A stretch of 64,000 bases of DNA, taken from positions 1 through 64,000 of the forward strand of contig NZ_BMXI01000016.1 of NCBI RefSeq assembly GCF_014651675.1, written 5' to 3'. The translations under genes and the position numbers were made by a program. This document shows, one piece after another, positions 1-64,000 of this stretch. The notes beneath the pieces were generated by a model. The model did no database searches. It was not told where the DNA came from and saw only the letters and a list, made by a program, of their open reading frames with translations. Source of the DNA: Roseibacillus persicicus (lineage in GTDB: Bacteria; Verrucomicrobiota; Verrucomicrobiia; Verrucomicrobiales; Akkermansiaceae). The stretch's first letter is position 1, and every line of letters starts with the position of its first letter.

Positions 1-99
1 CTCAATATGGATACGGGAACAGTGAAGAGTCTTCCAAAAAAACGTTTCCAAGCACTGATGAACCAAAGCTACCGTGAACGTATTCTTTCCCTAGCTTGA
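1..99 (+). CDS. 3' end of an unidentified gene (partial)
   Basis: An open frame enters at the left window edge and ends at a TGA at 97-99, giving 32 residues rich in Lys, Arg and Gln. Its last 9 bases overlap the end of the convergent gene on the other strand. With so few residues no family can be recognised. It could also be a chance open frame, because 96 bases without a stop is not strong evidence. Confidence 0.35.
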   Translation, partial: LNMDTGTVKSLPKKRFQALMNQSYRERILSLA

Positions 100-447
100 T
101 CGCCCTGTTTCAATGACAAGGTTGGAATATTCGGAACCTAATTGCCCTACGGCCTCGGCTAAAACATCACAGAGTTCGCTCGGGATCGAAAAGAAACCCA
201 TTTCCTCCTCGGACAGCTCTAACAAGTTAACGGCATCCAATTGAGATTTTCCGTTCAACCTTTGGCTCTTTGTAGGCAGACGGGATTCCTCCGCTGGGTC
301 AAAAGGCCCTCCGCCATTCTTAGCGCCAGACTCGTTACTTCCCTTCTCCAATAGACGAGAACCAGATTGATTTTCATTCCAAAGCCAAAAGGCCGCCAGC
401 ATTAGAAAAATCGCGAGAAGAGAGAAGAGTATTCGCGACGATCTCAT
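91..447 (-). CDS. Small membrane-anchored hypothetical protein
   Basis: This encodes 118 residues from an ATG at 447. Residues 7-23 form one hydrophobic segment after MRSSR, so the protein is probably anchored in the inner membrane or exported with the rest outside. Residues 25-70 are polar and low in complexity, followed by a short acidic stretch. There are no Cys pairs or catalytic motifs, and I do not recognise the family. It lies 52 bp downstream of the sulfatase gene on the same strand, so co-transcription is possible. It could be a lineage-specific surface protein. Confidence 0.5.
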   Translation of the reverse strand: MRSSRILFSLLAIFLMLAAFWLWNENQSGSRLLEKGSNESGAKNGGGPFDPAEESRLPTKSQRLNGKSQLDAVNLLELSEEEMGFFSIPSELCDVLAEAVGQLGSEYSNLVIETGRSS

Positions 448-499
448 TGCATTCTAGAAGTGTATAGATGCCTTTTCGGCTATAGAGAGTCAATCGCCT

Positions 500-1957
500 C
501 TACTTTTTGGGCTTCGCTTTCTTGGCCTCAGCTTTGGGAGCCTCCCACACGTGCGAGTCAGCCACGAGGGCGGTGTATTCCTTCTCGACCAAAGTCTTCA
601 ATTCCGCCAATTTCTCCGGCTTTTCGCCTGACAAGTCATTAGCCTCGTGCACGTCGGAGGTGAGGTTGAAGAGCTGGAAATCGGAAAGCGTCGCGCTCTT
701 CACTTTCTCGGCAATCTTCTCGTTGACCGAGTTGTAGCGCGGCAGGTTCAGCTTGGCCATGAGCTTCCAATCGCCATGGCGCATCGCCACCCGGCGCTCG
801 TTGAGGGCATTGTAGAAAACCCACAGCAGAGGCTTTTCCCGCTCTAAAGTTCCGCCGCCGAGATAGGGCAAGAGACTGGTGCCATCGAGGGCTCGGTTGC
901 GGGGAACCTCGGCGCCGGCCAACTCCAAAAAGGTCGGGAAAAAGTCGAGACTGGAGAATGCTGCTTTTTCGGTCTGCTTGGGCGCAATCACTCCCGGCCA
1001 AGACATAATACCCGGCACGCGGAATCCAGCCTCGGTGGTCCAAAGCTTCATCCCCCGCAGCGGCGCGGCCGAACCAAAGGAATTCTTGGCCCGCTGGTAG
1101 CGAAGAAGAGTCTCGGGCCCGTTGTCCGAACTGAAAATCACGAGCGTATCATCGGTCAACCCCATCTCCGCCAGCCTCGCCTGCAGCCGTCCCACCGCCG
1201 CGTCCACATTGGCCACATTGGCAAAGTAGAGGGCCTCCTCTTCCTGACGAGCGTCCTCGCGGTAGTCCTTCACCAGACTCTCGGGCGAAGCGATGGGCTC
1301 GTGGGGTTCATGAAAGGCGAGATAGAGAAAGAAGGGCTGCTCGGCATCCGCCTTTTGCTGCTTCTCAATCCAGCCCAAGGCCTCGTCGGTCGCGATTTGG
1401 CAAGAATACCCTTCCAGGGCTCCTACTTCCTCGCCATTGCGCACGTAGTTTCTTGGGTTGGCATGTGAAGGACTGGCATTATTCTGAGTCGCGAACCAGT
1501 GGTCGAAACCGGCGGCATCGGGTTGGGGCTGGGCATCGTTGTTGAACTTGCCGTTGCAGTGCCACTTCCCTGAGAGACAAGTCGCGTAACCTGCCTTTTT
1601 CAGCAGTTGGGGAAAGGTCACCTCGGAGGCACGCAGATAGATGTCCTTGTTTCCAGGAATGAAATCGTAAACACCGGCACGGTTCGGATTACGCCCCGTC
1701 ATCAGTCCCACCCGCGAAGGAGAACACACGGGCGCGGCAGAATAAAAGTCGGTGAAGCGAATCCCGCTCTCCGCCAGAGCATTGAGATGGGGAGTCTTGA
1801 TATGAGGATGCCCGTAGCACTCCAGATCACCGTAACCCAAATCATCACAGAGAATCACCACGATGTTGGGGCGCTTGCCTTCCAGTGCCCCTCCCTCTTG
1901 GCCGTGGGCTAAAGTGGAAAGAAGGGCGAATAAGAAGAGAAATAGGCGGCTGCTCAT
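500..1957 (-). CDS. Secreted sulfatase (arylsulfatase family)
   Basis: A 485-residue alkaline-phosphatase-superfamily sulfatase that hydrolyses sulfate esters, probably on polysaccharides outside the cytoplasm. A signal peptide covers about residues 1-19, ending near AHG. The formylglycine motif is C78-S-P-S-R82, followed by GLMTGR, and the metal-binding pair D38-D39 lies in VILCDDLGYGD. FSSDNGPE near residue 275 supplies further metal ligands. The C-terminus is a Lys/Ala-rich tail (KAEAKKAKPKK), unusual but seen in exported proteins. Cys-type sulfatases need a formylglycine-generating enzyme, which is not in this window. Substrate specificity cannot be read from the sequence. Confidence 0.93.
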   Translation of the reverse strand: MSSRLFLFLFALLSTLAHGQEGGALEGKRPNIVVILCDDLGYGDLECYGHPHIKTPHLNALAESGIRFTDFYSAAPVCSPSRVGLMTGRNPNRAGVYDFIPGNKDIYLRASEVTFPQLLKKAGYATCLSGKWHCNGKFNNDAQPQPDAAGFDHWFATQNNASPSHANPRNYVRNGEEVGALEGYSCQIATDEALGWIEKQQKADAEQPFFLYLAFHEPHEPIASPESLVKDYREDARQEEEALYFANVANVDAAVGRLQARLAEMGLTDDTLVIFSSDNGPETLLRYQRAKNSFGSAAPLRGMKLWTTEAGFRVPGIMSWPGVIAPKQTEKAAFSSLDFFPTFLELAGAEVPRNRALDGTSLLPYLGGGTLEREKPLLWVFYNALNERRVAMRHGDWKLMAKLNLPRYNSVNEKIAEKVKSATLSDFQLFNLTSDVHEANDLSGEKPEKLAELKTLVEKEYTALVADSHVWEAPKAEAKKAKPKK

Positions 1958-2078
1958 AGGGAGGGTGTCGATTAGAAGACCTTTTCCAAACGAGACCGAG
2001 CAAAAACTCTTTCAGTTCTTGTCCCTGATTGGCGAACTCTTGTCTCTTTGAGCCAACCAGCAACCGGCGCCGAGAATT

Positions 2079-2885
2079 CTACAAAGCGACCACGCCGACC
2101 TTCAGCTTCTTGGCCAATTCCGCCGCTTCCTCCCAACCGAGAACGAGGGTCTTTTTCGCCTCAATGGCGATGGCACCCACCCCGGCCTCCGCACAATTGC
2201 GGATGGTATCGGGACCAATCACCGGCACATCGAAGCGCATGTCCTGATTGGGTTTGGAAACCTTGGCGAGGATCACCTTCTTGCCTTTTCCCAAAGCCCC
2301 ACCACGGCGAACGCACTCATTGGTTCCCTCAAAGGCCTCCACCGCCAGCACCGTGCCCTCGCGAACCACCACGCTCTGCCCGATGTCGAGCCGGCTGGTT
2401 TCCTTGGCGATGCCGAAACCATAGCGCGCGGCTTCCAACTCCTCCTCGGACAAAGCGCGCCCCAAGACCGGGCCTTCGGGCGGAAGCAAGTGATCGAGAA
2501 AAGTCGTCGCAGGTAGCACGGTGATGCCGTCCTTGGCGAACTCGTCCGCCAAAGCGCCGAAGAGGGTCTCGGCGTTGCGCTGCTTCAGCTTGGCCATCGC
2601 CATCGTGATGCGGAGGTCGGGACGAAACTCGAAGAGGTTCTTGGGGGTGATCTGGCCGACCATCACGATCTCGCTGACCCCCTCCTTTTTGAAAAACTTG
2701 ATGATCTTGCCCAGCTGACCCACGCGACACCAATCGAGGGTATCGACGGAATCAGCCAAGGCCGGATCCGTTTCTCCGGTGAAGGCCATGGTCACCAGCC
2801 GCATCGGTTCCTCCTGCCGCCTCGCCCCATCCACAAAGGCGGTCGGATAGAGTCCCTTCCCTGCCAGCATTCCAATCGTCCTCAC
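2079..2885 (-). CDS. lpxI: UDP-2,3-diacylglucosamine pyrophosphatase LpxI
   Basis: LpxI cleaves UDP-2,3-diacylglucosamine to lipid X and UMP in lipid A synthesis. It substitutes for LpxH in many non-enteric Gram-negatives. The N-terminus reads TIGMLAGKGLYP, matching the family's opening glycine-rich motif, and the body fits the LpxI (DUF1009) family, with conserved stretches such as VGQITPKNLF and KVSKPNQDMRFDVPVIGP. I place the start at a GTG at 2885 (268 residues), the usual family length. An upstream ATG at 2927 would add 14 residues, but they resemble no family N-terminus and would overlap the floA leader. The product indicates a lipid A-containing outer membrane. Confidence 0.9.
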   Translation of the reverse strand: MRTIGMLAGKGLYPTAFVDGARRQEEPMRLVTMAFTGETDPALADSVDTLDWCRVGQLGKIIKFFKKEGVSEIVMVGQITPKNLFEFRPDLRITMAMAKLKQRNAETLFGALADEFAKDGITVLPATTFLDHLLPPEGPVLGRALSEEELEAARYGFGIAKETSRLDIGQSVVVREGTVLAVEAFEGTNECVRRGGALGKGKKVILAKVSKPNQDMRFDVPVIGPDTIRNCAEAGVGAIAIEAKKTLVLGWEEAAELAKKLKVGVVAL

Positions 2886-2984
2886 GCCGCCCAGTGAACC
2901 CGACTTCGAGCCATGTCGCAAAACCAATTGCCCGAGTTGACGGATTTCGTTGCAAGCAGCCCGACAAGGGATAAGCTCTGCAAT

Positions 2985-3974
2985 ATGGAAATCATTTTCT
3001 TAGCAGTCGCTGGAGTAGTCGGTCTCGTCTTCCTCCTCTTGATGATTAACTTCTTCAATCTCTGGTTGCAGGCCCGGGTCTCGGGAGCTCCGGTCGGCTT
3101 CTTCAACCTCCTCTTCATGCGTTTACGAAAGGTGCCCCCCGCCCTGATCGTGAACAACCGTATTACCGCCTCGAAGGCCAACATCGAGATTTCCACCGAT
3201 GACCTCGAGGCCCACTACCTGTCCGGTGGTGATGTCACCAACGTGGTGCTGGCTCTCGTCGCGGCAGACAAGGCGGGCATCCCTCTCCCGTTCAACCGCG
3301 CCTGCGCCATCGACCTCGCCACCAAGGACACCGGTAAGACCGTCTTGGAAGCGGTGCGCACCTCGATCAACCCGAAGGTGATCGAATGCCCGAATCCCAA
3401 CACCGGAATTTCCAAGATCACCGCGGTGGCCAAAGATGGTATCGCGGTCAATGTCCGTGCCCGTGTCACCGTCCGCACCAACTTGGAGCGCTTCGTCGGT
3501 GGTGCGACTGAAGAGACCGTGATTGCCCGCGTCGGTGAAGGCATCGTGACCTCGGTAGGTTCGGCCAATTCCTACAAAGAGGTGCTCGAGAATCCCGATT
3601 CCATCTCCCGCCTCGTTTTGCAAAAAGGCGTCGACTCCGGAACTTCCTTCGAAATCCTTTCCATTGATGTCGCGGATGTTGATGTTGCCGACAACATCGG
3701 TGCCCGTCTCCAAGCCGAACAAGCCGAAGCAGACAAACAAGTCGCGCAGGCCAAGGCCGAGATGCGTCGCGCCGCGGCCGTCGCCAGCGAGCAGGAAATG
3801 TCCGCCCGCACCCAGGAGATGCGCGCCAAGGTTGTAGAGGCCGAAGCCGACATCCCCAAAGCCATTGCCGAGGCCTTCCGCAGCGGTAATCTGGGCATCA
3901 TGGACTACGTGAAGTATCAGAATGTGAATGCGGATACCGACATGCGGAACTCCATCGCGGGCGAGCAGTCCTAA
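2985..3974 (+). CDS. floA: Flotillin-like protein FloA
   Basis: A 329-residue membrane scaffold protein of the FloA (YqfA) type, which organises functional membrane microdomains. An N-terminal hydrophobic hairpin spans about residues 3-27. The SPFH-like region follows ([19 protein letters not shown] onward), then an Ala/Glu/Gln-rich coiled region at about 240-300 ([17 protein letters not shown]), typical of flotillins. The ATG at 2985 gives the family N-terminus; longer in-frame extensions upstream lack it. The gene is divergent from lpxI and followed 29 bp later by a small membrane protein, a likely partner. Confidence 0.93.
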
Positions 3975-4003
3975 GCTCTAACAGCCCCCTTTCCCTCTTC
4001 CTT

Positions 4004-4573
4004 ATGGACGACTTTCCCTTCCAGCTCGTTGTAGTCATCGTCTTCATCGTCATCGGTGTGATTCGATGGTTCCTCGAGAACGTGCTGGGGCGAAAGCCCA
4101 GCCAACAGCAGCCAGAGCATTGGGAGGAGTATAACTACGACGAGCGCGCGGACACCGTGCAGCCCCGCTCCAACAGCCTGGAAGACCTCTATGAAGAGGC
4201 TCGGCGGGAGATTCTGGATCGGCAAAACCGCAACAATCCTGAACCCGAGGTGGTTCAGGAAAAATTGAATCGCACCCCTCCCCCACTCCCACCGGTTCCC
4301 GGGAAGGCACGCATCAACCGCCCGGTTCCCGCGCAAACTTCGTCGCAAAAAGCGCAAAGTTCTTTTCAAGCGACCGCGCAGAAATCCCTCAAGCGAACCG
4401 TTCTCACCGACGCGCAGAAGAAAGCCGCCTCGGACTTTCAACAACTGGGCAAGAAAGCGAAGCGAGCCACTCGTCAGAAATCACGGGTGAAGGAAATCCT
4501 TTCCACTCCCTCCTCAGCAAGAGACGCCATCGTGCTGGCTGAAATCCTGGGCAAGCCAAAAGGACTGCGCTAG
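4004..4573 (+). CDS. Single-pass membrane protein downstream of floA
   Basis: This encodes 189 residues with one transmembrane helix at about 7-23 (FQLVVVIVFIVIGVIRWFL). A polar cytoplasmic tail rich in Gln, Pro, Lys and Arg follows. A basic C-terminal third (KKAKRATRQKSRVKEIL) ends in SSARDAIVLAEILGKPKGLR, a short helix often seen at the end of small Verrucomicrobia and Planctomycetes membrane proteins. It lies 29 bp after floA and is probably co-transcribed with it. I do not recognise a named family. The stop codon overlaps the left end of the palindromic element that follows. Confidence 0.7.
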   Translation: MDDFPFQLVVVIVFIVIGVIRWFLENVLGRKPSQQQPEHWEEYNYDERADTVQPRSNSLEDLYEEARREILDRQNRNNPEPEVVQEKLNRTPPPLPPVPGKARINRPVPAQTSSQKAQSSFQATAQKSLKRTVLTDAQKKAASDFQQLGKKAKRATRQKSRVKEILSTPSSARDAIVLAEILGKPKGLR

Positions 4574-4785
4574 TGTCCTGCGCGCTAAGGTCGTTGCAGA
4601 AATCCGAAGGGGATTTTTTTTCAAGGGCAAGGCGTGAAGAAGGAGTGAATTGGAATTCATGACTGACGAACAACGCAGCCATTGGAAAAAAGACCCGAGA
4701 TACCGCAAAATTTCGACACCGAAGGTACTGTCTCATTTAGGAATACGAAGATTGAGTTCTGTAACGAACTTAGCGTGCAGAACAC
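4573..4785. repeat. 213-bp palindromic element with 29-bp terminal inverted repeats
   Basis: The arms at 4573-4601 and 4757-4785 are inverted copies that match at 25 of 29 positions. The core contains CGCTAAG and its complement CTTAGCG. The 155-bp interior holds no convincing gene; short open frames exist but have no coding features. The left end overlaps the last base of the upstream gene's TAG stop. Size, terminal repeats and lack of cargo fit a MITE-like non-autonomous element. It is of a different family from the arms around the nuo genes. Confidence 0.7.
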
Positions 4786-5005
4786 GAGTGCACCGTTCCG
4801 GAAAAGGCCCCACGTTGGAGATGCGGGGCTTTTCTCATCATCTCAGGAAAGGGCGAAATCCCCTTACTCCCCATGCGGACAGCACGGGCACTAGAGCGAG
4901 GCCTCTCTCCGGAGAGAAACTGATAGCAACTGCCTTTCGTGACTAGGAGGAGCGGTGACAGGCCTCGTGATTTCGAACTCTCGATTCACAAGAAGCTCTT
5001 CACCC
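4786..5005. other. Intergenic region between convergent genes
   Basis: Apart from the terminator-like hairpin at 4802-4833, I see nothing supportable in these 220 bases. There is no open frame with coding character and no further long inverted repeat. Confidence 0.5.
4802..4833. terminator. Terminator-like hairpin between convergent genes
   Basis: AAAAGGCCCC and GGGGCTTTT flank a 13-nt loop, giving a GC-rich stem with one bulged G and A/T runs on both sides. It lies between genes that converge, so it could end transcription from both directions. Confidence 0.5.
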
Positions 5006-8000
5006 TCACTCGACTGCCACGACACGATAGAAACGCTTGGTCTCTTCATTCGCAGTGCTGTCGGTTGTGGTTGCACTCCCATCAACCAAAGTCATCACTT
5101 CCAAGTCGGTCCAGCCCTCATTCGTCAGGTCCGCAGACCACTGCAACTGCCAGCTCGAATCTCCCGCCCCGATCAACTGCAGCTCGGGAGCCCCATTTTC
5201 GTCGAATCCTGTTAGGGCTAGAGTCACAGTCTGGCTCCCAACGGTTGTAACGCCATCATAGGTAAAATCGCCATTACCCAGTCCAAACCCGGCGAGCGAA
5301 TTCCCGGCCGCATCGAGAATGGAATCATCGTCAACGAGCCCGAAGCTTGTGGGCACCCCATTCACTTTGACTTTCCAACTATTGCCAATCCGCGTGGTGG
5401 ACAGAATCTCGAGAACTCCAATCTCATCCACCGCCATGAAATCCTCGGCCCGAACGCCCGCAACCGCTTCGTCGAAGTTGACCACATAGGTCGTCACCAC
5501 CCCATTGCTTTCCGACAGATCGAGCGCGATGCTCTGGACTTCAGCAGGATCCGTATCACCCACATACTCATAGACTGCGATGAAGCGCTTGTTCTGATTA
5601 TTATCTACCAACAGAGTCCGGCTCGCCTCGTCCCCATTCGTCGAAGACCCCGCCAGATAGTCGCCGAGTGCATTGTTATAAATGGCATTCTGACCAAAAG
5701 CGTTGAGGTATGACTCCCCCTGTTGGCGAATACGGCCTCCGGTCTGCGAAATCCAGTGCGAGAACCGGAAACCATTGGGCTGGGCATCGCCCGCCGTGAG
5801 CACATCTCCATAAAACTCTTGGGGACGAATTTCAAAGGAACCCGGGGTGAAGGAACGGGTAATGGAACCAATTCCATCGCGACGGCCCCACTCTTCATTC
5901 GGCGCCTGGCCATTCGCGAGGTCGAAACGGAAGCGAGGCAAAATATCCAACGGATTGCCATCAGGATCTTGCACTCGAATCTCAGTCTCTTCGGTTCCAG
6001 TAGACTCATAGAAATCAATTCCAGCGCACAAGTTCAGACTTTCGATAACGACCCCGACATCGCCAACCGGTGCCCCGGACCATTCCGGCTCGGGGGTCAA
6101 GACCTTCACCACCAGATCGGCTGCAGCTCCCGGACGGGAAAACCTCTGAATACTCAAGTCGCCATCGTCTCCAAGAAAGGTAGTGAGAAGCGATTCACTG
6201 GCATAACTCAAATCAAAAGAAGACACATTAGCAACCGGCAGATTGTCCTCTGTCAGATCAACGGTGAACTTCCAGCGAATCGGATTTTCAGTCTCGCTCC
6301 CACTGGTGTAGTGATTGAAGAGATAGCGCTGACCTTCGCGGGTAATCACTGAACGACCGGAATGAACCACTTGAATCTCGACCTTCGAACCGGCAGTCAA
6401 CCCAATCGCTGCCGCAGTGGTCGGTTGACCGTCCAGAGTCAGGGAAAAGCTCACGTTGTCTAACACCAAGCTGCGAATCCTTTGCATTTCTTTGCCAACA
6501 TCCAGCTTGCCTGATTTCTCCAAATTGACTGTCACTTGGCCTAGGCTGCCATTGAGCATTTCCAATTCCCGCTCATCAAAAACAAGAGGATCACAATTCT
6601 GCTCAAATTCGCTCGTATCGTAATTGTCGACAATGCGAGTCGAAATCTTCGACAGCTCGTCTCTAAAAATACTAGCGAGGGCCCTGAATCCATCCGCATT
6701 GATAATATGGGGAGCTGCGGTAGCAGTGGGAACGACACTTTCCAAGTTTCCATTACTGTTAGTGAAGGTAACCAAGTCTTGGGGAGCCTGAATAATGGCC
6801 TCCACTTTCTCAAAAACATCCACGGCATCGAAGGCTGCGCCTGAGCCCTGTCGATAAGACTCCACTAGGCGATATTCGTATGCCTTGGCGAGGAGATAGA
6901 ATTGCTTTCGCAAGCGGTCCTTCGCCCGCCGCTCCATCTCACGAACCACTGAGAGAGCTTGCGGGTCAAGCACGCCTTGGAAGTCCGTCGCGCTGCGATC
7001 CAATCTCTCGATCGCAATGGCATTCTTCATGACCAAAGCCGGAATTTCCCTCACTTGGTTCTGGGCCGAAAGCAATCGAGCGGCAAAGGCCTCCTTGCGC
7101 CTCATCAGTTCGCTGATCGAGTCCACCATCGAGACAAACTGAGGGTCCGTGGCCTTTACTTGTTCCAGCATTGCCGCAATTTCGTCTGCTGGAGCCTCAT
7201 AAGTCCCCAAGAAAAGCTGGAGTTCCTTGACCCCCAAATAGTCATCCGAGGTTTCAGCATTTCCATCATCATAACCTTGGTCCAGATAGCCCAACTTTTG
7301 CTCAAGGTCGTTCGCCTGTGCATTGTAAGCCTCCTGCTTCGTCGTCGATTGCAGCGAAGGAGCCTCCACGGACTCTTCCAAGTCTTTGGCACTCTTTCTG
7401 AGGTCGGCCACTTGATAGCTTCCGACAATCGAGGCCCCGTCCAGAATAGTCTCCAGCGAATCCTGCTCATCGACGCGAGAGACCAGATCGAGCCCGCCCC
7501 CCGCAGCAGCCAAGGCCGGTTGCCCGACCGGCACAACTTGCATCACCGCACCCAATGTGCGCGCGGTCTTTTTCCAAGCCTCCTTGCGATCTTCCTCTTC
7601 TTGGAGATCTTCCGCCCGTTCCAAAAGCCTAGCCTCCAATTCCTGCAAGCGCTCGGTTTGCCTCTCAATCAGATCATTCAGCTCGCTCTCTTCCAACTGA
7701 AGCTCGTAGATTTCACCGCTAGTCTCGCCAGTGCGATTCTGTCCTAACAGGAAGTCCATCTGCGCATTCAAGAGCCCATTTTCCGCCGTCAGCTGAGCCT
7801 CAGCCTCGCTCAGAGCAGCGGTCTGCTCTTCGATGAAATCAGAACTCCGATTGATCCAGTAGCTTACATACAAAGCCTCGATCGCATTGTCGATGAAGGC
7901 GTCAGTGAGGAGAAAGTTGGTTTCCAGAGAGAGAAGAGGGACCCAGCCCGCGGGATTTCCATAATAGTCCAACTTGTCTGACAAACGGGCCAAGTGACGA

Positions 8001-11000
8001 TCCACATCAGCCTCCAATTCTGCAAATTCCAGTCTCGCGTCCAAAGTATCTGGAAAGAAATCCAACGAAGGATCGACCGGACATCCCACTTCGTCCGGGT
8101 AGTTGGCGTCATCAGGCAGATGGGAAAAATCACCCAACTGGGAAAGATAGCGTTTGTAGGCAAGAAACTCGCTCTCCGCTTCGGTGAGAAAGCCTAAGAA
8201 ATAGAGATCTTTGGCATAGGCCAGAGCAGAACGAACCGCGATCGGATGTAGCCATGAGTAACCCCGAAACTCCTCCGAAATCCGATCTTCGCATTCACTC
8301 AATACAACCGGCACCGTGGCTCCTTCGCTAGCGCCATTTCCTCCCAGAAGTTTCGCAAAGAGCGCCATCCCCTCGAATGGAGTTTTCAGCATGCCAGCCG
8401 CCCCACCGGAGCCGTTGGTTGAATCTCCACCATTGAGCACAAATCGAGGATGGTCCGAGGGAACTCCCTCAATCGCCAAAGCGTGAATGGTCACATCTCC
8501 CGCATCCAAACGGCTCCCTGGAGAATCCGCCAAAGGAGTGGTAATCAGTTGCCCCTGCTCGGTAGGAAAATTCACCGTTTTGGCATAAATTGTCACCTTC
8601 GTCCCAGGAACATGAAGCGCGGACTCGAAGGTCACCGTCTCAGCATAAATCCGCAACTCTTCAATGGCAGTTGGCCCCACCCAGGAGAGATTACCACTGC
8701 CGTCATCCTGTTGATAATAACCAACGGCCTCAAAGAACCGTCCCTCATCGAGACCATCCTCCGTCTGGCGAAACAGGATCTCCTTTCCCGACATCGTTAC
8801 GATTCGGGTATTCGTTGATTCAGAATTCAGATTCATCAAAGCCTCCCCCTTGGCCTTGTGAATCTGATTGTAGTTGGCCCCAGCGGGATCAGGGAGGCTT
8901 TCTGGCTGCGGCTGCAGAGCAAGAATCTCCAGCTCATTCGACAAGTCTGGCTCAGGACTAATCATCACGACCTGACTTTCGCCGCCATAAGAAAAACGAA
9001 CTTCAAACGGACTGCGATCTTCAATACTAGGCTCATAGTAAAACCAACCCGACCCGGTAATGAACAACGCCCCTTCCGGAGCACCAGAGACCAGTTCCAA
9101 ACTCGTGCCCGGAGCGAAGGTCATTCCCAGCACCTGACTTTCTCCTACCGTCTGGGGAGGGATGGCTCCGATCGTCGCGCTTGCAGCTTCGTCGAAGGTC
9201 ACCGTCACCGTAGTCGTGATTCCACCTGGCACGACATCGACCCGACTCCCGCGCGGTGGCAGCCATCCCGGCACGGTGGGAAAGGAAAGCTCATGAACGC
9301 CCAGAGGAACATTGGGGACAAGCTCTCCACTCTGGTAAACCCCTCCCTGCGAATCGACTTGCCAGCGAGCTCCCGCCGCGACCGCCTCAGCGGGCACGAT
9401 ATTGACCTCCAGCTCTCCAGTAGAAGTGAAGAGCAACCGGTCCCCGCTTTCCGGGTAACCGGGACTGATGAAGTCTTCCTCAACAGCATCCGGAATTACG
9501 GTCGCAACGGTGAAGCCGGGCGTCGTGAGATACTCCACCTCGAGAATCCCCAACTCCAAATCAGCACTCTCCTCGAGAAAAATCTGACCATTCTCAAAGC
9601 CCCAGGCGACAAAGCTCACTTCCGAAGGAATCAAGGTGGCATAGACCCCATGAGCTTCCAGATAGGGATGGATCGAAGAGCCCGCCCCTCCAAACGCCTC
9701 TTTAGTGGCCAATCCGCCATCAATCAAGCTTGAGAACCAGCCACTATCACCGGCCCCTAAGACCGGAGACTGCAGCTGATTGGCTGTGAGATTGATCAAG
9801 AAAATCCAATCATACCCCGGGTAGGACTCCCCCGCGAAAGTAGCAGATCGCATCACCGCGAGGACGGCATCCCCAGGGGCGCCGGAAACCACAGCCGAGA
9901 AATCCCCGGCGTTGAAGCCATTCAATAATCCACCCACTTCTGCCCCTCCCCGGAGGGAAGCCAAATACGGAGTCTCGGTCAAAACGTCCAAGTGAGGATT
10001 GGCCCCACTCAAACCTCCAAAGTCTTCAAACTTGCTCCCAAAATCGTAGCCAAAAAGCTCATTGGGACCGGACTCGGAAAAAATAATCCGACCTTCGGTA
10101 TCTAAGCTGGTTCCCCCCGTCACAATCAGAACAGCCCCGTCGGTATCGATGCGATGGCCCTCGAACTTGAAGGTTCCTCCCGAGCCTCCTCCACCTTCGC
10201 CACCATTGCCACCATCACCTCCAGCGCCACCCCTTCCGCCATCTCCCCCATCTCCCCCGTCGCCACCTGCACCACGACTAGGATTGATACCGCCAATTCC
10301 ATTCTCACCATCTACTCCCGACGCCCCCATGTGGATTGCTGTCGGTGCCTCTGAGGCGCCCCCTTCTCCCCCCGTTGCGACGAAGGTCCCCTTGGCCACC
10401 AGATAGCGATAAGCGGTCAAAGCGACTGCCCCTCCTCCGCCTCCACCTTGACCACCTGCAGTTCCAATCGCGCCCGCTCCGCCATCACCGCCTTTTCCGC
10501 CATCGCCGCCTGCTCCCCCTGATTCTCCATTTCCTGTATTCCGAAAGGCTTCTCCACCACCACCTCCTCCGCCGCCGCCAGCGCCGCCTGCTGCGCCACC
10601 TCCGCCACCAGCACCACCTCGCCCGCCCGAACCTCCGGCCCCGCCGGAAATCAAAAGTCCACTCCCAAGATTGCGACCGCCCCGGCCACGCCCCCCTCGC
10701 GGTCCATCCCCCCCTGCGGCTCCAACGCCGCCATCAAGGGTAGAGCCTCCGCCCCCATTGGAGCCATTGGCCCCAGCGGCGACAAAATTATAGTCCCCAC
10801 CATTGCCACCATTGCCTCCGGGTCCGTGGGCGCTGCTGCTGAAAAGAGCCCTCTCGCCGCGCCCGTAAACGAGAGTATCAGAGCTCCCGCCACCACCCGA
10901 GGCCCCAAAGCCCGGCAGTCCTGCCCCTCCTTCACTACCCCACTCACCCCATCCTCCATTCTGTGCTCCTCCATTGCTGATAGCGAGCTTGCCATCGTTG

Positions 11001-13180
11001 CCATCGAAACCATCTTTCCCATCAGTGCTTCCCAGAATTCCACCATCACCACCATTCCGGCCATCTCCTCCTTCGGTGACCGAACCATCACCCCCAGCTC
11101 CGCCCATTCCACCAGCTCCCCCGCCACCACCAAGACCTCCCCCGGGTCCGGGCAGCACTCCATCAGCAGAGGCATCGATGACGGCTCCCTCAGGAATCAC
11201 AAGGTCACGCGCCGCCACCAGGGAGATGGGATAATCACCTTTGCAAATCACCCTATCGTTGGGCTGAAGAATCAAATCCTGCCCGAAAATGAAGTGCATG
11301 ATCCCTCCACGAAGCGCGACCTCATAGGGCATGTCATCACGGAAGACCCCTTCTTCATCGGTGAAAATGCCATCGCCATCTGCATCAACCGAAAAGGTTC
11401 TCGCAGTGGAATCGATCTCAATGGTGGGGCGCACTCCTTTGAAGAAAGCAAAACTGAAGACGTCTTCAAAGCCCGTCACGTCTTGCACGAAATTGCCGTT
11501 CACATCATAGGTGGTGATCAGCCAGCTCTCCGATGCTTGGTGCCATGCAGCGGAAACTTGATTATCAATATTATTAATGCCTCCCCCCTCATTACTCAAT
11601 AGCAAGGTACCCGTCTCAAAGGTGTGCTTGATCGTCTTTGCGGCGTCTTGGTAAATCTCCAACTGCCAAACTGCGGAAGCCCCGGAACCAGACTTGCTCA
11701 CCGTGTAGTGTCCGCCTTGGACCTCCGATGTCCCTCCGCCCTCTACCCGGCCCAATGCTTCCAGATTTCTAGTCCCTACTGCATTGATAGGGAGATAGAC
11801 GAACGAGATCGGACGACGAGTATACACTCCCGCATTATCCCTGGGATCCATCACGAAAACATCGAATCCTCCATCCGACCGATCTTGGGAAAGCGCGAAG
11901 TCTCCGAGATTCGCGGCAGCGTTCACGAGCAATACTCCTTCCGAAGACGAAAAATCGCCCAAGCTCGTCAGGTCCACTCGACTCACTCCGCCCCCGAGAT
12001 CTTGAAACTCTTGTCCGAGAAAAATCCCTCCCGCCGCAGACCGGATTTGCAGTGGTCCTTCGTCGGTTTCAGCAGAAGTCACCGCGCCCAACCAGTCGGA
12101 ATATGGAAACCACCCAAAGGAAACATCGAGATTGGCTTCACCTCGCTCCACGTTGTGAGTAGCAATAAAGTAGCGATCCGGAAAAAGGTAAGAAGCCGTG
12201 CCAGCCTCCGAAACAGCCGTCTGACTTGTAATGCGAGAGCTGGAAGCCGCGACCGAACTCACTAAAACACCTTCCGCAACATCATCCTTGGAGGGAAAAT
12301 TGAGAAAGTAATCAGCTCGTCCACTTTCACCATAACCAATCTGCACCCCCGCACTCGAAACCGAACTCAAGGAGAGAGAGATGGAAGAAGAGTGATTCGA
12401 ACTCGCATCTAATTCCTCCACCAAAAGAGTCCCCACCGCAGGAGAAAGGGCCGGAGCCGAATTCTGCGAGGGTCCTTCCTGATACAAAGCCGCCAACTCG
12501 ACCGCCGAAAGCGCCTCATCATAAATTCTCGCCTCTTCGATGAAGCCCTCAAAAAAGCGATTGCTCCCATCTGTATGCCTCTGTCCAAAGTGCGCGAAAC
12601 TTGTTCCGCCAGCATAATCCTGCCGCGTGCCCTGCGTCGCACCACTGGTGCTATAAAGAGCCCCCTCGCGGTAGATTGTGATCTCATTTCCGGGACCGTA
12701 AACAATCGCCACCATCACCGTTTCCGGCGAAGTCACACTCTCAGCAGCACCCCCGTTGTTGGATACTGAACGCAGAAAACTATTACTGCCATTCATCCAC
12801 TGAGAGGTCGCTCTTTCGCCAAAAACAATCCCATCGAAAGGGTCGGTCGCAGCCGTTCCTCCAACCACAGTTAGAACCCCGCCTCCTCCCTGCCCCAAGT
12901 CATCAACTCCTGCCCAAACAACCAAAGTGCGCTCAGACAAATCGCCGGAAAGCGGAGCTTTCGTGACCGCAAAATCGTCACTCCCATCCAGATAGAGCCG
13001 ACCGTCATAAAGTGCTCCTCCCCCGTTGAATTCCAGATCGGCTCCTCCAACCGAATCCGTCCCGTCCTCAAAAGTCCAGCGGTGAACCTCGTCAGCGTGC
13101 GAAGAGTTGGAACAGAGTAAGACTAAAGCAAAGCTTCCGATCAGACCTACCTTTTGAAAATGGCGCGAGTACGTTGTCAT
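5006..13180 (-). CDS. Giant secreted LamG / glycine-rich / coiled-coil protein
   Basis: A 2724-residue exported protein with a signal peptide at about residues 1-29 (ending SSHA). Residues 30-235 form a LamG/concanavalin A-like jelly roll (WTFEDGTDSVGG to EARIYDEALSAVELAALYQ). About 240-660 is beta-rich with no family I can name. About 673-1000 is an extreme glycine-rich stretch of GG-x units. About 1000-1790 is again beta-rich, and about 1790-2050 is a charged heptad-like coiled coil (LEARLLERAEDLQEEEDR). The last 100 residues (WQLQWSADLTNEGW ... RFYRVVAVE) match a C-terminal module common on Verrucomicrobia secreted proteins. Likely a surface adhesin or matrix protein; the function is not shown. 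No catalytic motif was seen. Confidence 0.85.
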   Translation of the reverse strand: MTTYSRHFQKVGLIGSFALVLLCSNSSHADEVHRWTFEDGTDSVGGADLEFNGGGALYDGRLYLDGSDDFAVTKAPLSGDLSERTLVVWAGVDDLGQGGGGVLTVVGGTAATDPFDGIVFGERATSQWMNGSNSFLRSVSNNGGAAESVTSPETVMVAIVYGPGNEITIYREGALYSTSGATQGTRQDYAGGTSFAHFGQRHTDGSNRFFEGFIEEARIYDEALSAVELAALYQEGPSQNSAPALSPAVGTLLVEELDASSNHSSSISLSLSSVSSAGVQIGYGESGRADYFLNFPSKDDVAEGVLVSSVAASSSRITSQTAVSEAGTASYLFPDRYFIATHNVERGEANLDVSFGWFPYSDWLGAVTSAETDEGPLQIRSAAGGIFLGQEFQDLGGGVSRVDLTSLGDFSSSEGVLLVNAAANLGDFALSQDRSDGGFDVFVMDPRDNAGVYTRRPISFVYLPINAVGTRNLEALGRVEGGGTSEVQGGHYTVSKSGSGASAVWQLEIYQDAAKTIKHTFETGTLLLSNEGGGINNIDNQVSAAWHQASESWLITTYDVNGNFVQDVTGFEDVFSFAFFKGVRPTIEIDSTARTFSVDADGDGIFTDEEGVFRDDMPYEVALRGGIMHFIFGQDLILQPNDRVICKGDYPISLVAARDLVIPEGAVIDASADGVLPGPGGGLGGGGGAGGMGGAGGDGSVTEGGDGRNGGDGGILGSTDGKDGFDGNDGKLAISNGGAQNGGWGEWGSEGGAGLPGFGASGGGGSSDTLVYGRGERALFSSSAHGPGGNGGNGGDYNFVAAGANGSNGGGGSTLDGGVGAAGGDGPRGGRGRGGRNLGSGLLISGGAGGSGGRGGAGGGGGAAGGAGGGGGGGGGEAFRNTGNGESGGAGGDGGKGGDGGAGAIGTAGGQGGGGGGAVALTAYRYLVAKGTFVATGGEGGASEAPTAIHMGASGVDGENGIGGINPSRGAGGDGGDGGDGGRGGAGGDGGNGGEGGGGSGGTFKFEGHRIDTDGAVLIVTGGTSLDTEGRIIFSESGPNELFGYDFGSKFEDFGGLSGANPHLDVLTETPYLASLRGGAEVGGLLNGFNAGDFSAVVSGAPGDAVLAVMRSATFAGESYPGYDWIFLINLTANQLQSPVLGAGDSGWFSSLIDGGLATKEAFGGAGSSIHPYLEAHGVYATLIPSEVSFVAWGFENGQIFLEESADLELGILEVEYLTTPGFTVATVIPDAVEEDFISPGYPESGDRLLFTSTGELEVNIVPAEAVAAGARWQVDSQGGVYQSGELVPNVPLGVHELSFPTVPGWLPPRGSRVDVVPGGITTTVTVTFDEAASATIGAIPPQTVGESQVLGMTFAPGTSLELVSGAPEGALFITGSGWFYYEPSIEDRSPFEVRFSYGGESQVVMISPEPDLSNELEILALQPQPESLPDPAGANYNQIHKAKGEALMNLNSESTNTRIVTMSGKEILFRQTEDGLDEGRFFEAVGYYQQDDGSGNLSWVGPTAIEELRIYAETVTFESALHVPGTKVTIYAKTVNFPTEQGQLITTPLADSPGSRLDAGDVTIHALAIEGVPSDHPRFVLNGGDSTNGSGGAAGMLKTPFEGMALFAKLLGGNGASEGATVPVVLSECEDRISEEFRGYSWLHPIAVRSALAYAKDLYFLGFLTEAESEFLAYKRYLSQLGDFSHLPDDANYPDEVGCPVDPSLDFFPDTLDARLEFAELEADVDRHLARLSDKLDYYGNPAGWVPLLSLETNFLLTDAFIDNAIEALYVSYWINRSSDFIEEQTAALSEAEAQLTAENGLLNAQMDFLLGQNRTGETSGEIYELQLEESELNDLIERQTERLQELEARLLERAEDLQEEEDRKEAWKKTARTLGAVMQVVPVGQPALAAAGGGLDLVSRVDEQDSLETILDGASIVGSYQVADLRKSAKDLEESVEAPSLQSTTKQEAYNAQANDLEQKLGYLDQGYDDGNAETSDDYLGVKELQLFLGTYEAPADEIAAMLEQVKATDPQFVSMVDSISELMRRKEAFAARLLSAQNQVREIPALVMKNAIAIERLDRSATDFQGVLDPQALSVVREMERRAKDRLRKQFYLLAKAYEYRLVESYRQGSGAAFDAVDVFEKVEAIIQAPQDLVTFTNSNGNLESVVPTATAAPHIINADGFRALASIFRDELSKISTRIVDNYDTSEFEQNCDPLVFDERELEMLNGSLGQVTVNLEKSGKLDVGKEMQRIRSLVLDNVSFSLTLDGQPTTAAAIGLTAGSKVEIQVVHSGRSVITREGQRYLFNHYTSGSETENPIRWKFTVDLTEDNLPVANVSSFDLSYASESLLTTFLGDDGDLSIQRFSRPGAAADLVVKVLTPEPEWSGAPVGDVGVVIESLNLCAGIDFYESTGTEETEIRVQDPDGNPLDILPRFRFDLANGQAPNEEWGRRDGIGSITRSFTPGSFEIRPQEFYGDVLTAGDAQPNGFRFSHWISQTGGRIRQQGESYLNAFGQNAIYNNALGDYLAGSSTNGDEASRTLLVDNNQNKRFIAVYEYVGDTDPAEVQSIALDLSESNGVVTTYVVNFDEAVAGVRAEDFMAVDEIGVLEILSTTRIGNSWKVKVNGVPTSFGLVDDDSILDAAGNSLAGFGLGNGDFTYDGVTTVGSQTVTLALTGFDENGAPELQLIGAGDSSWQLQWSADLTNEGWTDLEVMTLVDGSATTTDSTANEETKRFYRVVAVE

Positions 13181-13337
13181 GTGATGTTGAAGAGGGTTGT
13201 TATCTCTTCATTAGGTTCCTGAACGTAATCCTTACAAAAAATCGCCTCATGGCTCGATATTTTTTCCCAACACCAATTTGGGAGACCGTCAGAAGAAGCC
13301 AAGCGGGCGTTCTTGATATGAGTTTGCCGAGGGGTTG

Positions 13338-13397
13338 GTGGAGTGGACGTCTCGTCTACTCATCGGGTTTGACGGGTGGACGAGACGTCCACCCCAC
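13338..13397. repeat. Intergenic palindrome with 20-bp arms
   Basis: The arms at 13338-13357 and 13378-13397 are inverted copies that match at 18 of 20 positions. They share the core GTGGACGTCTCGTC, and the gap is 20 nt. The high GC and perfect core suggest a REP/BIME-like repeat or a stable RNA hairpin. Only one copy was noticed in the window. Confidence 0.6.
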
Positions 13398-13477
13398 TCG
13401 CGCAAAGACTTCGCGAAAGCCATTCTCTTCTCTTCTTTTTCAGACGACCTCAAGAAGCGTCCTCCCAGACATCAGAA

Positions 13478-13503
13478 AGCCGAAGCCCTCACGGACTTCG
13501 GCT
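13478..13503 (-). terminator. Terminator hairpin of glnS
   Basis: The stem AGCCGAAG/CTTCGGCT encloses a 10-nt loop. On the minus strand it is followed by a short T-rich run (TTTCT). It lies about 70 bp past the glnS stop codon. Confidence 0.6.
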
Positions 13504-13575
13504 ATTTAAAAGATGAAAAAAGAAGATTTCTCGAATCGAGATGGAAGCGAGTGAGGCCACTCGCAGTGAGGCGCT

Positions 13576-15246
13576 TCACTTCCCGCCACCCCAAGAATCA
13601 CGAAGAGCCACCGTGCGATTGAAGACCAGCTTCTCACCCGCCACATACTCCTCGCTATCCGCAACGAAGTAACCCACGCGCTCGAACTGGCAGCGTTCTC
13701 CGGGCTCCATGTCCGCCAAAGCCGCTTCGACCTGCACGCCAGTCACGACCTCCAGCGAGTTCGGATTGAGCACACTCTTGAAGCCATCCTCAGCCGCATC
13801 AGGATTTTCTGCCGTGAACAAGCGGTCATAGAGGCGGACTTCCGCTTCCTGCGCATGCGCCGCGCTGACCCAGTGAATAGCCGCCTTGCAGACAACTCCC
13901 TCCGGAGCATTTTGCCCAATGGTGCCTTCGAGGTATTCGCAATGAACCTCGGTGACCTCCCCGGCCTCGTTCAACTCGTGGCCCACATGCTTGATGATGT
14001 AGCCGCCGCGCAGCCGGACCGCGCCGTCGGGCTTGAGACGGTGATACTTTTTGTGAGGCTCCAGTTCGAAGTCCGCGCGCTCGATCCAGAGCTCGCGCCC
14101 CAGGGCCACATCGCGCTCTCCCGCACTTTCATCCTCCGGATTGTTCGGCACCTTAACCGTCTCGCTCCGATCGGCATCGTAGTTCACGAGCACCACCTTC
14201 AAGGGATCCATCACCACCATGCGACGATTCACTTCCTTGTTCAAAATCTTGCGCGTCTCGAATTCCAACAACGCGATATCAGTGACTCCCACTTGTTTGG
14301 TGATGCCGGTGATCTCGCAGACTTCCCGAATCGCCTGCGCCGGAATCCCCCGACGGCGAGCGCCGCTGATGGTGGGCATGCGCGGATCGTCCCAACCGTC
14401 CACAATCCCCTCGTTCACCAACTCGATGAACTTGCGCTTGCTCATCACGGTGTAGGTAAAGTTGAGGCGCGAGAACTCGATCTGACGTGGCTGGGCAGGT
14501 ACTGGGCAATTCTCCACCACCCAGTTGTAGAGCGGACGATGGTCTTCGAACTCCAGGGTGCAAAGCGAATGGGTGATGTGCTCCTTGGCATCCTCCAAGG
14601 GATGGGCGAAGTCATACATCGGATAGATCTTCCACTTGTCGCCCGTGTTGTGGTGCGGCGCGTTCATCACGCGATAAAGAACAGGGTCCCGCATATTCAT
14701 GTTGGGCGCGGCCATATCGATTTTCGCTCGCAGAACCGCCGTCCCATCGGCGAACTTGCCCTCGCGCATATCGGCAAAGAGAGCGAGATTTTCCTCCACC
14801 GACCGCTCGCGAAAGGGAGAGGGCATGCCCGGCTCGGTCACCGAACCCCGATTGGTGCGCATTTGCTCGAGAGTCTGCTCATCGACATAAGCTTTCCCCT
14901 CTTTGATCAAGTGAACTGCGCAATCATAGAAGAACTCGAAGTAGTCGCTGGCAAAGTAAAGATGCTCGCCCCACTCAAAGCCCAGCCAAGCCACATCGCG
15001 CTTGATGCTTTCCACGTATTCACTCTCCTCTTTGGCCGGGTTGGTATCATCGAAACGGAGATGGCACCGCGCTCCACTCGCCGCATTCTCCTGCGCCAAG
15101 CCGAAGTTGAGACAGATCGCCCGGGCGTGTCCGAGGTGTAAGTAGCCATTCGGCTCCGGAGGAAAACGCGTGATGGTGGTCTCGTGCTTTCCCGAAGCCA
15201 AATCCTCCGCGATGATGTCTCTGATGAAATCCCGTTTCTTGCTCAT
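13576..15246 (-). CDS. glnS: Glutaminyl-tRNA synthetase
   Basis: A 556-residue class I aminoacyl-tRNA synthetase that charges tRNA-Gln. The HIGH-type motif is at residues 37-40 inside PPEPNGYLHLGHAR. The KMSKS-type motif is VMSKR at 267-271. The C-terminal half carries the two anticodon-binding beta-barrels. FPPEPNGYLH and RFDDTNPAKEE are typical of GlnRS rather than GluRS, so the organism makes Gln-tRNA directly. I chose the ATG at 15246 (MSKKRDFIRDII). An in-frame ATG at 15351 would add 35 residues that resemble no synthetase and run into the repeat region. Confidence 0.95.
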   Translation of the reverse strand: MSKKRDFIRDIIAEDLASGKHETTITRFPPEPNGYLHLGHARAICLNFGLAQENAASGARCHLRFDDTNPAKEESEYVESIKRDVAWLGFEWGEHLYFASDYFEFFYDCAVHLIKEGKAYVDEQTLEQMRTNRGSVTEPGMPSPFRERSVEENLALFADMREGKFADGTAVLRAKIDMAAPNMNMRDPVLYRVMNAPHHNTGDKWKIYPMYDFAHPLEDAKEHITHSLCTLEFEDHRPLYNWVVENCPVPAQPRQIEFSRLNFTYTVMSKRKFIELVNEGIVDGWDDPRMPTISGARRRGIPAQAIREVCEITGITKQVGVTDIALLEFETRKILNKEVNRRMVVMDPLKVVLVNYDADRSETVKVPNNPEDESAGERDVALGRELWIERADFELEPHKKYHRLKPDGAVRLRGGYIIKHVGHELNEAGEVTEVHCEYLEGTIGQNAPEGVVCKAAIHWVSAAHAQEAEVRLYDRLFTAENPDAAEDGFKSVLNPNSLEVVTGVQVEAALADMEPGERCQFERVGYFVADSEEYVAGEKLVFNRTVALRDSWGGGK

Positions 15247-15349
15247 TGAAATTGCGGCCCTGTCATCACCTCGACAGCCGAGTTCTGCAACCCCAGAGAG
15301 GACAATGGCGTTCTTTTTCGAAGTTGGGGGCGTTGGGAGCACAATTTTC

Positions 15350-15564
15350 AACCGCAGATTGACGCAGATGAACGCAGATTGGACGGATTGATTCAGGACC
15401 AGGATGGATAGGATAGATAGGATTCAAATTATGATTCTTTTCTTAAAAATGAGAGCAGCAGTCATAAAATCCAATCCATCCAATCTATCTTGGTCCAAAA
15501 AGAACCCAGATCACCTTTAACAGTATCACGTCAAATCTGCGTTCATCTGCGTCAATCTGCGGTT
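15350..15564. repeat. Outer inverted-repeat element, GCAGAT family
   Basis: The arms at 15350-15381 and 15533-15564 are inverted copies that match at 31 of 32 positions. Each arm is built from the unit GCAGAT(T/G)GAC or GCAGATGAAC repeated with a 10-nt period. The left arm is identical over 31 nt to the left arm of the element between nuoG and nuoH (17934-17964), so the two are copies of one family. The interior holds another inverted repeat and no gene. Confidence 0.85.
15396..15496. repeat. Inner inverted-repeat element, GGAT family
   Basis: The arms at 15396-15424 and 15468-15496 are inverted copies that match at 24 of 29 positions. The arm contains GGATGGATAGGATAGATA, a GGAT unit with about a 9-nt period. 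It is nested inside the GCAGAT-family element, so this element probably inserted into the other. Confidence 0.75.
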
Positions 15565-15632
15565 CCTCAAAGAAATCCCCCTTCCACCAAAGAGCCCCCC
15601 CCACCTCTCCCACCCCAATTAGAAACCAAAAA

Positions 15633-15661
15633 AATCCAATCCATCCTATCCATCCTGGTCC
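15633..15661. repeat. Solitary right arm of the GGAT-family repeat
   Basis: This 29-bp stretch, in inverted orientation, matches the inner left arm at 15396-15424 at 27 of 29 positions, better than that arm's nearer partner does. It may be the original partner, with the block between being a later insertion or rearrangement. Confidence 0.65.
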
Positions 15662-15745
15662 AAAAAAACTCCCCCTCCCAAAAATCACCCCAACAGCACA
15701 TTCCACATTGAAAGCCCGTCCATCTTCTCCAGACTCCCGCCGCTG

Positions 15746-16021
15746 ATGATTGCTCGACAGACTATTTTCGAAGGCCGGGTGCAGGGAGTGGGCTTTCGCT
15801 ACACCTGCAAAGAATTGGCAAAAGGCTATGACCTCACCGGCAGCGTGGAAAACCTGCCCGAGGGCACGGTGAAGCTGGTTTTGCAGGGAGAAGAAGAGGA
15901 AATCGAAGAGTATCTTCAGGACCTCAGCGAAGAATCCGCCCTCTCCCACCACATCAAGGGCCAGATGACCACGCCCATCGAGGTCGACGACTCGCTGAAG
16001 GGCTTTGTGATTTCCAAGTAG
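15746..16021 (+). CDS. acyP: Acylphosphatase
   Basis: A 91-residue acylphosphatase that hydrolyses carboxyl-phosphate bonds in small acyl phosphates. The signature GRVQGVGFR spans residues 10-18, with the phosphate-binding Arg at R18. The catalytic Asn is N36 in GSVENLPEGTV. The length is the family's usual one. It lies upstream of nuoG but is separated by a 157-bp promoter-like gap, so it is probably not part of the nuo operon. Confidence 0.95.
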   Translation: MIARQTIFEGRVQGVGFRYTCKELAKGYDLTGSVENLPEGTVKLVLQGEEEEIEEYLQDLSEESALSHHIKGQMTTPIEVDDSLKGFVISK

Positions 16022-16106
16022 CCCCTGCCCACCTTAAGGAGCAGTTTCCCAGTCGGAACCGACCCAAATCTTGCTGCCCAATCCCTTATCGCGCCCTCCT
16101 GAAACC

Positions 16107-16132
16107 GACTTTGTGAAAAATTTCACAAAGTC
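16107..16132. promoter_or_regulatory. Perfect dyad with CRP-type core upstream of nuoG
   Basis: The 26-bp palindrome has 12-bp perfect arms (GACTTTGTGAAA/TTTCACAAAGTC) separated by AA. Its core is TGTGA-N6-TCACA, the arrangement bound by CRP-type regulators. It ends 46 bp before the nuoG start codon. No T-run follows, so a terminator for acyP is less likely than an operator. The binding protein is not known from this window. Confidence 0.6.
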
Positions 16133-16178
16133 CGCTTGCCCCTGATTCGTTGGGTGCTCATAGTCCCGCCGTATTTCG

Positions 16179-17927
<1,749 letters not shown>

Positions 17928-17932
17928 TTACT

Positions 17933-18115
17933 CAACCGCAGATTGACGCAGATGAACGCAGATTCCGAGTTATTGAGACAGACGATGAAAAGTCTTTTCC
18001 ATTGCTCCCAATTCAGTCACAGCGCACCCAGCGTCATCCACTTTCCTTTTCCTTCACTGATTCAACAAATCACACCAAACCAAAATCTGCGCAAATCTGC
18101 GTTCATCTGCGGTTA
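17933..18115. repeat. Gene-free GCAGAT-family element in the nuoG-nuoH gap
   Basis: The arms at 17933-17965 and 18083-18115 are inverted copies with 7 mismatches in 33. The left arm shares 31 identical nt with the element at 15350. Each arm repeats GCAGAT with a 10-nt period. The 117-bp interior has no convincing open frame. The element starts 6 nt after the nuoG stop and ends 16 nt before the nuoH start, filling the intercistronic gap. Confidence 0.85.
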
Positions 18116-18131
18116 AAAACTCTCTCCAATC

Positions 18132-19460
18132 ATGGAACTCGACCTCGCTTTTCTCATCGCCACCGTCATCAAGATGGGGCTCTACTTCACGATCGTGCTG
18201 ACCTTCGTGGCCTACGCCGTTTACGCTGAGCGCCGCTTTTCAGCCATCATTCAGGACCGGGTGGGACCGAACCGGACCATGATTCCGACTTCGATTCTGG
18301 GTTTCAAAAACGACATCAAGCTTCCCCTCGGCGGACTGACCCAGCCCATCGCGGACGGACTCAAGTTCATTCTGAAAGAGGACTTCACCCCCGCGCACGT
18401 CCGGAAGCACTTCTTCTGGTTGGCACCCTGCATGACGATGGTTCCGTCCCTCATCACCATCGCGGTCATCCCCTTTTCCAGCCCAATCGCAATCGAAGGA
18501 CGCGACGTTCCTCTTTCCATGGCTATCGCCGACCTCAATGTCGGCCCCCTCTTCATCTTTGCCATCTCCTCTCTCGCCGTCTACGGTATCGCGATTGCGG
18601 GTTGGGCCTCCAACTCGAAGTTCCCCTTCCTCGGCGGCATTCGTGCTTCCGCCCAAATGATTTCCTACGAAATCGCCCTTGGTCTCTCCATCATCCCCGT
18701 TTTACTGGTCTTCGGCGAACTCAACTTGGGTCGCATTGTGCAGGAGCAATCAGTCAATGGCTGGCTGATTCTTCCCCTCTGGAACGAGGGCGGACACATC
18801 CTGAGCGGTGGTTTCTGGGATGCGGGTGGCTTGCAGCAGTGGATCCTCTGGCTCCCCATGATGCTGGCCTTCATCATCTTCACCATTTCCATCTTCGCGG
18901 AAACCAACCGCACTCCCTTCGACTTGGCCGAATGTGAAACCGAGCTCGTGGGTGGTTATCACACCGAATACTCTTCCATGAAGTTCGCCCTCTTCTTCCT
19001 GGGTGAATACGCCGCAATGGTCATCGGCTCCGCTCTCATCGTGACCATGTTCCTGGGTGGCTGGTCCTTGCCTTTCGGTTGGTCCAATGCCGAATGGTTG
19101 GCTTCCGGCGGCATCATTGCGACCTTCATCCACCTCGGCTGCTTCCTTACCAAGGTCATCGGCTTCATCCTCTTCTTCATCCTCGTGCGCTGGTCCATCC
19201 CGCGTTTCCGCTACGACCAGTTGATGAAGCTCGGTTGGGTCATCTTCTTCGAGCTCGCCCTCATCAACATCGTCCTCACCGCGCTCATCATCGCCAAACC
19301 TGCCCTCGATAAAGAAGGCCCTATCGCTTTCTGGGCCGCTCTCGCTGCTCTCGCCGCCTTCTCGGCCTTCGTCTTCTACCTCGCCAAAACGATCGACAAC
19401 CAAGTCGGCCCCGGCAAGCGCGTCGCGCCCGTCAAAGCCAAGCCCGCCCCCGTCAACTAG
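18132..19460 (+). CDS. nuoH: NADH-quinone oxidoreductase subunit H
   Basis: A 442-residue membrane subunit of complex I at the junction with the peripheral arm, helping to form the quinone site. The family signature ERRFSAIIQDRVGPNR is at about residues 33-48, and FAETNRTPFDLAECETELV supplies the conserved acidic loop at about 255-275. Roughly eight to nine hydrophobic helices are visible. A Lys/Pro-rich tail follows the last helix. nuoI begins 34 bp later. Confidence 0.95.
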   Translation: MELDLAFLIATVIKMGLYFTIVLTFVAYAVYAERRFSAIIQDRVGPNRTMIPTSILGFKNDIKLPLGGLTQPIADGLKFILKEDFTPAHVRKHFFWLAPCMTMVPSLITIAVIPFSSPIAIEGRDVPLSMAIADLNVGPLFIFAISSLAVYGIAIAGWASNSKFPFLGGIRASAQMISYEIALGLSIIPVLLVFGELNLGRIVQEQSVNGWLILPLWNEGGHILSGGFWDAGGLQQWILWLPMMLAFIIFTISIFAETNRTPFDLAECETELVGGYHTEYSSMKFALFFLGEYAAMVIGSALIVTMFLGGWSLPFGWSNAEWLASGGIIATFIHLGCFLTKVIGFILFFILVRWSIPRFRYDQLMKLGWVIFFELALINIVLTALIIAKPALDKEGPIAFWAALAALAAFSAFVFYLAKTIDNQVGPGKRVAPVKAKPAPVN

Positions 19461-19494
19461 GACCGTCCTTTCCAATTTCTAGCCCATTCCTTCC

Positions 19495-20061
19495 ATGCCC
19501 GTCGTCAAACTCCAACGCCCCACCCTCACCACCAGCGAAAAGCTGACGTTGCCTTCGATCTTCAAAGGCTTCCTCGTCACTTTGGGACACGCTTTCAAAT
19601 CTCTGGCCGGAAAATCCCGGGGCGCGGACTCGCTGAACGGTTCCGGGCTCGGGGTCACCATGCAGTATCCCGAGCAGAAGTGGGATGGCGAGCTCCCCGA
19701 ATACTATCGCGGAGCCCCCGCCCTCGTCACCGACGAGCAGGACCGCGAACGTTGTGTCTCCTGCCAACTCTGCGAATTCATTTGCCCGCCCAAAGCGATC
19801 AAGATCGTTCCCGGCGAAATCCCCTCCGATGACGAGTGGGCCAAGGTCGAGAAACGACCCAAGGCCTTCGACATCGACATGATCCGCTGCATCTACTGCG
19901 GCATGTGCGAGGAAGTCTGCCCCGAGCAAGCCATCTACCTCCGCAAGGACTACGCCATCACCGGTCTCAGCCGGGCCGAAATGGTGCACGACAAGGAGAA
20001 ACTCTACGAAATCGGCGGCAAGCGAGTCGGGCTGGTGAATAAGTGGAACGAATTGAAATAG
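19495..20061 (+). CDS. nuoI: NADH-quinone oxidoreductase subunit I
   Basis: A 188-residue TYKY-type subunit that carries two 4Fe-4S clusters and passes electrons toward quinone. The two ferredoxin motifs use C87, C90, C93 and C97, and C132, C135, C138 and C142, with the usual Pro after the last Cys of each. An N-terminal amphipathic region (FKGFLVTLGHAFKSL) contacts the membrane. The gene is followed by a repeat-bounded cassette before nuoJ. Confidence 0.95.
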   Translation: MPVVKLQRPTLTTSEKLTLPSIFKGFLVTLGHAFKSLAGKSRGADSLNGSGLGVTMQYPEQKWDGELPEYYRGAPALVTDEQDRERCVSCQLCEFICPPKAIKIVPGEIPSDDEWAKVEKRPKAFDIDMIRCIYCGMCEEVCPEQAIYLRKDYAITGLSRAEMVHDKEKLYEIGGKRVGLVNKWNELK

Positions 20062-20071
20062 TTGCGGAGCA

Positions 20072-20541
20072 GAGATTGGGACATTGAGAAAATTTGGATA
20101 ATTGGGTTATGGCATTGGATACAAAAACATTCGAGGAGTTGGAGGCTTGGAAAGCAGGCCGCAAACTTCGTGTGTTTGTATTTCGCCAAGTAGTCCCCTC
20201 CCTAATCTCTCAGAAAGAGTTTAGTCTGGCCGACCAGATCAAGCGCGCCTCCCGCTCCGTCACTGCGAATATTGCGGAGGGACATGGACGCTACCATTAC
20301 CGCGATAATTACAAATTTTGCTCCAACGCACGAGGTTCTCTCACCGAAACCCTTGACCACCTGATCGTTTGCGAAGACGACGAGCTCATTGCCCCATCAA
20401 TCATCTCTGAAGCACGCACCCTTTTTGAAACCGCATTGAAAATTCTCAACGGATATATGTCTTGGCTGGAACGTAGCGCCAAGATTGCGAACGCAAAGCC
20501 CCGGCCCTAAATATCCCAATTTTCCAATCTCCCAATTTCTC
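20072..20541. mobile_element. Inverted-repeat cassette carrying a four-helix bundle gene (nuoI-nuoJ gap)
   Basis: An imperfect inverted repeat bounds the cassette: left arm about 20072-20106, right arm 20515-20541. Both are built from ATTGG-type units, with about an 8-nt period in the right arm. The arms align only with several gaps, so the boundaries are approximate. The cassette starts 10 nt after the nuoI stop and ends 9 nt before the nuoJ start. The single cargo gene points the same way as the operon. Confidence 0.7.
20109..20510 (+). CDS. Four-helix bundle protein (S23/IVP type)
   Basis: A 133-residue protein of the four-helix bundle family first known from 23S rRNA intervening sequences and related to Avd of diversity-generating retroelements. 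The conserved ANIAEGHGR stretch is at 53-61 and ARGSLTE at 74-80, with a fourth helix ending at about 122. The ATG at 20109 is used; a TTG at 20094 would add five residues that fall in the left repeat arm. Family function is poorly known, with nucleic acid binding proposed. It interrupts the nuo operon, and nothing links it to complex I. Confidence 0.88.
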   Translation: MALDTKTFEELEAWKAGRKLRVFVFRQVVPSLISQKEFSLADQIKRASRSVTANIAEGHGRYHYRDNYKFCSNARGSLTETLDHLIVCEDDELIAPSIISEARTLFETALKILNGYMSWLERSAKIANAKPRP

Positions 20542-20550
20542 ATACCCACC

Positions 20551-21234
20551 ATGCCTCAAGTTCTCTTCTACCTCTTCTCCGTCCTCGCGGTCTTGTCAGC
20601 GTGTCTGATGGTGATTGTGAAAAATCCCGTCTCAAGCGCCCTCTGGATGGTGGGTGCGTTCGTCGGAATGGCCGCCCTTTTTGTAGGACTCAATGCCTAC
20701 TTCGTCGGGATCATCCAGATTCTGGTCTACGCCGGTGCCATCATGGTGCTCTTCGTGTTCATCATCATGCTCCTCGACCTCAAGGCCGAAGAAAAGCGGG
20801 TCTGGAAGCCAGCCAACATCGCGGCCGGCGCAGTGGTTCCGACCATTTTGCTCCTGCAAATTCTGGGAGTCCTGCTCAAGTCCGATTTTGAGCCTTTCCA
20901 AGAGCTCGACCTCAAAACCGCCGCCACCGCCCACCAACAAGCTTCCCTGGACCTCTATCAAGAGAAAGCCAAGAAAGCAGGCGAAGAATTCGACCCAGCC
21001 GATGTCCCGGTCGGAAAGATTCAGGCCAACCTCGAAGACAACCAGCTCCCTGATGTTCACTTGGTCGGTCGCACCGTTTTCGCCGGTCGTGCCGACAAGG
21101 CCGCGAGCCAATCCTTCGGTTTCGATGACACCAGCAACAACCTCCCTCTTCAAGTGATGGGCGTTCTGCTGGTAGTCGCCACCATTGGAGTGGTCGTTCT
21201 TTCCAAAAAAGGCAGCCCTGCCAAGAGCAACTGA
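20551..21234 (+). CDS. nuoJ: NADH-quinone oxidoreductase subunit J
   Basis: A 227-residue proton-channel-region subunit of complex I. Four helices are visible in the first 110 residues (including IIQILVYAGAIMVLFVFIIM, the family's pi-bulge helix), and a fifth follows at about 195-215. Between them is a hydrophilic segment of about 80 residues, longer than in many NuoJ proteins. The ATG at 20551 follows the cassette's right arm; an in-frame ATG at 20485 lies inside the cassette gene and would add an unrelated leader. nuoK starts 36 bp later. Confidence 0.93.
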   Translation: MPQVLFYLFSVLAVLSACLMVIVKNPVSSALWMVGAFVGMAALFVGLNAYFVGIIQILVYAGAIMVLFVFIIMLLDLKAEEKRVWKPANIAAGAVVPTILLLQILGVLLKSDFEPFQELDLKTAATAHQQASLDLYQEKAKKAGEEFDPADVPVGKIQANLEDNQLPDVHLVGRTVFAGRADKAASQSFGFDDTSNNLPLQVMGVLLVVATIGVVVLSKKGSPAKSN

Positions 21235-21270
21235 TATCCGGCAACCCGAAACCTCAACTCTTCTCACCCG

Positions 21271-21600
21271 ATGAACCCCGTCTCACTTAGCGAATATCTC
21301 ATGGTCAGTGGCATCCTCTTTGCCATCGGGCTGGCTGGCGTCATCGTGCGCCGCAACATCATTGTCATCTTCATGTGCCTGGAGATGATGCTCGCCGCCG
21401 CCAACCTGACCCTCGTCGCCTTTTCCCGTCACAATCTCAGCACCTTCGACGGACTTCCCGACTACAACGGCCAAGTGCTCGTCTTCTTCATCATCACCGT
21501 AGCCGCTGCCGAAGTAGCCGTCGGCCTCGCCATCATCGTCGCCCTCTATCGGGCCCGTCAGACGGTGAATGTGGATGATTTGACTTCGATGCGCGGGTGA
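21271..21600 (+). CDS. nuoK: NADH-quinone oxidoreductase subunit K
   Basis: A 109-residue subunit with three transmembrane helices, homologous to MrpC. The conserved glutamates lie in helix 2 ([18 protein letters not shown]) and helix 3 ([14 protein letters not shown]). Its TGA stop abuts the left arm of the next cassette. Confidence 0.95.
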
Positions 21601-22079
21601 TTTTTTGGACAGAATTAACAGGATTTTACAGGATTAGCTTTGAATTTGAACCCGTCAGAAATGGAGCAGCTCACTGGTAAGGTGATTGGCTGTGCTATGG
21701 CTGTTCATCGCGAGCTTGGTCCGGGATTTCTTGAGTCCGTTTATCAGAAGGCTCTCTCCATCGAACTGAACCATCAGAGGGTCCCCCACGCGGTTGAAGC
21801 CCCACTCGCGGTGCATTATCGCTCCCAACTGGTGGGTGAGTTCAAAGCCGACATCCTCGTTCAAGAATGCCTCATCCTCGAACTTAAGGCCGTCACCAAA
21901 CTTATCGATAAGCACGAAGTTCAGACCGTCAATTATCTCACCGCAACTGGGATCAATGTCGGCCTCCTCTTCAATTTCGGCTCTCAGCGCCTTGAATTTA
22001 AGAAAAAGTTCCGAATCTACCGGCCTACCAATTCCACCGAGTCCAATCCTGCTTAATCCTGTCAATCCTGTCCAAAAAA
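21601..22079. mobile_element. Inverted-repeat cassette carrying a GxxExxY gene (nuoK-nuoL gap)
   Basis: The arms at 21601-21635 and 22045-22079 are inverted copies that match at 30 of 35 positions. Both ends begin with six T or end with six A. Each arm contains three copies of (A/G)CAGGATT-like units spaced 9-10 nt apart. The left arm begins at the first base after the nuoK stop, and the right arm ends 7 nt before the nuoL ATG. The cargo gene's stop codon lies inside the right arm, showing the gene and the repeat form one unit. Confidence 0.85.
21661..22056 (+). CDS. GxxExxY protein, PD-(D/E)XK nuclease fold
   Basis: A 131-residue member of the GxxExxY family (PDDEXK_3). The name-giving motif is G22-F-L-E25-S-V-Y28. 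Nuclease-fold residues are D64, E74 and K76 (FKADIL ... LILELKAV), followed by a Q-x3-Y motif (QTVNY, 88-92). The family is predicted to bind or cut nucleic acid, but the biochemical role is not established. The ATG at 21661 gives the family N-terminus; an in-frame TTG at 21640 would add seven residues. The gene lies within a repeat-bounded cassette between nuoK and nuoL and is unrelated to complex I. Confidence 0.9.
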   Translation: MEQLTGKVIGCAMAVHRELGPGFLESVYQKALSIELNHQRVPHAVEAPLAVHYRSQLVGEFKADILVQECLILELKAVTKLIDKHEVQTVNYLTATGINVGLLFNFGSQRLEFKKKFRIYRPTNSTESNPA

Positions 22080-22086
22080 TTTCCCA

Positions 22087-23901
22087 ATGCACGCCTGGCT
22101 TCTCCTCCTCCTTCCGCTTCTCAGTGCGGCCGCGATTCATCTCGGTCTCAAAAAGAACGCCCACCTTTCCGCACTGATCTCCACGGGTTCAGCTCTGGCG
22201 ACCTTGATTCTGACCATTCTCCTTCTGGGGAACGACATCAAGGAACCGCTTCAGTTTGCTTGGGCCAGTTTCGGAGGTGAACCTCTCATCAACATCGGTC
22301 TCGTGGTCGATAAAATGGCGATCAACATGATGCTGGTGGTCACCGGAGTGGGCACTCTGGTCCATGTATTCTCGCTGGCCTACATGGCAAGCGACGAGGC
22401 CAAAGCACGCTACTTCTGCGGGCTCTCGCTCTTCATGTTCTCCATGACCGGCATCGTCTTGGCGGACAACTTCCTGATGATGTTCATTTTCTGGGAGCTG
22501 GTGGGTCTGTCTTCCTACCTTCTGATTGGACACTGGTTCACCAAGGCATCGGCGGCCGATGCCGCGAAGAAAGCCTTTTGCGTCAATCGCATCGGTGACT
22601 GGGGCTTCATGGTCGGAATCCTTATGCTCTGGGCCATCACTGGCACGCTGACTTTCGGCGAGATGAACCTACCCGAAGGCCTCACCGCAGGCATCTTGGG
22701 AGCGACTTTGCTTTGCATCTTCTGTGGTGCGGTCGGCAAGTCCGCGCAAGCGCCCCTCCACGTCTGGTTGCCAGACGCGATGGAAGGCCCGACCCCCGTT
22801 TCCGCGCTCATCCACGCCGCCACCATGGTAGCGGCCGGGGTCTACATGATGGCCCGCGTGTTCGTCTCGGTCGGCTTCGAAGCCTTCCCCCAGTGGTCGA
22901 CCGACACCATCGCCTGGGTTGGTGGCATCACTTCCCTGATGGCGGCCCTGATGGCCACTCAACAGAACGACATCAAAAAGATTCTCGCCTACTCCACCCT
23001 TTCGCAGCTCGGCTACATGGTTCTCATGCTGGGAGTAGCTCATGGGCACTCGACGGAAATCTCGATGTTCCACCTCTACACCCACGCATGGTTCAAGGCT
23101 CTCCTCTTCCTCGGATCCGGTGCCATCATCTATGCCTGCCACCACGAGCAGAATATTTGGAAAATGGGTGGTCTCTTCAAGAAGATGCCCATCACCGCCA
23201 TCACCTTCGCGGTCGGCACCTTGGCTTTGGCAGGCTTTCCGATGACTTCGGGCTTCTTCTCCAAAGAGCAGATTCTTCACGAGACCCTCCACAGCAACAT
23301 CTACCTCTTTGTGCTCGTCGCCGTGGTCGCCGCGATGACCACTTTCTACATGGGCCGCCTTTTCATCGTGGTCTTCCTTGGGGAAAACCGCTCCAAGCAT
23401 TCCAAGGATGCTGCTGAGGTCAAACCCATCATGCTTCTGCCGCTGGTACTTCTCGCAGTGATGGCGGTCTTCTCCGGCTACAAGTTTGTCGCTGAACCTC
23501 TTGCTCCGCAGTTTCACCACGTTCCATTCGAAGCCAAAACGCCCTTCTTCACCTCTATCGGAGCCATTTTGCTCGGAGCTGCCGGAGCCTTCGTCTTTTA
23601 CTTCAACAAGAAGAGCGACCCTCTGTCCAACAACCCCGTCTCCAAGGCTTTCGCCAATCGTCTCTATATCGACAAAGGCTACGACCAGTTGGTCAAATAC
23701 GGCATCAATGTGAAAGCGGCCGTCATCGACTTCCTCGACGGATTCATCATCAACGGCCTCATCGTCGGCGGACTCGCCCGCTGTTCGGCGGCCTTGGGAC
23801 AACTTTTCAACCGCGCACAATCGGGTTCCCTGCAGACCTACTCCCTGCTGATGGGGGTGGGAGTCCTTCTGGTCATCTACCTCACTGTCTTTGTCAAATA
23901 G
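22087..23901 (+). CDS. nuoL: NADH-quinone oxidoreductase subunit L
   Basis: A 604-residue antiporter-like subunit at the distal end of the complex I membrane arm. The helix motif FWELVGLSSYLLIGHW near residue 140 carries the key Glu. LHVWLPDAMEGPTPVSALIH at about 227-246 carries the conserved quinone-family signature. Lys-containing broken helices follow. A C-terminal amphipathic and transmembrane part (about 480-604) corresponds to the lateral helix. The start is the ATG just after the cassette's right arm. Confidence 0.95.
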   Translation: MHAWLLLLLPLLSAAAIHLGLKKNAHLSALISTGSALATLILTILLLGNDIKEPLQFAWASFGGEPLINIGLVVDKMAINMMLVVTGVGTLVHVFSLAYMASDEAKARYFCGLSLFMFSMTGIVLADNFLMMFIFWELVGLSSYLLIGHWFTKASAADAAKKAFCVNRIGDWGFMVGILMLWAITGTLTFGEMNLPEGLTAGILGATLLCIFCGAVGKSAQAPLHVWLPDAMEGPTPVSALIHAATMVAAGVYMMARVFVSVGFEAFPQWSTDTIAWVGGITSLMAALMATQQNDIKKILAYSTLSQLGYMVLMLGVAHGHSTEISMFHLYTHAWFKALLFLGSGAIIYACHHEQNIWKMGGLFKKMPITAITFAVGTLALAGFPMTSGFFSKEQILHETLHSNIYLFVLVAVVAAMTTFYMGRLFIVVFLGENRSKHSKDAAEVKPIMLLPLVLLAVMAVFSGYKFVAEPLAPQFHHVPFEAKTPFFTSIGAILLGAAGAFVFYFNKKSDPLSNNPVSKAFANRLYIDKGYDQLVKYGINVKAAVIDFLDGFIINGLIVGGLARCSAALGQLFNRAQSGSLQTYSLLMGVGVLLVIYLTVFVK

Positions 23902-23944
23902 ACGAAACCCGTTTTCCCAACTTTCCCATTTCATCTGAACCGTC

Positions 23945-25459
23945 ATGATTGACCAAACACTCATCCTTCTCCTCGCCATTCCACTGGTTGCCCTTGTGGC
24001 CATCATTGCTGGTGGGCCCGCTCGCAACATCGCCCTGATGGCGTCTGTCGGCAACTTTGGCATCGCCTTGGTCACCTCCATTGTCTGGACCCAAGTGGCG
24101 GCTCCGGAACAGTTGGGAGCCTTCGAACTGATCGTATTGGCCAAGCCCCAGATTACCCTCGCCCTCGGTCTCCCCGATGCCATGGCGGTTATCATGATGC
24201 TGCTGACCACTCTGGTGCCCATTGCCGCCGTTCTCGCGGGCAAATGCCCCGAAGGCCGCGAGCGCCTTTGGTTCTCGTCAGTCTTGCTCATCTCACTCGG
24301 CGCTCTGGGTGCCTTTCTCTCCACCGACCTCTTCTTCTTCTACGCTTTCCACGAGCTAGCGTTGATTCCGACCTTCCTGATGATCGGAATGTTGGGCAAA
24401 GGCGACCGCAAGGCTGCGGCTTGGAAAATCACGATCTACCTCGCCTTCGGTTCCATCGTGCTTCTCGCCGGTTTGCTCTGGCTGGTTGCGGCGACTGAAT
24501 CCCCCTCCCTTCTCTTCAAGGATATCCTCGCCGGCCAGGTGGACAGCGGAGACCAAATCGGCATCGCAGCTCTCCTCCTCGTGGGCTTCGGCGTCTTGGT
24601 TTCGCTCTTTCCCTTTCACTCTTGGGCCGCTCCAGCCTACGCCTCGGCGCCCACTCCGGTTGCGATGCTGCATGCGGGGGTTTTGAAAAAGTTCGGCCTC
24701 TACGGACTGCTCCGTCTCTTTCCCCTTGTGCCGGAAGGTATGCAGCACTGGCTCGTCGCTCTCGTCGTGCTGCTGCTTGGTAATATTCTTTGGGTCGGCA
24801 TGGTGACCATCAACCAGAAGCGCCTCGACAGCATGCTCGCCAACTCCTCGGTGATGCACATGGGCTACGTGTTCCTCGCCATCGCCGCGCTCATCGCAGC
24901 GGGCTCGACCGACGCCAACAACATCGCCCTGCCTGCGGCTGTGGTCCTGATGTTCGGTCACGGAGTGTCCATCGCCCTCCTTTTCGCCCTCTCCGATCGC
25001 ATCGAAAGCAAAACCGGCAGCCTCCGCATGGAGGAGCTCGGTGGCTTGGCCAAGTCCGCACCCGGTCTAGCCTTCCTCTTCGGGCTCGCTGGAATGGCGT
25101 CCATCGGTCTCCCCGGCCTCGCCAACTTTGCCGGTGAAGCAGCGGTCTTCCTCTCCGGGTTTAAAAACTGGGATGCTGGTCAGCCACTTGGCGCCGTCCA
25201 GATTGCCACCATCATCGCCATCTTCGGGGTGGTCATCTCCGCCATCTACATGCTGCGTGCAGTGCGAAACATCTTCCACGCCGCCCCGGTCAAGCTCACC
25301 GAGTCCGCCGAGGACCTGAATATGAGCGAGAAGATTCCCGCCCTCATCCTCGCCGCCGCGCTGCTGGTGGTCGGGCTCTACCCCAACATCCTTTTCAACC
25401 TCTTCAACCCCACGGCTGAAGCTGTCGAGCCCGAAGTCTCCCTTGTCGAGGCCCCGTAA
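23945..25459 (+). CDS. nuoM: NADH-quinone oxidoreductase subunit M
   Basis: A 504-residue antiporter-like subunit of complex I with about 14 hydrophobic helices. The conserved Glu is in FHELALIPTFLMIG at about residue 138. The central FPFHSWAAPAYASAPTPVAM region at about 223-242 is the family signature. It lies 43 bp after nuoL and 24 bp before nuoN, so the three are one transcript. Confidence 0.95.
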   Translation: MIDQTLILLLAIPLVALVAIIAGGPARNIALMASVGNFGIALVTSIVWTQVAAPEQLGAFELIVLAKPQITLALGLPDAMAVIMMLLTTLVPIAAVLAGKCPEGRERLWFSSVLLISLGALGAFLSTDLFFFYAFHELALIPTFLMIGMLGKGDRKAAAWKITIYLAFGSIVLLAGLLWLVAATESPSLLFKDILAGQVDSGDQIGIAALLLVGFGVLVSLFPFHSWAAPAYASAPTPVAMLHAGVLKKFGLYGLLRLFPLVPEGMQHWLVALVVLLLGNILWVGMVTINQKRLDSMLANSSVMHMGYVFLAIAALIAAGSTDANNIALPAAVVLMFGHGVSIALLFALSDRIESKTGSLRMEELGGLAKSAPGLAFLFGLAGMASIGLPGLANFAGEAAVFLSGFKNWDAGQPLGAVQIATIIAIFGVVISAIYMLRAVRNIFHAAPVKLTESAEDLNMSEKIPALILAAALLVVGLYPNILFNLFNPTAEAVEPEVSLVEAP

Positions 25460-25483
25460 CTCATCCGAACGATTCTCACATCC

Positions 25484-26965
25484 ATGCATCTTCCTCTTCA
25501 CTATCTCGAAGTCATCGTCGTCGCACTCGGGCTTATCGTCCTGCTGGCTGAGGCTTTCTTTCCTCGCGAAAAAAAGGCCATCCTCGGCTGGTTTGCCGTC
25601 GCCGGTCTCGTGGCGACTTTTGTTCTGCTCATCTTCGCCAATCGCGACATCTCAGGCCCCGAGCTCGACCGCTTCTACGCCACTGATGACCAGGCCATCT
25701 TCTTCAAGGGATTTGCCCTCATCATCACCGCCCTGATGCTTCTGATGGCGATTGATTATCGCAAGGTTCTCACCCGCTTCACCGAAGACCCCTCCTCCGA
25801 GGACGGCACTGGTGAGTTCTACGCCCTGCCCCTCTTTGCCTGCGCCGGCATGATGTGGATGGCTTCCGCCAAAGACCTCGTCATGGCCTTCGTCGCGCTC
25901 GAGCTGACCACCATCACGTTCTACGTTCTGGTTGCCTACATGCGCCGCAATGTCGGTTCACTGGAAGCGGGCGTGAAGTATCTCATTCTCGGTGCGCTTT
26001 CCACCGGATTCCTGGTCTACGGAATCGCTTGGATTTACGGCATCACTGGCACCATGAGCCTGGAGGCCATCAATCTGGTCCTCAGCCCCGAAGCCCTCTC
26101 GACTAACAATATCGCGCAGAACACCACCGCCCTGCTCTTCGGCATCGCCCTCATCGTGGTAGCCCTCGCCTTCAAGGTTGGCGCGGTTCCCATGCACCTG
26201 TGGATTCCCGACGTTTACCAAGGCGCTCCCACCCCCACCACCACCTTCCTTTCCGTCGGCTCCAAGGCCGCCGGTTTCATTGTCGCCATGCGCATTCTCG
26301 AGCCTTTCCTGACTCACGAAATCACCCGCGACAAGACCATCTTCATCCTCACCATCCTCGCCGCCGCAACCATTTTGGTCGGCAGCTTGGCCGCGATTGC
26401 ACAGACCAACCTGAAGCGTCTCCTCGCTTACTCCTCGGTCGCCAATGCGGGCTTCATCCTTCTCGCGGTGGCCGCTTGGAAAGGCTCTAGCGAGACAGAC
26501 CTCTCCTCCTTCCAGGTGGTTGGTTTCTACCTCGCCACCTACCTCATTATGACCGTTGCGGCCCTCTTCGCCCTGCAGTCCATCAGCCAAAGCACCGGTA
26601 GCGAAAGCATCGCTTCGCTCCGCGGCCTTGCCCAGACCCACCCTTCCCTCGCTTGGACCCTCACCATCATCTTCTCCGCATTGGCCGGCTTGCCACTGAC
26701 AGTGGGATTCGTGGGTAAGTTCTTTGTCTTCCGCGCTGCCGTTTACTCCGACCTTTGGTTGGCTGTTGGATGCGGATTCGTGGGAGCCGCAGCAGGCTTC
26801 TACTTCTATTTCAAAGTGATTCGCGAGATGTTCTGGAGCCCCTCCGAGCACGGTCCGGAAATCTACCTTTCCAGCACCGCCAAAGCCGTCATCTACCCGG
26901 CCGCGATCCTCATCATCTTCCTCGGTCTCTACCCCCAGCCGATCTTGGCGCTGCTTGGGAAGTAG
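25484..26965 (+). CDS. nuoN: NADH-quinone oxidoreductase subunit N
   Basis: A 493-residue antiporter-like subunit, last of the nuo genes. The Glu-bearing helix is MAFVALELTTITFYVLVAYM at about residues 129-148. FKVGAVPMHLWIPDVYQGAP at about 229-248 is the NuoN signature. About 14 hydrophobic helices are visible. A stem-loop follows the stop codon by 24 bp. Confidence 0.95.
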   Translation: MHLPLHYLEVIVVALGLIVLLAEAFFPREKKAILGWFAVAGLVATFVLLIFANRDISGPELDRFYATDDQAIFFKGFALIITALMLLMAIDYRKVLTRFTEDPSSEDGTGEFYALPLFACAGMMWMASAKDLVMAFVALELTTITFYVLVAYMRRNVGSLEAGVKYLILGALSTGFLVYGIAWIYGITGTMSLEAINLVLSPEALSTNNIAQNTTALLFGIALIVVALAFKVGAVPMHLWIPDVYQGAPTPTTTFLSVGSKAAGFIVAMRILEPFLTHEITRDKTIFILTILAAATILVGSLAAIAQTNLKRLLAYSSVANAGFILLAVAAWKGSSETDLSSFQVVGFYLATYLIMTVAALFALQSISQSTGSESIASLRGLAQTHPSLAWTLTIIFSALAGLPLTVGFVGKFFVFRAAVYSDLWLAVGCGFVGAAAGFYFYFKVIREMFWSPSEHGPEIYLSSTAKAVIYPAAILIIFLGLYPQPILALLGK

Positions 26966-26989
26966 ACCGTCCCAACCACTCGCGACGCT

Positions 26990-27013
26990 TCGCCCCCGTT
27001 GATGTGGGGGCGA
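26990..27013 (+). terminator. Stem-loop after the nuo operon
   Basis: The stem TCGCCCCC/GGGGGCGA is 8 bp with an 8-nt loop. Outer flanks CCACTC (26976-26981) and GAGTGG (27020-27025) can also pair. No T-run follows, so it could be a Rho-dependent end or an mRNA 3' stabiliser rather than a simple intrinsic terminator. Confidence 0.45.
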
Positions 27014-27072
27014 GATCATGAGTGGACCTTCTATGGCCTTGTCAGAAATGACGAGATACAGAAGATGGGCCG

Positions 27073-28503
27073 ATGATAGCGGCTCTTCGAACTCTGTTTT
27101 TTCTCGGGCTTGCCATTCCCGTTCTCTCTAAGCCCAATATCCTCCTCATCTCGATTGATGATCTGAACGATTGGGTTGGCTGCCTGCAGGGTCACCCACA
27201 GGCGCGAACTCCCAATATCGACCGATTGGCGAAAAGCGGAACCCTTTTTGCCAACGCCCATTGCCAGGCCCCCGTCTGCAATCCATCGCGAGCCAGCTTG
27301 ATGACGGGACGGTATCCGCACTCTTCAGGGGTCTACTTCCTGGCTCCCGATCTCAAAAAAGCCCCCGCCCTCAGAGACCTCCCGACTCTTCCGGAAGTCT
27401 TTGCCAAAGAAGGCTATCGCACCCTCGCAGCGGGCAAACTCTTTCATGGCCATGACCAGCGCTACTTCCAAGAGTATGGAGGCAACATGGGCGGCTTCGG
27501 TCCTCGTCCGGCCAAGAAGCTGTCCCAACCCCACGGACACCCGCTTTGGGACTGGGGTGCCTTTCCGGAGAAAGACGAGGAAATGCCAGATGAAAAGGTC
27601 GCCGACTGGGCGATAGAGCAACTGGGAAAGGAGCATGAAACGCCGTTTCTGATGGGTGTCGGTTTTTGGCGCCCTCACGTTCCGATGTATGCACCGCAAA
27701 AATGGTTCGACCTTTTTCCCCGCGAACAAATCCAATTACCCAAAGTGAGGGAGAACGATCTGGCTGACATCTCTCCCTATGCCCGGGACCTGACGACGCT
27801 CAATCACGTCGCGCCCACCCACAGTTGGATGACCACAGCCGGTCAGTGGAAACACGCGGTGCAAGCCTATCTCGCCTCCATCGCCTTCGCGGATCATCAA
27901 GTTGGCCGGGTTCTCGACGCGCTGGAGGCCTCCCCCCACCGCGACAACACCATCGTCGTTCTGTTCTCCGATCACGGCTTCCATCTCGGAGAAAAAGAAC
28001 GGTGGGCCAAACGCAGTCTTTGGGAAGATGGGACGCGGATTCCTCTCATCATCTCCGCACCCGGGTATCAGGGAGACAAAGTTTCCGCCCGACCTGCCGA
28101 GCTTCTCGACATCTTTCCCACCTTGCTCGAACTGGCCTCCCTCCCCGCGGATCCAAAGCAAGAGGGCCAGTCCCTGGTGCCCTTGCTCGAGGATCCCCAA
28201 GCGGCTTGGCAACATCCCGCGCTCACCTCCTTCGGGCCCGGGAACATCGCCATTCGCACCGAAAGAATGCGCTACATCCGATACGCGGATGGTTCCGAAG
28301 AACTCTACGACCATCGCACCGATCCCGACGAGCATTTCAACCTCCTTCATCAGTCTCCGGTTAGTCCCTCTGATAGGAAACTGGCCGATGAACTGGCATC
28401 CCACCTCCCTGAACGCGAAGCTCCTTTGCTCCCAGGAAAATCAACTGGTCACGAGGCCTTTCGAGCCGCGAATGATGCCCGAAAGCTGCCCACCGGGGAC
28501 TGA
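27073..28503 (+). CDS. Secreted sulfatase, iduronate-2-sulfatase-like
   Basis: A 476-residue exported sulfatase with a signal peptide at about 1-19. The formylglycine motif is C69-N-P-S-R73, inside QAPVCNPSRASLMTGR. Metal-binding D29-D30 lie in LISIDDLNDWVGCLQGHPQA. The CNPSR variant, LNDWVG and VGFWRPHVPMYAPQKWFD are features of iduronate-2-sulfatase-like enzymes. FSDHGFHLGEKERW supplies the remaining metal ligands. It probably removes sulfate from an acidic polysaccharide; the actual substrate is not known. It is the second formylglycine sulfatase in the window. Confidence 0.93.
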   Translation: MIAALRTLFFLGLAIPVLSKPNILLISIDDLNDWVGCLQGHPQARTPNIDRLAKSGTLFANAHCQAPVCNPSRASLMTGRYPHSSGVYFLAPDLKKAPALRDLPTLPEVFAKEGYRTLAAGKLFHGHDQRYFQEYGGNMGGFGPRPAKKLSQPHGHPLWDWGAFPEKDEEMPDEKVADWAIEQLGKEHETPFLMGVGFWRPHVPMYAPQKWFDLFPREQIQLPKVRENDLADISPYARDLTTLNHVAPTHSWMTTAGQWKHAVQAYLASIAFADHQVGRVLDALEASPHRDNTIVVLFSDHGFHLGEKERWAKRSLWEDGTRIPLIISAPGYQGDKVSARPAELLDIFPTLLELASLPADPKQEGQSLVPLLEDPQAAWQHPALTSFGPGNIAIRTERMRYIRYADGSEELYDHRTDPDEHFNLLHQSPVSPSDRKLADELASHLPEREAPLLPGKSTGHEAFRAANDARKLPTGD

Positions 28504-28571
28504 GCGCGAAGCCGAGCAAAAATCTTCGCAAAATTGGGAAACTCGGCTACGATGATTTCGTAGTTAAAACG

Positions 28572-29267
28572 ATGTTTGACCAAGCCAACCCCTATTCAGT
28601 GAGCGCTGCCCCCGTGGATCAGCGTGCCGAGTTTATTCGCAAGACCTACTTCCATGTTGCGGGCGCAATCGGAATGTTTGCGCTGCTGCTTTCCGGGCTA
28701 TTGCAAATCCCGGCGGTGGTGAACCTCGCCTTCAAAATGACCGGAGGCATGAACTGGCTCATCGTGTTGGGCGCGTTCATGGGAGTCTCCTGGCTCGCCA
28801 ACAAGTGGGCCCACTCCTCGACCTCGCTTTCGACGCAGTATCTCGGCCTCGGTCTCTATGTCATCGCGGAAGCCATCATCTTCCTGCCCATCATGGCGAT
28901 GGCCACGCTGTATTCCTCCCCGGCGGTCATTCCCCAAGCGGCACTCGCCACCTTGGCCTTGTTTCTCGCCCTGACCTTTGTCGCCTTCACCACCAAGAAG
29001 GACTTTAGCTTTCTGGGAGGAATCCTGAAGGTCGGCTTCCTCATCGCCCTAGCCGTCATTGTGGCCGGTGTGATCTTCGGCTTCAACCTCGGCCTGGTTT
29101 TCTCGGCCGTGATGGTCGCGCTCGCGGCGGGTTCGATTCTCTACAACACCTCGAACATGATCCACCACTACCGCACCGACCAATACGTGGCGGCATCCTT
29201 GGGACTCTTCGCCAGCATTGCCCTCCTCTTCTGGTATATCCTGCGCATCTTCATGAGCCGGGACTAA
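28572..29267 (+). CDS. Bax inhibitor-1/YccA family membrane protein
   Basis: A 231-residue integral membrane protein with seven hydrophobic helices after a soluble N-terminus of about 25 residues. The QRAEFIRKTYFHVAGAI opening and TTKKDFSFLGGILKVG loop are typical of bacterial BI-1/YccA proteins, some of which act as pH-dependent calcium leak channels. Its role here is unknown. A strong terminator follows 45 bp after the stop, and the gene is likely monocistronic. Confidence 0.9.
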   Translation: MFDQANPYSVSAAPVDQRAEFIRKTYFHVAGAIGMFALLLSGLLQIPAVVNLAFKMTGGMNWLIVLGAFMGVSWLANKWAHSSTSLSTQYLGLGLYVIAEAIIFLPIMAMATLYSSPAVIPQAALATLALFLALTFVAFTTKKDFSFLGGILKVGFLIALAVIVAGVIFGFNLGLVFSAVMVALAAGSILYNTSNMIHHYRTDQYVAASLGLFASIALLFWYILRIFMSRD

Positions 29268-29311
29268 CCCCCAATGGGGCTCAATTAGCGAGAAAGCCTC
29301 TTCTTCTCTTT

Positions 29312-29347
29312 ATCCTCACAAGCCTTTTGGTTTGTGAGGATTTTTTT
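29312..29347 (+). terminator. Intrinsic terminator after the BI-1 gene
   Basis: A perfect 10-bp stem (ATCCTCACAA/TTGTGAGGAT) with a 10-nt loop is followed by seven T. This is a textbook Rho-independent terminator. Confidence 0.9.
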
Positions 29348-29503
29348 GATCTCTCGAAAAGCGTTCCAAGGCGTATTTGCAACTTCCTGTCAAAAAATCA
29401 CCTTTCCGGTTGTTTGGCCTTTCAGGTGCTTTACTCTTTTGGCTTGGTGGCTCTTCTTGGGAAAAGAGAAGATTCCTAGCTCGCGCCACCCCAATCTCCC
29501 GAA

Positions 29504-31087
29504 ATGAAAGTCAGTATTTTCAATGATGTCATCGGCCCTGTCATGCGGGGTCCCTCCAGTTCGCACTGTGCTGCGGCCCTCCGCATCGGCCGTCTGGCTC
29601 GCGACTTGATGGAGGGCGAATTCACGGATGTTCTAATTGAATTCGACGTCCACGGCTCGCTTCCCAATACCCACGATTCACAAGGGTCGGACATGGGTCT
29701 ATTCGGTGGCCTGATGGGTTGGGAAGCCGCAGACGAACTTCTCCCCGGCTCCATGCAAGCTTTCATCGATACCGGGGTGCGGGTCTCGATCGAGACTATC
29801 GACGTCCAAGACCCCCACCCCAATACCTATCGACTGACTCTGCATGGCAAAGGTGGCACCCATACCATGCGGGCTATCTCCACTGGCGGAGGCATGATGG
29901 AAGTCATCGACCTGGACGGCTTCCCAGTCTCTTTTTTCGGCGACTGTTGCGAGACCTTGCTATGGGTCGAAGGCTCGCCCGAAGCTGCCATCACTCTCCT
30001 TTCCAAGGAGATGAACGCCCACGATATCATTCTCCACCAACAGAACGGACACCACCTCATCGAGGTGAAAGCCGCTGACTTCGTGAGCCCGGAAATCGTG
30101 GCTCTCTTGCCCGAGGTCAAGACGGTGCGTCGACTCCATCCCGTGCTGCCAGTTCTTTCAGGCGACCAGGTTGAAGTCCCCTTTGGCAGCTGTGCCGAGA
30201 TGCTCGAATTCGATGCGGAAAAAGGAACTCCCCTTTGGAAACTGGCCGCTCAATACGAAATGGCACGCGGAGGAATCACTGAAGATGAGGTTCTGGCTAA
30301 AATGGTCGAGATCATTCGAATCGTTCGCCGTTCCATCGCCGAGGGGATCGCCGGCACCGAATACGATGACCGCGTTTTGGGTCACCAGTCCGGACGTTTC
30401 AACGACTTGATGCAATCCGGAGGCCTACTGGAAGGCGGAGCGCTCAATCGCATCATTCTCTACGTCACCGCTCTGATGGAGGTGAAAAGTTCCATGGGCG
30501 TGATCATCGCCGCTCCAACCGCCGGGGCCTGCGCCGCCCTCCCGGGAGCCGTGGTCGCAATGGCTGAAGCGATGGAAAAGGACGAAACCGAAATGGCTAA
30601 AGCCCTCCTTGCGGCCGGCCTGATTGGTGTCTTCATCGCCACCCGCTGGACCTTTGCCGCCGAAGTCGGAGGGTGCCAGGCTGAAGGCGGTTCCGCTGCT
30701 TGCATGGCCGCGGCCGCTTTGGTGACTCTTGCCGACGGGCCACTCGACCAAGCCGTCGCAGCTTCTTCCATGGCCTTCCAAAGCATGATCGGCCTCATCT
30801 GCGATCCCGTGGCCAACCGGGTGGAAGTTCCTTGTCTCGGCAAGAACGTGATGGCCGCCAGCAATGCTCTCTCTTGTGCCAATATGGCCTTGGCCGGATA
30901 CGACCCCGTCATCCCGCTCGATGAGGTCATCGAGACAGCCAAACAGGTCGCCACGCAAATGCCGCGCGAAGTGCGTTGCACCAATCTCGGTGGACTTTCC
31001 ATTACTCCAACCGCCATTGCTCTCGAAGAAAAACTCGCCGCCCGCAAAGCCGCAGCTTGTGGAACAGGCTGCGGGTGCGGCTCATAA
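29504..31087 (+). CDS. sdaA: L-serine dehydratase, iron-sulfur type, single chain
   Basis: A 527-residue enzyme that deaminates L-serine to pyruvate with a 4Fe-4S cluster. The beta-domain opens with SIFNDVIGPVMRGPSSSH (residues 4-21), where PSSSH is the substrate-binding loop. The alpha-domain from about 275 contains APTAGACAALPG and CDPVANRVEVPC, which hold cluster cysteines. Fusion of both domains in one chain is the E. coli-like arrangement, here with an extra-long beta region. The chain ends in a cysteine-rich tail (AACGTGCGCGS), of unknown purpose. Confidence 0.92.
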   Translation: MKVSIFNDVIGPVMRGPSSSHCAAALRIGRLARDLMEGEFTDVLIEFDVHGSLPNTHDSQGSDMGLFGGLMGWEAADELLPGSMQAFIDTGVRVSIETIDVQDPHPNTYRLTLHGKGGTHTMRAISTGGGMMEVIDLDGFPVSFFGDCCETLLWVEGSPEAAITLLSKEMNAHDIILHQQNGHHLIEVKAADFVSPEIVALLPEVKTVRRLHPVLPVLSGDQVEVPFGSCAEMLEFDAEKGTPLWKLAAQYEMARGGITEDEVLAKMVEIIRIVRRSIAEGIAGTEYDDRVLGHQSGRFNDLMQSGGLLEGGALNRIILYVTALMEVKSSMGVIIAAPTAGACAALPGAVVAMAEAMEKDETEMAKALLAAGLIGVFIATRWTFAAEVGGCQAEGGSAACMAAAALVTLADGPLDQAVAASSMAFQSMIGLICDPVANRVEVPCLGKNVMAASNALSCANMALAGYDPVIPLDEVIETAKQVATQMPREVRCTNLGGLSITPTAIALEEKLAARKAAACGTGCGCGS

Positions 31088-31106
31088 CTTCCAATCGAAC
31101 ACCTTC

Positions 31107-33323
31107 TTGAAACCTTCTCTCTCCTACCGCTACCCGCTGCTCACCGCCGCTTGCCTGTCGCTCGGCTCCGCTGCCCTTGCGCAACCCATCATCGGTGGTC
31201 TCGATCGCGAGATGGACGCCATCCTTGCCGGGCGCGTGCTCCTCACCGAGCTCAACTGCGTCGCCTGCCATAACTCCAGCCTGCAAGCAAAGGGCGCTCC
31301 TGCACTCAGGGAAACCAGCACCCGAATCCAGCAGAGCTACTTGGAAGAATTTCTAACCGATCCTCATCAGGCCAAGCCCGGCACAACCATGCCCAACCTC
31401 TTGGGTTCGCTTGAAAAGGAGGAACAAGTCGAAGCAGCCAAATCTCTCAGCGACTATATTCTCAGTCTCCAGACGGAAGGAACGCCCACTCTCCCGGCTC
31501 CCAAGCCCAGTGCCGAGTCAACTGCCCGGGGGAAAGAGCTTTATCATCAGGTTGGCTGCGTTGCTTGCCACAATCCCGAAGGCAGTTCTCTCGAAAATTC
31601 CATTCCGCTCCATCGTCTCGGCGAGAAATTCATTCACTCGGCCTTGGTCGCTTTTCTTGAGAATCCACACAAAGCCCGCCCCAGCGCCCGAATGCCGGAC
31701 TTCCAGCTGGAGCTTTCCGAGGCCACCGACTTGGCCAGCTACCTTCTCCGCGACGCGAAGGTTAGAGAATCGGTTCAAGCCGATCTCTCTCGCGTGGCCG
31801 CAGGAAAAGAGTGGTTTGAGAAGCTCCACTGCGCCCAGTGCCATGATCCCGAGCAAGCCCCTTTGCCATTGGCCAAAGCTCTTACCGAGCTCGACGGAAA
31901 CAGGGACTGCTCGGCGACCGACTATCAGCTGACCGAAACCCAAACGTCTTGGATTCAAGCCGCCTTGCAGTCAATGGATGACGAATGGGACCCCCAACGG
32001 GAAATCGACTTCCAGATGACCCAGCTCAATTGCTATGCCTGTCACCAGCGCGATGGCAAAGGCGGCCCCGGAGATGGCCGGGACAGTTACTTCACAACCA
32101 CCAATCTCAACCTCGGCGAACAAGCGCGTATTCCCCCTTCCCTCAGTCACATCGGAGCAAAGCTCATCCCCTATACCTTGAAGGAAACCTTGACTAATGG
32201 CAGCAAACAGCGCCCCTACATGAACACTCGGATGCCCGCTTATGGCTCCGCGCCAACCAAGGACTTGTTAGAACTGTTTCTCGCTCACGACAAACTCCCG
32301 GTGGCTGAGTTCACCCGCAATGAGGTCAACAAGGACGCCCGTCTGGCGGGACAAACTCTTGTCGGGGACCAGCACTTCTCCTGCGTGGCCTGCCACACCT
32401 TCAACGGGCACGCCATGACCACACTCAACGCCATCGACATGACCGTCATGGCAAACCGCTTGACCGAAAACTGGTTCCACCTCTTTTTGCGCAATCCACA
32501 GCAATTCCACGGCACCACCATCATGCCCAACTTCTGGCCTGACGGAAAGTCGATTCGCCCGGAGATGTTAGACGGTGACCGCGGAAAGCAAATCGACGCC
32601 ATCTGGCAGTATCTCGAACCAGGCCAGCAAGCCCGCATGCCTTCCGGAGTGCGCCCCGAACCCATCTTCCTCGATGCCGATCAAGGAGAAGCCGTCATGC
32701 TGCGACGCCAATACACCGGCATCGGCAAGCGCGGAATCGGAGTCGGCTATCCCTCCGAACTCAACATCGCTTTCGACGCGGCGCAATGCCGTTTGGGTTC
32801 TCTTTGGCAGGGACCGTTCGGCGAGATGTCGGCAGTCTGGCGCGGCCAAGGCTCGGGCTTTGTGAAAGAGCGCAGCAAGACCGTCTACCGCTTCCCAGTC
32901 GGCCCTGCTCTTGCGCTGTTAGACGATATGGAAGCCGCTTGGCCCGTGGTGGAAGAAGCCGTCAAAGCCCCCGGATTCCAGTTCAAGGGCTACACACTGG
33001 ACGCTGTCCAACGCCCGACCTTCCGCTACCTTTTTGACGGAATGGAGATCAAGGACTTCTTCGAAGACCAATCCGATGGTTCGACCTTCGTGCGTAGTCT
33101 GACCTTTGACAAAAAAGGCAGTGAAAAGCTCTTCTTCCGCGTTGCTGCCGGCGAGAAAGTGACTGCCGGAGCCGACGAAAAGACCTACCTGCTCGATGGC
33201 CAGCTCCAGATGAAACTCTCTCTTCCGGGCCAAATCCGAACCGTTGATTCACAACAAGAGCTCATCGTTCCTCTAGCTGGTGCCGAGTCCTTTACCATCA
33301 CCTACGAATTCCTCACGAAATGA
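31107..33323 (+). CDS. Exported pentaheme cytochrome c
   Basis: A 738-residue exported protein with five CxxCH heme c sites: CVACH at 51 and 151, CAQCH at 242, CYACH at 309 and CVACH at 426. Met-bearing segments between them (TMPNL, RMPDF, RMPAY, IMPNF) could supply axial ligands. The C-terminal part from about 600 is beta-rich with no heme site. The start is a TTG at 31107, giving a signal peptide ending in SAALA; earlier in-frame starts lie inside sdaA. The gene overlaps the next by 4 bp (ATGA), so the two products probably form a periplasmic electron-transfer pair. The donor substrate is unknown. Confidence 0.88.
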   Translation: MKPSLSYRYPLLTAACLSLGSAALAQPIIGGLDREMDAILAGRVLLTELNCVACHNSSLQAKGAPALRETSTRIQQSYLEEFLTDPHQAKPGTTMPNLLGSLEKEEQVEAAKSLSDYILSLQTEGTPTLPAPKPSAESTARGKELYHQVGCVACHNPEGSSLENSIPLHRLGEKFIHSALVAFLENPHKARPSARMPDFQLELSEATDLASYLLRDAKVRESVQADLSRVAAGKEWFEKLHCAQCHDPEQAPLPLAKALTELDGNRDCSATDYQLTETQTSWIQAALQSMDDEWDPQREIDFQMTQLNCYACHQRDGKGGPGDGRDSYFTTTNLNLGEQARIPPSLSHIGAKLIPYTLKETLTNGSKQRPYMNTRMPAYGSAPTKDLLELFLAHDKLPVAEFTRNEVNKDARLAGQTLVGDQHFSCVACHTFNGHAMTTLNAIDMTVMANRLTENWFHLFLRNPQQFHGTTIMPNFWPDGKSIRPEMLDGDRGKQIDAIWQYLEPGQQARMPSGVRPEPIFLDADQGEAVMLRRQYTGIGKRGIGVGYPSELNIAFDAAQCRLGSLWQGPFGEMSAVWRGQGSGFVKERSKTVYRFPVGPALALLDDMEAAWPVVEEAVKAPGFQFKGYTLDAVQRPTFRYLFDGMEIKDFFEDQSDGSTFVRSLTFDKKGSEKLFFRVAAGEKVTAGADEKTYLLDGQLQMKLSLPGQIRTVDSQQELIVPLAGAESFTITYEFLTK

Positions 33324-34792
33324 AAACCGTCTTCACCCTACTGACCCTGGCGACTGCATTGCCCGCCGCCGAACCCTTGGCCGACACCTGGGGCACAGCC
33401 GAGCGGGAGGAGAATTACTATCGCATCACCCGCATCACGGTGCCCGAGCCTCACTTCATCGAGCCCGGTTGCTTCGCCACAACGCCTGACGGCAAAATTG
33501 CAATCGGTTCCCGGCGGGGCGACATCTTTATCGTGGACGGCCTTTCCCTGCCCATCCCAGACCCTACCTTTCACAAATTCGCGGCTGGCTTCGACGAATT
33601 GTTAGGGTTGGATTGGAGGGACGGCTCTTTCTACGCCACCCACGCCGCGGAGCTCACTCGCGTCACCGATACCGATAATGACGGCCGGGCGGACCGCTAC
33701 GACACCGTGTCCGACGTCTGGGGTTTCGCCAATTATCACGAGTATGCGCTGGGCTCGAAGTTCGATGACGAAGGCAACATCTGGGTCGCGCTTGGACTCT
33801 CGAAGTCCTACTACTCGGACGCGCTCTTCCGGGGCTGGGCCTTCAAGATTTCCGCGGACGGAGAAGCCACCCCGATCGCCAGCGGTCTGCGTAGTCCCCT
33901 CGGCGTAGGTGACAACGGACACGGCGTGATGATTTACACCGAAAGCCAAGGACCTTGGAACGGCTCATGTTCCCTCAAAGTTCTTAAGCCCAGCGGCTTC
34001 ATGGGCCACCCCATCAGCTACAACTGGTATGAGTTCGCTCCCGAAATGGGCCCCGTGCCCGTGGAGCCCAATTCGCCCTCCCGCATGGAGATCGAACGTG
34101 AGCGCGTGAAGGAGCTGGTTCCCTACGCAGTGGTCTTCCCATTCATGCGCATGGGACGTTCCACTTCGGGCTTCGTGGTAGACGAAACGGACGGGAAATT
34201 CGGTCCCTTTGGCGGACAAATCTTCATCGGCGACCACACCATCAGCGTGGTGATGCGAGCGACGATGGAAGAAGTGAATGGCGTCTGGCAAGGGGCTTGC
34301 TACCCCTTCCGCGAAGGTCTTTCCACCGGCATCCTCAATAGTCACTTCACTCCCGCAGGGCAGCTTCTCACAGGAGGAACCACCCGCGGCTGGCCGGTGC
34401 GGGGCTCGCGCACCAACATCCTTGAACGCTTGGATTGGACGGGAATCACCCCCTTCGAAATCAAAGAGGTCACCATCGAACCCGATGGCTTCTTGCTGGA
34501 ATTCACCAAGCCCGTCGATCCCGAGACTGCGAGTCAGTCCGAGAACTACACCATGGACACCTTCACCCACATCTATCAGTCCGGTTACGGCAGTCCCGAG
34601 GTGGACCAGACCGAACCCAAGGTCCTTTCCGCCAAGGTTTCCGATGATGGCCTCAATGTCCGCCTGAAGGTCGAAGGGGTTGTGCAAGGACATGTCCATC
34701 ACATCAAGGTCACCGACGTGCTTTCGACCGAGAAGGACGAACTGCTCCACGTCGACGCCTACTACACGGTGAACGAAATTCCCGCGAAGTAA
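33320..34792 (+). CDS. Exported beta-propeller dehydrogenase-like protein
   Basis: A 490-residue exported protein with a short signal peptide ending near PAAEP. About residues 30-370 look like a six-bladed NHL/soluble-glucose-dehydrogenase-type propeller, with repeats such as CFATTPDGKIAIGSRRGDIF and calcium-like DTDNDGRADRYD. A beta-sandwich tail follows. There are no heme motifs. Planctomycetes and Verrucomicrobia often pair such proteins with CxxCH proteins, and here it is translationally coupled to the pentaheme cytochrome. A sugar or alcohol dehydrogenase using PQQ is possible, but no cofactor site is certain. Confidence 0.78.
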   Translation: MKTVFTLLTLATALPAAEPLADTWGTAEREENYYRITRITVPEPHFIEPGCFATTPDGKIAIGSRRGDIFIVDGLSLPIPDPTFHKFAAGFDELLGLDWRDGSFYATHAAELTRVTDTDNDGRADRYDTVSDVWGFANYHEYALGSKFDDEGNIWVALGLSKSYYSDALFRGWAFKISADGEATPIASGLRSPLGVGDNGHGVMIYTESQGPWNGSCSLKVLKPSGFMGHPISYNWYEFAPEMGPVPVEPNSPSRMEIERERVKELVPYAVVFPFMRMGRSTSGFVVDETDGKFGPFGGQIFIGDHTISVVMRATMEEVNGVWQGACYPFREGLSTGILNSHFTPAGQLLTGGTTRGWPVRGSRTNILERLDWTGITPFEIKEVTIEPDGFLLEFTKPVDPETASQSENYTMDTFTHIYQSGYGSPEVDQTEPKVLSAKVSDDGLNVRLKVEGVVQGHVHHIKVTDVLSTEKDELLHVDAYYTVNEIPAK

Positions 34793-34800
34793 TCCCGCCA

Positions 34801-34829
34801 AAAAAAAGCACCCTGATTTTGGGTGCTTT
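34801..34829. terminator. Bidirectional terminator
   Basis: A perfect stem AAAGCACCC/GGGTGCTTT at 34805-34813 and 34821-34829 is preceded by A-runs. It lies between convergent genes, so on the minus strand it is followed by a T-run and serves the esterase gene, while on the plus strand it ends the propeller gene. Confidence 0.85.
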
Positions 34830-34875
34830 GATGTGTTCGCCATTGCGCAGACGAATGGCTAAGCTCACGGTCAGC

Positions 34876-36351
34876 CTACTTGATTGGACGATCGTCGGTG
34901 CGGAACTGGGCGGCGGGCAGACCTTCTTTATTCATCAGGTTGGGCTCATCCGCATTGCCCCAGGCGAAGCGCACGTCGGCAGGCCGGCTCACCTCATCGC
35001 TCCAAACCACCACGGTGTCGCCGTCGATCTCAGCCTGGGCTTCCACGAAGGGTCCGTTTCTTTTGGCAACCGTAAAGTGACTCAAGGGCTCACCATCACG
35101 GCTGACTAAACCACCTCCAATGCCTTTGAAGGATAGGCGAACTTTCTTTCCTTCCACTTTGAAGCTTTCATACATCGGGCCGGAATCCACCAAACCTTCT
35201 TTGCCATAGTCACGAGCGAGCGCCAATCGCGCGAGACGTTCCCCCACTGGCTTCTTGTCCTTGGGATGAATGTTGTCGACTTGACCCACATCCATTGTGA
35301 CCACCATTCCGGTGTTCGGTTCAGCCAAAGCCATCGCTTGGGCCTCCCGAAGAAATGCAACCGGGATCGGCTCGGCCTTGTAGGCAAAGGGTGCGATCTG
35401 GACGAAGTAAAAAGGAAAGTCGCCCTGCTGCCAATCCGCGCGCCAGCTCTGAATCAATCGAGGAAAGAGAGTCTGATACTGCTCGGGAGCCTTCACGTTG
35501 GATTCCCCCTGATACCAAATCACCCCACGCATGGCGAAAGGCTGCAGCGGCTTGATCATGGAGTTGTAGAGCACCGCCGGAGTGCGTTGATTCAAGCCCT
35601 TCGGCACGTCCTTGCCACGAGGAAAAACCGAGCCCAAATCATCCACCAGCTTGGCGCTCTTTTTCAACGGCTCTTTGAATTCGGGAAAGTCTTTCTGCAA
35701 GACCTCTTCGCTCATCCAGGCCTCGGCACTGGAACCACCCCAGTTGGTCGAAACCAAACCGATGGGCACGTCCAGTTCCTCGTGCAACTGCGAGCCAAAG
35801 AAATACGCCACCGCGCTAAAGTTCAGCACCGTGTTCGGCGAGCAGACCGTCCAGCGGGTTTGGACGTCGTCCTGCTCCTCCAATCCCAACAACTGCGGAA
35901 CATCACAAAAACGAATCTCCGGATGCTTGGCCTTCTTGACGTCGTCCTCGAAGTGGTCGACGCCGAAGCCGCGCATCTTCCACTGCATGTTAGACTGCCC
36001 CGAGCAGATCCAGACCTCGCCACTTAGAACGTCCTTGAGCTCCACTTTCTCGTCGCCACTTTCCACCTCGATGGTGAAGGGGCCGCCCGCTTTGGGAGTC
36101 TCGATTGTCGTCAGCCATTTCCCCTCTTTGTTGGCTTTCACCTTTTCTCCTCTCCGGCTCCAGGAGGGTGTCACGGTCACGGTTTCTCCAGCTTCTGCAA
36201 AGCCCCAAATCGAGGCGTCGGTCTGCTGTTGAAGCACCATGTGATCGGCAAAGACTCCCGCGAGCTTTAATCCGTTTTCTTTGCCCGACGCTGTAAAGAC
36301 GGAACTGGCGGCGAGAGTGTATACGATTATTCCTTTAGTGTGGCACTTCAT
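34876..36351 (-). CDS. Exported sialate O-acetylesterase-like hydrolase
   Basis: A 491-residue SGNH-type esterase with a signal peptide at about residues 1-22. The nucleophile is S120 in CSGQSNMQW, the family's hallmark. LVSTNWGGSSAEAWMS at about 185-205 is the second conserved block, and the catalytic His region lies near NIHPKDKKPVGERL. Families of this kind remove O-acetyl groups from sialic acids or other acetylated sugars; the real substrate is unknown. It is divergent from the GH2 gene across 158 bp, so the two may share regulation and act on one glycan. Confidence 0.9.
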   Translation of the reverse strand: MKCHTKGIIVYTLAASSVFTASGKENGLKLAGVFADHMVLQQQTDASIWGFAEAGETVTVTPSWSRRGEKVKANKEGKWLTTIETPKAGGPFTIEVESGDEKVELKDVLSGEVWICSGQSNMQWKMRGFGVDHFEDDVKKAKHPEIRFCDVPQLLGLEEQDDVQTRWTVCSPNTVLNFSAVAYFFGSQLHEELDVPIGLVSTNWGGSSAEAWMSEEVLQKDFPEFKEPLKKSAKLVDDLGSVFPRGKDVPKGLNQRTPAVLYNSMIKPLQPFAMRGVIWYQGESNVKAPEQYQTLFPRLIQSWRADWQQGDFPFYFVQIAPFAYKAEPIPVAFLREAQAMALAEPNTGMVVTMDVGQVDNIHPKDKKPVGERLARLALARDYGKEGLVDSGPMYESFKVEGKKVRLSFKGIGGGLVSRDGEPLSHFTVAKRNGPFVEAQAEIDGDTVVVWSDEVSRPADVRFAWGNADEPNLMNKEGLPAAQFRTDDRPIK

Positions 36352-36509
36352 GATAATTTTTGAAACATTGTATCGAAACGAAGCTTACAGCAAGAAGTCA
36401 AATTCACCTTTTGAACCGACCTTGGCTTCGCGACTTGCTGCCCACTAACACCCCGCCACCTGCTGTCTATACGACTTTTTCCCTACTATTCCACATCCTG
36501 ACTTCCCAT
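36352..36509. promoter_or_regulatory. Divergent promoter region of the esterase and GH2 genes
   Basis: This 158-bp gap must hold both promoters. A direct repeat of GAAAC (at about 36361 and 36375) is visible, but no strong dyad. The boxes themselves cannot be assigned. Confidence 0.35.
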
Positions 36510-39008
36510 ATGAACCCTAAATTCGCCCTACCATCCCTCCTGCTTGCCACCTGCTTGTCACTTGGCAATCTCTCTGCTGCAGACGATCTCTCCGCTGCCA
36601 AAACAGCCCAAGCCGCGACTGACTCCCAATCTCGCGTCCGCACCAATTTCGACGACGGCTGGTTCTTTGCCAAAGAGGATGTCGAGGGCGCGCAGAAGGT
36701 CGACTTCGACCACTCCCAATGGCGCAAACTCGACTTGCCCCACGACTGGAGCGCGGAAGGTCCCTTCGACCAAAAAGCCCCTGCGGGAGCCCCCGGCGGC
36801 TTCCTCCCCTGCGGCATCGGTTGGTATCGCAAGACCTTCACCACTCCGACTTCCGGCGAGCTGCGCACTGCGATTGAGTTCGATGGCGTCTACAAGAACA
36901 GCGAAGTCTGGATTAATGGCCACTCCGTGGGCAAACGTCCCTTTGGTTACCTCGGCTTTCAATACGACCTCACCCCTCACCTCAAGTCCGAGGGAGAAAA
37001 CGTGTTGGCAGTGCGCGTCGACAACTCCCTCCAACCCTCCTCGCGCTGGTATACGGGTTCGGGAATCTATCGCCACGTGCGGCTCACCCAGACCGACCGA
37101 ATCCATGTCGCCCACTGGGGAACCGCGATCACCACTCCCGAGATTACAAAGGACGCCGCCACCGTCGCGGTCGAGACAACGGTTCGCAATGACTCCGACC
37201 GCGAAGAATCCATCACGGTAAAGATCTCTGCCGAGTCCCAGACCGTCTCGACCGAGGTCACCCTGGCTCCAAAATCAGAACAAACCGTTGCACAAAAACT
37301 AAAAGTCCCCCAGCCACGCCTTTGGTCCCCTGATTCACCCAACCTCTACTCTCTATCCACCGAACTTCTCGTCGGCGACAAACAAGCGGATGCACTCGAA
37401 ACCACTTTCGGGATTCGCGAGTTTCGCTTCGACAAGGACAAAGGCTTTTTCCTGAACGGTGAGAGCCTGATTCTGAAAGGCATGTGCAACCACGACGACT
37501 TGGGACCTTTGGGCGTCGCCCTCTGGGATGACGCCTTGAAGCGCCGCCTCGTGATGCTCAAGGAAATGGGCTGCAACTCCATCCGCACCGCCCACAACCC
37601 CTCTTCTCCCGAGCTCATGGACCTCTGTGACGAGATGGGCTTCCTCGTCGTCAACGAGACCTTCGACAAGTGGCGTTATGGCTGGAAGTCCGAGAACGGC
37701 CAGCTGGTCGCGAACCGCGACCGTCCCGCCGTCCGCTACGGCTACCATCTCCACATCGACGAGTGGTGGGAGCGCGACCTCTCCGATCACATCAAGCGCG
37801 ACTTCAATCACCCCTCCGTCATCATGTGGAGCATCGGCAACGAGGTCCCCGAGGCGCAGAAGTATGGCGAGACCGAGACTCTGATCCAGATGCGCGACCT
37901 CTGTCACAAGCTCGACCCTTCCCGCCCGGTCACTGCCGGTTGCAACTTCATCGCGGGGGCCAATGAAAGCGGCTTTGCGGAGCTCCTCGATATCGTGGGT
38001 TACAATGGCGGAGGCGGCTCCTGCTTCCAGTATGAGCAAGACAAACTGCAATTCCCCGAGCGGAAAATGTATGCCTCCGAGGTTCCCCACTCCCTGCAAA
38101 CTCGCGGCGAATACCGCACCCTCTCCCGCTACCGCGAGCCCAAGCACCAACCCGCCGACCTCACTGCCGAAGAAGTGTTCCCCGAGACTCATAACAAATA
38201 CGAGTCCTCCTACGACAACGCCGGCGTGCGCATCAGCTCACGCGACTCCTGGCGTCTCACCCGCGACTTCGAGTTCATGGCTGGCGAGTTCCGCTGGACA
38301 GGCTTTGACTACATCGGCGAGTCCGGAGGCTGGCCCCGCGTGCTCGGCAACTTCGGCATCATCGACCTCTGCAATTTCCCCAAGGACACCTACTACTTCT
38401 ATCAAAGCCAATGGACCGAGGAGCCCATGGCCCACCTCCTCCCCCACTGGACCTGGACCGGCAAGGAAGGAACCGATATCCCCGTGCAGTGCTACACCAA
38501 CTGCGACAGCGCGGAACTCTTCCTCAATGGCGAATCCCTCGGGGTCCAAACCTTCACCGAAGAGAACGACATGCACCTCCAGTGGATGGTTCCCTATCAA
38601 GCTGGAGAAATTCGTCTGGAGGCCAGCATCGATGGCGAAGTGGTTGTCACGACCGCTCACACCACCGCAGGCCCTCCCGCTGCGGTCAAACTAGCCAGCG
38701 ACCGGGACGAGGTCTCCATCGCCGACCGCCAGCTCGCCTATGTGACCCTCACCGCCGAGGATGGCAACGAGACCATGTCACCCAAGGCTGCAGTTCCCAT
38801 CCAACTCAGCATCGAGGGTCCCGGCCGCATCCTCGCGGTCTGCAATGGCGACCCCATGGACAGCGCCGGATTCCAGCGTGACAACATCACCACCTTCAAC
38901 GGCCTCGCCAGCGTCATCATCGCCCCGACTGGCGAAGCTGGCAGCGTCACATTGACCACCCAACCCGAAGGACTTCCTGAGGAAAAGATAGTCATTGAGA
39001 TGAAGTAA
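36510..39008 (+). CDS. Exported glycoside hydrolase family 2 enzyme
   Basis: An 832-residue GH2 enzyme with a signal peptide at about 1-25 (ends LSAAD). The sugar-binding domain is at about 50-210 (LPHDWSAEGPFD), the immunoglobulin-like domain at 210-310 and the TIM barrel at 310-600. The acid/base is E445 in SIGNEVPE; the likely nucleophile is E524 in YASEVPHS. The C-terminal region includes DUF4982-type and further beta-sandwich domains (SAELFLNGESLG). Beta-galactosidase is the commonest activity, but beta-glucuronidase or mannosidase cannot be excluded. The ATG at 36510 gives the signal peptide; a longer upstream frame does not. Confidence 0.92.
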   Translation: MNPKFALPSLLLATCLSLGNLSAADDLSAAKTAQAATDSQSRVRTNFDDGWFFAKEDVEGAQKVDFDHSQWRKLDLPHDWSAEGPFDQKAPAGAPGGFLPCGIGWYRKTFTTPTSGELRTAIEFDGVYKNSEVWINGHSVGKRPFGYLGFQYDLTPHLKSEGENVLAVRVDNSLQPSSRWYTGSGIYRHVRLTQTDRIHVAHWGTAITTPEITKDAATVAVETTVRNDSDREESITVKISAESQTVSTEVTLAPKSEQTVAQKLKVPQPRLWSPDSPNLYSLSTELLVGDKQADALETTFGIREFRFDKDKGFFLNGESLILKGMCNHDDLGPLGVALWDDALKRRLVMLKEMGCNSIRTAHNPSSPELMDLCDEMGFLVVNETFDKWRYGWKSENGQLVANRDRPAVRYGYHLHIDEWWERDLSDHIKRDFNHPSVIMWSIGNEVPEAQKYGETETLIQMRDLCHKLDPSRPVTAGCNFIAGANESGFAELLDIVGYNGGGGSCFQYEQDKLQFPERKMYASEVPHSLQTRGEYRTLSRYREPKHQPADLTAEEVFPETHNKYESSYDNAGVRISSRDSWRLTRDFEFMAGEFRWTGFDYIGESGGWPRVLGNFGIIDLCNFPKDTYYFYQSQWTEEPMAHLLPHWTWTGKEGTDIPVQCYTNCDSAELFLNGESLGVQTFTEENDMHLQWMVPYQAGEIRLEASIDGEVVVTTAHTTAGPPAAVKLASDRDEVSIADRQLAYVTLTAEDGNETMSPKAAVPIQLSIEGPGRILAVCNGDPMDSAGFQRDNITTFNGLASVIIAPTGEAGSVTLTTQPEGLPEEKIVIEMK

Positions 39009-39036
39009 TACTCACATCCCACACACCGCAAAGAAC

Positions 39037-39097
39037 AGGAGCGAGAGGAGTCGCGGGCCATCAAAAGCCCCAGACTCCCTCTCGCTCCTTGTTTTTT
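39037..39097 (+). terminator. Long-stem terminator after the GH2 gene
   Basis: A 16-17-bp stem (AGGAGCGAGAGGAGTC paired with 39073-39089, one bulge) is followed by a run of six T. It is a strong intrinsic terminator, located 28 bp after the stop. Confidence 0.88.
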
Positions 39098-39115
39098 GGG
39101 CGGAGGGAAAAACAG

Positions 39116-40351
39116 CTATCTCCACCGGAAACGGGCTTGATCCGCGATAGGCTTTTGCAGCCGAATCCAGATCGGCATGTGATCACTCACGTCATACTCG
39201 AACAAGGTATAATCAGGCTTGCCGTTGCTCTTGGTTGCTTCGGGAACGGCGTCCAGAAACAGCTGCTCAAAATCGAACATCCCGTAGTCGAAAAGATCCG
39301 GCCCCTCATTTCCTGCACTATCATTCTTATGAGGAGGGGGAAGTCGCTTGTCTCGCGCGATAAGGGCAATCTGGTCGTAGGTTTGGTCTCTACGTGCGTT
39401 CGTCCGAAAGACCTCACCGTCTTTGGATGGATGGGCATCCAGGAAGGGCATGTTGATTTTAGCCTTTCCTGTCCGGCCCTTTTCATTCACCGACTTGATG
39501 AACTGTTCGACCGCTCGTCGCCGGATATCCACCTTTTTAAAATCAAGATTAAGGTCTCCGAATAAGAAAATGTTCGGCTGAAAAACCCGGTCTAATTCCC
39601 GGGCTCTCATCAACAGCCAATCCAACAGTGCCTTGAACTCCATCCACCGCTCTTCACGCTGCTTCGATTGGTGACCGTATAGCAAATGAGCATTCACTGC
39701 CAAAAAGCGATAGGCGTCAGCATCACCCTCTCCTTCTGCCTCGAAAGAAGCCAAGTGCGGGGTCCTAATGAATTGAACGAACTTCGGAATCACGAAGGGA
39801 GGCTTACGTGGTTTCCTTTTCCGCGCCTCAACAGCAGCTGCGACCTTGCCTTCCCAAGCGAGTAGCTCCTGAACCCGAACCTCGAAGCTTTCCGCGAAGA
39901 GCTCACGGTCCTGAAAAAGTGTTTCCAGAATGACACTCCTTTCAAAACTAATGTCCGATGAAAGCTCGGTGTGCCGGATTCGGTCTTTCCGATAAAGAAA
40001 AGCCAGCCGTTCGCGGTTTCCTTGTCTGCCGGGAACACCTCCTGCAACGTCAGAAATGACAAGTCCGTATTGGTCGCCCAATTGCTCACGCAGATGAAAA
40101 AGGCTGGAGAGATCGTCCAACACCTCTTGAATGGCGACAAAATCGCAACGTTCACAGAAACGAACCAGAAGCTGCCAAGAACCTTGCGAACGCTTCGTTT
40201 TTCCCGCCCGCATAAGCGCTCCAAATTTGCGGATATTAAACGAGGATAGGACAAGGGAGCCATCTCGCCGCGAAGGAAGGCCATATTGAGCTTCCCGGTC
40301 GCCGAGCTGGTCAAAAACCTGCTCCCACTGTTGCCTCGTGAAGGAAGCCAT
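39116..40351 (-). CDS. Endonuclease/exonuclease/phosphatase family protein
   Basis: A 411-residue cytoplasmic EEP-fold protein. The metal-binding Glu is in VAIQEVLDDL near residue 95. FLFGDLNLDF supplies the Asn-Asp pair near 260, and the C-terminal motif YDVSDHMPIW holds the catalytic Asp-His. A central insert of about 60 residues with basic KRKPRKPP may contact nucleic acid. Such enzymes cleave phosphodiesters of DNA, RNA or small molecules; the substrate is not readable. No signal peptide is present, and the neighbours give no clue. Confidence 0.88.
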   Translation of the reverse strand: MASFTRQQWEQVFDQLGDREAQYGLPSRRDGSLVLSSFNIRKFGALMRAGKTKRSQGSWQLLVRFCERCDFVAIQEVLDDLSSLFHLREQLGDQYGLVISDVAGGVPGRQGNRERLAFLYRKDRIRHTELSSDISFERSVILETLFQDRELFAESFEVRVQELLAWEGKVAAAVEARKRKPRKPPFVIPKFVQFIRTPHLASFEAEGEGDADAYRFLAVNAHLLYGHQSKQREERWMEFKALLDWLLMRARELDRVFQPNIFLFGDLNLDFKKVDIRRRAVEQFIKSVNEKGRTGKAKINMPFLDAHPSKDGEVFRTNARRDQTYDQIALIARDKRLPPPHKNDSAGNEGPDLFDYGMFDFEQLFLDAVPEATKSNGKPDYTLFEYDVSDHMPIWIRLQKPIADQARFRWR

Positions 40352-40460
40352 GGCTATTAGGAAACAAATTCCGGCGCGGTATTCAAGCTCGCCGCAAAAG
40401 CGAAAGAAACAGAGCGAAGAAGAACTTCGCTAACGACTTGAAAAGTCACTCTAGAAAAAA

Positions 40461-40535
<75 letters not shown>

Positions 40536-40663
40536 GTTTTTCCGTGGGGGCAGGCGAAATACTTCATCCTGGCCCGTCTGTCTACGGAAAAAGCATCCTT
40601 TTCCAGTCAGGCGGAAATAACTCTGGCCAGTTTGCCCCTGAGTGTCCAAGGTCCGCTTTCGCG

Positions 40664-41809
40664 ATGCGTAAAAAGGCTCTTTTGGCACTTGAAGACGGGC
40701 GGGTATTCCAAGGAACCGCTTTTGGACACGATGGTACAACCACCGGCGAGGTTTGTTTCAACACCTCAATGACTGGCTATCAGGAAATTTTGACCGATCC
40801 CTCCTACCGGGGACAGATCGTAACAATGACCTATCCCCAAATCGGAAACTACGGGATTACCGCCGAGGATTCCGAATCCGCCCAACCCCACGTGCGTGGT
40901 TTTGTGGTGGGCGAGCTTTGCGACGTGCCCTCCAGCTGGCGCTCGACCCAGAGCCTGAGCGACTACTTGGCGGAGCACAAAGTGCTCGGCATCGACGACA
41001 TCGACACCCGCGCCCTCACCAAGCACCTCCGGTCCGCAGGGGCGATGCGCTCCTGTCTAACTACCGAGTTGTCGGAGGAGGAAGCGGTGAAAGCGGCCCA
41101 AGCCTCAGACTCCATGCTCGGAGCGGATTTCGTGAAGGAAGTCACCACCGACAAGACCTACCACTGGGATGGCGAGTCCCGTCCCTGGACCATTCCTTCC
41201 GTCTCGCAAAGCATCGAGGGCAACTACCTCCCTCTTTCCGAAGCCAAATACAAAATCGTGGCCTACGATTTCGGCATCAAGCGCAACATTCTCCGTCGCC
41301 TCCGTCAGGAAGGCTTCGACGTCACCGTGGTTCCCGCGACGACTTCGGCCTCGGACGTGCTGGCGATGAGCCCGGACGGTGTCTTTCTCTCCAACGGCCC
41401 CGGCGACCCGGCTTCCTTGGACTATGTTCACAAAGAAGTGCGCGAGCTCATTGGCCGCACTCCCCTCTTCGGCATTTGCCTCGGACACCAGCTCTTGACC
41501 CACGCCTGCGGCGGAAAGACCTACAAGCTGAAGTTCGGACACCGCGGGGGCAACCAGCCCGTGCAGGACCTCCGCACCGGCAAGGTCGAAATCACGGCGC
41601 AGAACCACGGCTTTGCCACTGACGGCGAGAACCTGCCCCCCGACACCGAGGTCACTCACATCAACCTGAATGACCAAACGGTGGAAGGCACTCGCTCGAC
41701 GAAGGACCCAGTCTTCTCCGTCCAGCACCACCCGGAGGCAGCGCCCGGACCGAACGACTCCAAGGAATTCTTCGTCGACTTCGCGAAGATGATCGAGGGC
41801 AGTCGATAG
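40664..41809 (+). CDS. carA: Carbamoyl-phosphate synthase small subunit
   Basis: A 381-residue glutamine amidotransferase that supplies ammonia for carbamoyl phosphate in arginine and pyrimidine synthesis. The N-terminal domain ([13 protein letters not shown]) is followed by a class I GATase domain. The nucleophile is C272 in [10 protein letters not shown], with H356 and E358 in [11 protein letters not shown]. The length is normal. The ATG at 40664 gives the family N-terminus; an in-frame ATG at 40544 adds a non-homologous leader. The large subunit carB is not in this window. Confidence 0.95.
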
Positions 41810-41816
41810 GCTCGGC

Positions 41817-42377
41817 CTACTCACGCTCCGCATCCACCTCAGCGAGAAGATCGCGGGTGGCAATGAGCTCTTTGACTCCGTAGAGAGACAAAAAGGAGGT
41901 ATTGGCTCCCCCAGAGACGATGCGCATGCGCACGGTTCCGACTGTGGGCTTGTTCTTTCGTTTGGAAGAAACGGCCTCGTAGTCCCCAATCTGGCGGAAG
42001 TGAATTTTGCGGTCACTTATCCCATCGATGATACGAAGGAAAGCGCCTTCGACATCGACGGAAAAGCCGGCCGCCCGCTTCGCCCCCATCCGTTTGCCGA
42101 TGGTGCGGTAGATCAACTCACTCAAAAGCCATACGCCCGCCACCACGAGGACGGTGCTGAGGATGAAAAAACCAACCACCAGCACCTCATTGGGAACGAC
42201 TGAGTTCGGATTGTAGGAGAGGAACTCAAGGGACTTGGTGAAGACTGCCAACCAGACCAGAAAGCCCACCGCACCCAACAGCATCAAGGATGAGACCCGA
42301 TAAAGTTGCGCGAACTCACGGGCGACTTCATCGCGGTCCAGTTCGATAGCAAAGACTTCAGGGTAGTTTGTTTTCAT
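41817..42377 (-). CDS. Two-helix membrane protein of unknown function
   Basis: A 186-residue protein with transmembrane helices at about 29-48 (SSLMLLGAVGFLVWLAVF) and 66-88 (VLVVGFFILSTVLVVAGVWL). A cytoplasmic beta-rich domain of about 100 residues follows (SDRKIHFRQIGDYEAVSSKR), resembling a bacterial PH-like domain. It converges on carA with a 7-bp gap and diverges from the sigma factor. I do not recognise a named family. Confidence 0.7.
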   Translation of the reverse strand: MKTNYPEVFAIELDRDEVAREFAQLYRVSSLMLLGAVGFLVWLAVFTKSLEFLSYNPNSVVPNEVLVVGFFILSTVLVVAGVWLLSELIYRTIGKRMGAKRAAGFSVDVEGAFLRIIDGISDRKIHFRQIGDYEAVSSKRKNKPTVGTVRMRIVSGGANTSFLSLYGVKELIATRDLLAEVDAERE

Positions 42378-42546
42378 AACGAGGGCAGCGTCTCATTCCC
42401 CTCACCGCCCCTCTACTGCAACCGAATCGACCGATTGTAATCGCCTCCAATTTTGCCCCACTCGTTCCACACAAAGAGTAGAAAGTTCGGAGGTTCCCCT
42501 GATTTTGCAGGCGGGTCCCGGGCGGGGTTCGTGTTAGTCTTCGCCC

Positions 42547-43239
42547 ATGCCGCCAGGTTTTCCAGAGACGCGATGGACGCTGATTCAAAAAGTCAGGACT
42601 GAGGCGGATTCCACCGCGGCGCTTCAGGAGTGGTGCCAGAACTATTGGCAGCCAGTTTTTTCCTATATCTGCGCCCAAGGCTACGATCGCGAAACAGCCC
42701 GCGAGCTGGCCCAAACTTTTTTCGAAAAACTCATCTTCAAAGGACCTCAGAATGTCCTGCCCCAGGAACTCAAAGGAGCATTCCGGGCCTATCTCATGCG
42801 CTCGGTCAAAAACTTCCTCACCGACCAATGGCGCAGCCGTCAGTCGCAACGCAAGGGCGGCGGAACCCAAGCTGTGCCGGAGGACGAGCTGGCGCACGTA
42901 GGAGACGAGGCGCCCAATCCCGACCGCGCTTTCGACCAAAGCTGGGCCCTCACTATCCTCACCCTGGCCATGACCAAGCTGGAAAATGAAATGGCCTCCA
43001 AGGGTCGCAGTGACTTCTTCCACGTCGCCAAGACCCTGTTAGACGGACGCTCGGTGACCGATGAGAACAGGCAAGCCTTAGCCAGGTCGCTCGATATGCA
43101 GGACGGGGCCTTTCGGGTGGCCCTGCACCGCCTGCGGGGACGGTTTCGCCAGCTGATTGAGGATGAAGTGCGCGAGACAGTCTCCACCGAAGAAGAATTT
43201 CAGGAAGAACTTGGTTATCTCTTCCAAGTTTGGTCGTGA
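42547..43239 (+). CDS. ECF-like sigma factor (first)
   Basis: A 230-residue RNA polymerase sigma factor of the ECF type common in Planctomycetes and Verrucomicrobia. Region 2 spans about 10-95, beginning with the FPETRWTLI motif. Region 4 at about 150-215 carries the helix-turn-helix (SLDMQDGAFRVALHRLRGRF). It lies 12 bp before a Ser/Thr kinase gene, so the pair is probably one transcript. The kinase may control this factor by phosphorylation; that is an inference from position. Confidence 0.85.
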   Translation: MPPGFPETRWTLIQKVRTEADSTAALQEWCQNYWQPVFSYICAQGYDRETARELAQTFFEKLIFKGPQNVLPQELKGAFRAYLMRSVKNFLTDQWRSRQSQRKGGGTQAVPEDELAHVGDEAPNPDRAFDQSWALTILTLAMTKLENEMASKGRSDFFHVAKTLLDGRSVTDENRQALARSLDMQDGAFRVALHRLRGRFRQLIEDEVRETVSTEEEFQEELGYLFQVWS

Positions 43240-43251
43240 ACCAAATTAAGG

Positions 43252-45873
43252 ATGAAGAACTCTTGCAGCGAATGTGGCCAACAGATCCCGGACGAAAGTC
43301 CATTCGGGATCTGTCCGCAATGCTGCTTTGCGGCCCTTCCCAAGAATCAGGATTTGCTCATCGATGGCATCGAATTGGGCCAGAAGATTGGTGAAGGCAC
43401 CTTTGGCGAAGTCTTTGAAGGCATCATTCTCGACAACACCCTCGCGGAAGTGGCGGTCAAGGTCTTGCGGGAATCCCATCTGGAGCGCGCACGATTTCTC
43501 AAGGAGCTCCAAATCGTCTCCCTCCTCTCGCATCCCAATATTGCCCAGCTCAAGACATCCGGCGAAACCCGGGACGGCCGCCCCTATTACGCCATGGAAC
43601 TGGTCCATGGCGAAAGCATTGACCAAGCGGAGACATCTCCGCTGGCGGCCATGGTTCAGCTGACCCAGGCGGTCGCCCATGCGCACCAGAACGGAGTCAT
43701 CCACCGTGACCTGAAGCCGTCCAACATCCTGGTGACGGGAGAGGGAGTGGTCAAAGTGATCGACTTTGGCATCGCGCGGGTGTTCTCCGGCCCGCTCACC
43801 ATTGCCCACCAGCCGACGCAGAACATGCGCATGGGCACCCCGCTCTACATGAGCCCCGAGCAATTGGAGGGCAATCCGCGCATCGATACCCTCTCCGACG
43901 TCTACTCGTTGGGTCTCATTGCCTACGAGCTCTGCCTGGGCCGACCGGTTCTGCAGAACGTGGTATCCACCACCGACTCTTGGTCTGACAACGCCCGACG
44001 CTTGCAGGACTTCAACTTTCCTCGACTGGAATCCAAGGAGTGGAACTGGGTGGCGGCCAAGGCTTGTGCCTTTGACCGCAAAGATCGCTATCAAACCGCG
44101 GACGCCTTGCTGAAAGATCTCCTGGCTATCGAAAAGGGCACCATGGTGATGGCGGGCAAAACCGACCGACTCTACCGCGCGCAAAAATTCTGTCGCAAAT
44201 ACCGCACCGCCATCGCTGCGGTCGCCGTTGCGATGGTCTTTCTGGCCACCGTTGCAGGCATGAGCTTGCAGATGGCAGGCAAAGAGCGGCAGGCGGCGCA
44301 GGAAGTCCGGGAAGCAATGTTGGAACGAGAAAAGGCTCAGCTCGCGACCCGCATCGCGGCCTCGGACGCCCGCTTGCGTGAAGCCAATCTGGCCCTGAGC
44401 CGCGACAACGCGGGCGAGGCCCTGCGTATTATCGACCTCGCTCTCGAGCTACATCCCAACAACGAGCAAGCGCGCTACTTCCGAAACTTTCTTCTAGCAA
44501 CCCGATCCTTTGCCCTCCCCGTCGCCCCGCCCCCAACCAAAGCCCCAGCCAAACAAATCGAAAAACATAAAAACGGGTTTCTCGTCAATGGCTCGGAAGT
44601 CATCGCGCTCCCTCCAAGAAAGATCGCCCATTCGCGGAACGACATTGCAGTGCACGATGACGGCCGTGGCCGGCTCACGTTTACGAGTAAAGAAACCGGA
44701 GAAAGCCTTCTTGATCCTCTCATCTACGGCTCAGGCTTTGAGCAGGCCGCCTTCTCCCCCGAGCACGCCGCCGTTTGTGCCACCACGGAAGAAGGCGCTT
44801 TGCAGCTCTGGGATGTCTCCGCGATGAGTCCACATGCCGAGTCCGCAACGGTTTCCACTCCCGTGACTTGGTTGAGTTTCGAGCGGGAAAAGGACACTCT
44901 CTGGCTGGTTGATCGCAATGCGAGACTGGGGCTGTGGGCCAAGAATCTAAAGCCCCTGCAATTGACAAAAATGAAGGGCTTCGAGCCCGAGTTCTTCGCC
45001 CGCTATGCCCAGCACAACCACCGCGACTACCTGTGGCAATTCTGGCAGGGTGGCAATCAACGCGGCCTGGCGGGAGGAAGAGCCCAGGCCTTTGCCGCCA
45101 TGCTGGCCGTCGACAAGCATACGAAGAAAGCAGGCAGCTCCCTGATGATCTCGACTATGGCGCGGGACGAAGACGTGGTGGTCTTTGTCGACTCCTTGGG
45201 TTGGATCGGAATTCGGAACGACCGGGGCAGCTATGACTTCCTCCCCGGCCCACGCCGACCAGTCAGCCGCATCACTCTTTCGGCCAAGGGTGAGCGAGGC
45301 GCGGTCTTGCTCGAGAACGGCGAGCTAGCCACCTTCCTCCCCTTGGAAAGAGCTGTGCTTTGCCGCTGGGCACCCACCGAGTCCCTGCGCAGTCTGGCTT
45401 TCACCGACAGTGGCGACCTCCTCATTGCCGCCGGCCACGATGGCCGCATCCACTTCTACGACCCGTCCACCGGCAAGAAAAAATATCCCAGCATCGAGAC
45501 CCCGGGAGAGGAAATTGAGCTCGCGGCAGTCCCCCATCGGGAGGAATTCCTCACCTGCTCCACTGGTAACCTGCACATCAAAAGAAGGGCAGCCCATGGA
45601 GGCAAACTCCTGCACTCCGGGATGAGGCATCGCGATGGAGTTCACTGGTTCTCTTGCTCTCTGGATGGACAGTTTCTCTTTTCCATCGACCAGACCGATA
45701 TTGCATCCACCCGTGGGGCCTTGCGAATCTGGTCGCTGCGCAATGGCCAGGAAGTGGTGCCCGCATTGGAGCATGACTCCCCCATCAACTGCGCCACGAT
45801 CTACAAAAACGGACAACGCTTGGCCACCGCCAGCGCCAACGGACAGGTGCGCCGCTGGTCGATTACCCAATGA
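43252..45873 (+). CDS. Membrane Ser/Thr kinase with WD40-like repeats (first)
   Basis: An 873-residue Hanks-type kinase. A zinc ribbon lies at the N-terminus (C5, C8, C21, C24). The kinase domain covers about 40-300, with the P-loop IGEGTFGEVFEG, K70 in VAVK, HRDLKPSN at 151-158, DFG at 171-173 and SPEQ at 201-204. One transmembrane helix is at 319-338. It is followed by a coiled segment with a TPR-like stretch (about 345-410) and, beyond about 430, WD40-like beta-propeller repeats (LQLWDVSAM, LRIWSLRNGQ). The propeller is predicted to be extracytoplasmic and may sense a ligand. Partners are probably the two adjacent sigma factors. Confidence 0.9.
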   Translation: MKNSCSECGQQIPDESPFGICPQCCFAALPKNQDLLIDGIELGQKIGEGTFGEVFEGIILDNTLAEVAVKVLRESHLERARFLKELQIVSLLSHPNIAQLKTSGETRDGRPYYAMELVHGESIDQAETSPLAAMVQLTQAVAHAHQNGVIHRDLKPSNILVTGEGVVKVIDFGIARVFSGPLTIAHQPTQNMRMGTPLYMSPEQLEGNPRIDTLSDVYSLGLIAYELCLGRPVLQNVVSTTDSWSDNARRLQDFNFPRLESKEWNWVAAKACAFDRKDRYQTADALLKDLLAIEKGTMVMAGKTDRLYRAQKFCRKYRTAIAAVAVAMVFLATVAGMSLQMAGKERQAAQEVREAMLEREKAQLATRIAASDARLREANLALSRDNAGEALRIIDLALELHPNNEQARYFRNFLLATRSFALPVAPPPTKAPAKQIEKHKNGFLVNGSEVIALPPRKIAHSRNDIAVHDDGRGRLTFTSKETGESLLDPLIYGSGFEQAAFSPEHAAVCATTEEGALQLWDVSAMSPHAESATVSTPVTWLSFEREKDTLWLVDRNARLGLWAKNLKPLQLTKMKGFEPEFFARYAQHNHRDYLWQFWQGGNQRGLAGGRAQAFAAMLAVDKHTKKAGSSLMISTMARDEDVVVFVDSLGWIGIRNDRGSYDFLPGPRRPVSRITLSAKGERGAVLLENGELATFLPLERAVLCRWAPTESLRSLAFTDSGDLLIAAGHDGRIHFYDPSTGKKKYPSIETPGEEIELAAVPHREEFLTCSTGNLHIKRRAAHGGKLLHSGMRHRDGVHWFSCSLDGQFLFSIDQTDIASTRGALRIWSLRNGQEVVPALEHDSPINCATIYKNGQRLATASANGQVRRWSITQ

Positions 45874-45889
45874 GCCAGGGGCGAGGTCA

Positions 45890-46666
45890 TTGACGGGAAC
45901 CGGCCAACTCCCTAAGCTCGTGCCGGTGGAGGCACGTGAACAGGAGACTCAAGGCCAGACCTTTCCAGTGACTCGCTGGAGCCTTGTCGTCGCTGCGGGC
46001 GAGAGCGTGGAGAATGCCCTCGAGGAAATTTGCCTCCTTTACTGGAAACCCATCTACAGCTTTCTCCGCCGGTCCGGTCACTCTTCCTGCGATGCGGAGG
46101 ACATTACTCAGACTTTTTTGACCGAACTCTTGCGGGACAATGCTCTGGAGCGAGCAAGTCGGGGAAAGGGCCGCCTGCGCTCCTTTCTACTGGGCTCGCT
46201 CAAGCGACACCTCACCGCGCGCCACCGATACGAGAATGCCGAAAAACGAGGCGGTGGAACAAAAGCCCTGGCCTTGGCGAACTCCGAACTGGACTTCAAC
46301 GAAGCCGAGCACCAGTTCGCCAACATGCCCGCCAGCGGAGCTTCGCCGGACCAGCTCTTTGACCAGCGCTGGGTGCTCCAACTTCTGGCACGGGCGCATC
46401 GTCGGCTCAAGGCGGACTATCAGGCCGTGGGCAAGGGATTGGAGTATGAACTCCTCAAAAGCGCGGTGACAAACACCGAAGAAATGGACGCTCCACAGGT
46501 GGCGAAAAAACTGAAGGTCGCCCCCTCCACCGTTCGGGTTCTGGTTCATCGATTGCGCAAAAACTTTCGAGCGGCCTTCAGGGATGAGATCGCGGAAACG
46601 GTGTCCTGCCGCAGCGAAGTCGATGCCGAGTTCGAGGACTTGCTCAAAAGCTTTTCCAAATCCTGA
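45890..46666 (+). CDS. ECF-like sigma factor (second)
   Basis: A 258-residue ECF-type sigma factor. The N-terminal motif FPVTRWSLVV matches FPETRWTLI of the first factor. Region 2 is at about 25-105 (CDAEDITQTFLTELL) and region 4 at about 170-240, with KKLKVAPSTVRVLVHRLRKNF. I use a TTG at 45890 with a GAGGT upstream; GTG codons at 45920 and 45926 are alternatives. A longer upstream frame overlaps the kinase gene and is not coding-like. The two sigma genes flank the first kinase, which fits a duplicated module. Confidence 0.8.
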   Translation: MTGTGQLPKLVPVEAREQETQGQTFPVTRWSLVVAAGESVENALEEICLLYWKPIYSFLRRSGHSSCDAEDITQTFLTELLRDNALERASRGKGRLRSFLLGSLKRHLTARHRYENAEKRGGGTKALALANSELDFNEAEHQFANMPASGASPDQLFDQRWVLQLLARAHRRLKADYQAVGKGLEYELLKSAVTNTEEMDAPQVAKKLKVAPSTVRVLVHRLRKNFRAAFRDEIAETVSCRSEVDAEFEDLLKSFSKS

Positions 46667-46722
46667 GGAGAAAAATTCATTTCGTTTGAAACAATCGCGG
46701 ACCGATTTCCAGAGAAAGGGAG

Positions 46723-49236
46723 ATGAAGAACAACCAACATCGCAAAACCCGAATTGCTTCGAATCCTCTCAGCAACGTTCTGCTCTGCAGCATGGCCGGC
46801 CTCCTTCCGGTGGCAGCGGGGACCATTGTGGTCACGACCGCCGATGACCAACTGGACGCCCCGGGTTCGGGTGGTCTGATTTCTCTTCGCGAAGCCATCC
46901 GGGATGCTCCCGATGAAGCGACTACAATCGAATTCGATGAGTCCCTGAGCGGAGCCATCTTCGCGCTCGATCCCAGCTTGGGCAGCTTGATCGTAGCAGA
47001 TCCCGACGCAGGAACGAGCCCGACCGACACAGGGCGACTGACCTTCGACGCCACCGGCCTCGCCAGCCCTCCGCGCATCTCTTCGCCCACTCTCAACGAA
47101 ACCAGTGGCGCCGCCCTCGAGGTCACCGGTCGGAGCGTGCGGCTGCGCAACATGGTGATCGAGAATGCCAGCCATCAGGGAATCCGGGTCGATGCGCTGG
47201 TCGATCTCCAACTGGAGAACGTGGACATTCGCCACTGCGACCACGCGGCCATTTGGTTTCAGGGCTTTGGCCTTTACATGACGGAATGCGAGATCCACGG
47301 CAACATCATCCCCAGCTCAGGCCTCGATGAAGAGGTAGCGGCAGTCTGGTTCGACAACGGATTCACCCTGAGCATGAACGCCTGCTCCATCTATCAGAAT
47401 GCGGGGCGCGGCATTCTCTGCGAGGCGTCCTCATCCTTTGGACGCTCGGCAGATCTCACGAATCTCACGATTGCAGAAAACAGTCCCAAGGATGCAGACA
47501 CTCCCTACGGCGGCATTTCTATCAATGGTTCACTCGCGACCGAGATCCGGCACTGCACCATCGTGGACAATGCTGGTGGCGGACTGGGTAGCACGAGCTC
47601 CAACACCCGAGCCTTCTCTTCTATCATCGCACGCAATTACTCGCGAGAGACCGGCGGACTCCTCAACCTCTCCGACAACGTCACCTCCCGGGGATACAAT
47701 CTATCCGATGATTCTCCCGCAGCCCTTGACCACCTCACGGACAAGACCAATCAGCTCCCGAGGCTCAGTCGCATTGGTTACTACGGCGGTCACGCTCCGA
47801 CTTGTTATCCGCTGGTGGGGTCCCCTGCCCTCAGCGCTGCCAATGCGGAAGATACCGAGAGCATTGATGGACGGGGCTACCCTCGCGAAATCAGCACCTC
47901 CAACAACAGCTCCCGAAACCTTCCTGACATCGGAGCCGTGGAGGTCAACACCTCCACCTCCCGCAGCCTCAACGTGGTCTCCACAACCGCCAGCGTTGTC
48001 GGCTCGTTGCAGAATCGGCTCGACCAGAATACCGTCTACCATCATCGCCGAATCACCTTCGATGCCAGTATGAGCGGGCAGACTTTTCTCTTTGAGAATA
48101 TTCAGAGTCTGGCGAACGATCAGCGCGTGGTGGTCGATGCTTCCGCCTTGGAAGAACCCATCATCCTTGAGACCGGCGGTCTTTATTCGGGAAAGGGTTC
48201 CAGCCTGAGCCTCATCAACGTGGTCCTTTCCGACTTCAATCTCACGGCCCAGTTCGATGGCTCCATCGGACTCAATTGCGCCGAGGTCACGGACACCTCC
48301 GTGAACCTGACCAGCTCGGGGAGAATGCTTCTCAACGAATGCGAAGTTCACGACACCACGACCTCGGGCACCTACTCGGTGGTGAGTTCTTTTGGGGCCG
48401 GCCACTTGCAAGTTTGGAACAGCACCTTTTCCAACAACGCTAAGACTGGCGAAGCCCACGGAGCGGCGATTCTAAGCACCTCCTCCAAGCCGAGCGAACT
48501 CTTCAACGTCACCTTCGACGGCAATCAAAGCAACAACGAGGGCGCGGCTATCTACCATGAGGGCGACCTGCTCGTCGCGCGCCATTGTAGCGTTCTGGAC
48601 ACGCAGAGTTCCTACGGGGCCTTTGCTTTCGGCCCCACTGCCAGCAGCCGAGTAACGGGTTGCCTCTTTGCGGGGAATCAAAACAGCAGCAACTCCAGCT
48701 TCGATGCCGACGTCCTCATCCCCTCGGGCAGTGAAGACAGGCATGACTTTTTCTGGAACTGGACCACCGCCATCAGCCCCCGTCCGGACGGATTCGAGGC
48801 CGGATCCCAGAATCAGATTGGAGCCGATGTTTCCCTCCGGGAACTGGGCGACTACGGCGGCAAAGTGCCCTCCCGCCCCCAGACAAGCGACAGCGGCCTA
48901 CTTGGGATCTTCTCTGGAATTCCCGCCCGGGCACTCGACGCCATTGGACAAGTCCCGGAAGGGATTCGTCCGGTGCCCGGAGCCGTCACTGAGACACAAA
49001 ATCAGGGCCAGCCTTTTGCCTCCATCGACTTGATATCGGTCTCGGGAAACACCGCCACTCTCACCATCAGTCGCACTCCTGGCAGTGCTTGGATTCTGTA
49101 TACTGGCGAGGCTCCCAATAGCCTATCCGCCACCAGCTACGAAGTGCCTTCCGAAGCTGCGGTGCCAGTGACCTTAAACGTTCTTCTCCCGAGCCCTCAT
49201 CCGGAACAATATTTCATGCAGTTGGAGGAAGACTAG
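46723..49236 (+). CDS. Secreted right-handed beta-helix repeat protein
   Basis: An 837-residue exported protein with a long signal peptide (about residues 1-33, ending PVAAGT). The domain opens with ISLREAIRDAP, typical of CSLREA-type and choice-of-anchor Q proteins. Then come many short beta repeats with Asn-rich ladders, e.g. ENVDIRHCDHAAIWF and NLTIAENS, consistent with a right-handed parallel beta-helix. The C-terminal region is a small beta-domain. No catalytic residues are obvious. It lies between the second sigma factor and the second kinase in the same direction, so it may be a target or ligand of that signalling set. Confidence 0.85.
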   Translation: MKNNQHRKTRIASNPLSNVLLCSMAGLLPVAAGTIVVTTADDQLDAPGSGGLISLREAIRDAPDEATTIEFDESLSGAIFALDPSLGSLIVADPDAGTSPTDTGRLTFDATGLASPPRISSPTLNETSGAALEVTGRSVRLRNMVIENASHQGIRVDALVDLQLENVDIRHCDHAAIWFQGFGLYMTECEIHGNIIPSSGLDEEVAAVWFDNGFTLSMNACSIYQNAGRGILCEASSSFGRSADLTNLTIAENSPKDADTPYGGISINGSLATEIRHCTIVDNAGGGLGSTSSNTRAFSSIIARNYSRETGGLLNLSDNVTSRGYNLSDDSPAALDHLTDKTNQLPRLSRIGYYGGHAPTCYPLVGSPALSAANAEDTESIDGRGYPREISTSNNSSRNLPDIGAVEVNTSTSRSLNVVSTTASVVGSLQNRLDQNTVYHHRRITFDASMSGQTFLFENIQSLANDQRVVVDASALEEPIILETGGLYSGKGSSLSLINVVLSDFNLTAQFDGSIGLNCAEVTDTSVNLTSSGRMLLNECEVHDTTTSGTYSVVSSFGAGHLQVWNSTFSNNAKTGEAHGAAILSTSSKPSELFNVTFDGNQSNNEGAAIYHEGDLLVARHCSVLDTQSSYGAFAFGPTASSRVTGCLFAGNQNSSNSSFDADVLIPSGSEDRHDFFWNWTTAISPRPDGFEAGSQNQIGADVSLRELGDYGGKVPSRPQTSDSGLLGIFSGIPARALDAIGQVPEGIRPVPGAVTETQNQGQPFASIDLISVSGNTATLTISRTPGSAWILYTGEAPNSLSATSYEVPSEAAVPVTLNVLLPSPHPEQYFMQLEED

Positions 49237-49259
49237 CTTCCGCTTCCAGCCGAAAGACA

Positions 49260-51392
49260 ATGCCAGCCCGTCCCGAAATATGCCCCCGATGCCAACAAGC
49301 CGTCCCACTCGAGGTGGAGGGACTCTGCCCCTGGTGCACCATGGCGGCACTGGCGGCTTTGAGGAAAAAAGAAGAGAGTCCCGGCCTCTCGGATTCCGCT
49401 CCTTCTATCGATGGGCTTACCGTCCACGAAGAGGTTGGCGAAGGAGGATTCGGCATTGTCTATCGGGCGACTCAAGTAGGGCTCGTGCAGCGAAAGGTCG
49501 CCCTCAAGGTGTTGAAACCAGGAGTCGATACCCGACAGGTCTTACGTCGCTTCGCAGCGGAGCAAAAAGCTCTCGCCCTGTTAGAGCATCCCTACATCGC
49601 CCGCATCTATCAGGCAGGGAGCACCAGTGACGGCTACCCCTACTTCACGATGGAGTTCATCGAAGGGCGCCCCATCACGGAAGCTCTCCACGGAGTGGAC
49701 TGGCGGAAGATTTTGGAAGTATTCCTCAAGGTCTGCGACGCCATAGATTACGCGCACGGCCAGGGCCTCATTCATCGCGACCTGAAGCCGTCCAATCTCC
49801 TCGTCACAACCAGTGGTCAGCCCAAGGTCATCGACTTCGGGCTCGCCAAAGTCGTCGACCCCACCCGGGAGGTCGGGATGACGCTCTACACCTTGGCTGA
49901 GAAGTCACTGGGAACTCCCGGCTACATGGCACCGGAGCAAAAGGTGGAAGGCGGCCTCGTCGACGAGCGAAGTGACCTTTACTCCCTGGGAGCCATCCTC
50001 TTCGAGCTCCTAACGGGGACGACACTGCCCGAGAATCGAGTGCCCCCGCCCTCTACCCTCACCCTGCAACAATTCCCCCTAGCCTTTGACGAAGTGGTAG
50101 CCAAAGCAATCGCGCTCACTCCCGAACAGCGCTATCAAACCGTGGAGGAACTTGCCGCTGACCTGAAAAGGATCGAACTCGGGGAGCCACTCGGAATTCA
50201 ATCGGCAAAGTCTCACAAGACAAAGAAAAGCGCCCTCGCGCTCGCCGCCATCCTCATTGCATTCACATGCTTGTTAGCTTTCTTTTGGCCGAGTGAGAGA
50301 GAACAACCTCGGGCAACTCCGCTCCCGACTCCTCTCACCGAGCCGAGCATCATCTTCGAAAACGTCACCAAAACCCCTCTCGAAATTCTAACAACCCCGG
50401 ACGGACGATATGGCTTGGCGCTCTTTCGCAGCGGAGGACGGGCGGTCTTCTTTGATGCCCAGACCGGAGAGGAAACCGGAACGATTCTCCCACTTCCCTC
50501 GGCACCGTTCTCCGGTTCAATTGGCGTTGACGATCGTAGCTTTCTCGTCGGTCTCAATGACGGCACCTTTCGCAACTACGAGGCATCTAGTAGCAAACCA
50601 CTCAGCTCGCCCTTCAATCTCACTCCCGGATACCCGGGCCGAGTCGATCGCATCAGTCAATACCGCAGCACTTCTGGCGAGGTTCACATCCTGAGCACCT
50701 CCGGCGACAAGCGGCTCCGAATCTGGAACTCTGGACTTCAGGAGGTTTCCAGTCTTCCGCTCATCGACTCGCCCTACGGTCTGGCGGTTCATCCAAAGGG
50801 CACCCAAGCTCTGGTCGGAAGCCTGGGCGGGCAGCTCAACTGGATTGATTTGGAAAAGCAGGAGGTCATTGGAGTTCTAAAGGGAATTTCCAGTCACCCG
50901 CTCAGCATTCAGTATTCTCCCGATGGCCGCCTCTTCGCAGTTTGTTCAGACCGGGGGCAGATTCGGGTTTGGACCGAGACGGGCGATGTTCATCAGGTCT
51001 TTCGGCTGCCCGAACGCATCGAAGGTTTCTCCTTTTCCCCCGATTCCCGTCTCCTCGCCGCCACGTGCCACGATGGCTGGGTCCGGCTGTGGAACCTCGG
51101 CTCCGGAGTTCTCCTTCACCGGTTTCCCCACGACCACGAGGTCCTCTGCGTGGCCTTTTCCCCCGACGGCAAGCTCCTTGCCAGCGGAGGACAGGATTTC
51201 ATGGTGCGCTTGTGGGAGGTGGAAAGCGGAAGACCCGCGCGCGAGCCCTGGAGGGTCAACTCGGCGGTGTCCAAGATGCGATTCGTCGAGCGGTTGGACG
51301 AGGGCTGCAACCTCGCGGTCCTGACCTGGGAACGCGCGGTCAGACTCTACCCCGTGCGGCCCGAGGATCTCGATCCGCGGCCGGAATCGTAA
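49260..51392 (+). CDS. Membrane Ser/Thr kinase with WD40-like repeats (second)
   Basis: A 710-residue kinase of the same design as the first. A zinc ribbon holds C8, C11, C23 and C26. The kinase domain runs from about 55 to 305, with P-loop VGEGGFGIVYRA, K83 in VALK, HRDLKPSN at 172-179, DFG at 192-194 and APE at 224-226. A transmembrane helix lies at 323-343 (KSALALAAILIAFTCLLAFF). WD40-like repeats follow at about 365-710, with IRVWTETG, VRLWNLGSG and VRLWEVESG. Unlike the first, no TPR-like stretch was seen. It begins 23 bp after the beta-helix gene. Confidence 0.9.
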   Translation: MPARPEICPRCQQAVPLEVEGLCPWCTMAALAALRKKEESPGLSDSAPSIDGLTVHEEVGEGGFGIVYRATQVGLVQRKVALKVLKPGVDTRQVLRRFAAEQKALALLEHPYIARIYQAGSTSDGYPYFTMEFIEGRPITEALHGVDWRKILEVFLKVCDAIDYAHGQGLIHRDLKPSNLLVTTSGQPKVIDFGLAKVVDPTREVGMTLYTLAEKSLGTPGYMAPEQKVEGGLVDERSDLYSLGAILFELLTGTTLPENRVPPPSTLTLQQFPLAFDEVVAKAIALTPEQRYQTVEELAADLKRIELGEPLGIQSAKSHKTKKSALALAAILIAFTCLLAFFWPSEREQPRATPLPTPLTEPSIIFENVTKTPLEILTTPDGRYGLALFRSGGRAVFFDAQTGEETGTILPLPSAPFSGSIGVDDRSFLVGLNDGTFRNYEASSSKPLSSPFNLTPGYPGRVDRISQYRSTSGEVHILSTSGDKRLRIWNSGLQEVSSLPLIDSPYGLAVHPKGTQALVGSLGGQLNWIDLEKQEVIGVLKGISSHPLSIQYSPDGRLFAVCSDRGQIRVWTETGDVHQVFRLPERIEGFSFSPDSRLLAATCHDGWVRLWNLGSGVLLHRFPHDHEVLCVAFSPDGKLLASGGQDFMVRLWEVESGRPAREPWRVNSAVSKMRFVERLDEGCNLAVLTWERAVRLYPVRPEDLDPRPES

Positions 51393-51520
51393 AAAAGTGC
51401 CCCACAAGCGAACGAATCCGCTCCGCTGGCAGGAAAGAGAAAGATTTCACTCGAAATTTTGCCCTCTCCGGTTCATTGAACCCCTTCGCCGTACGGTCAT
51501 ATCCGGGCGGCTTTTGGACC

Positions 51521-52804
51521 ATGAATACCGTAGTCGTAGGCCTCCAATGGGGTGATGAAGGAAAAGGGAAAGTCGTAGATCTGCTCACTGAAGATGCTGA
51601 CTTGGTCGTGCGCGGCCAAGGGGGCGCGAACGCGGGTCACACCGTCATCGTTGAAGACAAAAAATACGTCCTCCACCTGTTCCCCTCCGGCATTCTCTGG
51701 CCCGGCAAGCAGAATATCATCAGCAACGGAGTGGTGCTGGACCCCATCAGCCTATGCGAGGAAATCACCACCCTGGAAGGCCAAGGCATCGTCATCAATC
51801 CTGAGAAGCTGCTCATCTCCGACCGTGCCCACCTGGTGCTTCCCCTCCACCGCGAGCTCGACGCCGCCCGCGAGGCCAAGCTCGGCGACAAAAAGATTGG
51901 CACCACCAAGCGCGGTATTGGCCCCGCCTACGCCGACAAGGCCAACCGCCAGGGCATCCGCCTCGCCGACGCCATTCGCCCCGAAAAGCTCCGCGAACTC
52001 TTGGAAATTCGCGTTCCGGAAGCCAACGCCACTCTCGAGCCCCTCGGACTGGAAACCTTCACCGTCGACGGCATCATCGATGCCATCACCCCAGCCCTCG
52101 AGCGCCTCCGCCCGCACATCGCGGACATCATCCCCGTCGTTCACAAGGCCTGGAAAGCCAAGGAGACCATCCTCTTTGAAGGAGCCCAAGGGACCTTCCT
52201 TGATATCGACTTTGGCACCTATCCTTTTGTCACCTCCTCGAACACCACTTCGGGCGGTTGCACCACCGGAACCGGACTGCCTCCCCTCGCCATCGAGGCG
52301 GTCGTGGGAGTCTGCAAAGCCTACACCACCCGCGTTGGCTCAGGGCCTTTCCCAACCGATAACGAGGACCTCGCCAACTACCTGCACGGCCTCGGCCGCG
52401 AGTTCGGCGCTACCACCGGCCGGGCCCGCTCTTGCGGTTGGCTCGATACCGTTCTTTTGCGCTACTCCTGCATGGTCAACGGAGTCACCGGCCTCGCCAT
52501 CACCTGCCTCGACGGTCTGGACGAGCGCGATACGATACAAATCTGCACTCACTACGAAATCGACGGTGAGAAGCACGAATTCCCACCCGCCGACCGCGAT
52601 GCCTGGGACCGCATCGTCCCCGTCTACGAAACTCTCCCCGGCTGGAAAGAGGACACCACTTCATGCAACACTTGGGGAGACCTTCCCGAGAATGCAAAAG
52701 CCTACCTCACCCGCCTGTCCGAACTCTCCGGAGCTCCCATCTCCCACGTCGGAATCGGCCCGGGCCGGGATCAGACGATCCTGGTTGAGCAATCGGCGGG
52801 CTAG
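51521..52804 (+). CDS. purA: Adenylosuccinate synthetase
   Basis: A 427-residue enzyme joining IMP and aspartate with GTP in AMP synthesis. The P-loop-like start VVGLQWGDEGKGKVVDLL is at residues 4-21, with catalytic Asp in the GDEGKGK motif. TTKRGIGPAYADK and QGTFLDIDFGTYPFVTSSNT are further signatures. The ATG at 51521 gives the family N-terminus, and longer upstream frames overlap the kinase gene. The length is normal. Confidence 0.96.
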   Translation: MNTVVVGLQWGDEGKGKVVDLLTEDADLVVRGQGGANAGHTVIVEDKKYVLHLFPSGILWPGKQNIISNGVVLDPISLCEEITTLEGQGIVINPEKLLISDRAHLVLPLHRELDAAREAKLGDKKIGTTKRGIGPAYADKANRQGIRLADAIRPEKLRELLEIRVPEANATLEPLGLETFTVDGIIDAITPALERLRPHIADIIPVVHKAWKAKETILFEGAQGTFLDIDFGTYPFVTSSNTTSGGCTTGTGLPPLAIEAVVGVCKAYTTRVGSGPFPTDNEDLANYLHGLGREFGATTGRARSCGWLDTVLLRYSCMVNGVTGLAITCLDGLDERDTIQICTHYEIDGEKHEFPPADRDAWDRIVPVYETLPGWKEDTTSCNTWGDLPENAKAYLTRLSELSGAPISHVGIGPGRDQTILVEQSAG

Positions 52805-52820
52805 GCCCTGCGAACGCGAT

Positions 52821-53157
52821 ATTTGGTTTTGGTCTTTGGTTGTTGGGATTCCTTTTAGGACGATGATTGGCTATCGGGACCTTCAGTTTTGGCAAGAGGC
52901 TCGAGAACGTTCGATTGAGATTGATCTCATATCTGTGTGTTGCTTACCCGATTTCGAAAAGCTCGAAGGAATTAGCCAAATGCGCGGCAGCTCGAAACGC
53001 TGCACGCAACTGGTTTCATGGCAGAGCTGAAAGCCTATCACTTCCTTTATCCCCGCCCCGACACCCTCGGCCGAAAGCTCAACAACTTCATCCAATCAGT
53101 AGAACGCACCCACCGCTCGAAACCGTCCCCCTAAAGTCCCAACATTCAAAAAACAAC
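52821..53157. mobile_element. Decayed four-helix bundle cassette (purA-uppS gap)
   Basis: The left side is made of TTTGGT-type units (52821-52850, about a 6-7-nt period). The right side at about 53135-53157 is a weaker inverted match (GTTGGG core). Between them lies a broken four-helix bundle gene. The cassette fills the gap between the purA stop and the uppS start, just as the intact cassette fills the nuoI-nuoJ gap. The arm alignment is loose, so boundaries are approximate. Confidence 0.55.
52863..53134 (+). pseudogene. Remnant of a four-helix bundle protein gene
   Basis: The 5' part (52863-53030) reads GYRDLQFWQEARERSIEI ... LEGISQMRGSSK, matching the first two helices of the S23/IVP-type family. 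The 3' part, in another frame (to the TAA at 53132), reads LGRKLNNFIQSVERTHRS, which matches the family's last helix. The central ANIAEGxGR region is missing and the frame shifts near 52990-53018, so an internal deletion has inactivated it. It is an independent, older copy of the family seen in the nuo operon. Confidence 0.7.
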
Positions 53158-53179
53158 ATCGCCACCGAGCTCATCTCAC

Positions 53180-53890
53180 ATGCCCACTTCACCAAACATT
53201 CCCGAGCACATCGCCATCATCATGGACGGCAACGGCCGTTGGGCGAAGGAGCGTGGTTTACCGCGGCGTGACGGCCATCGGGCGGGTGCCGAATCGGTGA
53301 GAGAGGCGGTGGAAACTTGCAAAGAGCTGGGTGTCAAATACCTCACCCTCTATGCTTTTTCTTCAGAAAACTGGAGTCGGCCCCAGAGCGAAATCGATGC
53401 CCTGATGCTGCTTCTGGATCGCTTTTTGGCGGAAAAGACCAAGGAACTGAACAAGCAAAAGGTGCGACTCCACACCATCGGCCAAATCGATCGTCTGCCG
53501 GAAAAAAACCAGCGTCGAATCGCGCGAGCCAAAGAGGAAACTGCGGAAAATACCGACCTCAACCTCATCCTCGCCCTCTCCTACGGCGGCCGGGAGGAAA
53601 TCACGGGAGCGGTCAGAAAGATCGCGGAAGAAGTGCAGGCCGGAAAAGTGAAACCCGAGGACGTCACGAAAGACCTCGTGGCGCAAAACCTCGACACAGC
53701 CAACTTCCCCGACCCGGATCTGTTGGTGCGGACTTCGGGCGAGATGCGGCTCTCCAATTTTCTTCTGTGGCAGCTATCCTACGCCGAAATCGTGACCACC
53801 AAGAAATACTGGCCAGATTTCAAGCGTGCCGACTTGCAGGCTGCGGTCGAAGAATACACCCGCCGCCACCGGCGCTTCGGGGGACTTTAA
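53180..53890 (+). CDS. uppS: Isoprenyl transferase (undecaprenyl diphosphate synthase)
   Basis: A 236-residue cis-prenyltransferase that makes the C55 carrier lipid for cell-wall and LPS synthesis. The catalytic Asp is in IIMDGNGRWAKERG at about residue 16, followed by HRAGAESV, YAFSSENWSRP and the C-terminal RTSGEMRLSNFLLWQLSYAE. Length and motif spacing are normal. The cassette remnant lies upstream, so its promoter position is unclear. Confidence 0.95.
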   Translation: MPTSPNIPEHIAIIMDGNGRWAKERGLPRRDGHRAGAESVREAVETCKELGVKYLTLYAFSSENWSRPQSEIDALMLLLDRFLAEKTKELNKQKVRLHTIGQIDRLPEKNQRRIARAKEETAENTDLNLILALSYGGREEITGAVRKIAEEVQAGKVKPEDVTKDLVAQNLDTANFPDPDLLVRTSGEMRLSNFLLWQLSYAEIVTTKKYWPDFKRADLQAAVEEYTRRHRRFGGL

Positions 53891-53951
53891 GCCCGGACCG
53901 CGAGAGCCCTCACTCGCCCCGGTGGACTGATGCAATGAGACCTAAGCCCCG

Positions 53952-54473
53952 CTAGGACTCTTCTCTGCGGGCGAGAAGCCAGAGATAATCGGACAGCCGA
54001 TTGAGAAAGAGTGTGATCTGGGGCAGAGGTCCCTCCTCGGCGAGCGCAAGCGCCTTGCGTTCAGCGCGGCGAGCTCCCGTTCGGGCCTGGTCGAGAAAGG
54101 CGGCTGCCAATGAGCCCGCAGCGCCCGGCCGAGCCCATCCGGCGAAACTCACCCCCGCCGCCTCGATGGCCTTGGCACGCTCTTCCACGGTAGCCACTTC
54201 CTCGGGCCCAATCTGGGGCATGGTATCACCAGCGTAGCGTTCCAGGTCCTCCGGCAACACCGCCAGCTCCCCCATCAGGCCCACCAACTTTTCCTGCAGC
54301 CAATCGACCTCCACGGCGAGACTCTCGCTCCCATGGCAGCGGACGACTCCCAAGGTGGTATTCAGCTCATCAATCGCCCCCAGCGTCGCCACCCGGAGGG
54401 ACGTCTTTGCGATTCGCTTTCCATATAACAAATCCGTGTAACCTTCATCTCCCCGTCCCGTAATGATGCTCAT
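53952..54473 (-). CDS. Corrinoid adenosyltransferase, PduO type
   Basis: A 173-residue cob(I)alamin adenosyltransferase that makes adenosylcobalamin from ATP and reduced corrinoid. The N-terminus TGRGDEGYTDLLYGKRIAK corresponds to the family ATP-binding TRxGDxGxT motif, with GR in place of TR. Later come LGAIDELNTTLGVVR and the RTGARRAERKALAL helix with the conserved Arg pair. No cobalamin riboswitch was recognised upstream. It converges on uppS. Confidence 0.9.
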   Translation of the reverse strand: MSIITGRGDEGYTDLLYGKRIAKTSLRVATLGAIDELNTTLGVVRCHGSESLAVEVDWLQEKLVGLMGELAVLPEDLERYAGDTMPQIGPEEVATVEERAKAIEAAGVSFAGWARPGAAGSLAAAFLDQARTGARRAERKALALAEEGPLPQITLFLNRLSDYLWLLARREES

Positions 54474-54552
54474 CCCGCAAGCTGTAGCCCAGTTCCCCGC
54501 CCAAATCCACCCTCGACAACGCAGGCCTCAGTTGCCAATTTTTTCCCGCCTC

Positions 54553-55362
54553 ATGAAACTACAATATTTTTCTCTCTTACCCCTTCTGGCCGCGACCTCT
54601 CTGGTGGCCCAGGAAGGAGCACCGGCCAAACCAACGGAAGCCCCGGCCCAGCCCGCGGCTGAGACCGATCCCGCCGTCATCAAGTCCAACTCATCCTATG
54701 GATTCGGCTACAACAATGGTAATGCCTTCAAGCAACAGATGAGCCGCTTCGGTCTGGGCGCCGACGACATCGACCGCGATCAATTCATCAAAGGCTTTAT
54801 GGACGCCTTGGACGGGAACGATCCTGCCAATGGCCAGGACGCGCTTAACGCGGCCATGCTGGGACTGCGCAATCAGATCCAAGAACGAGAGAAAGCTCTC
54901 GGAGAGGAAAATCTCAAGGCTGCCGAGGACTTCCTCACCAAGAACAAGTCTCGCGAAGGAGTGGTCACCACCGACTCCGGCCTCCAATACGAGGTTCTCA
55001 AAGCTGGCGAAGGCCCCAAGCACGATGGCAGCGAAGGAGCCAAGTTTCTCGTCAACTACAAGGGAACTCTGATCGATGGCACCGAGTTCGATGCTTCTCC
55101 CGAAGGATCTCCCGTTCCCATGAACCTCAATGTGGTGCCCGGCTTCCGCGAGGCGCTCACCTCCATGAACGTCGGCTCCAAGTGGAAAATCTACCTCAAG
55201 CCCGACCTTGCGTATGGCGAAAATCGTCGCAACGAGCTCATCGGACCAAACTCCGCGCTGATCTTTGAAGTGGAATTGACCGAGATTCAGAAGGCGGCTC
55301 CACGCCCCAAGGCGGTCTCCCCGCCTATCCAGATTCCTCCCGCTCCCAAGAAGGCTGAGTAA
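54553..55362 (+). CDS. Exported FKBP-type peptidyl-prolyl isomerase
   Basis: A 269-residue protein with a signal peptide at about 1-19 (ends SLVAQ). An Ala/Pro-rich linker is followed by an N-terminal dimerisation domain (MIP/FkpA type, YGFGYNNGNAFKQQM) at about 45-140. The FKBP domain is at about 142-250 (VNYKGTLIDGTEFDAS to LIFEVELTEI), with a conserved FKBP core and a Pro-rich tail. It likely folds periplasmic or outer-membrane proteins. The ATG at 54553 creates the signal peptide; a longer in-frame start at 54463 does not. Confidence 0.92.
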   Translation: MKLQYFSLLPLLAATSLVAQEGAPAKPTEAPAQPAAETDPAVIKSNSSYGFGYNNGNAFKQQMSRFGLGADDIDRDQFIKGFMDALDGNDPANGQDALNAAMLGLRNQIQEREKALGEENLKAAEDFLTKNKSREGVVTTDSGLQYEVLKAGEGPKHDGSEGAKFLVNYKGTLIDGTEFDASPEGSPVPMNLNVVPGFREALTSMNVGSKWKIYLKPDLAYGENRRNELIGPNSALIFEVELTEIQKAAPRPKAVSPPIQIPPAPKKAE

Positions 55363-55388
55363 AAGGACTCGGACCTCATTTTTCAAAG

Positions 55389-55417
55389 AAGGAAGGGCAG
55401 CGATGCTCTTCCTTTTT
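55389..55417 (+). terminator. Terminator after the FKBP gene
   Basis: The stem AAGGAAG/CTTCCTT (7 bp) with a 12-nt loop is followed by a T-run of five further T. It lies about 27 bp after the stop codon. Confidence 0.75.
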
Positions 55418-55480
55418 TTGTGTTCAAAGGAGAGCACCCGCCTGCTCTGCCAAGCGTTCCTTCTTCATAGAGAATACCCG

Positions 55481-57301
55481 TTACTGATTCCTAATTTCGT
55501 GCAGAACCTCACTGACTTTTGCTTCATCAGGACGATCCGGCAAAGTGGATTTGGCAAAGGCCTCCTCGACGCGTTGGACCTGTTCCTCCGCTCTGGCCAC
55601 CAACTCCTCATAGCCAAATTCTCCCGCTCTCACCCTCATCAACCACTCTCGGTTCGGACGCCTCACTCGTAGCAATCCTTCCGTCGCAATTTCCTCGGCC
55701 ATATCGAGGAGGCGCAGGGTGTGCATGAGATTCTTGGAGTCATAGCCCCGCCCGTGCTCCGTGTTGGTCTGATAGCGCTCCTCATTGCGCAGCTCCACCC
55801 ATTGCCAATATTCGCGATGACTTTTGCAGTGGGCTTTGTAGGCATCGCTATTGCACGAGACCCAAGCGATGGGCCGGGCCTCGCGGGGAACCGAACTGCA
55901 GAGCAAAGCCGAGTCATCCTTCTTCGAAACAATACCCCGATACCCAAAACTACTAGATTCATCGTAGAAGAGAGCGTAGGTCCCCGGAGCATGCTCCACC
56001 CCGACCAAACCACAACGGGACTCCAGCAAGCCCCGTTCGTGCAACCAGTCCGTCAGAGCAACGCTGCCTTGCCCTTCTAAAACATAGCAAAAGTCCAAGA
56101 GACTCTTCCGCTTCTCCGGCTGGGGATTGACGATCTTTTTATTGAGTCCCCGCGCTTTTCGAATCTGCCCCATTGCATAATTGGCATAGGTCTGCCCACA
56201 GAGCTTGGAGAGAAATAGAGATGGCGTCAGGAGAGAGAACGCGGGAGCTTGGAACCGTATGCAATCCTCAGGCATCGCCAGCAACTCGAGGGCATTGGGA
56301 TTATTCTTCAGCAGCAACTCGCCAAAGCGACGCAACTCGTAATAGACCTCATCACTTTTCTCGTCGCTAACCTGCGTGACAGGTTCGAAGCCAAGCATGA
56401 TCTCGTTGGGCGCCACGAAAATGCCGCGCCGGTCCTCATCTGATCGCGCGTGGTTCGTCCCATAGGCCCGACTGCCCGCCACCGCATCGAAGAGAAGTCC
56501 CCGACTGGCTCGCACTCCCCCAATCGATCGGAAAGCCGCTGGACTCTCATTGGACAAAGCGAGCGTTTTTCGGAAAAGCCGTTCACAGACCTGAGAAAGC
56601 AAGGGGCGACGACCAACCGTTTCGAAAAGCGATTCCAGCTTCGCAAAAGTCGTTTCAATCACTTTATCGATAAGCGCGCTTCGGGGCATCAACTCACTTT
56701 CTCCGCTGCGTGATTTCCACTCGAGCAACTCTTCGAAAGCCTCTGCCATACGTTCACCGCGAAGGTCATTGAAGTTCACGGGAGCCGGGCTCTGATTTTC
56801 CAGCACCCACTCTGCGGAGAAGAGCGCGCGCAAAACATAGAGATAGTCTTTCGCCCGCAATTGATCGCCCTGGCACTTTCCTTTCCAAATCTGCACCGCC
56901 AAGCCACGATAATGAGACGCATTCGCGTGGGGAGAAAATGCGTCTCGCGCAGCCTTTTGCCAGAGTTCGAGAAAGCCCTTCTCGGCACGATAGACGATGG
57001 GTGAATGAAGCCACTCCACGAGCGCCCCGTTCGACTTGGCGAGCAGACCCGCGGCCTTCTTGATATCCCAGCCTCCGGGATCGAGGTCATCTTCAATCGC
57101 GACCTCAATCGTGTCGCCCCCCGGAAAAACACGGAGATACTCCGGCTCTCGGCGGGCATAGAGAAAGCGAATATCGTAGTCACTATCAGGCGAAGCAAAG
57201 CCCCAGGCCCGGCTCCCTGATTCGCAGGCATAAAGAATCGTGACCTGATGCTTGCGCTCCAAGCTCTCCAGAAGTTCATTGATATCACCCAACCTGTCCA
57301 T
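55481..57301 (-). CDS. Tandem nucleotidyltransferase (RlaP-type, two domains)
   Basis: A 606-residue protein with two predicted DNA polymerase beta-type nucleotidyltransferase domains. The first, residues 1-250, has ESGSRAWGFASPDSDYDIRF with the Gly-Ser and Asp pair. The second, about 270-560, has VAGSRAYGTNHARSDEDRRG. Each keeps a plausible metal-binding acidic motif, and DVHEAN-like accessory helices follow. Proteins with one such domain are found beside RNA ligases and repair genes; no ligase is here. Its substrate is unknown. The N-terminal domain is the better-matched copy. The start at 57301 is an ATG. Confidence 0.82.
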   Translation of the reverse strand: MDRLGDINELLESLERKHQVTILYACESGSRAWGFASPDSDYDIRFLYARREPEYLRVFPGGDTIEVAIEDDLDPGGWDIKKAAGLLAKSNGALVEWLHSPIVYRAEKGFLELWQKAARDAFSPHANASHYRGLAVQIWKGKCQGDQLRAKDYLYVLRALFSAEWVLENQSPAPVNFNDLRGERMAEAFEELLEWKSRSGESELMPRSALIDKVIETTFAKLESLFETVGRRPLLSQVCERLFRKTLALSNESPAAFRSIGGVRASRGLLFDAVAGSRAYGTNHARSDEDRRGIFVAPNEIMLGFEPVTQVSDEKSDEVYYELRRFGELLLKNNPNALELLAMPEDCIRFQAPAFSLLTPSLFLSKLCGQTYANYAMGQIRKARGLNKKIVNPQPEKRKSLLDFCYVLEGQGSVALTDWLHERGLLESRCGLVGVEHAPGTYALFYDESSSFGYRGIVSKKDDSALLCSSVPREARPIAWVSCNSDAYKAHCKSHREYWQWVELRNEERYQTNTEHGRGYDSKNLMHTLRLLDMAEEIATEGLLRVRRPNREWLMRVRAGEFGYEELVARAEEQVQRVEEAFAKSTLPDRPDEAKVSEVLHEIRNQ

Positions 57302-57362
57302 ACGAGGTCACAGTTGCGGCCTCAATCCAGGGGAGCAAGGATATTTCTGTAGCAGGCCCACG

Positions 57363-58343
57363 TCAAAGGCCGCCTTCGGCTTCGAAGCCGACTTGCTTGC
57401 CAGTGACGGGATGGGGAAATGCGATTTTCCACGAGCGTAACGCCAAGGGCTCGGCCCCCATTCCAGCAATTTCCGCTACCCCCAGCTTCCTGCCGGGGAG
57501 GTACAGTCGATCTCCAACAATCGGAAAACCCTCTTGCCAAAGGTGAACCCTTATCTGGTGGGTTCGCCCAGTCAGAGGGCGAGCCTCCACCAGCGCCGTT
57601 CCATCCGGACAGCGCTCCAGAAGCTTGACCTCGGTAGCCGCTTGCAACGGCTTTCCCCACACCCGTCCTTCGGCAGGAACATCATTTTCGATGAGAAGCT
57701 TTTCCCAGTCTGGCCAACCTTGAATTCGAGCCAGATAACTTTTAAAGACATCACCTTGTTCGAAGGAGAGCTGAACCGCACTTCGATAGTCCCTCCCCTT
57801 CACACAAACCAGGGCGCCACTGGTTTCCGCATCCAGGCGATGGGCATACCGCACATCGAGTTCGGGCCAAGCTTGGTTCATCAGCCACATCAGGGTGTTC
57901 TTGCAAAAGCGTCCCCCTTCATGCATCGGGATCGGAGCCGGCTTGTCGATGATGAGAAGAACCTCATCCTCGTGAATCACTTTCAAATCCGTCCCCACCT
58001 CCGGCTCGACCCAGTCGGGTAAAAGCCTCTCATACTGATGTCCGGTAGTAACCAGGAGATGGGGATCCGTGACCGGCTCCCCGGTCGCTTTCCGCACGAT
58101 CAACTCGTCGCGGAACACCTGCAGCCACTCTTCTTCGCTGAGCTTACCCGGAAAGCGCTCGGCGAGAATCTCGATAAAACGTCGCCCTCCTTCCTTGGCC
58201 TTGATCCGGCAGGGGCGGCGATTGACATAAGGGATTCCCCCCGGAAGCGGGTCACAACAGGCTTTCCAGCGGGCCTCCAGTTCTTCCTTTCGCGCTCTCT
58301 CCACACCCGTCTTTGGAACAGATCGACAAGTTTTGCAGCACAA
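57363..58343 (-). CDS. RluA-family pseudouridine synthase
   Basis: A 326-residue RluA-type enzyme that converts uridine to pseudouridine in RNA. The catalytic Asp is D171 in AHRLDAETSGAL. LTGRTHQIRVHLW near 265-278 is the second signature. The N-terminal third (about 1-110) is unusual, with cysteines at 2, 3, 6, 29, 30 and 45 and an S4-like segment. It could bind zinc or be a lineage-specific RNA-binding part. The start is a TTG at 58343; a GTG at 58304 is an alternative and would drop the first three cysteines. Confidence 0.88.
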   Translation of the reverse strand: MCCKTCRSVPKTGVERARKEELEARWKACCDPLPGGIPYVNRRPCRIKAKEGGRRFIEILAERFPGKLSEEEWLQVFRDELIVRKATGEPVTDPHLLVTTGHQYERLLPDWVEPEVGTDLKVIHEDEVLLIIDKPAPIPMHEGGRFCKNTLMWLMNQAWPELDVRYAHRLDAETSGALVCVKGRDYRSAVQLSFEQGDVFKSYLARIQGWPDWEKLLIENDVPAEGRVWGKPLQAATEVKLLERCPDGTALVEARPLTGRTHQIRVHLWQEGFPIVGDRLYLPGRKLGVAEIAGMGAEPLALRSWKIAFPHPVTGKQVGFEAEGGL

Positions 58344-58506
58344 ATCCGGCTCAAATAGTTAGTCACCTTTGACTACCAATCGCGGCCAATAGACCACCCA
58401 TCCGAACCTTAAAAACCTTGCTCCCACCACCTCTAACTTTCAAAAACTGAGGGGTGTGGAGAGTTGTTCCCTCTCATGAACATACCCCTAAGATCCAACC
58501 CAAATT

Positions 58507-59349
58507 ATGAAATCAACCCTCACCCTCCTGAGCCTGAGCCTCTCGCTTTCGAACTTTGCCGGGGCCCAGCTTTCCATTGAGCCCTCTTGGGGTTCGGAGT
58601 CCTTTGCCAGCGTGGCCGACCGCCGCTTCACCTCTACCTCAACCAATTTCAACTTTGCTCCCAGCGATGGCGGAGCAGGTTCACTCTCCAGCGCCACCTC
58701 CTTGACCGAGTCCCGCGGGTCCAGCTCCGGCTTCAGCGTCTTGGACGCCAGCAACGGCTTGTCTGTTCCTCTCATCCGGACCTACGCGAGCACAAACAGC
58801 GGCAACTGGGCGGCCTTCGGTTCCTCGGTCGCCATTGAGGGCTACACCTTCAATGGTTCAGCGCCCAAGACCTTCACTCTTGATGCTTCCCTCACCGGAC
58901 TAGTCTCGAACATCGACAACGACTTCGCAGGGAACTTTGCCACCCTCAGCATCTGGTCCCCTTCCGGCGAATTCTTCCCTCCCATCGCGACAAGAACCGC
59001 CGGCCCGGATGACGGCTTCTTTTTCTCTTCTTCCGAAAGTTCCTATCTTGAATTCGGTTTCAACCAACTCGACACCTTGCGCTTGGAACAGAACGGACTG
59101 AACGACGACGACGTTCTCTCTGGTTCCTTGAGCTGGACCATGGAGCCCGGCGAGACCGTCTACCTCTGGGCCAGCGGACGCTCAGCAGTCTACGGACCTG
59201 ACTCCATCGCTGATGCCCGCAATACCCTCACCGCATCTTTTCAAGATTCCACCGGACTGAGCTCACTCTCCGGCGGCGTCGTCCCTGAGCCCTCCACCAG
59301 CCTCTTGGGTCTGCTCTCACTCGCAGTGCTTTTTCGACGGAAACGCTAA
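58507..59349 (+). CDS. PEP-CTERM sorting-domain exported protein
   Basis: A 280-residue protein with a signal peptide (about 1-21, ending FAGAQ). The middle is Ser/Asn/Gly-rich beta-strand sequence with no family I recognise. The C-terminus is a PEP-CTERM tail: VPEPSTSLLG, a hydrophobic helix and a final RRKR (residues 259-280). The sorting enzyme EpsH/exosortase that processes such tails is not in this window. It is probably a surface or extracellular matrix protein, and a strong terminator follows. Confidence 0.88.
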   Translation: MKSTLTLLSLSLSLSNFAGAQLSIEPSWGSESFASVADRRFTSTSTNFNFAPSDGGAGSLSSATSLTESRGSSSGFSVLDASNGLSVPLIRTYASTNSGNWAAFGSSVAIEGYTFNGSAPKTFTLDASLTGLVSNIDNDFAGNFATLSIWSPSGEFFPPIATRTAGPDDGFFFSSSESSYLEFGFNQLDTLRLEQNGLNDDDVLSGSLSWTMEPGETVYLWASGRSAVYGPDSIADARNTLTASFQDSTGLSSLSGGVVPEPSTSLLGLLSLAVLFRRKR

Positions 59350-59374
59350 AGACAGCTTCGCTCTCGTTTTGACC

Positions 59375-59406
59375 AAAGGCTGAATCGTTCTGATTCAGCC
59401 TTTTTT
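59375..59406 (+). terminator. Strong intrinsic terminator
   Basis: The stem AAAGGCTGAATC/GATTCAGCC(TTT) pairs 12 bp around a 5-nt loop and ends in a run of six T. It serves the PEP-CTERM gene. Confidence 0.92.
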
Positions 59407-59450
59407 GCATGTCGCTACCAAACGTGCTTCAGCCTCGTCCCCTCCCCGGC

Positions 59451-60161
59451 CTACTTTTTCGCCACCCAACTTGCAAAATTGAGACACTGCAAAAGCTGTG
59501 TCACTTGGGTAAAGTTAACTTGTTCGAGTCTGGACTGATGATCGGCTGGAGTCTCAGGGATCAGGACTTTCTCCAAAGAGTCCCGCTTGCGGGCAATCTC
59601 AAGTTCGGAATAACCCTGCTGGCGTTTGAACTGCCAATGGATCTCGCGCAACCAGTCCTCGTCAGCTGGGTCAGGGCTGATGAATTTCTCAGAAAGAAAG
59701 AGCACCCCACCGGGAACGAGGGCGCGGTGGCAGCGCTCTAACAAAGCAAAGCGTTCCGCGAGAGGCACGAATTGAAGCGTGAAGTTGAGAATGATCAGCC
59801 CCGCATTCTCCATCGGCCAAGTCACCGCGTCACCTTCATGAAAAGACACTCCCGGGAGGTCGAGAAGCTCGCTCGCCCGCGCGACCATGGGCGCTGAATT
59901 GTCGATACCATGGATCTCCACATTCTTGTCCCTGGCCCCCTGCCAAGCAGCTTCCACCCCAGCCCCAAGAGACGAACCCAAATCGTAGATCCGTGTTCCC
60001 GCCGGAACATCGCGTCCCGCAACAGCCTCAATCGCGGTGAGCGTCAGACCGTATCCGGGCACTGAGCGGCGAATCATGTCCTCGAACACGCCCACCACTT
60101 TCTGGGAAAACTCAAAGGGCTTTCGCACGCCGTCTTCCACAAATATCTCGTCTCTACTCAC
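59451..60161 (-). CDS. cmoA: Carboxy-S-adenosyl-L-methionine synthase
   Basis: A 236-residue SAM-dependent enzyme that makes carboxy-SAM from prephenate and SAM for tRNA wobble uridine modification. The N-terminus FVEDGVRKPFEFSQKVVGVF and DMIRRSVPGYGLTL match CmoA well. The SAM-binding motif is IYDLGSSLGAG at 58-68, and IILNFTLQFVPL is the motif that follows. A GTG at 60161 is used because the family begins here; a TTG at 60311 would add 50 unrelated residues. The partner cmoB is not in this window. Confidence 0.87.
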   Translation of the reverse strand: MSRDEIFVEDGVRKPFEFSQKVVGVFEDMIRRSVPGYGLTLTAIEAVAGRDVPAGTRIYDLGSSLGAGVEAAWQGARDKNVEIHGIDNSAPMVARASELLDLPGVSFHEGDAVTWPMENAGLIILNFTLQFVPLAERFALLERCHRALVPGGVLFLSEKFISPDPADEDWLREIHWQFKRQQGYSELEIARKRDSLEKVLIPETPADHQSRLEQVNFTQVTQLLQCLNFASWVAKK

Positions 60162-60319
60162 GTCACCGAGAGTAGGAGAGGAGGCGTCCCCTGTCCCTCC
60201 AAAAGAAAAGCATATCTGCTCGAACTTCCCCTTCGCTTCATTCCCTTGGATGGCGAACCCGGATTTCTTCGCTTGGAAACGTTCCTCTCGGAGAAGTGAT
60301 GAAGTCGCCAAGGATGCCC

Positions 60320-61765
60320 CTATGCGAGAATCTCCTTCACCACCCGTGCTGGATTAACCCCTGTGAGTTTCTGGTCGAGTCCAAGGAAGGGGAAGGTCAG
60401 CTTGTTGTGGTCGAGCCCCAGTTGATTGAGAATGGTGGCATTGAAGTCGCGCACGTGAACCCCATCCTTCACGACGTTGTAGCAATAGTCATCGGTCTCG
60501 CCATGGGTGATTCCGCCCTTCACCCCCGCGCCGGCCATCCAAGTGGAGAAACAACGGGGATGATGATCGCGCCCGTAGTCATCGTGGGTCAGGGTCCCTT
60601 GACAGTAGGTCGTGCGCCCGAATTCCCCTCCGAAAACAACGAGAGTATCTTCCAAAAGACCCCGCTGCTTCAAGTCCTTGAGAAGACCGGCACAGGCTTG
60701 GTCGACATCGTAGCACTGCCCCTCCAGCTGCTGCGGCAGCTTCACGTGATGATCCCATCCCCGGTGAAAGAGCTGGATGCAACGCACATCTCGCTCCGCC
60801 ATTCGTCGCGCAAGGAGACAGTTGCGGGCGAAGGATCCGCTCTTGTGGACCTCAGGGCCATAGAGGTCGAGGACGCTTTGGGGTTCGTCTGATAGGTCAG
60901 TCAACTCCGGCACGGACATTTGCATGCGAAAGGCCATCTCCTGCTGAGCGATGGTCGTCTGGATCTCCGGATCCCCGATGGCGCCGAGGTGCTCTTGGTT
61001 CATCTCAGTAACGAAATCGAGCATCTGATGCCGGACCTTGCGGGTCACGCCATCCGGATTGGAAAGAAAGAGAACCGGGTCGCCCGCAGGTTGGAAGGCG
61101 ACGCCCTGATGCTTGGAAGGCAAAAAGCCAGAGCCCCACAAACGACTGTAGAGAGCCTGCACGTTGGAGGTTCCTCCCGTCCAGAACGCCGAGTTCAACA
61201 CGACAAAATCCGGGAGATTCTCATTCAAGCGCCCCAAGCCATAACTCAGCCAGGCCCCCATACTGGCTTTCCCAGGAATCTCGGTTCCAGTGCAAAACAG
61301 AGTCTTGCCCGGGTCGTGGTTGATAGCATCGGTATTGGTGGATTTGATCAAACAGATGTCGTCGATCACCGAGCCCGTATGCGGAAGAAGTTCACTGAGC
61401 CAGATGCCATTTTCGCCATGGCGACTGAACTTGTATTTGGAAGGAGCAACCAACTGCTCTTTGCCCTTGGTCATTGCCGTCACCCTCTGGCCCTGAGTCA
61501 CGCTGGGAGGCAAAGGCTCCTTGAACCGCGCCGCGAGGTCAGGCTTGTAATCGAAGAGATCCAGCTGACTGGGAGCTCCCGCCATGAACAGGAAAATGAC
61601 CCGCTTGGCCTTGGGCTCATTGTGCGGGCCAGCGATATGCTTCCCACCCGCAGCCTCCACTTGAGACAGCAAAGACCCGAGCGCAGCAGCTCCCAAACCC
61701 ATCCCAGTAGTATTGAGAAATTGGCGGCGATTGAGATGGTCGTTGTGTTCTTGATAAGGATTCAT
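60320..61765 (-). CDS. DUF1501 family protein (Tat-exported)
   Basis: A 481-residue protein typical of Planctomycetes and Verrucomicrobia. The twin-arginine signal is R13-R14 in LNRRQFLNTTGMG. The sulfatase-like fold resembles alkaline phosphatases without a formylglycine site: FLFMAGAPSQLDLFDYKP opens the domain, and VVFGGEFGRTTY with DDYGRDHHPRCFS gives conserved metal-like residues. The function is unknown. It starts 8 bp after the DUF1549/DUF1553 stop, so they form one operon; such pairs are usual in these phyla. Confidence 0.92.
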   Translation of the reverse strand: MNPYQEHNDHLNRRQFLNTTGMGLGAAALGSLLSQVEAAGGKHIAGPHNEPKAKRVIFLFMAGAPSQLDLFDYKPDLAARFKEPLPPSVTQGQRVTAMTKGKEQLVAPSKYKFSRHGENGIWLSELLPHTGSVIDDICLIKSTNTDAINHDPGKTLFCTGTEIPGKASMGAWLSYGLGRLNENLPDFVVLNSAFWTGGTSNVQALYSRLWGSGFLPSKHQGVAFQPAGDPVLFLSNPDGVTRKVRHQMLDFVTEMNQEHLGAIGDPEIQTTIAQQEMAFRMQMSVPELTDLSDEPQSVLDLYGPEVHKSGSFARNCLLARRMAERDVRCIQLFHRGWDHHVKLPQQLEGQCYDVDQACAGLLKDLKQRGLLEDTLVVFGGEFGRTTYCQGTLTHDDYGRDHHPRCFSTWMAGAGVKGGITHGETDDYCYNVVKDGVHVRDFNATILNQLGLDHNKLTFPFLGLDQKLTGVNPARVVKEILA

Positions 61766-61773
61766 GGCAGGTC

Positions 61774-64000
61774 TTATTCGCGGTTTTTGAAAGTATCGAG
61801 ATTCATCAGGGAGTGAACCAACATCGTCCAGGCTGCGGACTCCCCCGCCGCAGGCGTATTGGGAAACATCGCTGCCGCAGAGCCCGGATCGTCTTGATAG
61901 AGTGCCCTGAATTTTGCCAAGGCAGACAGCAACCGCTCCTTCTCGGTATCACTCGGTGGACGGGAGGTCATGGTTTCGTAGAGCAAAGACACCTTTAAGT
62001 CCTCCGCCATGTTCTCTTTCTCCATCACTCCGCGAGCCAGATGCTTGGCTGCCGCAAAGTACTCGGTCTCATTCATCATCACGAGAGCCTGCAAGGGTGT
62101 ATTGGTTCGCTCGCGTCGGGCAATGCAGGCATCCCGATTGGGAGCATCGAAAATCGTCATCTGCGGTGGTGGCAGTCCCCGCTTCCAGAAGGAGTAGACA
62201 CTGCGACGGTAGACCTCATCTTCTTTGGCTGGCTCAAAATTGCGCGGAAAGGAGGAAGGCATCGTGACGATTTTCCAGAGTCCCTCGGGCTGGGGAAACT
62301 TGACACTGTGCCCATACATCGCGGGATTCAAGAGCCCGCTCACTGCGAGAACCTGGTCGCGAATCACCTCGGAATCGAGCCGGAAACGAGAACCCCTCGC
62401 CAGCATGCGGTTCTCCGGATCACTGACAAAAGCTTCTCGCGGAGCCTCGGACCTTTGCTGATAGGTCTCGCTCAAGACGATGCTTCGCACCAGAGATTTG
62501 ATATCCCAGCCTGACTCGACAAACTCAAGAGCGAGGTGGTCCAGGAGTTCGGGATGACTCGGCCATTCCCCTTGCGCACCAAAGTCCTCGGAAGTCTTCA
62601 CGATTCCAACGCCAAAGAACTGCTGCCAAAAGCGATTCACTGCCACCCGTGCAGAGAGAGGATTGACGGGATCGACCAACCACTCGGCGAGGTCCATGCG
62701 ATCAACGTGGTCATCTTTTTTCAAAGGAGGAAGAAAGGACGGGGTATCGCGAGGTACGATTTCTCCAGGATTATCATAAGCTCCCCGAATCAGGACATGT
62801 GATGGCCGGGGGTCTTCCCGTTCTTTCATCACCATCGCCCCCCGCATGGAATTCTGCAGCGCCTGACGTTCGGCCTCCAACGAAGAACGAACTTCGCCAC
62901 TGCTCGCGGAGATGCTCAATTCCAACTCCGCCAAACGCGCTTTCTGCTCGGGAGTGCCGACCAAGATATAGGGAGGTTGCAAACCTTTCTTAAAGTCCGG
63001 CGTGCCTCTTCTTCCTGTTTCGGGCTCACCGTCAAAGTTATTGAAGAAGGCATACATCGAGAAGAAATCCTTCTGCGAAATCGGATCATATTTGTGGTCG
63101 TGGCATACCGCGCACTGCAGCGTCAATCCCATGAAGGCGGTTCCCACCGCCGACACACGGTCGATGACGTTTTTAGTGAAGCTCTCCTCCGGAAGAGCGG
63201 TTCCGACATCGATGATGATGTGCAAGCGATTGAATCCCGAGGCGATCAGCTGATCGGTTGTCGGGTTCTCATACAGGTCACCGGCCACCTGATACTTCAC
63301 AAACTCATCATAGCTCAGGTTCTCATTGAACGAACGTATGACCCAATCACGATAAGGAGTGAGATCGCGAAAGTGGTCGTGATGGGCTCCGTTGGTGTCG
63401 GCAAATCGAACCAAGTCCAACCAATACTTCGCCATGTGCTCTCCGTAGCTCGCTTGCCCCAACAATCGATCCACGAGCTTTTCGTAAGCATCCGCAGACT
63501 CATCGTGGAGGAAAGCGTCGACCTCATCCAGCGTGGGAGGAAGTCCGGTCAAATCCAAGCTTACCCGACGAATCAGGGAGCGGCGGTCGGCCCTTTCGCT
63601 GGGACTCAAGCCCTTTTCCTCCATTTTGGCCAAGGCGAAGCGGTCAATCGGATCCCCACTCCAATCCGAGAGGGAAACCTCGGGCAGCTCATGCTGGCGG
63701 GGTGGCACGAAAGCCCAAAAGTCCTCATACTCCGCCCCCTGCTCAATCCATCTTTTGAGAACATCCTTTTCCTCTGAAGTCAGAGGCTTGATGTGGGACT
63801 TCTTTTCCGGCGGCGGCATGATGTCGTCGGGGTCGTCGGCAATGATTCGCTGCCAAACCTCACTATTTGCCAAATCCCCCGGCTTAATTGCCTGCACCCC
63901 ATCCAGCACACGGTAGGCCCCCTGATCTCCATCCGGAATATCGAGACGCAGGTCCCCTTTGCGTCCCTTGTCCGCGTCAGGCCCGTGACAGGCAATGCAC
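61774..64000 (-). CDS. PSCyt1/DUF1549/DUF1553 protein, 5' end missing
   Basis: The first 742 or so codons present lack the N-terminus, which lies beyond the window. The start of the visible part contains CIACHGPDA, the PSCyt1 heme site (near 63975-63999). Then comes DUF1549 (PSCyt2): LPPTLDEVDAFLHD to the second heme-like CAVCHDHKYDPI at about 63100. DUF1553 (PSD1) covers about the last 300 residues, with NRFWQQFFGVGIVKTSEDFG. The product is probably a periplasmic or surface cytochrome. It forms an operon with the DUF1501 gene downstream. Its biochemical role is unknown. Confidence 0.93.
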   Translation of the reverse strand, partial: CIACHGPDADKGRKGDLRLDIPDGDQGAYRVLDGVQAIKPGDLANSEVWQRIIADDPDDIMPPPEKKSHIKPLTSEEKDVLKRWIEQGAEYEDFWAFVPPRQHELPEVSLSDWSGDPIDRFALAKMEEKGLSPSERADRRSLIRRVSLDLTGLPPTLDEVDAFLHDESADAYEKLVDRLLGQASYGEHMAKYWLDLVRFADTNGAHHDHFRDLTPYRDWVIRSFNENLSYDEFVKYQVAGDLYENPTTDQLIASGFNRLHIIIDVGTALPEESFTKNVIDRVSAVGTAFMGLTLQCAVCHDHKYDPISQKDFFSMYAFFNNFDGEPETGRRGTPDFKKGLQPPYILVGTPEQKARLAELELSISASSGEVRSSLEAERQALQNSMRGAMVMKEREDPRPSHVLIRGAYDNPGEIVPRDTPSFLPPLKKDDHVDRMDLAEWLVDPVNPLSARVAVNRFWQQFFGVGIVKTSEDFGAQGEWPSHPELLDHLALEFVESGWDIKSLVRSIVLSETYQQRSEAPREAFVSDPENRMLARGSRFRLDSEVIRDQVLAVSGLLNPAMYGHSVKFPQPEGLWKIVTMPSSFPRNFEPAKEDEVYRRSVYSFWKRGLPPPQMTIFDAPNRDACIARRERTNTPLQALVMMNETEYFAAAKHLARGVMEKENMAEDLKVSLLYETMTSRPPSDTEKERLLSALAKFRALYQDDPGSAAAMFPNTPAAGESAAWTMLVHSLMNLDTFKNRE

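What the first reader, a model, noticed from the sequence alone, without database searches (positions are those of the whole stretch)
15350..22079. A series of inverted-repeat cassettes placed in three gaps of the nuo operon and just before it
Four elements occupy intercistronic gaps: 15350-15564, 17933-18115, 20072-20541 and 21601-22079. Each is bounded by inverted arms made of a short unit repeated every 8-10 nt, and each uses a different unit: GCAGAT, ATTGG, (A/G)CAGGATT and GGAT. The cassettes begin within about 10 nt of a stop codon and end close to the next start. Two carry one gene in the operon's direction, and two carry none. Different repeat families share one architecture and one insertion niche, which suggests a general system of small, operon-tolerated mobile units. 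I know of no single description that unites them.
Basis: partly seen in the sequence, partly recalled or inferred. Interest (0 to 1): 0.78.

Follow-up and report, generated by a model that had tools for sequence, protein, structure and literature searches.

The report
Gene cassettes with inverted repeat arrays
Four small inserts in and beside a respiratory-enzyme operon belong to a widespread class of apparently mobile bacterial elements, in which one small gene (or none) lies between two mirror-image arrays of a short DNA word, and the spacing of the word depends on which of two gene families the element carries.

Summary
The inserts are real; such arms rarely flank other genes (3 of 413 control ORFs). 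Two carry one gene each: a PF05635 "23S rRNA IVP" four-helix protein and a PF13366 "GxxExxY" nuclease. Two carry none and share one CGCAGAT unit; one has a GGAT element nested inside. Same-genus G003 has short, insert-free nuo gaps. The gene family goes with the unit spacing (lags 5-12 compared): IVP arms repeat every 7 nt (32 of 39 in this order; 43 of 48 in other records), GxxExxY arms every 8-11 nt (35 of 36; 21 of 22). For GxxExxY, arm sequence follows protein sequence even between phyla. Inter-arm mismatches show no G.U excess, against selection for a sense-RNA hairpin. nuo regions hold 22 gene-bearing elements where 0.74 are expected. Best reading: DNA elements whose own protein recognises the terminal arrays, geneless copies being derivatives, kept in the operon's direction. 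Binding, cutting and movement are inferred; no insertion junction was resolved. The window's own IVP element breaks the 7-nt rule (best lag 8).

The parts
15350..15385 (.). left arm, CGCAGAT unit every 10 nt (geneless element 1)
   Evidence: pairs with 15529-15564, 97% complementary
15396..15424 (.). left arm of a GGAT element nested inside geneless element 1
   Evidence: pairs with 15633-15661; the closer partner inside the loop is seen in repeat family D10 and in the fold
15466..15501 (.). right arm of the nested GGAT element (approximate ends)
   Evidence: direct-repeat family D10; fold
15529..15564 (.). right arm of geneless element 1
15633..15661 (.). solitary GGAT right arm outside the element
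17934..17964 (.). left arm of geneless element 2 in the nuoG|nuoH gap, 6 nt after the nuoG stop
18084..18114 (.). right arm of geneless element 2, 17 nt before nuoH
   Evidence: a genome search with the whole element matched other places only in the arms and a few inner bases
20071..20106 (.). left arm (ATTGG-type) of the IVP element in the nuoI|nuoJ gap
   Evidence: best lag 8, an exception to the 7-nt rule
20094..20510 (+). four-helix-bundle gene (PF05635, TIGR02436); ORF listed from TTG 20094, likelier start ATG 20109
   Evidence: the start is my reading
20506..20540 (.). right arm of the IVP element
21600..21635 (.). left arm (ACAGRATT unit) of the GxxExxY element in the nuoK|nuoL gap
21640..22056 (+). 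GxxExxY PD-(D/E)XK nuclease gene (PF13366, TIGR04256); likelier start ATG at 21661
   Evidence: structure model pLDDT 93.9; the start is my reading
22045..22080 (.). right arm of the GxxExxY element, 6 nt before nuoL
16179..26965 (+). host operon nuoG-nuoN that holds the inserts (16179 G, 18132 H, 19495 I, 20554 J, 21271 K, 22087 L, 23945 M, 25484 N)
   Evidence: G, H-L by best NCBIfam matches, M and N by the Proton_antipo_M domain and gene order

Best explanation
Each cassette is a small mobile or once-mobile DNA element: two inverted terminal arrays of a short unit enclosing one gene (about 480-515 nt overall) or a gene-free loop (about 145-215 nt overall in this genome). The gene product recognises its own arrays. 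The IVP protein, whose solved relatives are deposited with five chains, reads [A/C]AG once every 7 nt. The GxxExxY protein, a Cas4/lambda-exonuclease-like PD-(D/E)XK nuclease, reads a C-R-C-N-R-A-like unit every 8-11 nt. Geneless copies are non-autonomous derivatives that keep the arrays. New copies arise often near old ones and survive mainly in gaps between co-transcribed genes, in the direction of transcription, where they are expressed by read-through and harm little. Shown: architecture, family-specific spacing, arm-protein co-variation, dispersed and tandem copies, insert-free alleles, orientation bias, nuo hotspot. Inferred: direct binding, nuclease action at the ends, the copying step, and whether the IVP needs a helper enzyme.
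For: Genes. Of the 8 gene-bearing elements of the genome, 7 have inverted arms above the 95th percentile of mismatched pairs; L002 (score 22) only equals it, though its units show by eye. Controls: 3 of 413 ORFs reach 32, against 39 of 60 IVP and 36 of 51 GxxExxY elements of the order. Spacing (lags 5-12 compared, so 8-11 would be hit by chance about half the time and 7 one time in eight): IVP best lag 7 in 32 of 39, GxxExxY 8-11 in 35 of 36; on loci not used before, IVP 43 of 48, or 31 of 36 without Verrucomicrobia, GxxExxY 21 of 22 with none at 7. Without choosing arms, lag-7 excess in the 70 nt after the stop is +0.116 and +0.149 for IVP and -0.003 for 413 controls. Core: between arms the G of AG differs in 4.6%, positions 3-4 in 22-28%. 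Arms follow protein: Mantel r 0.40 IVP, 0.48 GxxExxY, 0 of 2000 permutations each; across phyla GxxExxY r 0.43, 0 of 2000. Dispersed copies; D. alkanivorans, 27 of 33 matches within 18 kb. Insert-free alleles. Orientation (+,+) against (-,-): 35 v 5, 18 v 0, 32 v 2, 22 v 3. Nuclease motif and fold. IVP relatives in PDB.
Against: No clean target site or target-site duplication was resolved. Geneless CGCAGAT copies share up to 31/31 arm bases but nearly unrelated loops, which simple recent transposition does not give. Many sites look inherited (metK|ahcY clade). The window's own IVP element and L004 have best lag 8. Not every gene has detectable arms: 9 of 60 IVP and 4 of 51 GxxExxY of the order, 22 of 78 named IVP and 17 of 44 GxxExxY rows of other records do not pass their own 95th percentile. 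For IVP the cross-phylum arm-protein correlation is weak (r 0.14, 16 of 2000). The threshold-free lag-9 excess of GxxExxY (+0.048, +0.031) is only modestly above controls (+0.019). The contrast of core and linker was measured with the phase set on AG in one arm; other anchors give smaller contrasts. Permutation tests ignore shared ancestry. Protein searches matched only 13 (IVP) and 8 (GxxExxY) of 72,556 plasmid records and no phage record for GxxExxY.
Confidence: 0.6

Rival explanations
1. RNA-level element: the arms pair in the transcript, RNase III cuts the insert out of the mRNA as it does the 23S rRNA intervening sequences, and the hairpin is what selection maintains.
For: All four window inserts fold better than shuffles (z -7.2, -16.5, -2.8, -3.9). 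The 23S IVS of Coxiella has a 28-bp stem, an S23p gene and RNase III excision (PMC4990558 passages). Gene direction follows the operon.
Against: Between arms, G.U-type differences are not in excess of A.C-type: IVP 76 v 103, GxxExxY 59 v 82; selection on the sense hairpin predicts the opposite. Mismatches pile up in linker positions while the core is kept.
Confidence: 0.15
2. The arms are mobilised in trans by a host enzyme (Y1 HUH/RAYT-type transposase or a reverse transcriptase), and the IVP or GxxExxY gene is a passenger or accessory, as Avd is in diversity-generating retroelements.
For: All 16 genomes searched have Y1_Tnp matches, 5 to 25 each; 12 of 16 have an RVT_1 match. PF05635 resembles Avd (PMC10053308 passage).
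Against: The gene between the arms goes with unit spacing and, for GxxExxY, unit sequence. Four genomes with IVP matches (G009, G016, G040, G055) have no RVT_1 match, though presence does not show activity.
Confidence: 0.12
3. Domesticated regulatory cassettes: the protein binds the unit array in the mRNA and sets translation of the neighbouring genes, as was proposed (with other binding proteins) for TAACTGA heptamers.
For: Recurrent sites lie between subunits or partners (nuo, nrdB|nrdA, gyrB|gyrA, cysD|cysN, metK|ahcY), some apparently kept by descent. PMC4679880 proposes translational regulation by heptamers (abstract).
Against: Insert-free relatives with the same operon; arm units differ between nuoI|nuoJ IVPs of one clade; geneless and tandem copies; no shared host function.
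Confidence: 0.1
4. Chance low-complexity sequence or annotation artefact.
For: Unit arrays are locally repetitive.
Against: Controls.
Confidence: 0.01

Closest known systems
23S rRNA intervening sequence (IVS) with S23p/IVP gene (Leptospira, Coxiella)
   Same: PF05635-type gene between inverted repeats; Coxiella IVS has tandem heptamers GACAGAT just before the ORF (PMC4990558 passages), as the 7-nt rule predicts
   Different: here in gaps between protein genes, not in rRNA; a second gene family (GxxExxY) and geneless forms share the architecture
TAACTGA heptamer repeats of Beggiatoaceae, Cyanobacteria and Bacteroidetes (MacGregor 2015, PMC4679880: abstract, passages and section 12 seen) and cyanobacterial STRR sequences (one passage of PMC2670836 seen)
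   Same: 7-nt direct repeats in intergenic gaps, in one genome mostly just before a start codon; some relatives have shorter gaps without them; the reverse complement TCAGTTA fits the [A/C]AG heptad; a hairpin-forming STRR is noted between hupS and hupL
   Different: in what I read they are described without an encoded protein partner or a regular inverted second array; the link to IVP elements is my inference and was not tested in those genomes, apart from one Nostoc plasmid IVP with GAGTCAG heptads (L246)
MITEs / REP-REPIN elements with RAYT
   Same: small, dispersed, inverted, intergenic, non-autonomous forms
   Different: the gene inside is PF05635 or PF13366, not a transposase; ends are unit arrays with a characteristic period
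Cas4 / lambda exonuclease-type PD-(D/E)XK nucleases
   Same: D..ExK..QxxxY residues; best solved match 4ic1 SSO0001, Z 10.4; that 4ic1 is a Cas4 is recalled
   Different: a minimal domain of about 115 residues; conserved GxxExxY; encoded between inverted arrays
Avd of diversity-generating retroelements
   Same: related four-helix fold per PMC10053308 passage
   Different: reverse transcriptase and template/variable repeats are not part of these cassettes; their presence nearby was not searched systematically

Membership tests
23S rRNA intervening sequence (IVS) | lies inside a 23S rRNA gene | tested here: not met
23S rRNA intervening sequence (IVS) | PF05635 gene between inverted repeats | tested here: met
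   20071-20540, (for one of the four inserts)
23S rRNA intervening sequence (IVS) | RNase III excision from the transcript | not testable with these tools
   needs RNA work; stable folds only
MITE of a DNA transposon | terminal inverted repeats in several genomic copies | tested here: met
MITE of a DNA transposon | target-site duplication | tested here: inconclusive
   the nearest insert-free allele (G003) is too diverged in the gaps to place the junction
MITE of a DNA transposon | parent encodes a transposase | tested here: not met
   the gene-bearing forms encode PF05635 or PF13366
REP/REPIN with RAYT | short palindrome with a Y1 transposase flanked by it | tested here: inconclusive
   Y1_Tnp is present in 16 of 16 genomes; whether any copy is flanked by these units was not examined
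PD-(D/E)XK nuclease (RecB/Cas4-like) | D, E-x-K and QxxxY active-site residues | tested here: met
   D64, K76, Q88, Y92 invariant and E74 nearly so in 18 sequences; the motif itself is recalled
PD-(D/E)XK nuclease (RecB/Cas4-like) | restriction-endonuclease-like fold | tested here: met
   model pLDDT 93.9; 4ic1 Z 10.4, rmsd 3.4, 101 aligned
Cas4 proper | four-cysteine iron-sulfur cluster | tested here: not met
   no cysteine among invariant or nearly invariant columns; that Cas4 has it is recalled
Diversity-generating retroelement | reverse transcriptase with template and variable repeats beside Avd | not tested
   only genome-wide RVT_1 presence was searched, not neighbourhood or repeats

The most novel reading that the evidence does not exclude
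A categorically new class of bacterial mobile elements without a transposase, defined by terminal inverted unit arrays and a cognate array-reading protein of one of two unrelated folds. The spacing (7 nt for the pentameric IVP, 8-11 nt for the GxxExxY nuclease) and the unit sequence form a protein-DNA code. The 23S rRNA intervening sequences, and probably the long-unexplained heptamer (STRR, TAACTGA) repeats, are members or remnants of it.
Probability: 0.35. Interest if true: 0.92.

Novelty: new variant of a known kind. Interest (0 to 1): 0.8.

Why it matters
PF05635 and PF13366 proteins are common (one capped scan gave 547 relatives of the IVP alone) and have no established role that I know of; rRNA intervening sequences and heptamer repeats are long-standing puzzles (recalled). 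A simple measurable rule, that the gene family goes with the unit spacing and the protein clade with the unit, ties these together and makes them testable: one can predict which protein binds which repeat. It also shows core operons, nuo above all, as reservoirs of small elements that annotation shows as lone small genes.

Tried and rejected
Considered and rejected: chance repeats; known defence genes (0 PADLOC matches for the two window proteins); a known RNA family (0 Rfam matches at 14000-30000); phage carriage of the GxxExxY gene (0 of 50,697 phage records; the IVP was not searched in phages). RNA-hairpin selection was my first mechanism; the G.U test went against it. I expected geneless copies to share loops as MITEs do; in this genome they hardly do, though in D. 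alkanivorans they do. A unit count near five per IVP arm (median 4.8, IQR 4-5.9), which would match a five-subunit ring, is only suggestive because arms were chosen by score.

Ten searches of the open-access PMC library listed no paper uniting these elements; some listings were capped (20 of 374 papers, 20 of 36, 8 of 9, 8 of 79), and subscription journals and bioRxiv were not searched.

Rows dropped or doubtful: one search reduced 122 hits to 111 by identical DNA; 2 of 80 named loci had too little flank; 4 (L168, L169, L170, L206) were repeats of the first set, still counted and dropped; one locus had short flanks and two of the 44 rows are pieces of one broken gene (L267). One of the 39 genomes is a Lentisphaerae, close to Verrucomicrobiota. 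Periodicity was scored only on arms with score 32 or more and 20 nt or longer; one search repeats it without that choice. The nuo hotspot odds treat elements as independent, which shared descent violates; the 22 was counted by hand, includes one truncated IVP (G033), 12 of 53 nuo loci were judged only by coordinates (the PF05635 list was cut at its weak end), and some fetched loci are incomplete (for example G002 ends after nuoH). Trees are quick ones with many open forks.
Full report
WHAT IS THERE. The window (G000:C16:1-64000 of a 5.28-Mb genome) holds nuoG to nuoN. Four inserts are confirmed. 20071-20540 (nuoI|nuoJ) carries a PF05635/TIGR02436 four-helix-bundle gene, called IVP here; 21600-22080 (nuoK|nuoL) carries a PF13366/TIGR04256 GxxExxY gene. 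17934-18114 (nuoG|nuoH) and 15350-15564 (upstream of acyP, outside the operon) carry no gene and share the same CGCAGAT arms; the latter has a GGAT element nested in its loop, and a further GGAT right arm stands alone at 15633-15661.

SAME ARCHITECTURE GENOME-WIDE. The genome has four IVP genes and four GxxExxY genes. Each lies between inverted arms with its own unit: CAAGAC, GACAGG/CCACCTG, ATTGGG, a 43-48-nt A-rich arm, CGCAGAG, ACAGRATT, CGCAGATTAA, CGCAAAA (read by eye). By score, seven of the eight exceed the 95th percentile of mismatched pairs and L002 equals it. The CGCAGAT double unit occurs 28 times (up to one mismatch) against 0 for the reversed pattern: one inverted pair surrounds a GxxExxY gene (C5:299265-299755, next to aspS/hisS-like genes) and five pairs are geneless. 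Another GxxExxY element of this genome lies between nuoD- and nuoE-type genes (L008).

RELATIVES AND INSERT-FREE SITES. Among 58 genomes (own included), 53 have NuoH, 42 PF13366 and 45 PF05635. I read 40 nuo loci plus the window. Same-genus G003 (NuoH 81% identical) has no inserts: gaps of 33, 22, 63, -4, 47 and 42 nt from G|H to L|M. Of 34 loci in which both nuoI and nuoJ were found, 7 have an IVP in that gap (one truncated), 22 have a gap of 75 nt or less, and 5 have something else. Same-genus G001 holds geneless ACAGAATT-type elements in H|I and I|J and a GxxExxY gene with the same arm type in K|L; G022 shows the same pairing (by eye). Twenty-two gene-bearing elements (14 IVP, one of them truncated, and 8 GxxExxY) lie in nuo regions of 53 genomes, where 0.74 are expected for 13-kb windows from 270 family matches in 250 Mb; shared descent makes the odds overstated. 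Other recurrent sites, with flanks named by Pfam for one representative each: metK|ahcY, nrdB|nrdA, gyrB|gyrA, cysD|cysN, two parts of a methionine synthase, hisS|aspS.

THE SPACING RULE. Of 111 distinct elements of the order (60 IVP, 51 GxxExxY), 51 of 60 and 47 of 51 have inverted arms above the 95th percentile of mismatched pairs. In arms scoring 32 or more, IVP arms repeat at lag 7 (excess identity +0.29, again +0.27 at 14; best lag 7 in 32 of 39) and GxxExxY arms at 8-11 (35 of 36). Lags 5-12 were compared, so chance would put about one arm in eight at 7 and half at 8-11. I then looked at loci not used to find the rule. IVP in 80 named loci of many phyla: 78 usable, 56 above the 95th percentile; without the four repeats of the first set 48 are scored and 43 have best lag 7; without Verrucomicrobia 31 of 36. 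GxxExxY in 39 genomes reached through named loci plus two plasmid records: 44 rows, 27 above the 95th percentile, 22 scored, best lag 8-11 in 21 and none at 7. Without any choice of arms, the 70 nt after the stop show lag-7 excess +0.116 and +0.149 for IVP and -0.003 for 413 control ORFs; for GxxExxY lag 9 is +0.048 and +0.031 against +0.019 in controls, a modest difference. The window's own IVP element is an exception, best lag 8, as is L004.

WHAT THE ARMS ENCODE. In IVP upstream arms, AG is conserved over three heptads in 34 of 51 named and 19 of 39 verrucomicrobial arms (GT in 18 and 20), CT in 3 of each, AG in shuffles about 1. With the phase set on AG, the two arms differ at the G in 4.6%, at the A in 8.5%, at positions 3 and 4 in 22-28% and elsewhere in 9-17% (79 elements). 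Units are as alike between the arms of one element (0.784) as within an arm (0.767), against 0.500 between elements (52 elements), so an element's units evolve together. Arm similarity follows protein similarity (Mantel r 0.40 IVP, 0.48 GxxExxY; 0 of 2000 permutations; for pairs at different sites 0.27 and 0.46), and across phyla for GxxExxY (r 0.43, 0 of 2000) but only weakly for IVP (r 0.14, 16 of 2000). The permutations ignore shared ancestry.

DNA OR RNA. The inserts fold well as RNA. But differences between arms that would keep a G.U pair in the sense transcript are not commoner than those that make an A.C mismatch: 76 v 103 for IVP, 59 v 82 for GxxExxY. The arms are therefore probably not kept by sense-RNA pairing, and DNA-level recognition is favoured. 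RNase III may still cut the transcript.

HOW IT SPREADS. In Desulfosarcina alkanivorans a 152-nt geneless unit has 33 matches, 27 of them on one strand within 18 kb (1378491-1396322), partly in tandem at about 163-166 nt, in a region with four GxxExxY genes and one IVP gene. In three genomes further ACAGRATT arms lie in the same nuo operon as the gene-bearing element: a geneless pair in G022 and, by the strict pattern, single arms in G043 and G053. Both suggest local spread. In gaps between genes of one direction the element gene follows them: (+,+) against (-,-) is 35 v 5, 18 v 0, 32 v 2 and 22 v 3 in four sets, consistent with selection for read-through expression or low harm.

PROTEINS. GxxExxY: D64, K76, Q88 and Y92 invariant and E74 nearly so in 18 sequences; model pLDDT 93.9; best solved match 4ic1 SSO0001, Z 10.4, with restriction-type, Holliday-resolvase-type and lambda-exonuclease-type folds below it. 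IVP: solved relatives 2gsc and 2rld, five chains each; S23p of Xanthomonas campestris is called a toroidal homopentamer in PMC4990558 (passage). A ring reading one AG per subunit, like TRAP on RNA (recalled), is an attractive but untested picture. All 16 genomes checked have Y1 transposase genes and 12 of 16 a reverse transcriptase match, so a helper in trans cannot be excluded.

KNOWN OR NEW. The nearest described things are the 23S rRNA IVS elements, whose Coxiella form has tandem heptamers before the S23p gene, and heptamer repeats in Beggiatoaceae, cyanobacteria and Bacteroidetes, with some relatives lacking them. Ten searches of the open-access library listed no paper that joins these, the GxxExxY elements or the operon niche (listings capped). 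I call it a new variant of a known kind, with a real chance that it is a new kind.

Noticed in passing
15396-15501 and 15633-15661: A GGAT-unit element is nested inside the loop of the CGCAGAT element, and an extra GGAT right arm stands alone about 130 nt further on.
   Followed up: partly
L024 (G000:C6:237128 region): A GTTGTCA-type heptad repeated four times lies beside a CGCAGAT right arm: IVP-type and GxxExxY-type units close together without a gene of either family (seen by eye).
   Followed up: no
L086 7844-8696 (G034 nuoI|nuoJ gap): The same gap is filled by what looks like a two-gene insert without unit arms; its first gene resembles a nucleotidyltransferase by eye.
   Followed up: no
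L066 8755-9102 (G001 nuoK|nuoL gap): A small membrane-protein-like ORF sits between nuoK and the GxxExxY element.
   Followed up: no
L081 7855-8126 (G033 nuoI|nuoJ gap): An IVP gene with an internal deletion: a decaying element.
   Followed up: partly
L249 (Sphingomonas parapaucimobilis plasmid record): A GxxExxY gene between fabD and fabG: the core-operon niche in another phylum.
   Followed up: partly
16 genomes: Y1 (HUH) transposase family matches number 5 to 25 in every genome searched, a possible helper or an independent REP/RAYT system.
   Followed up: no
13338-13397: A 19-nt inverted repeat with a 22-nt loop, unrelated to the unit arrays.
   Followed up: no
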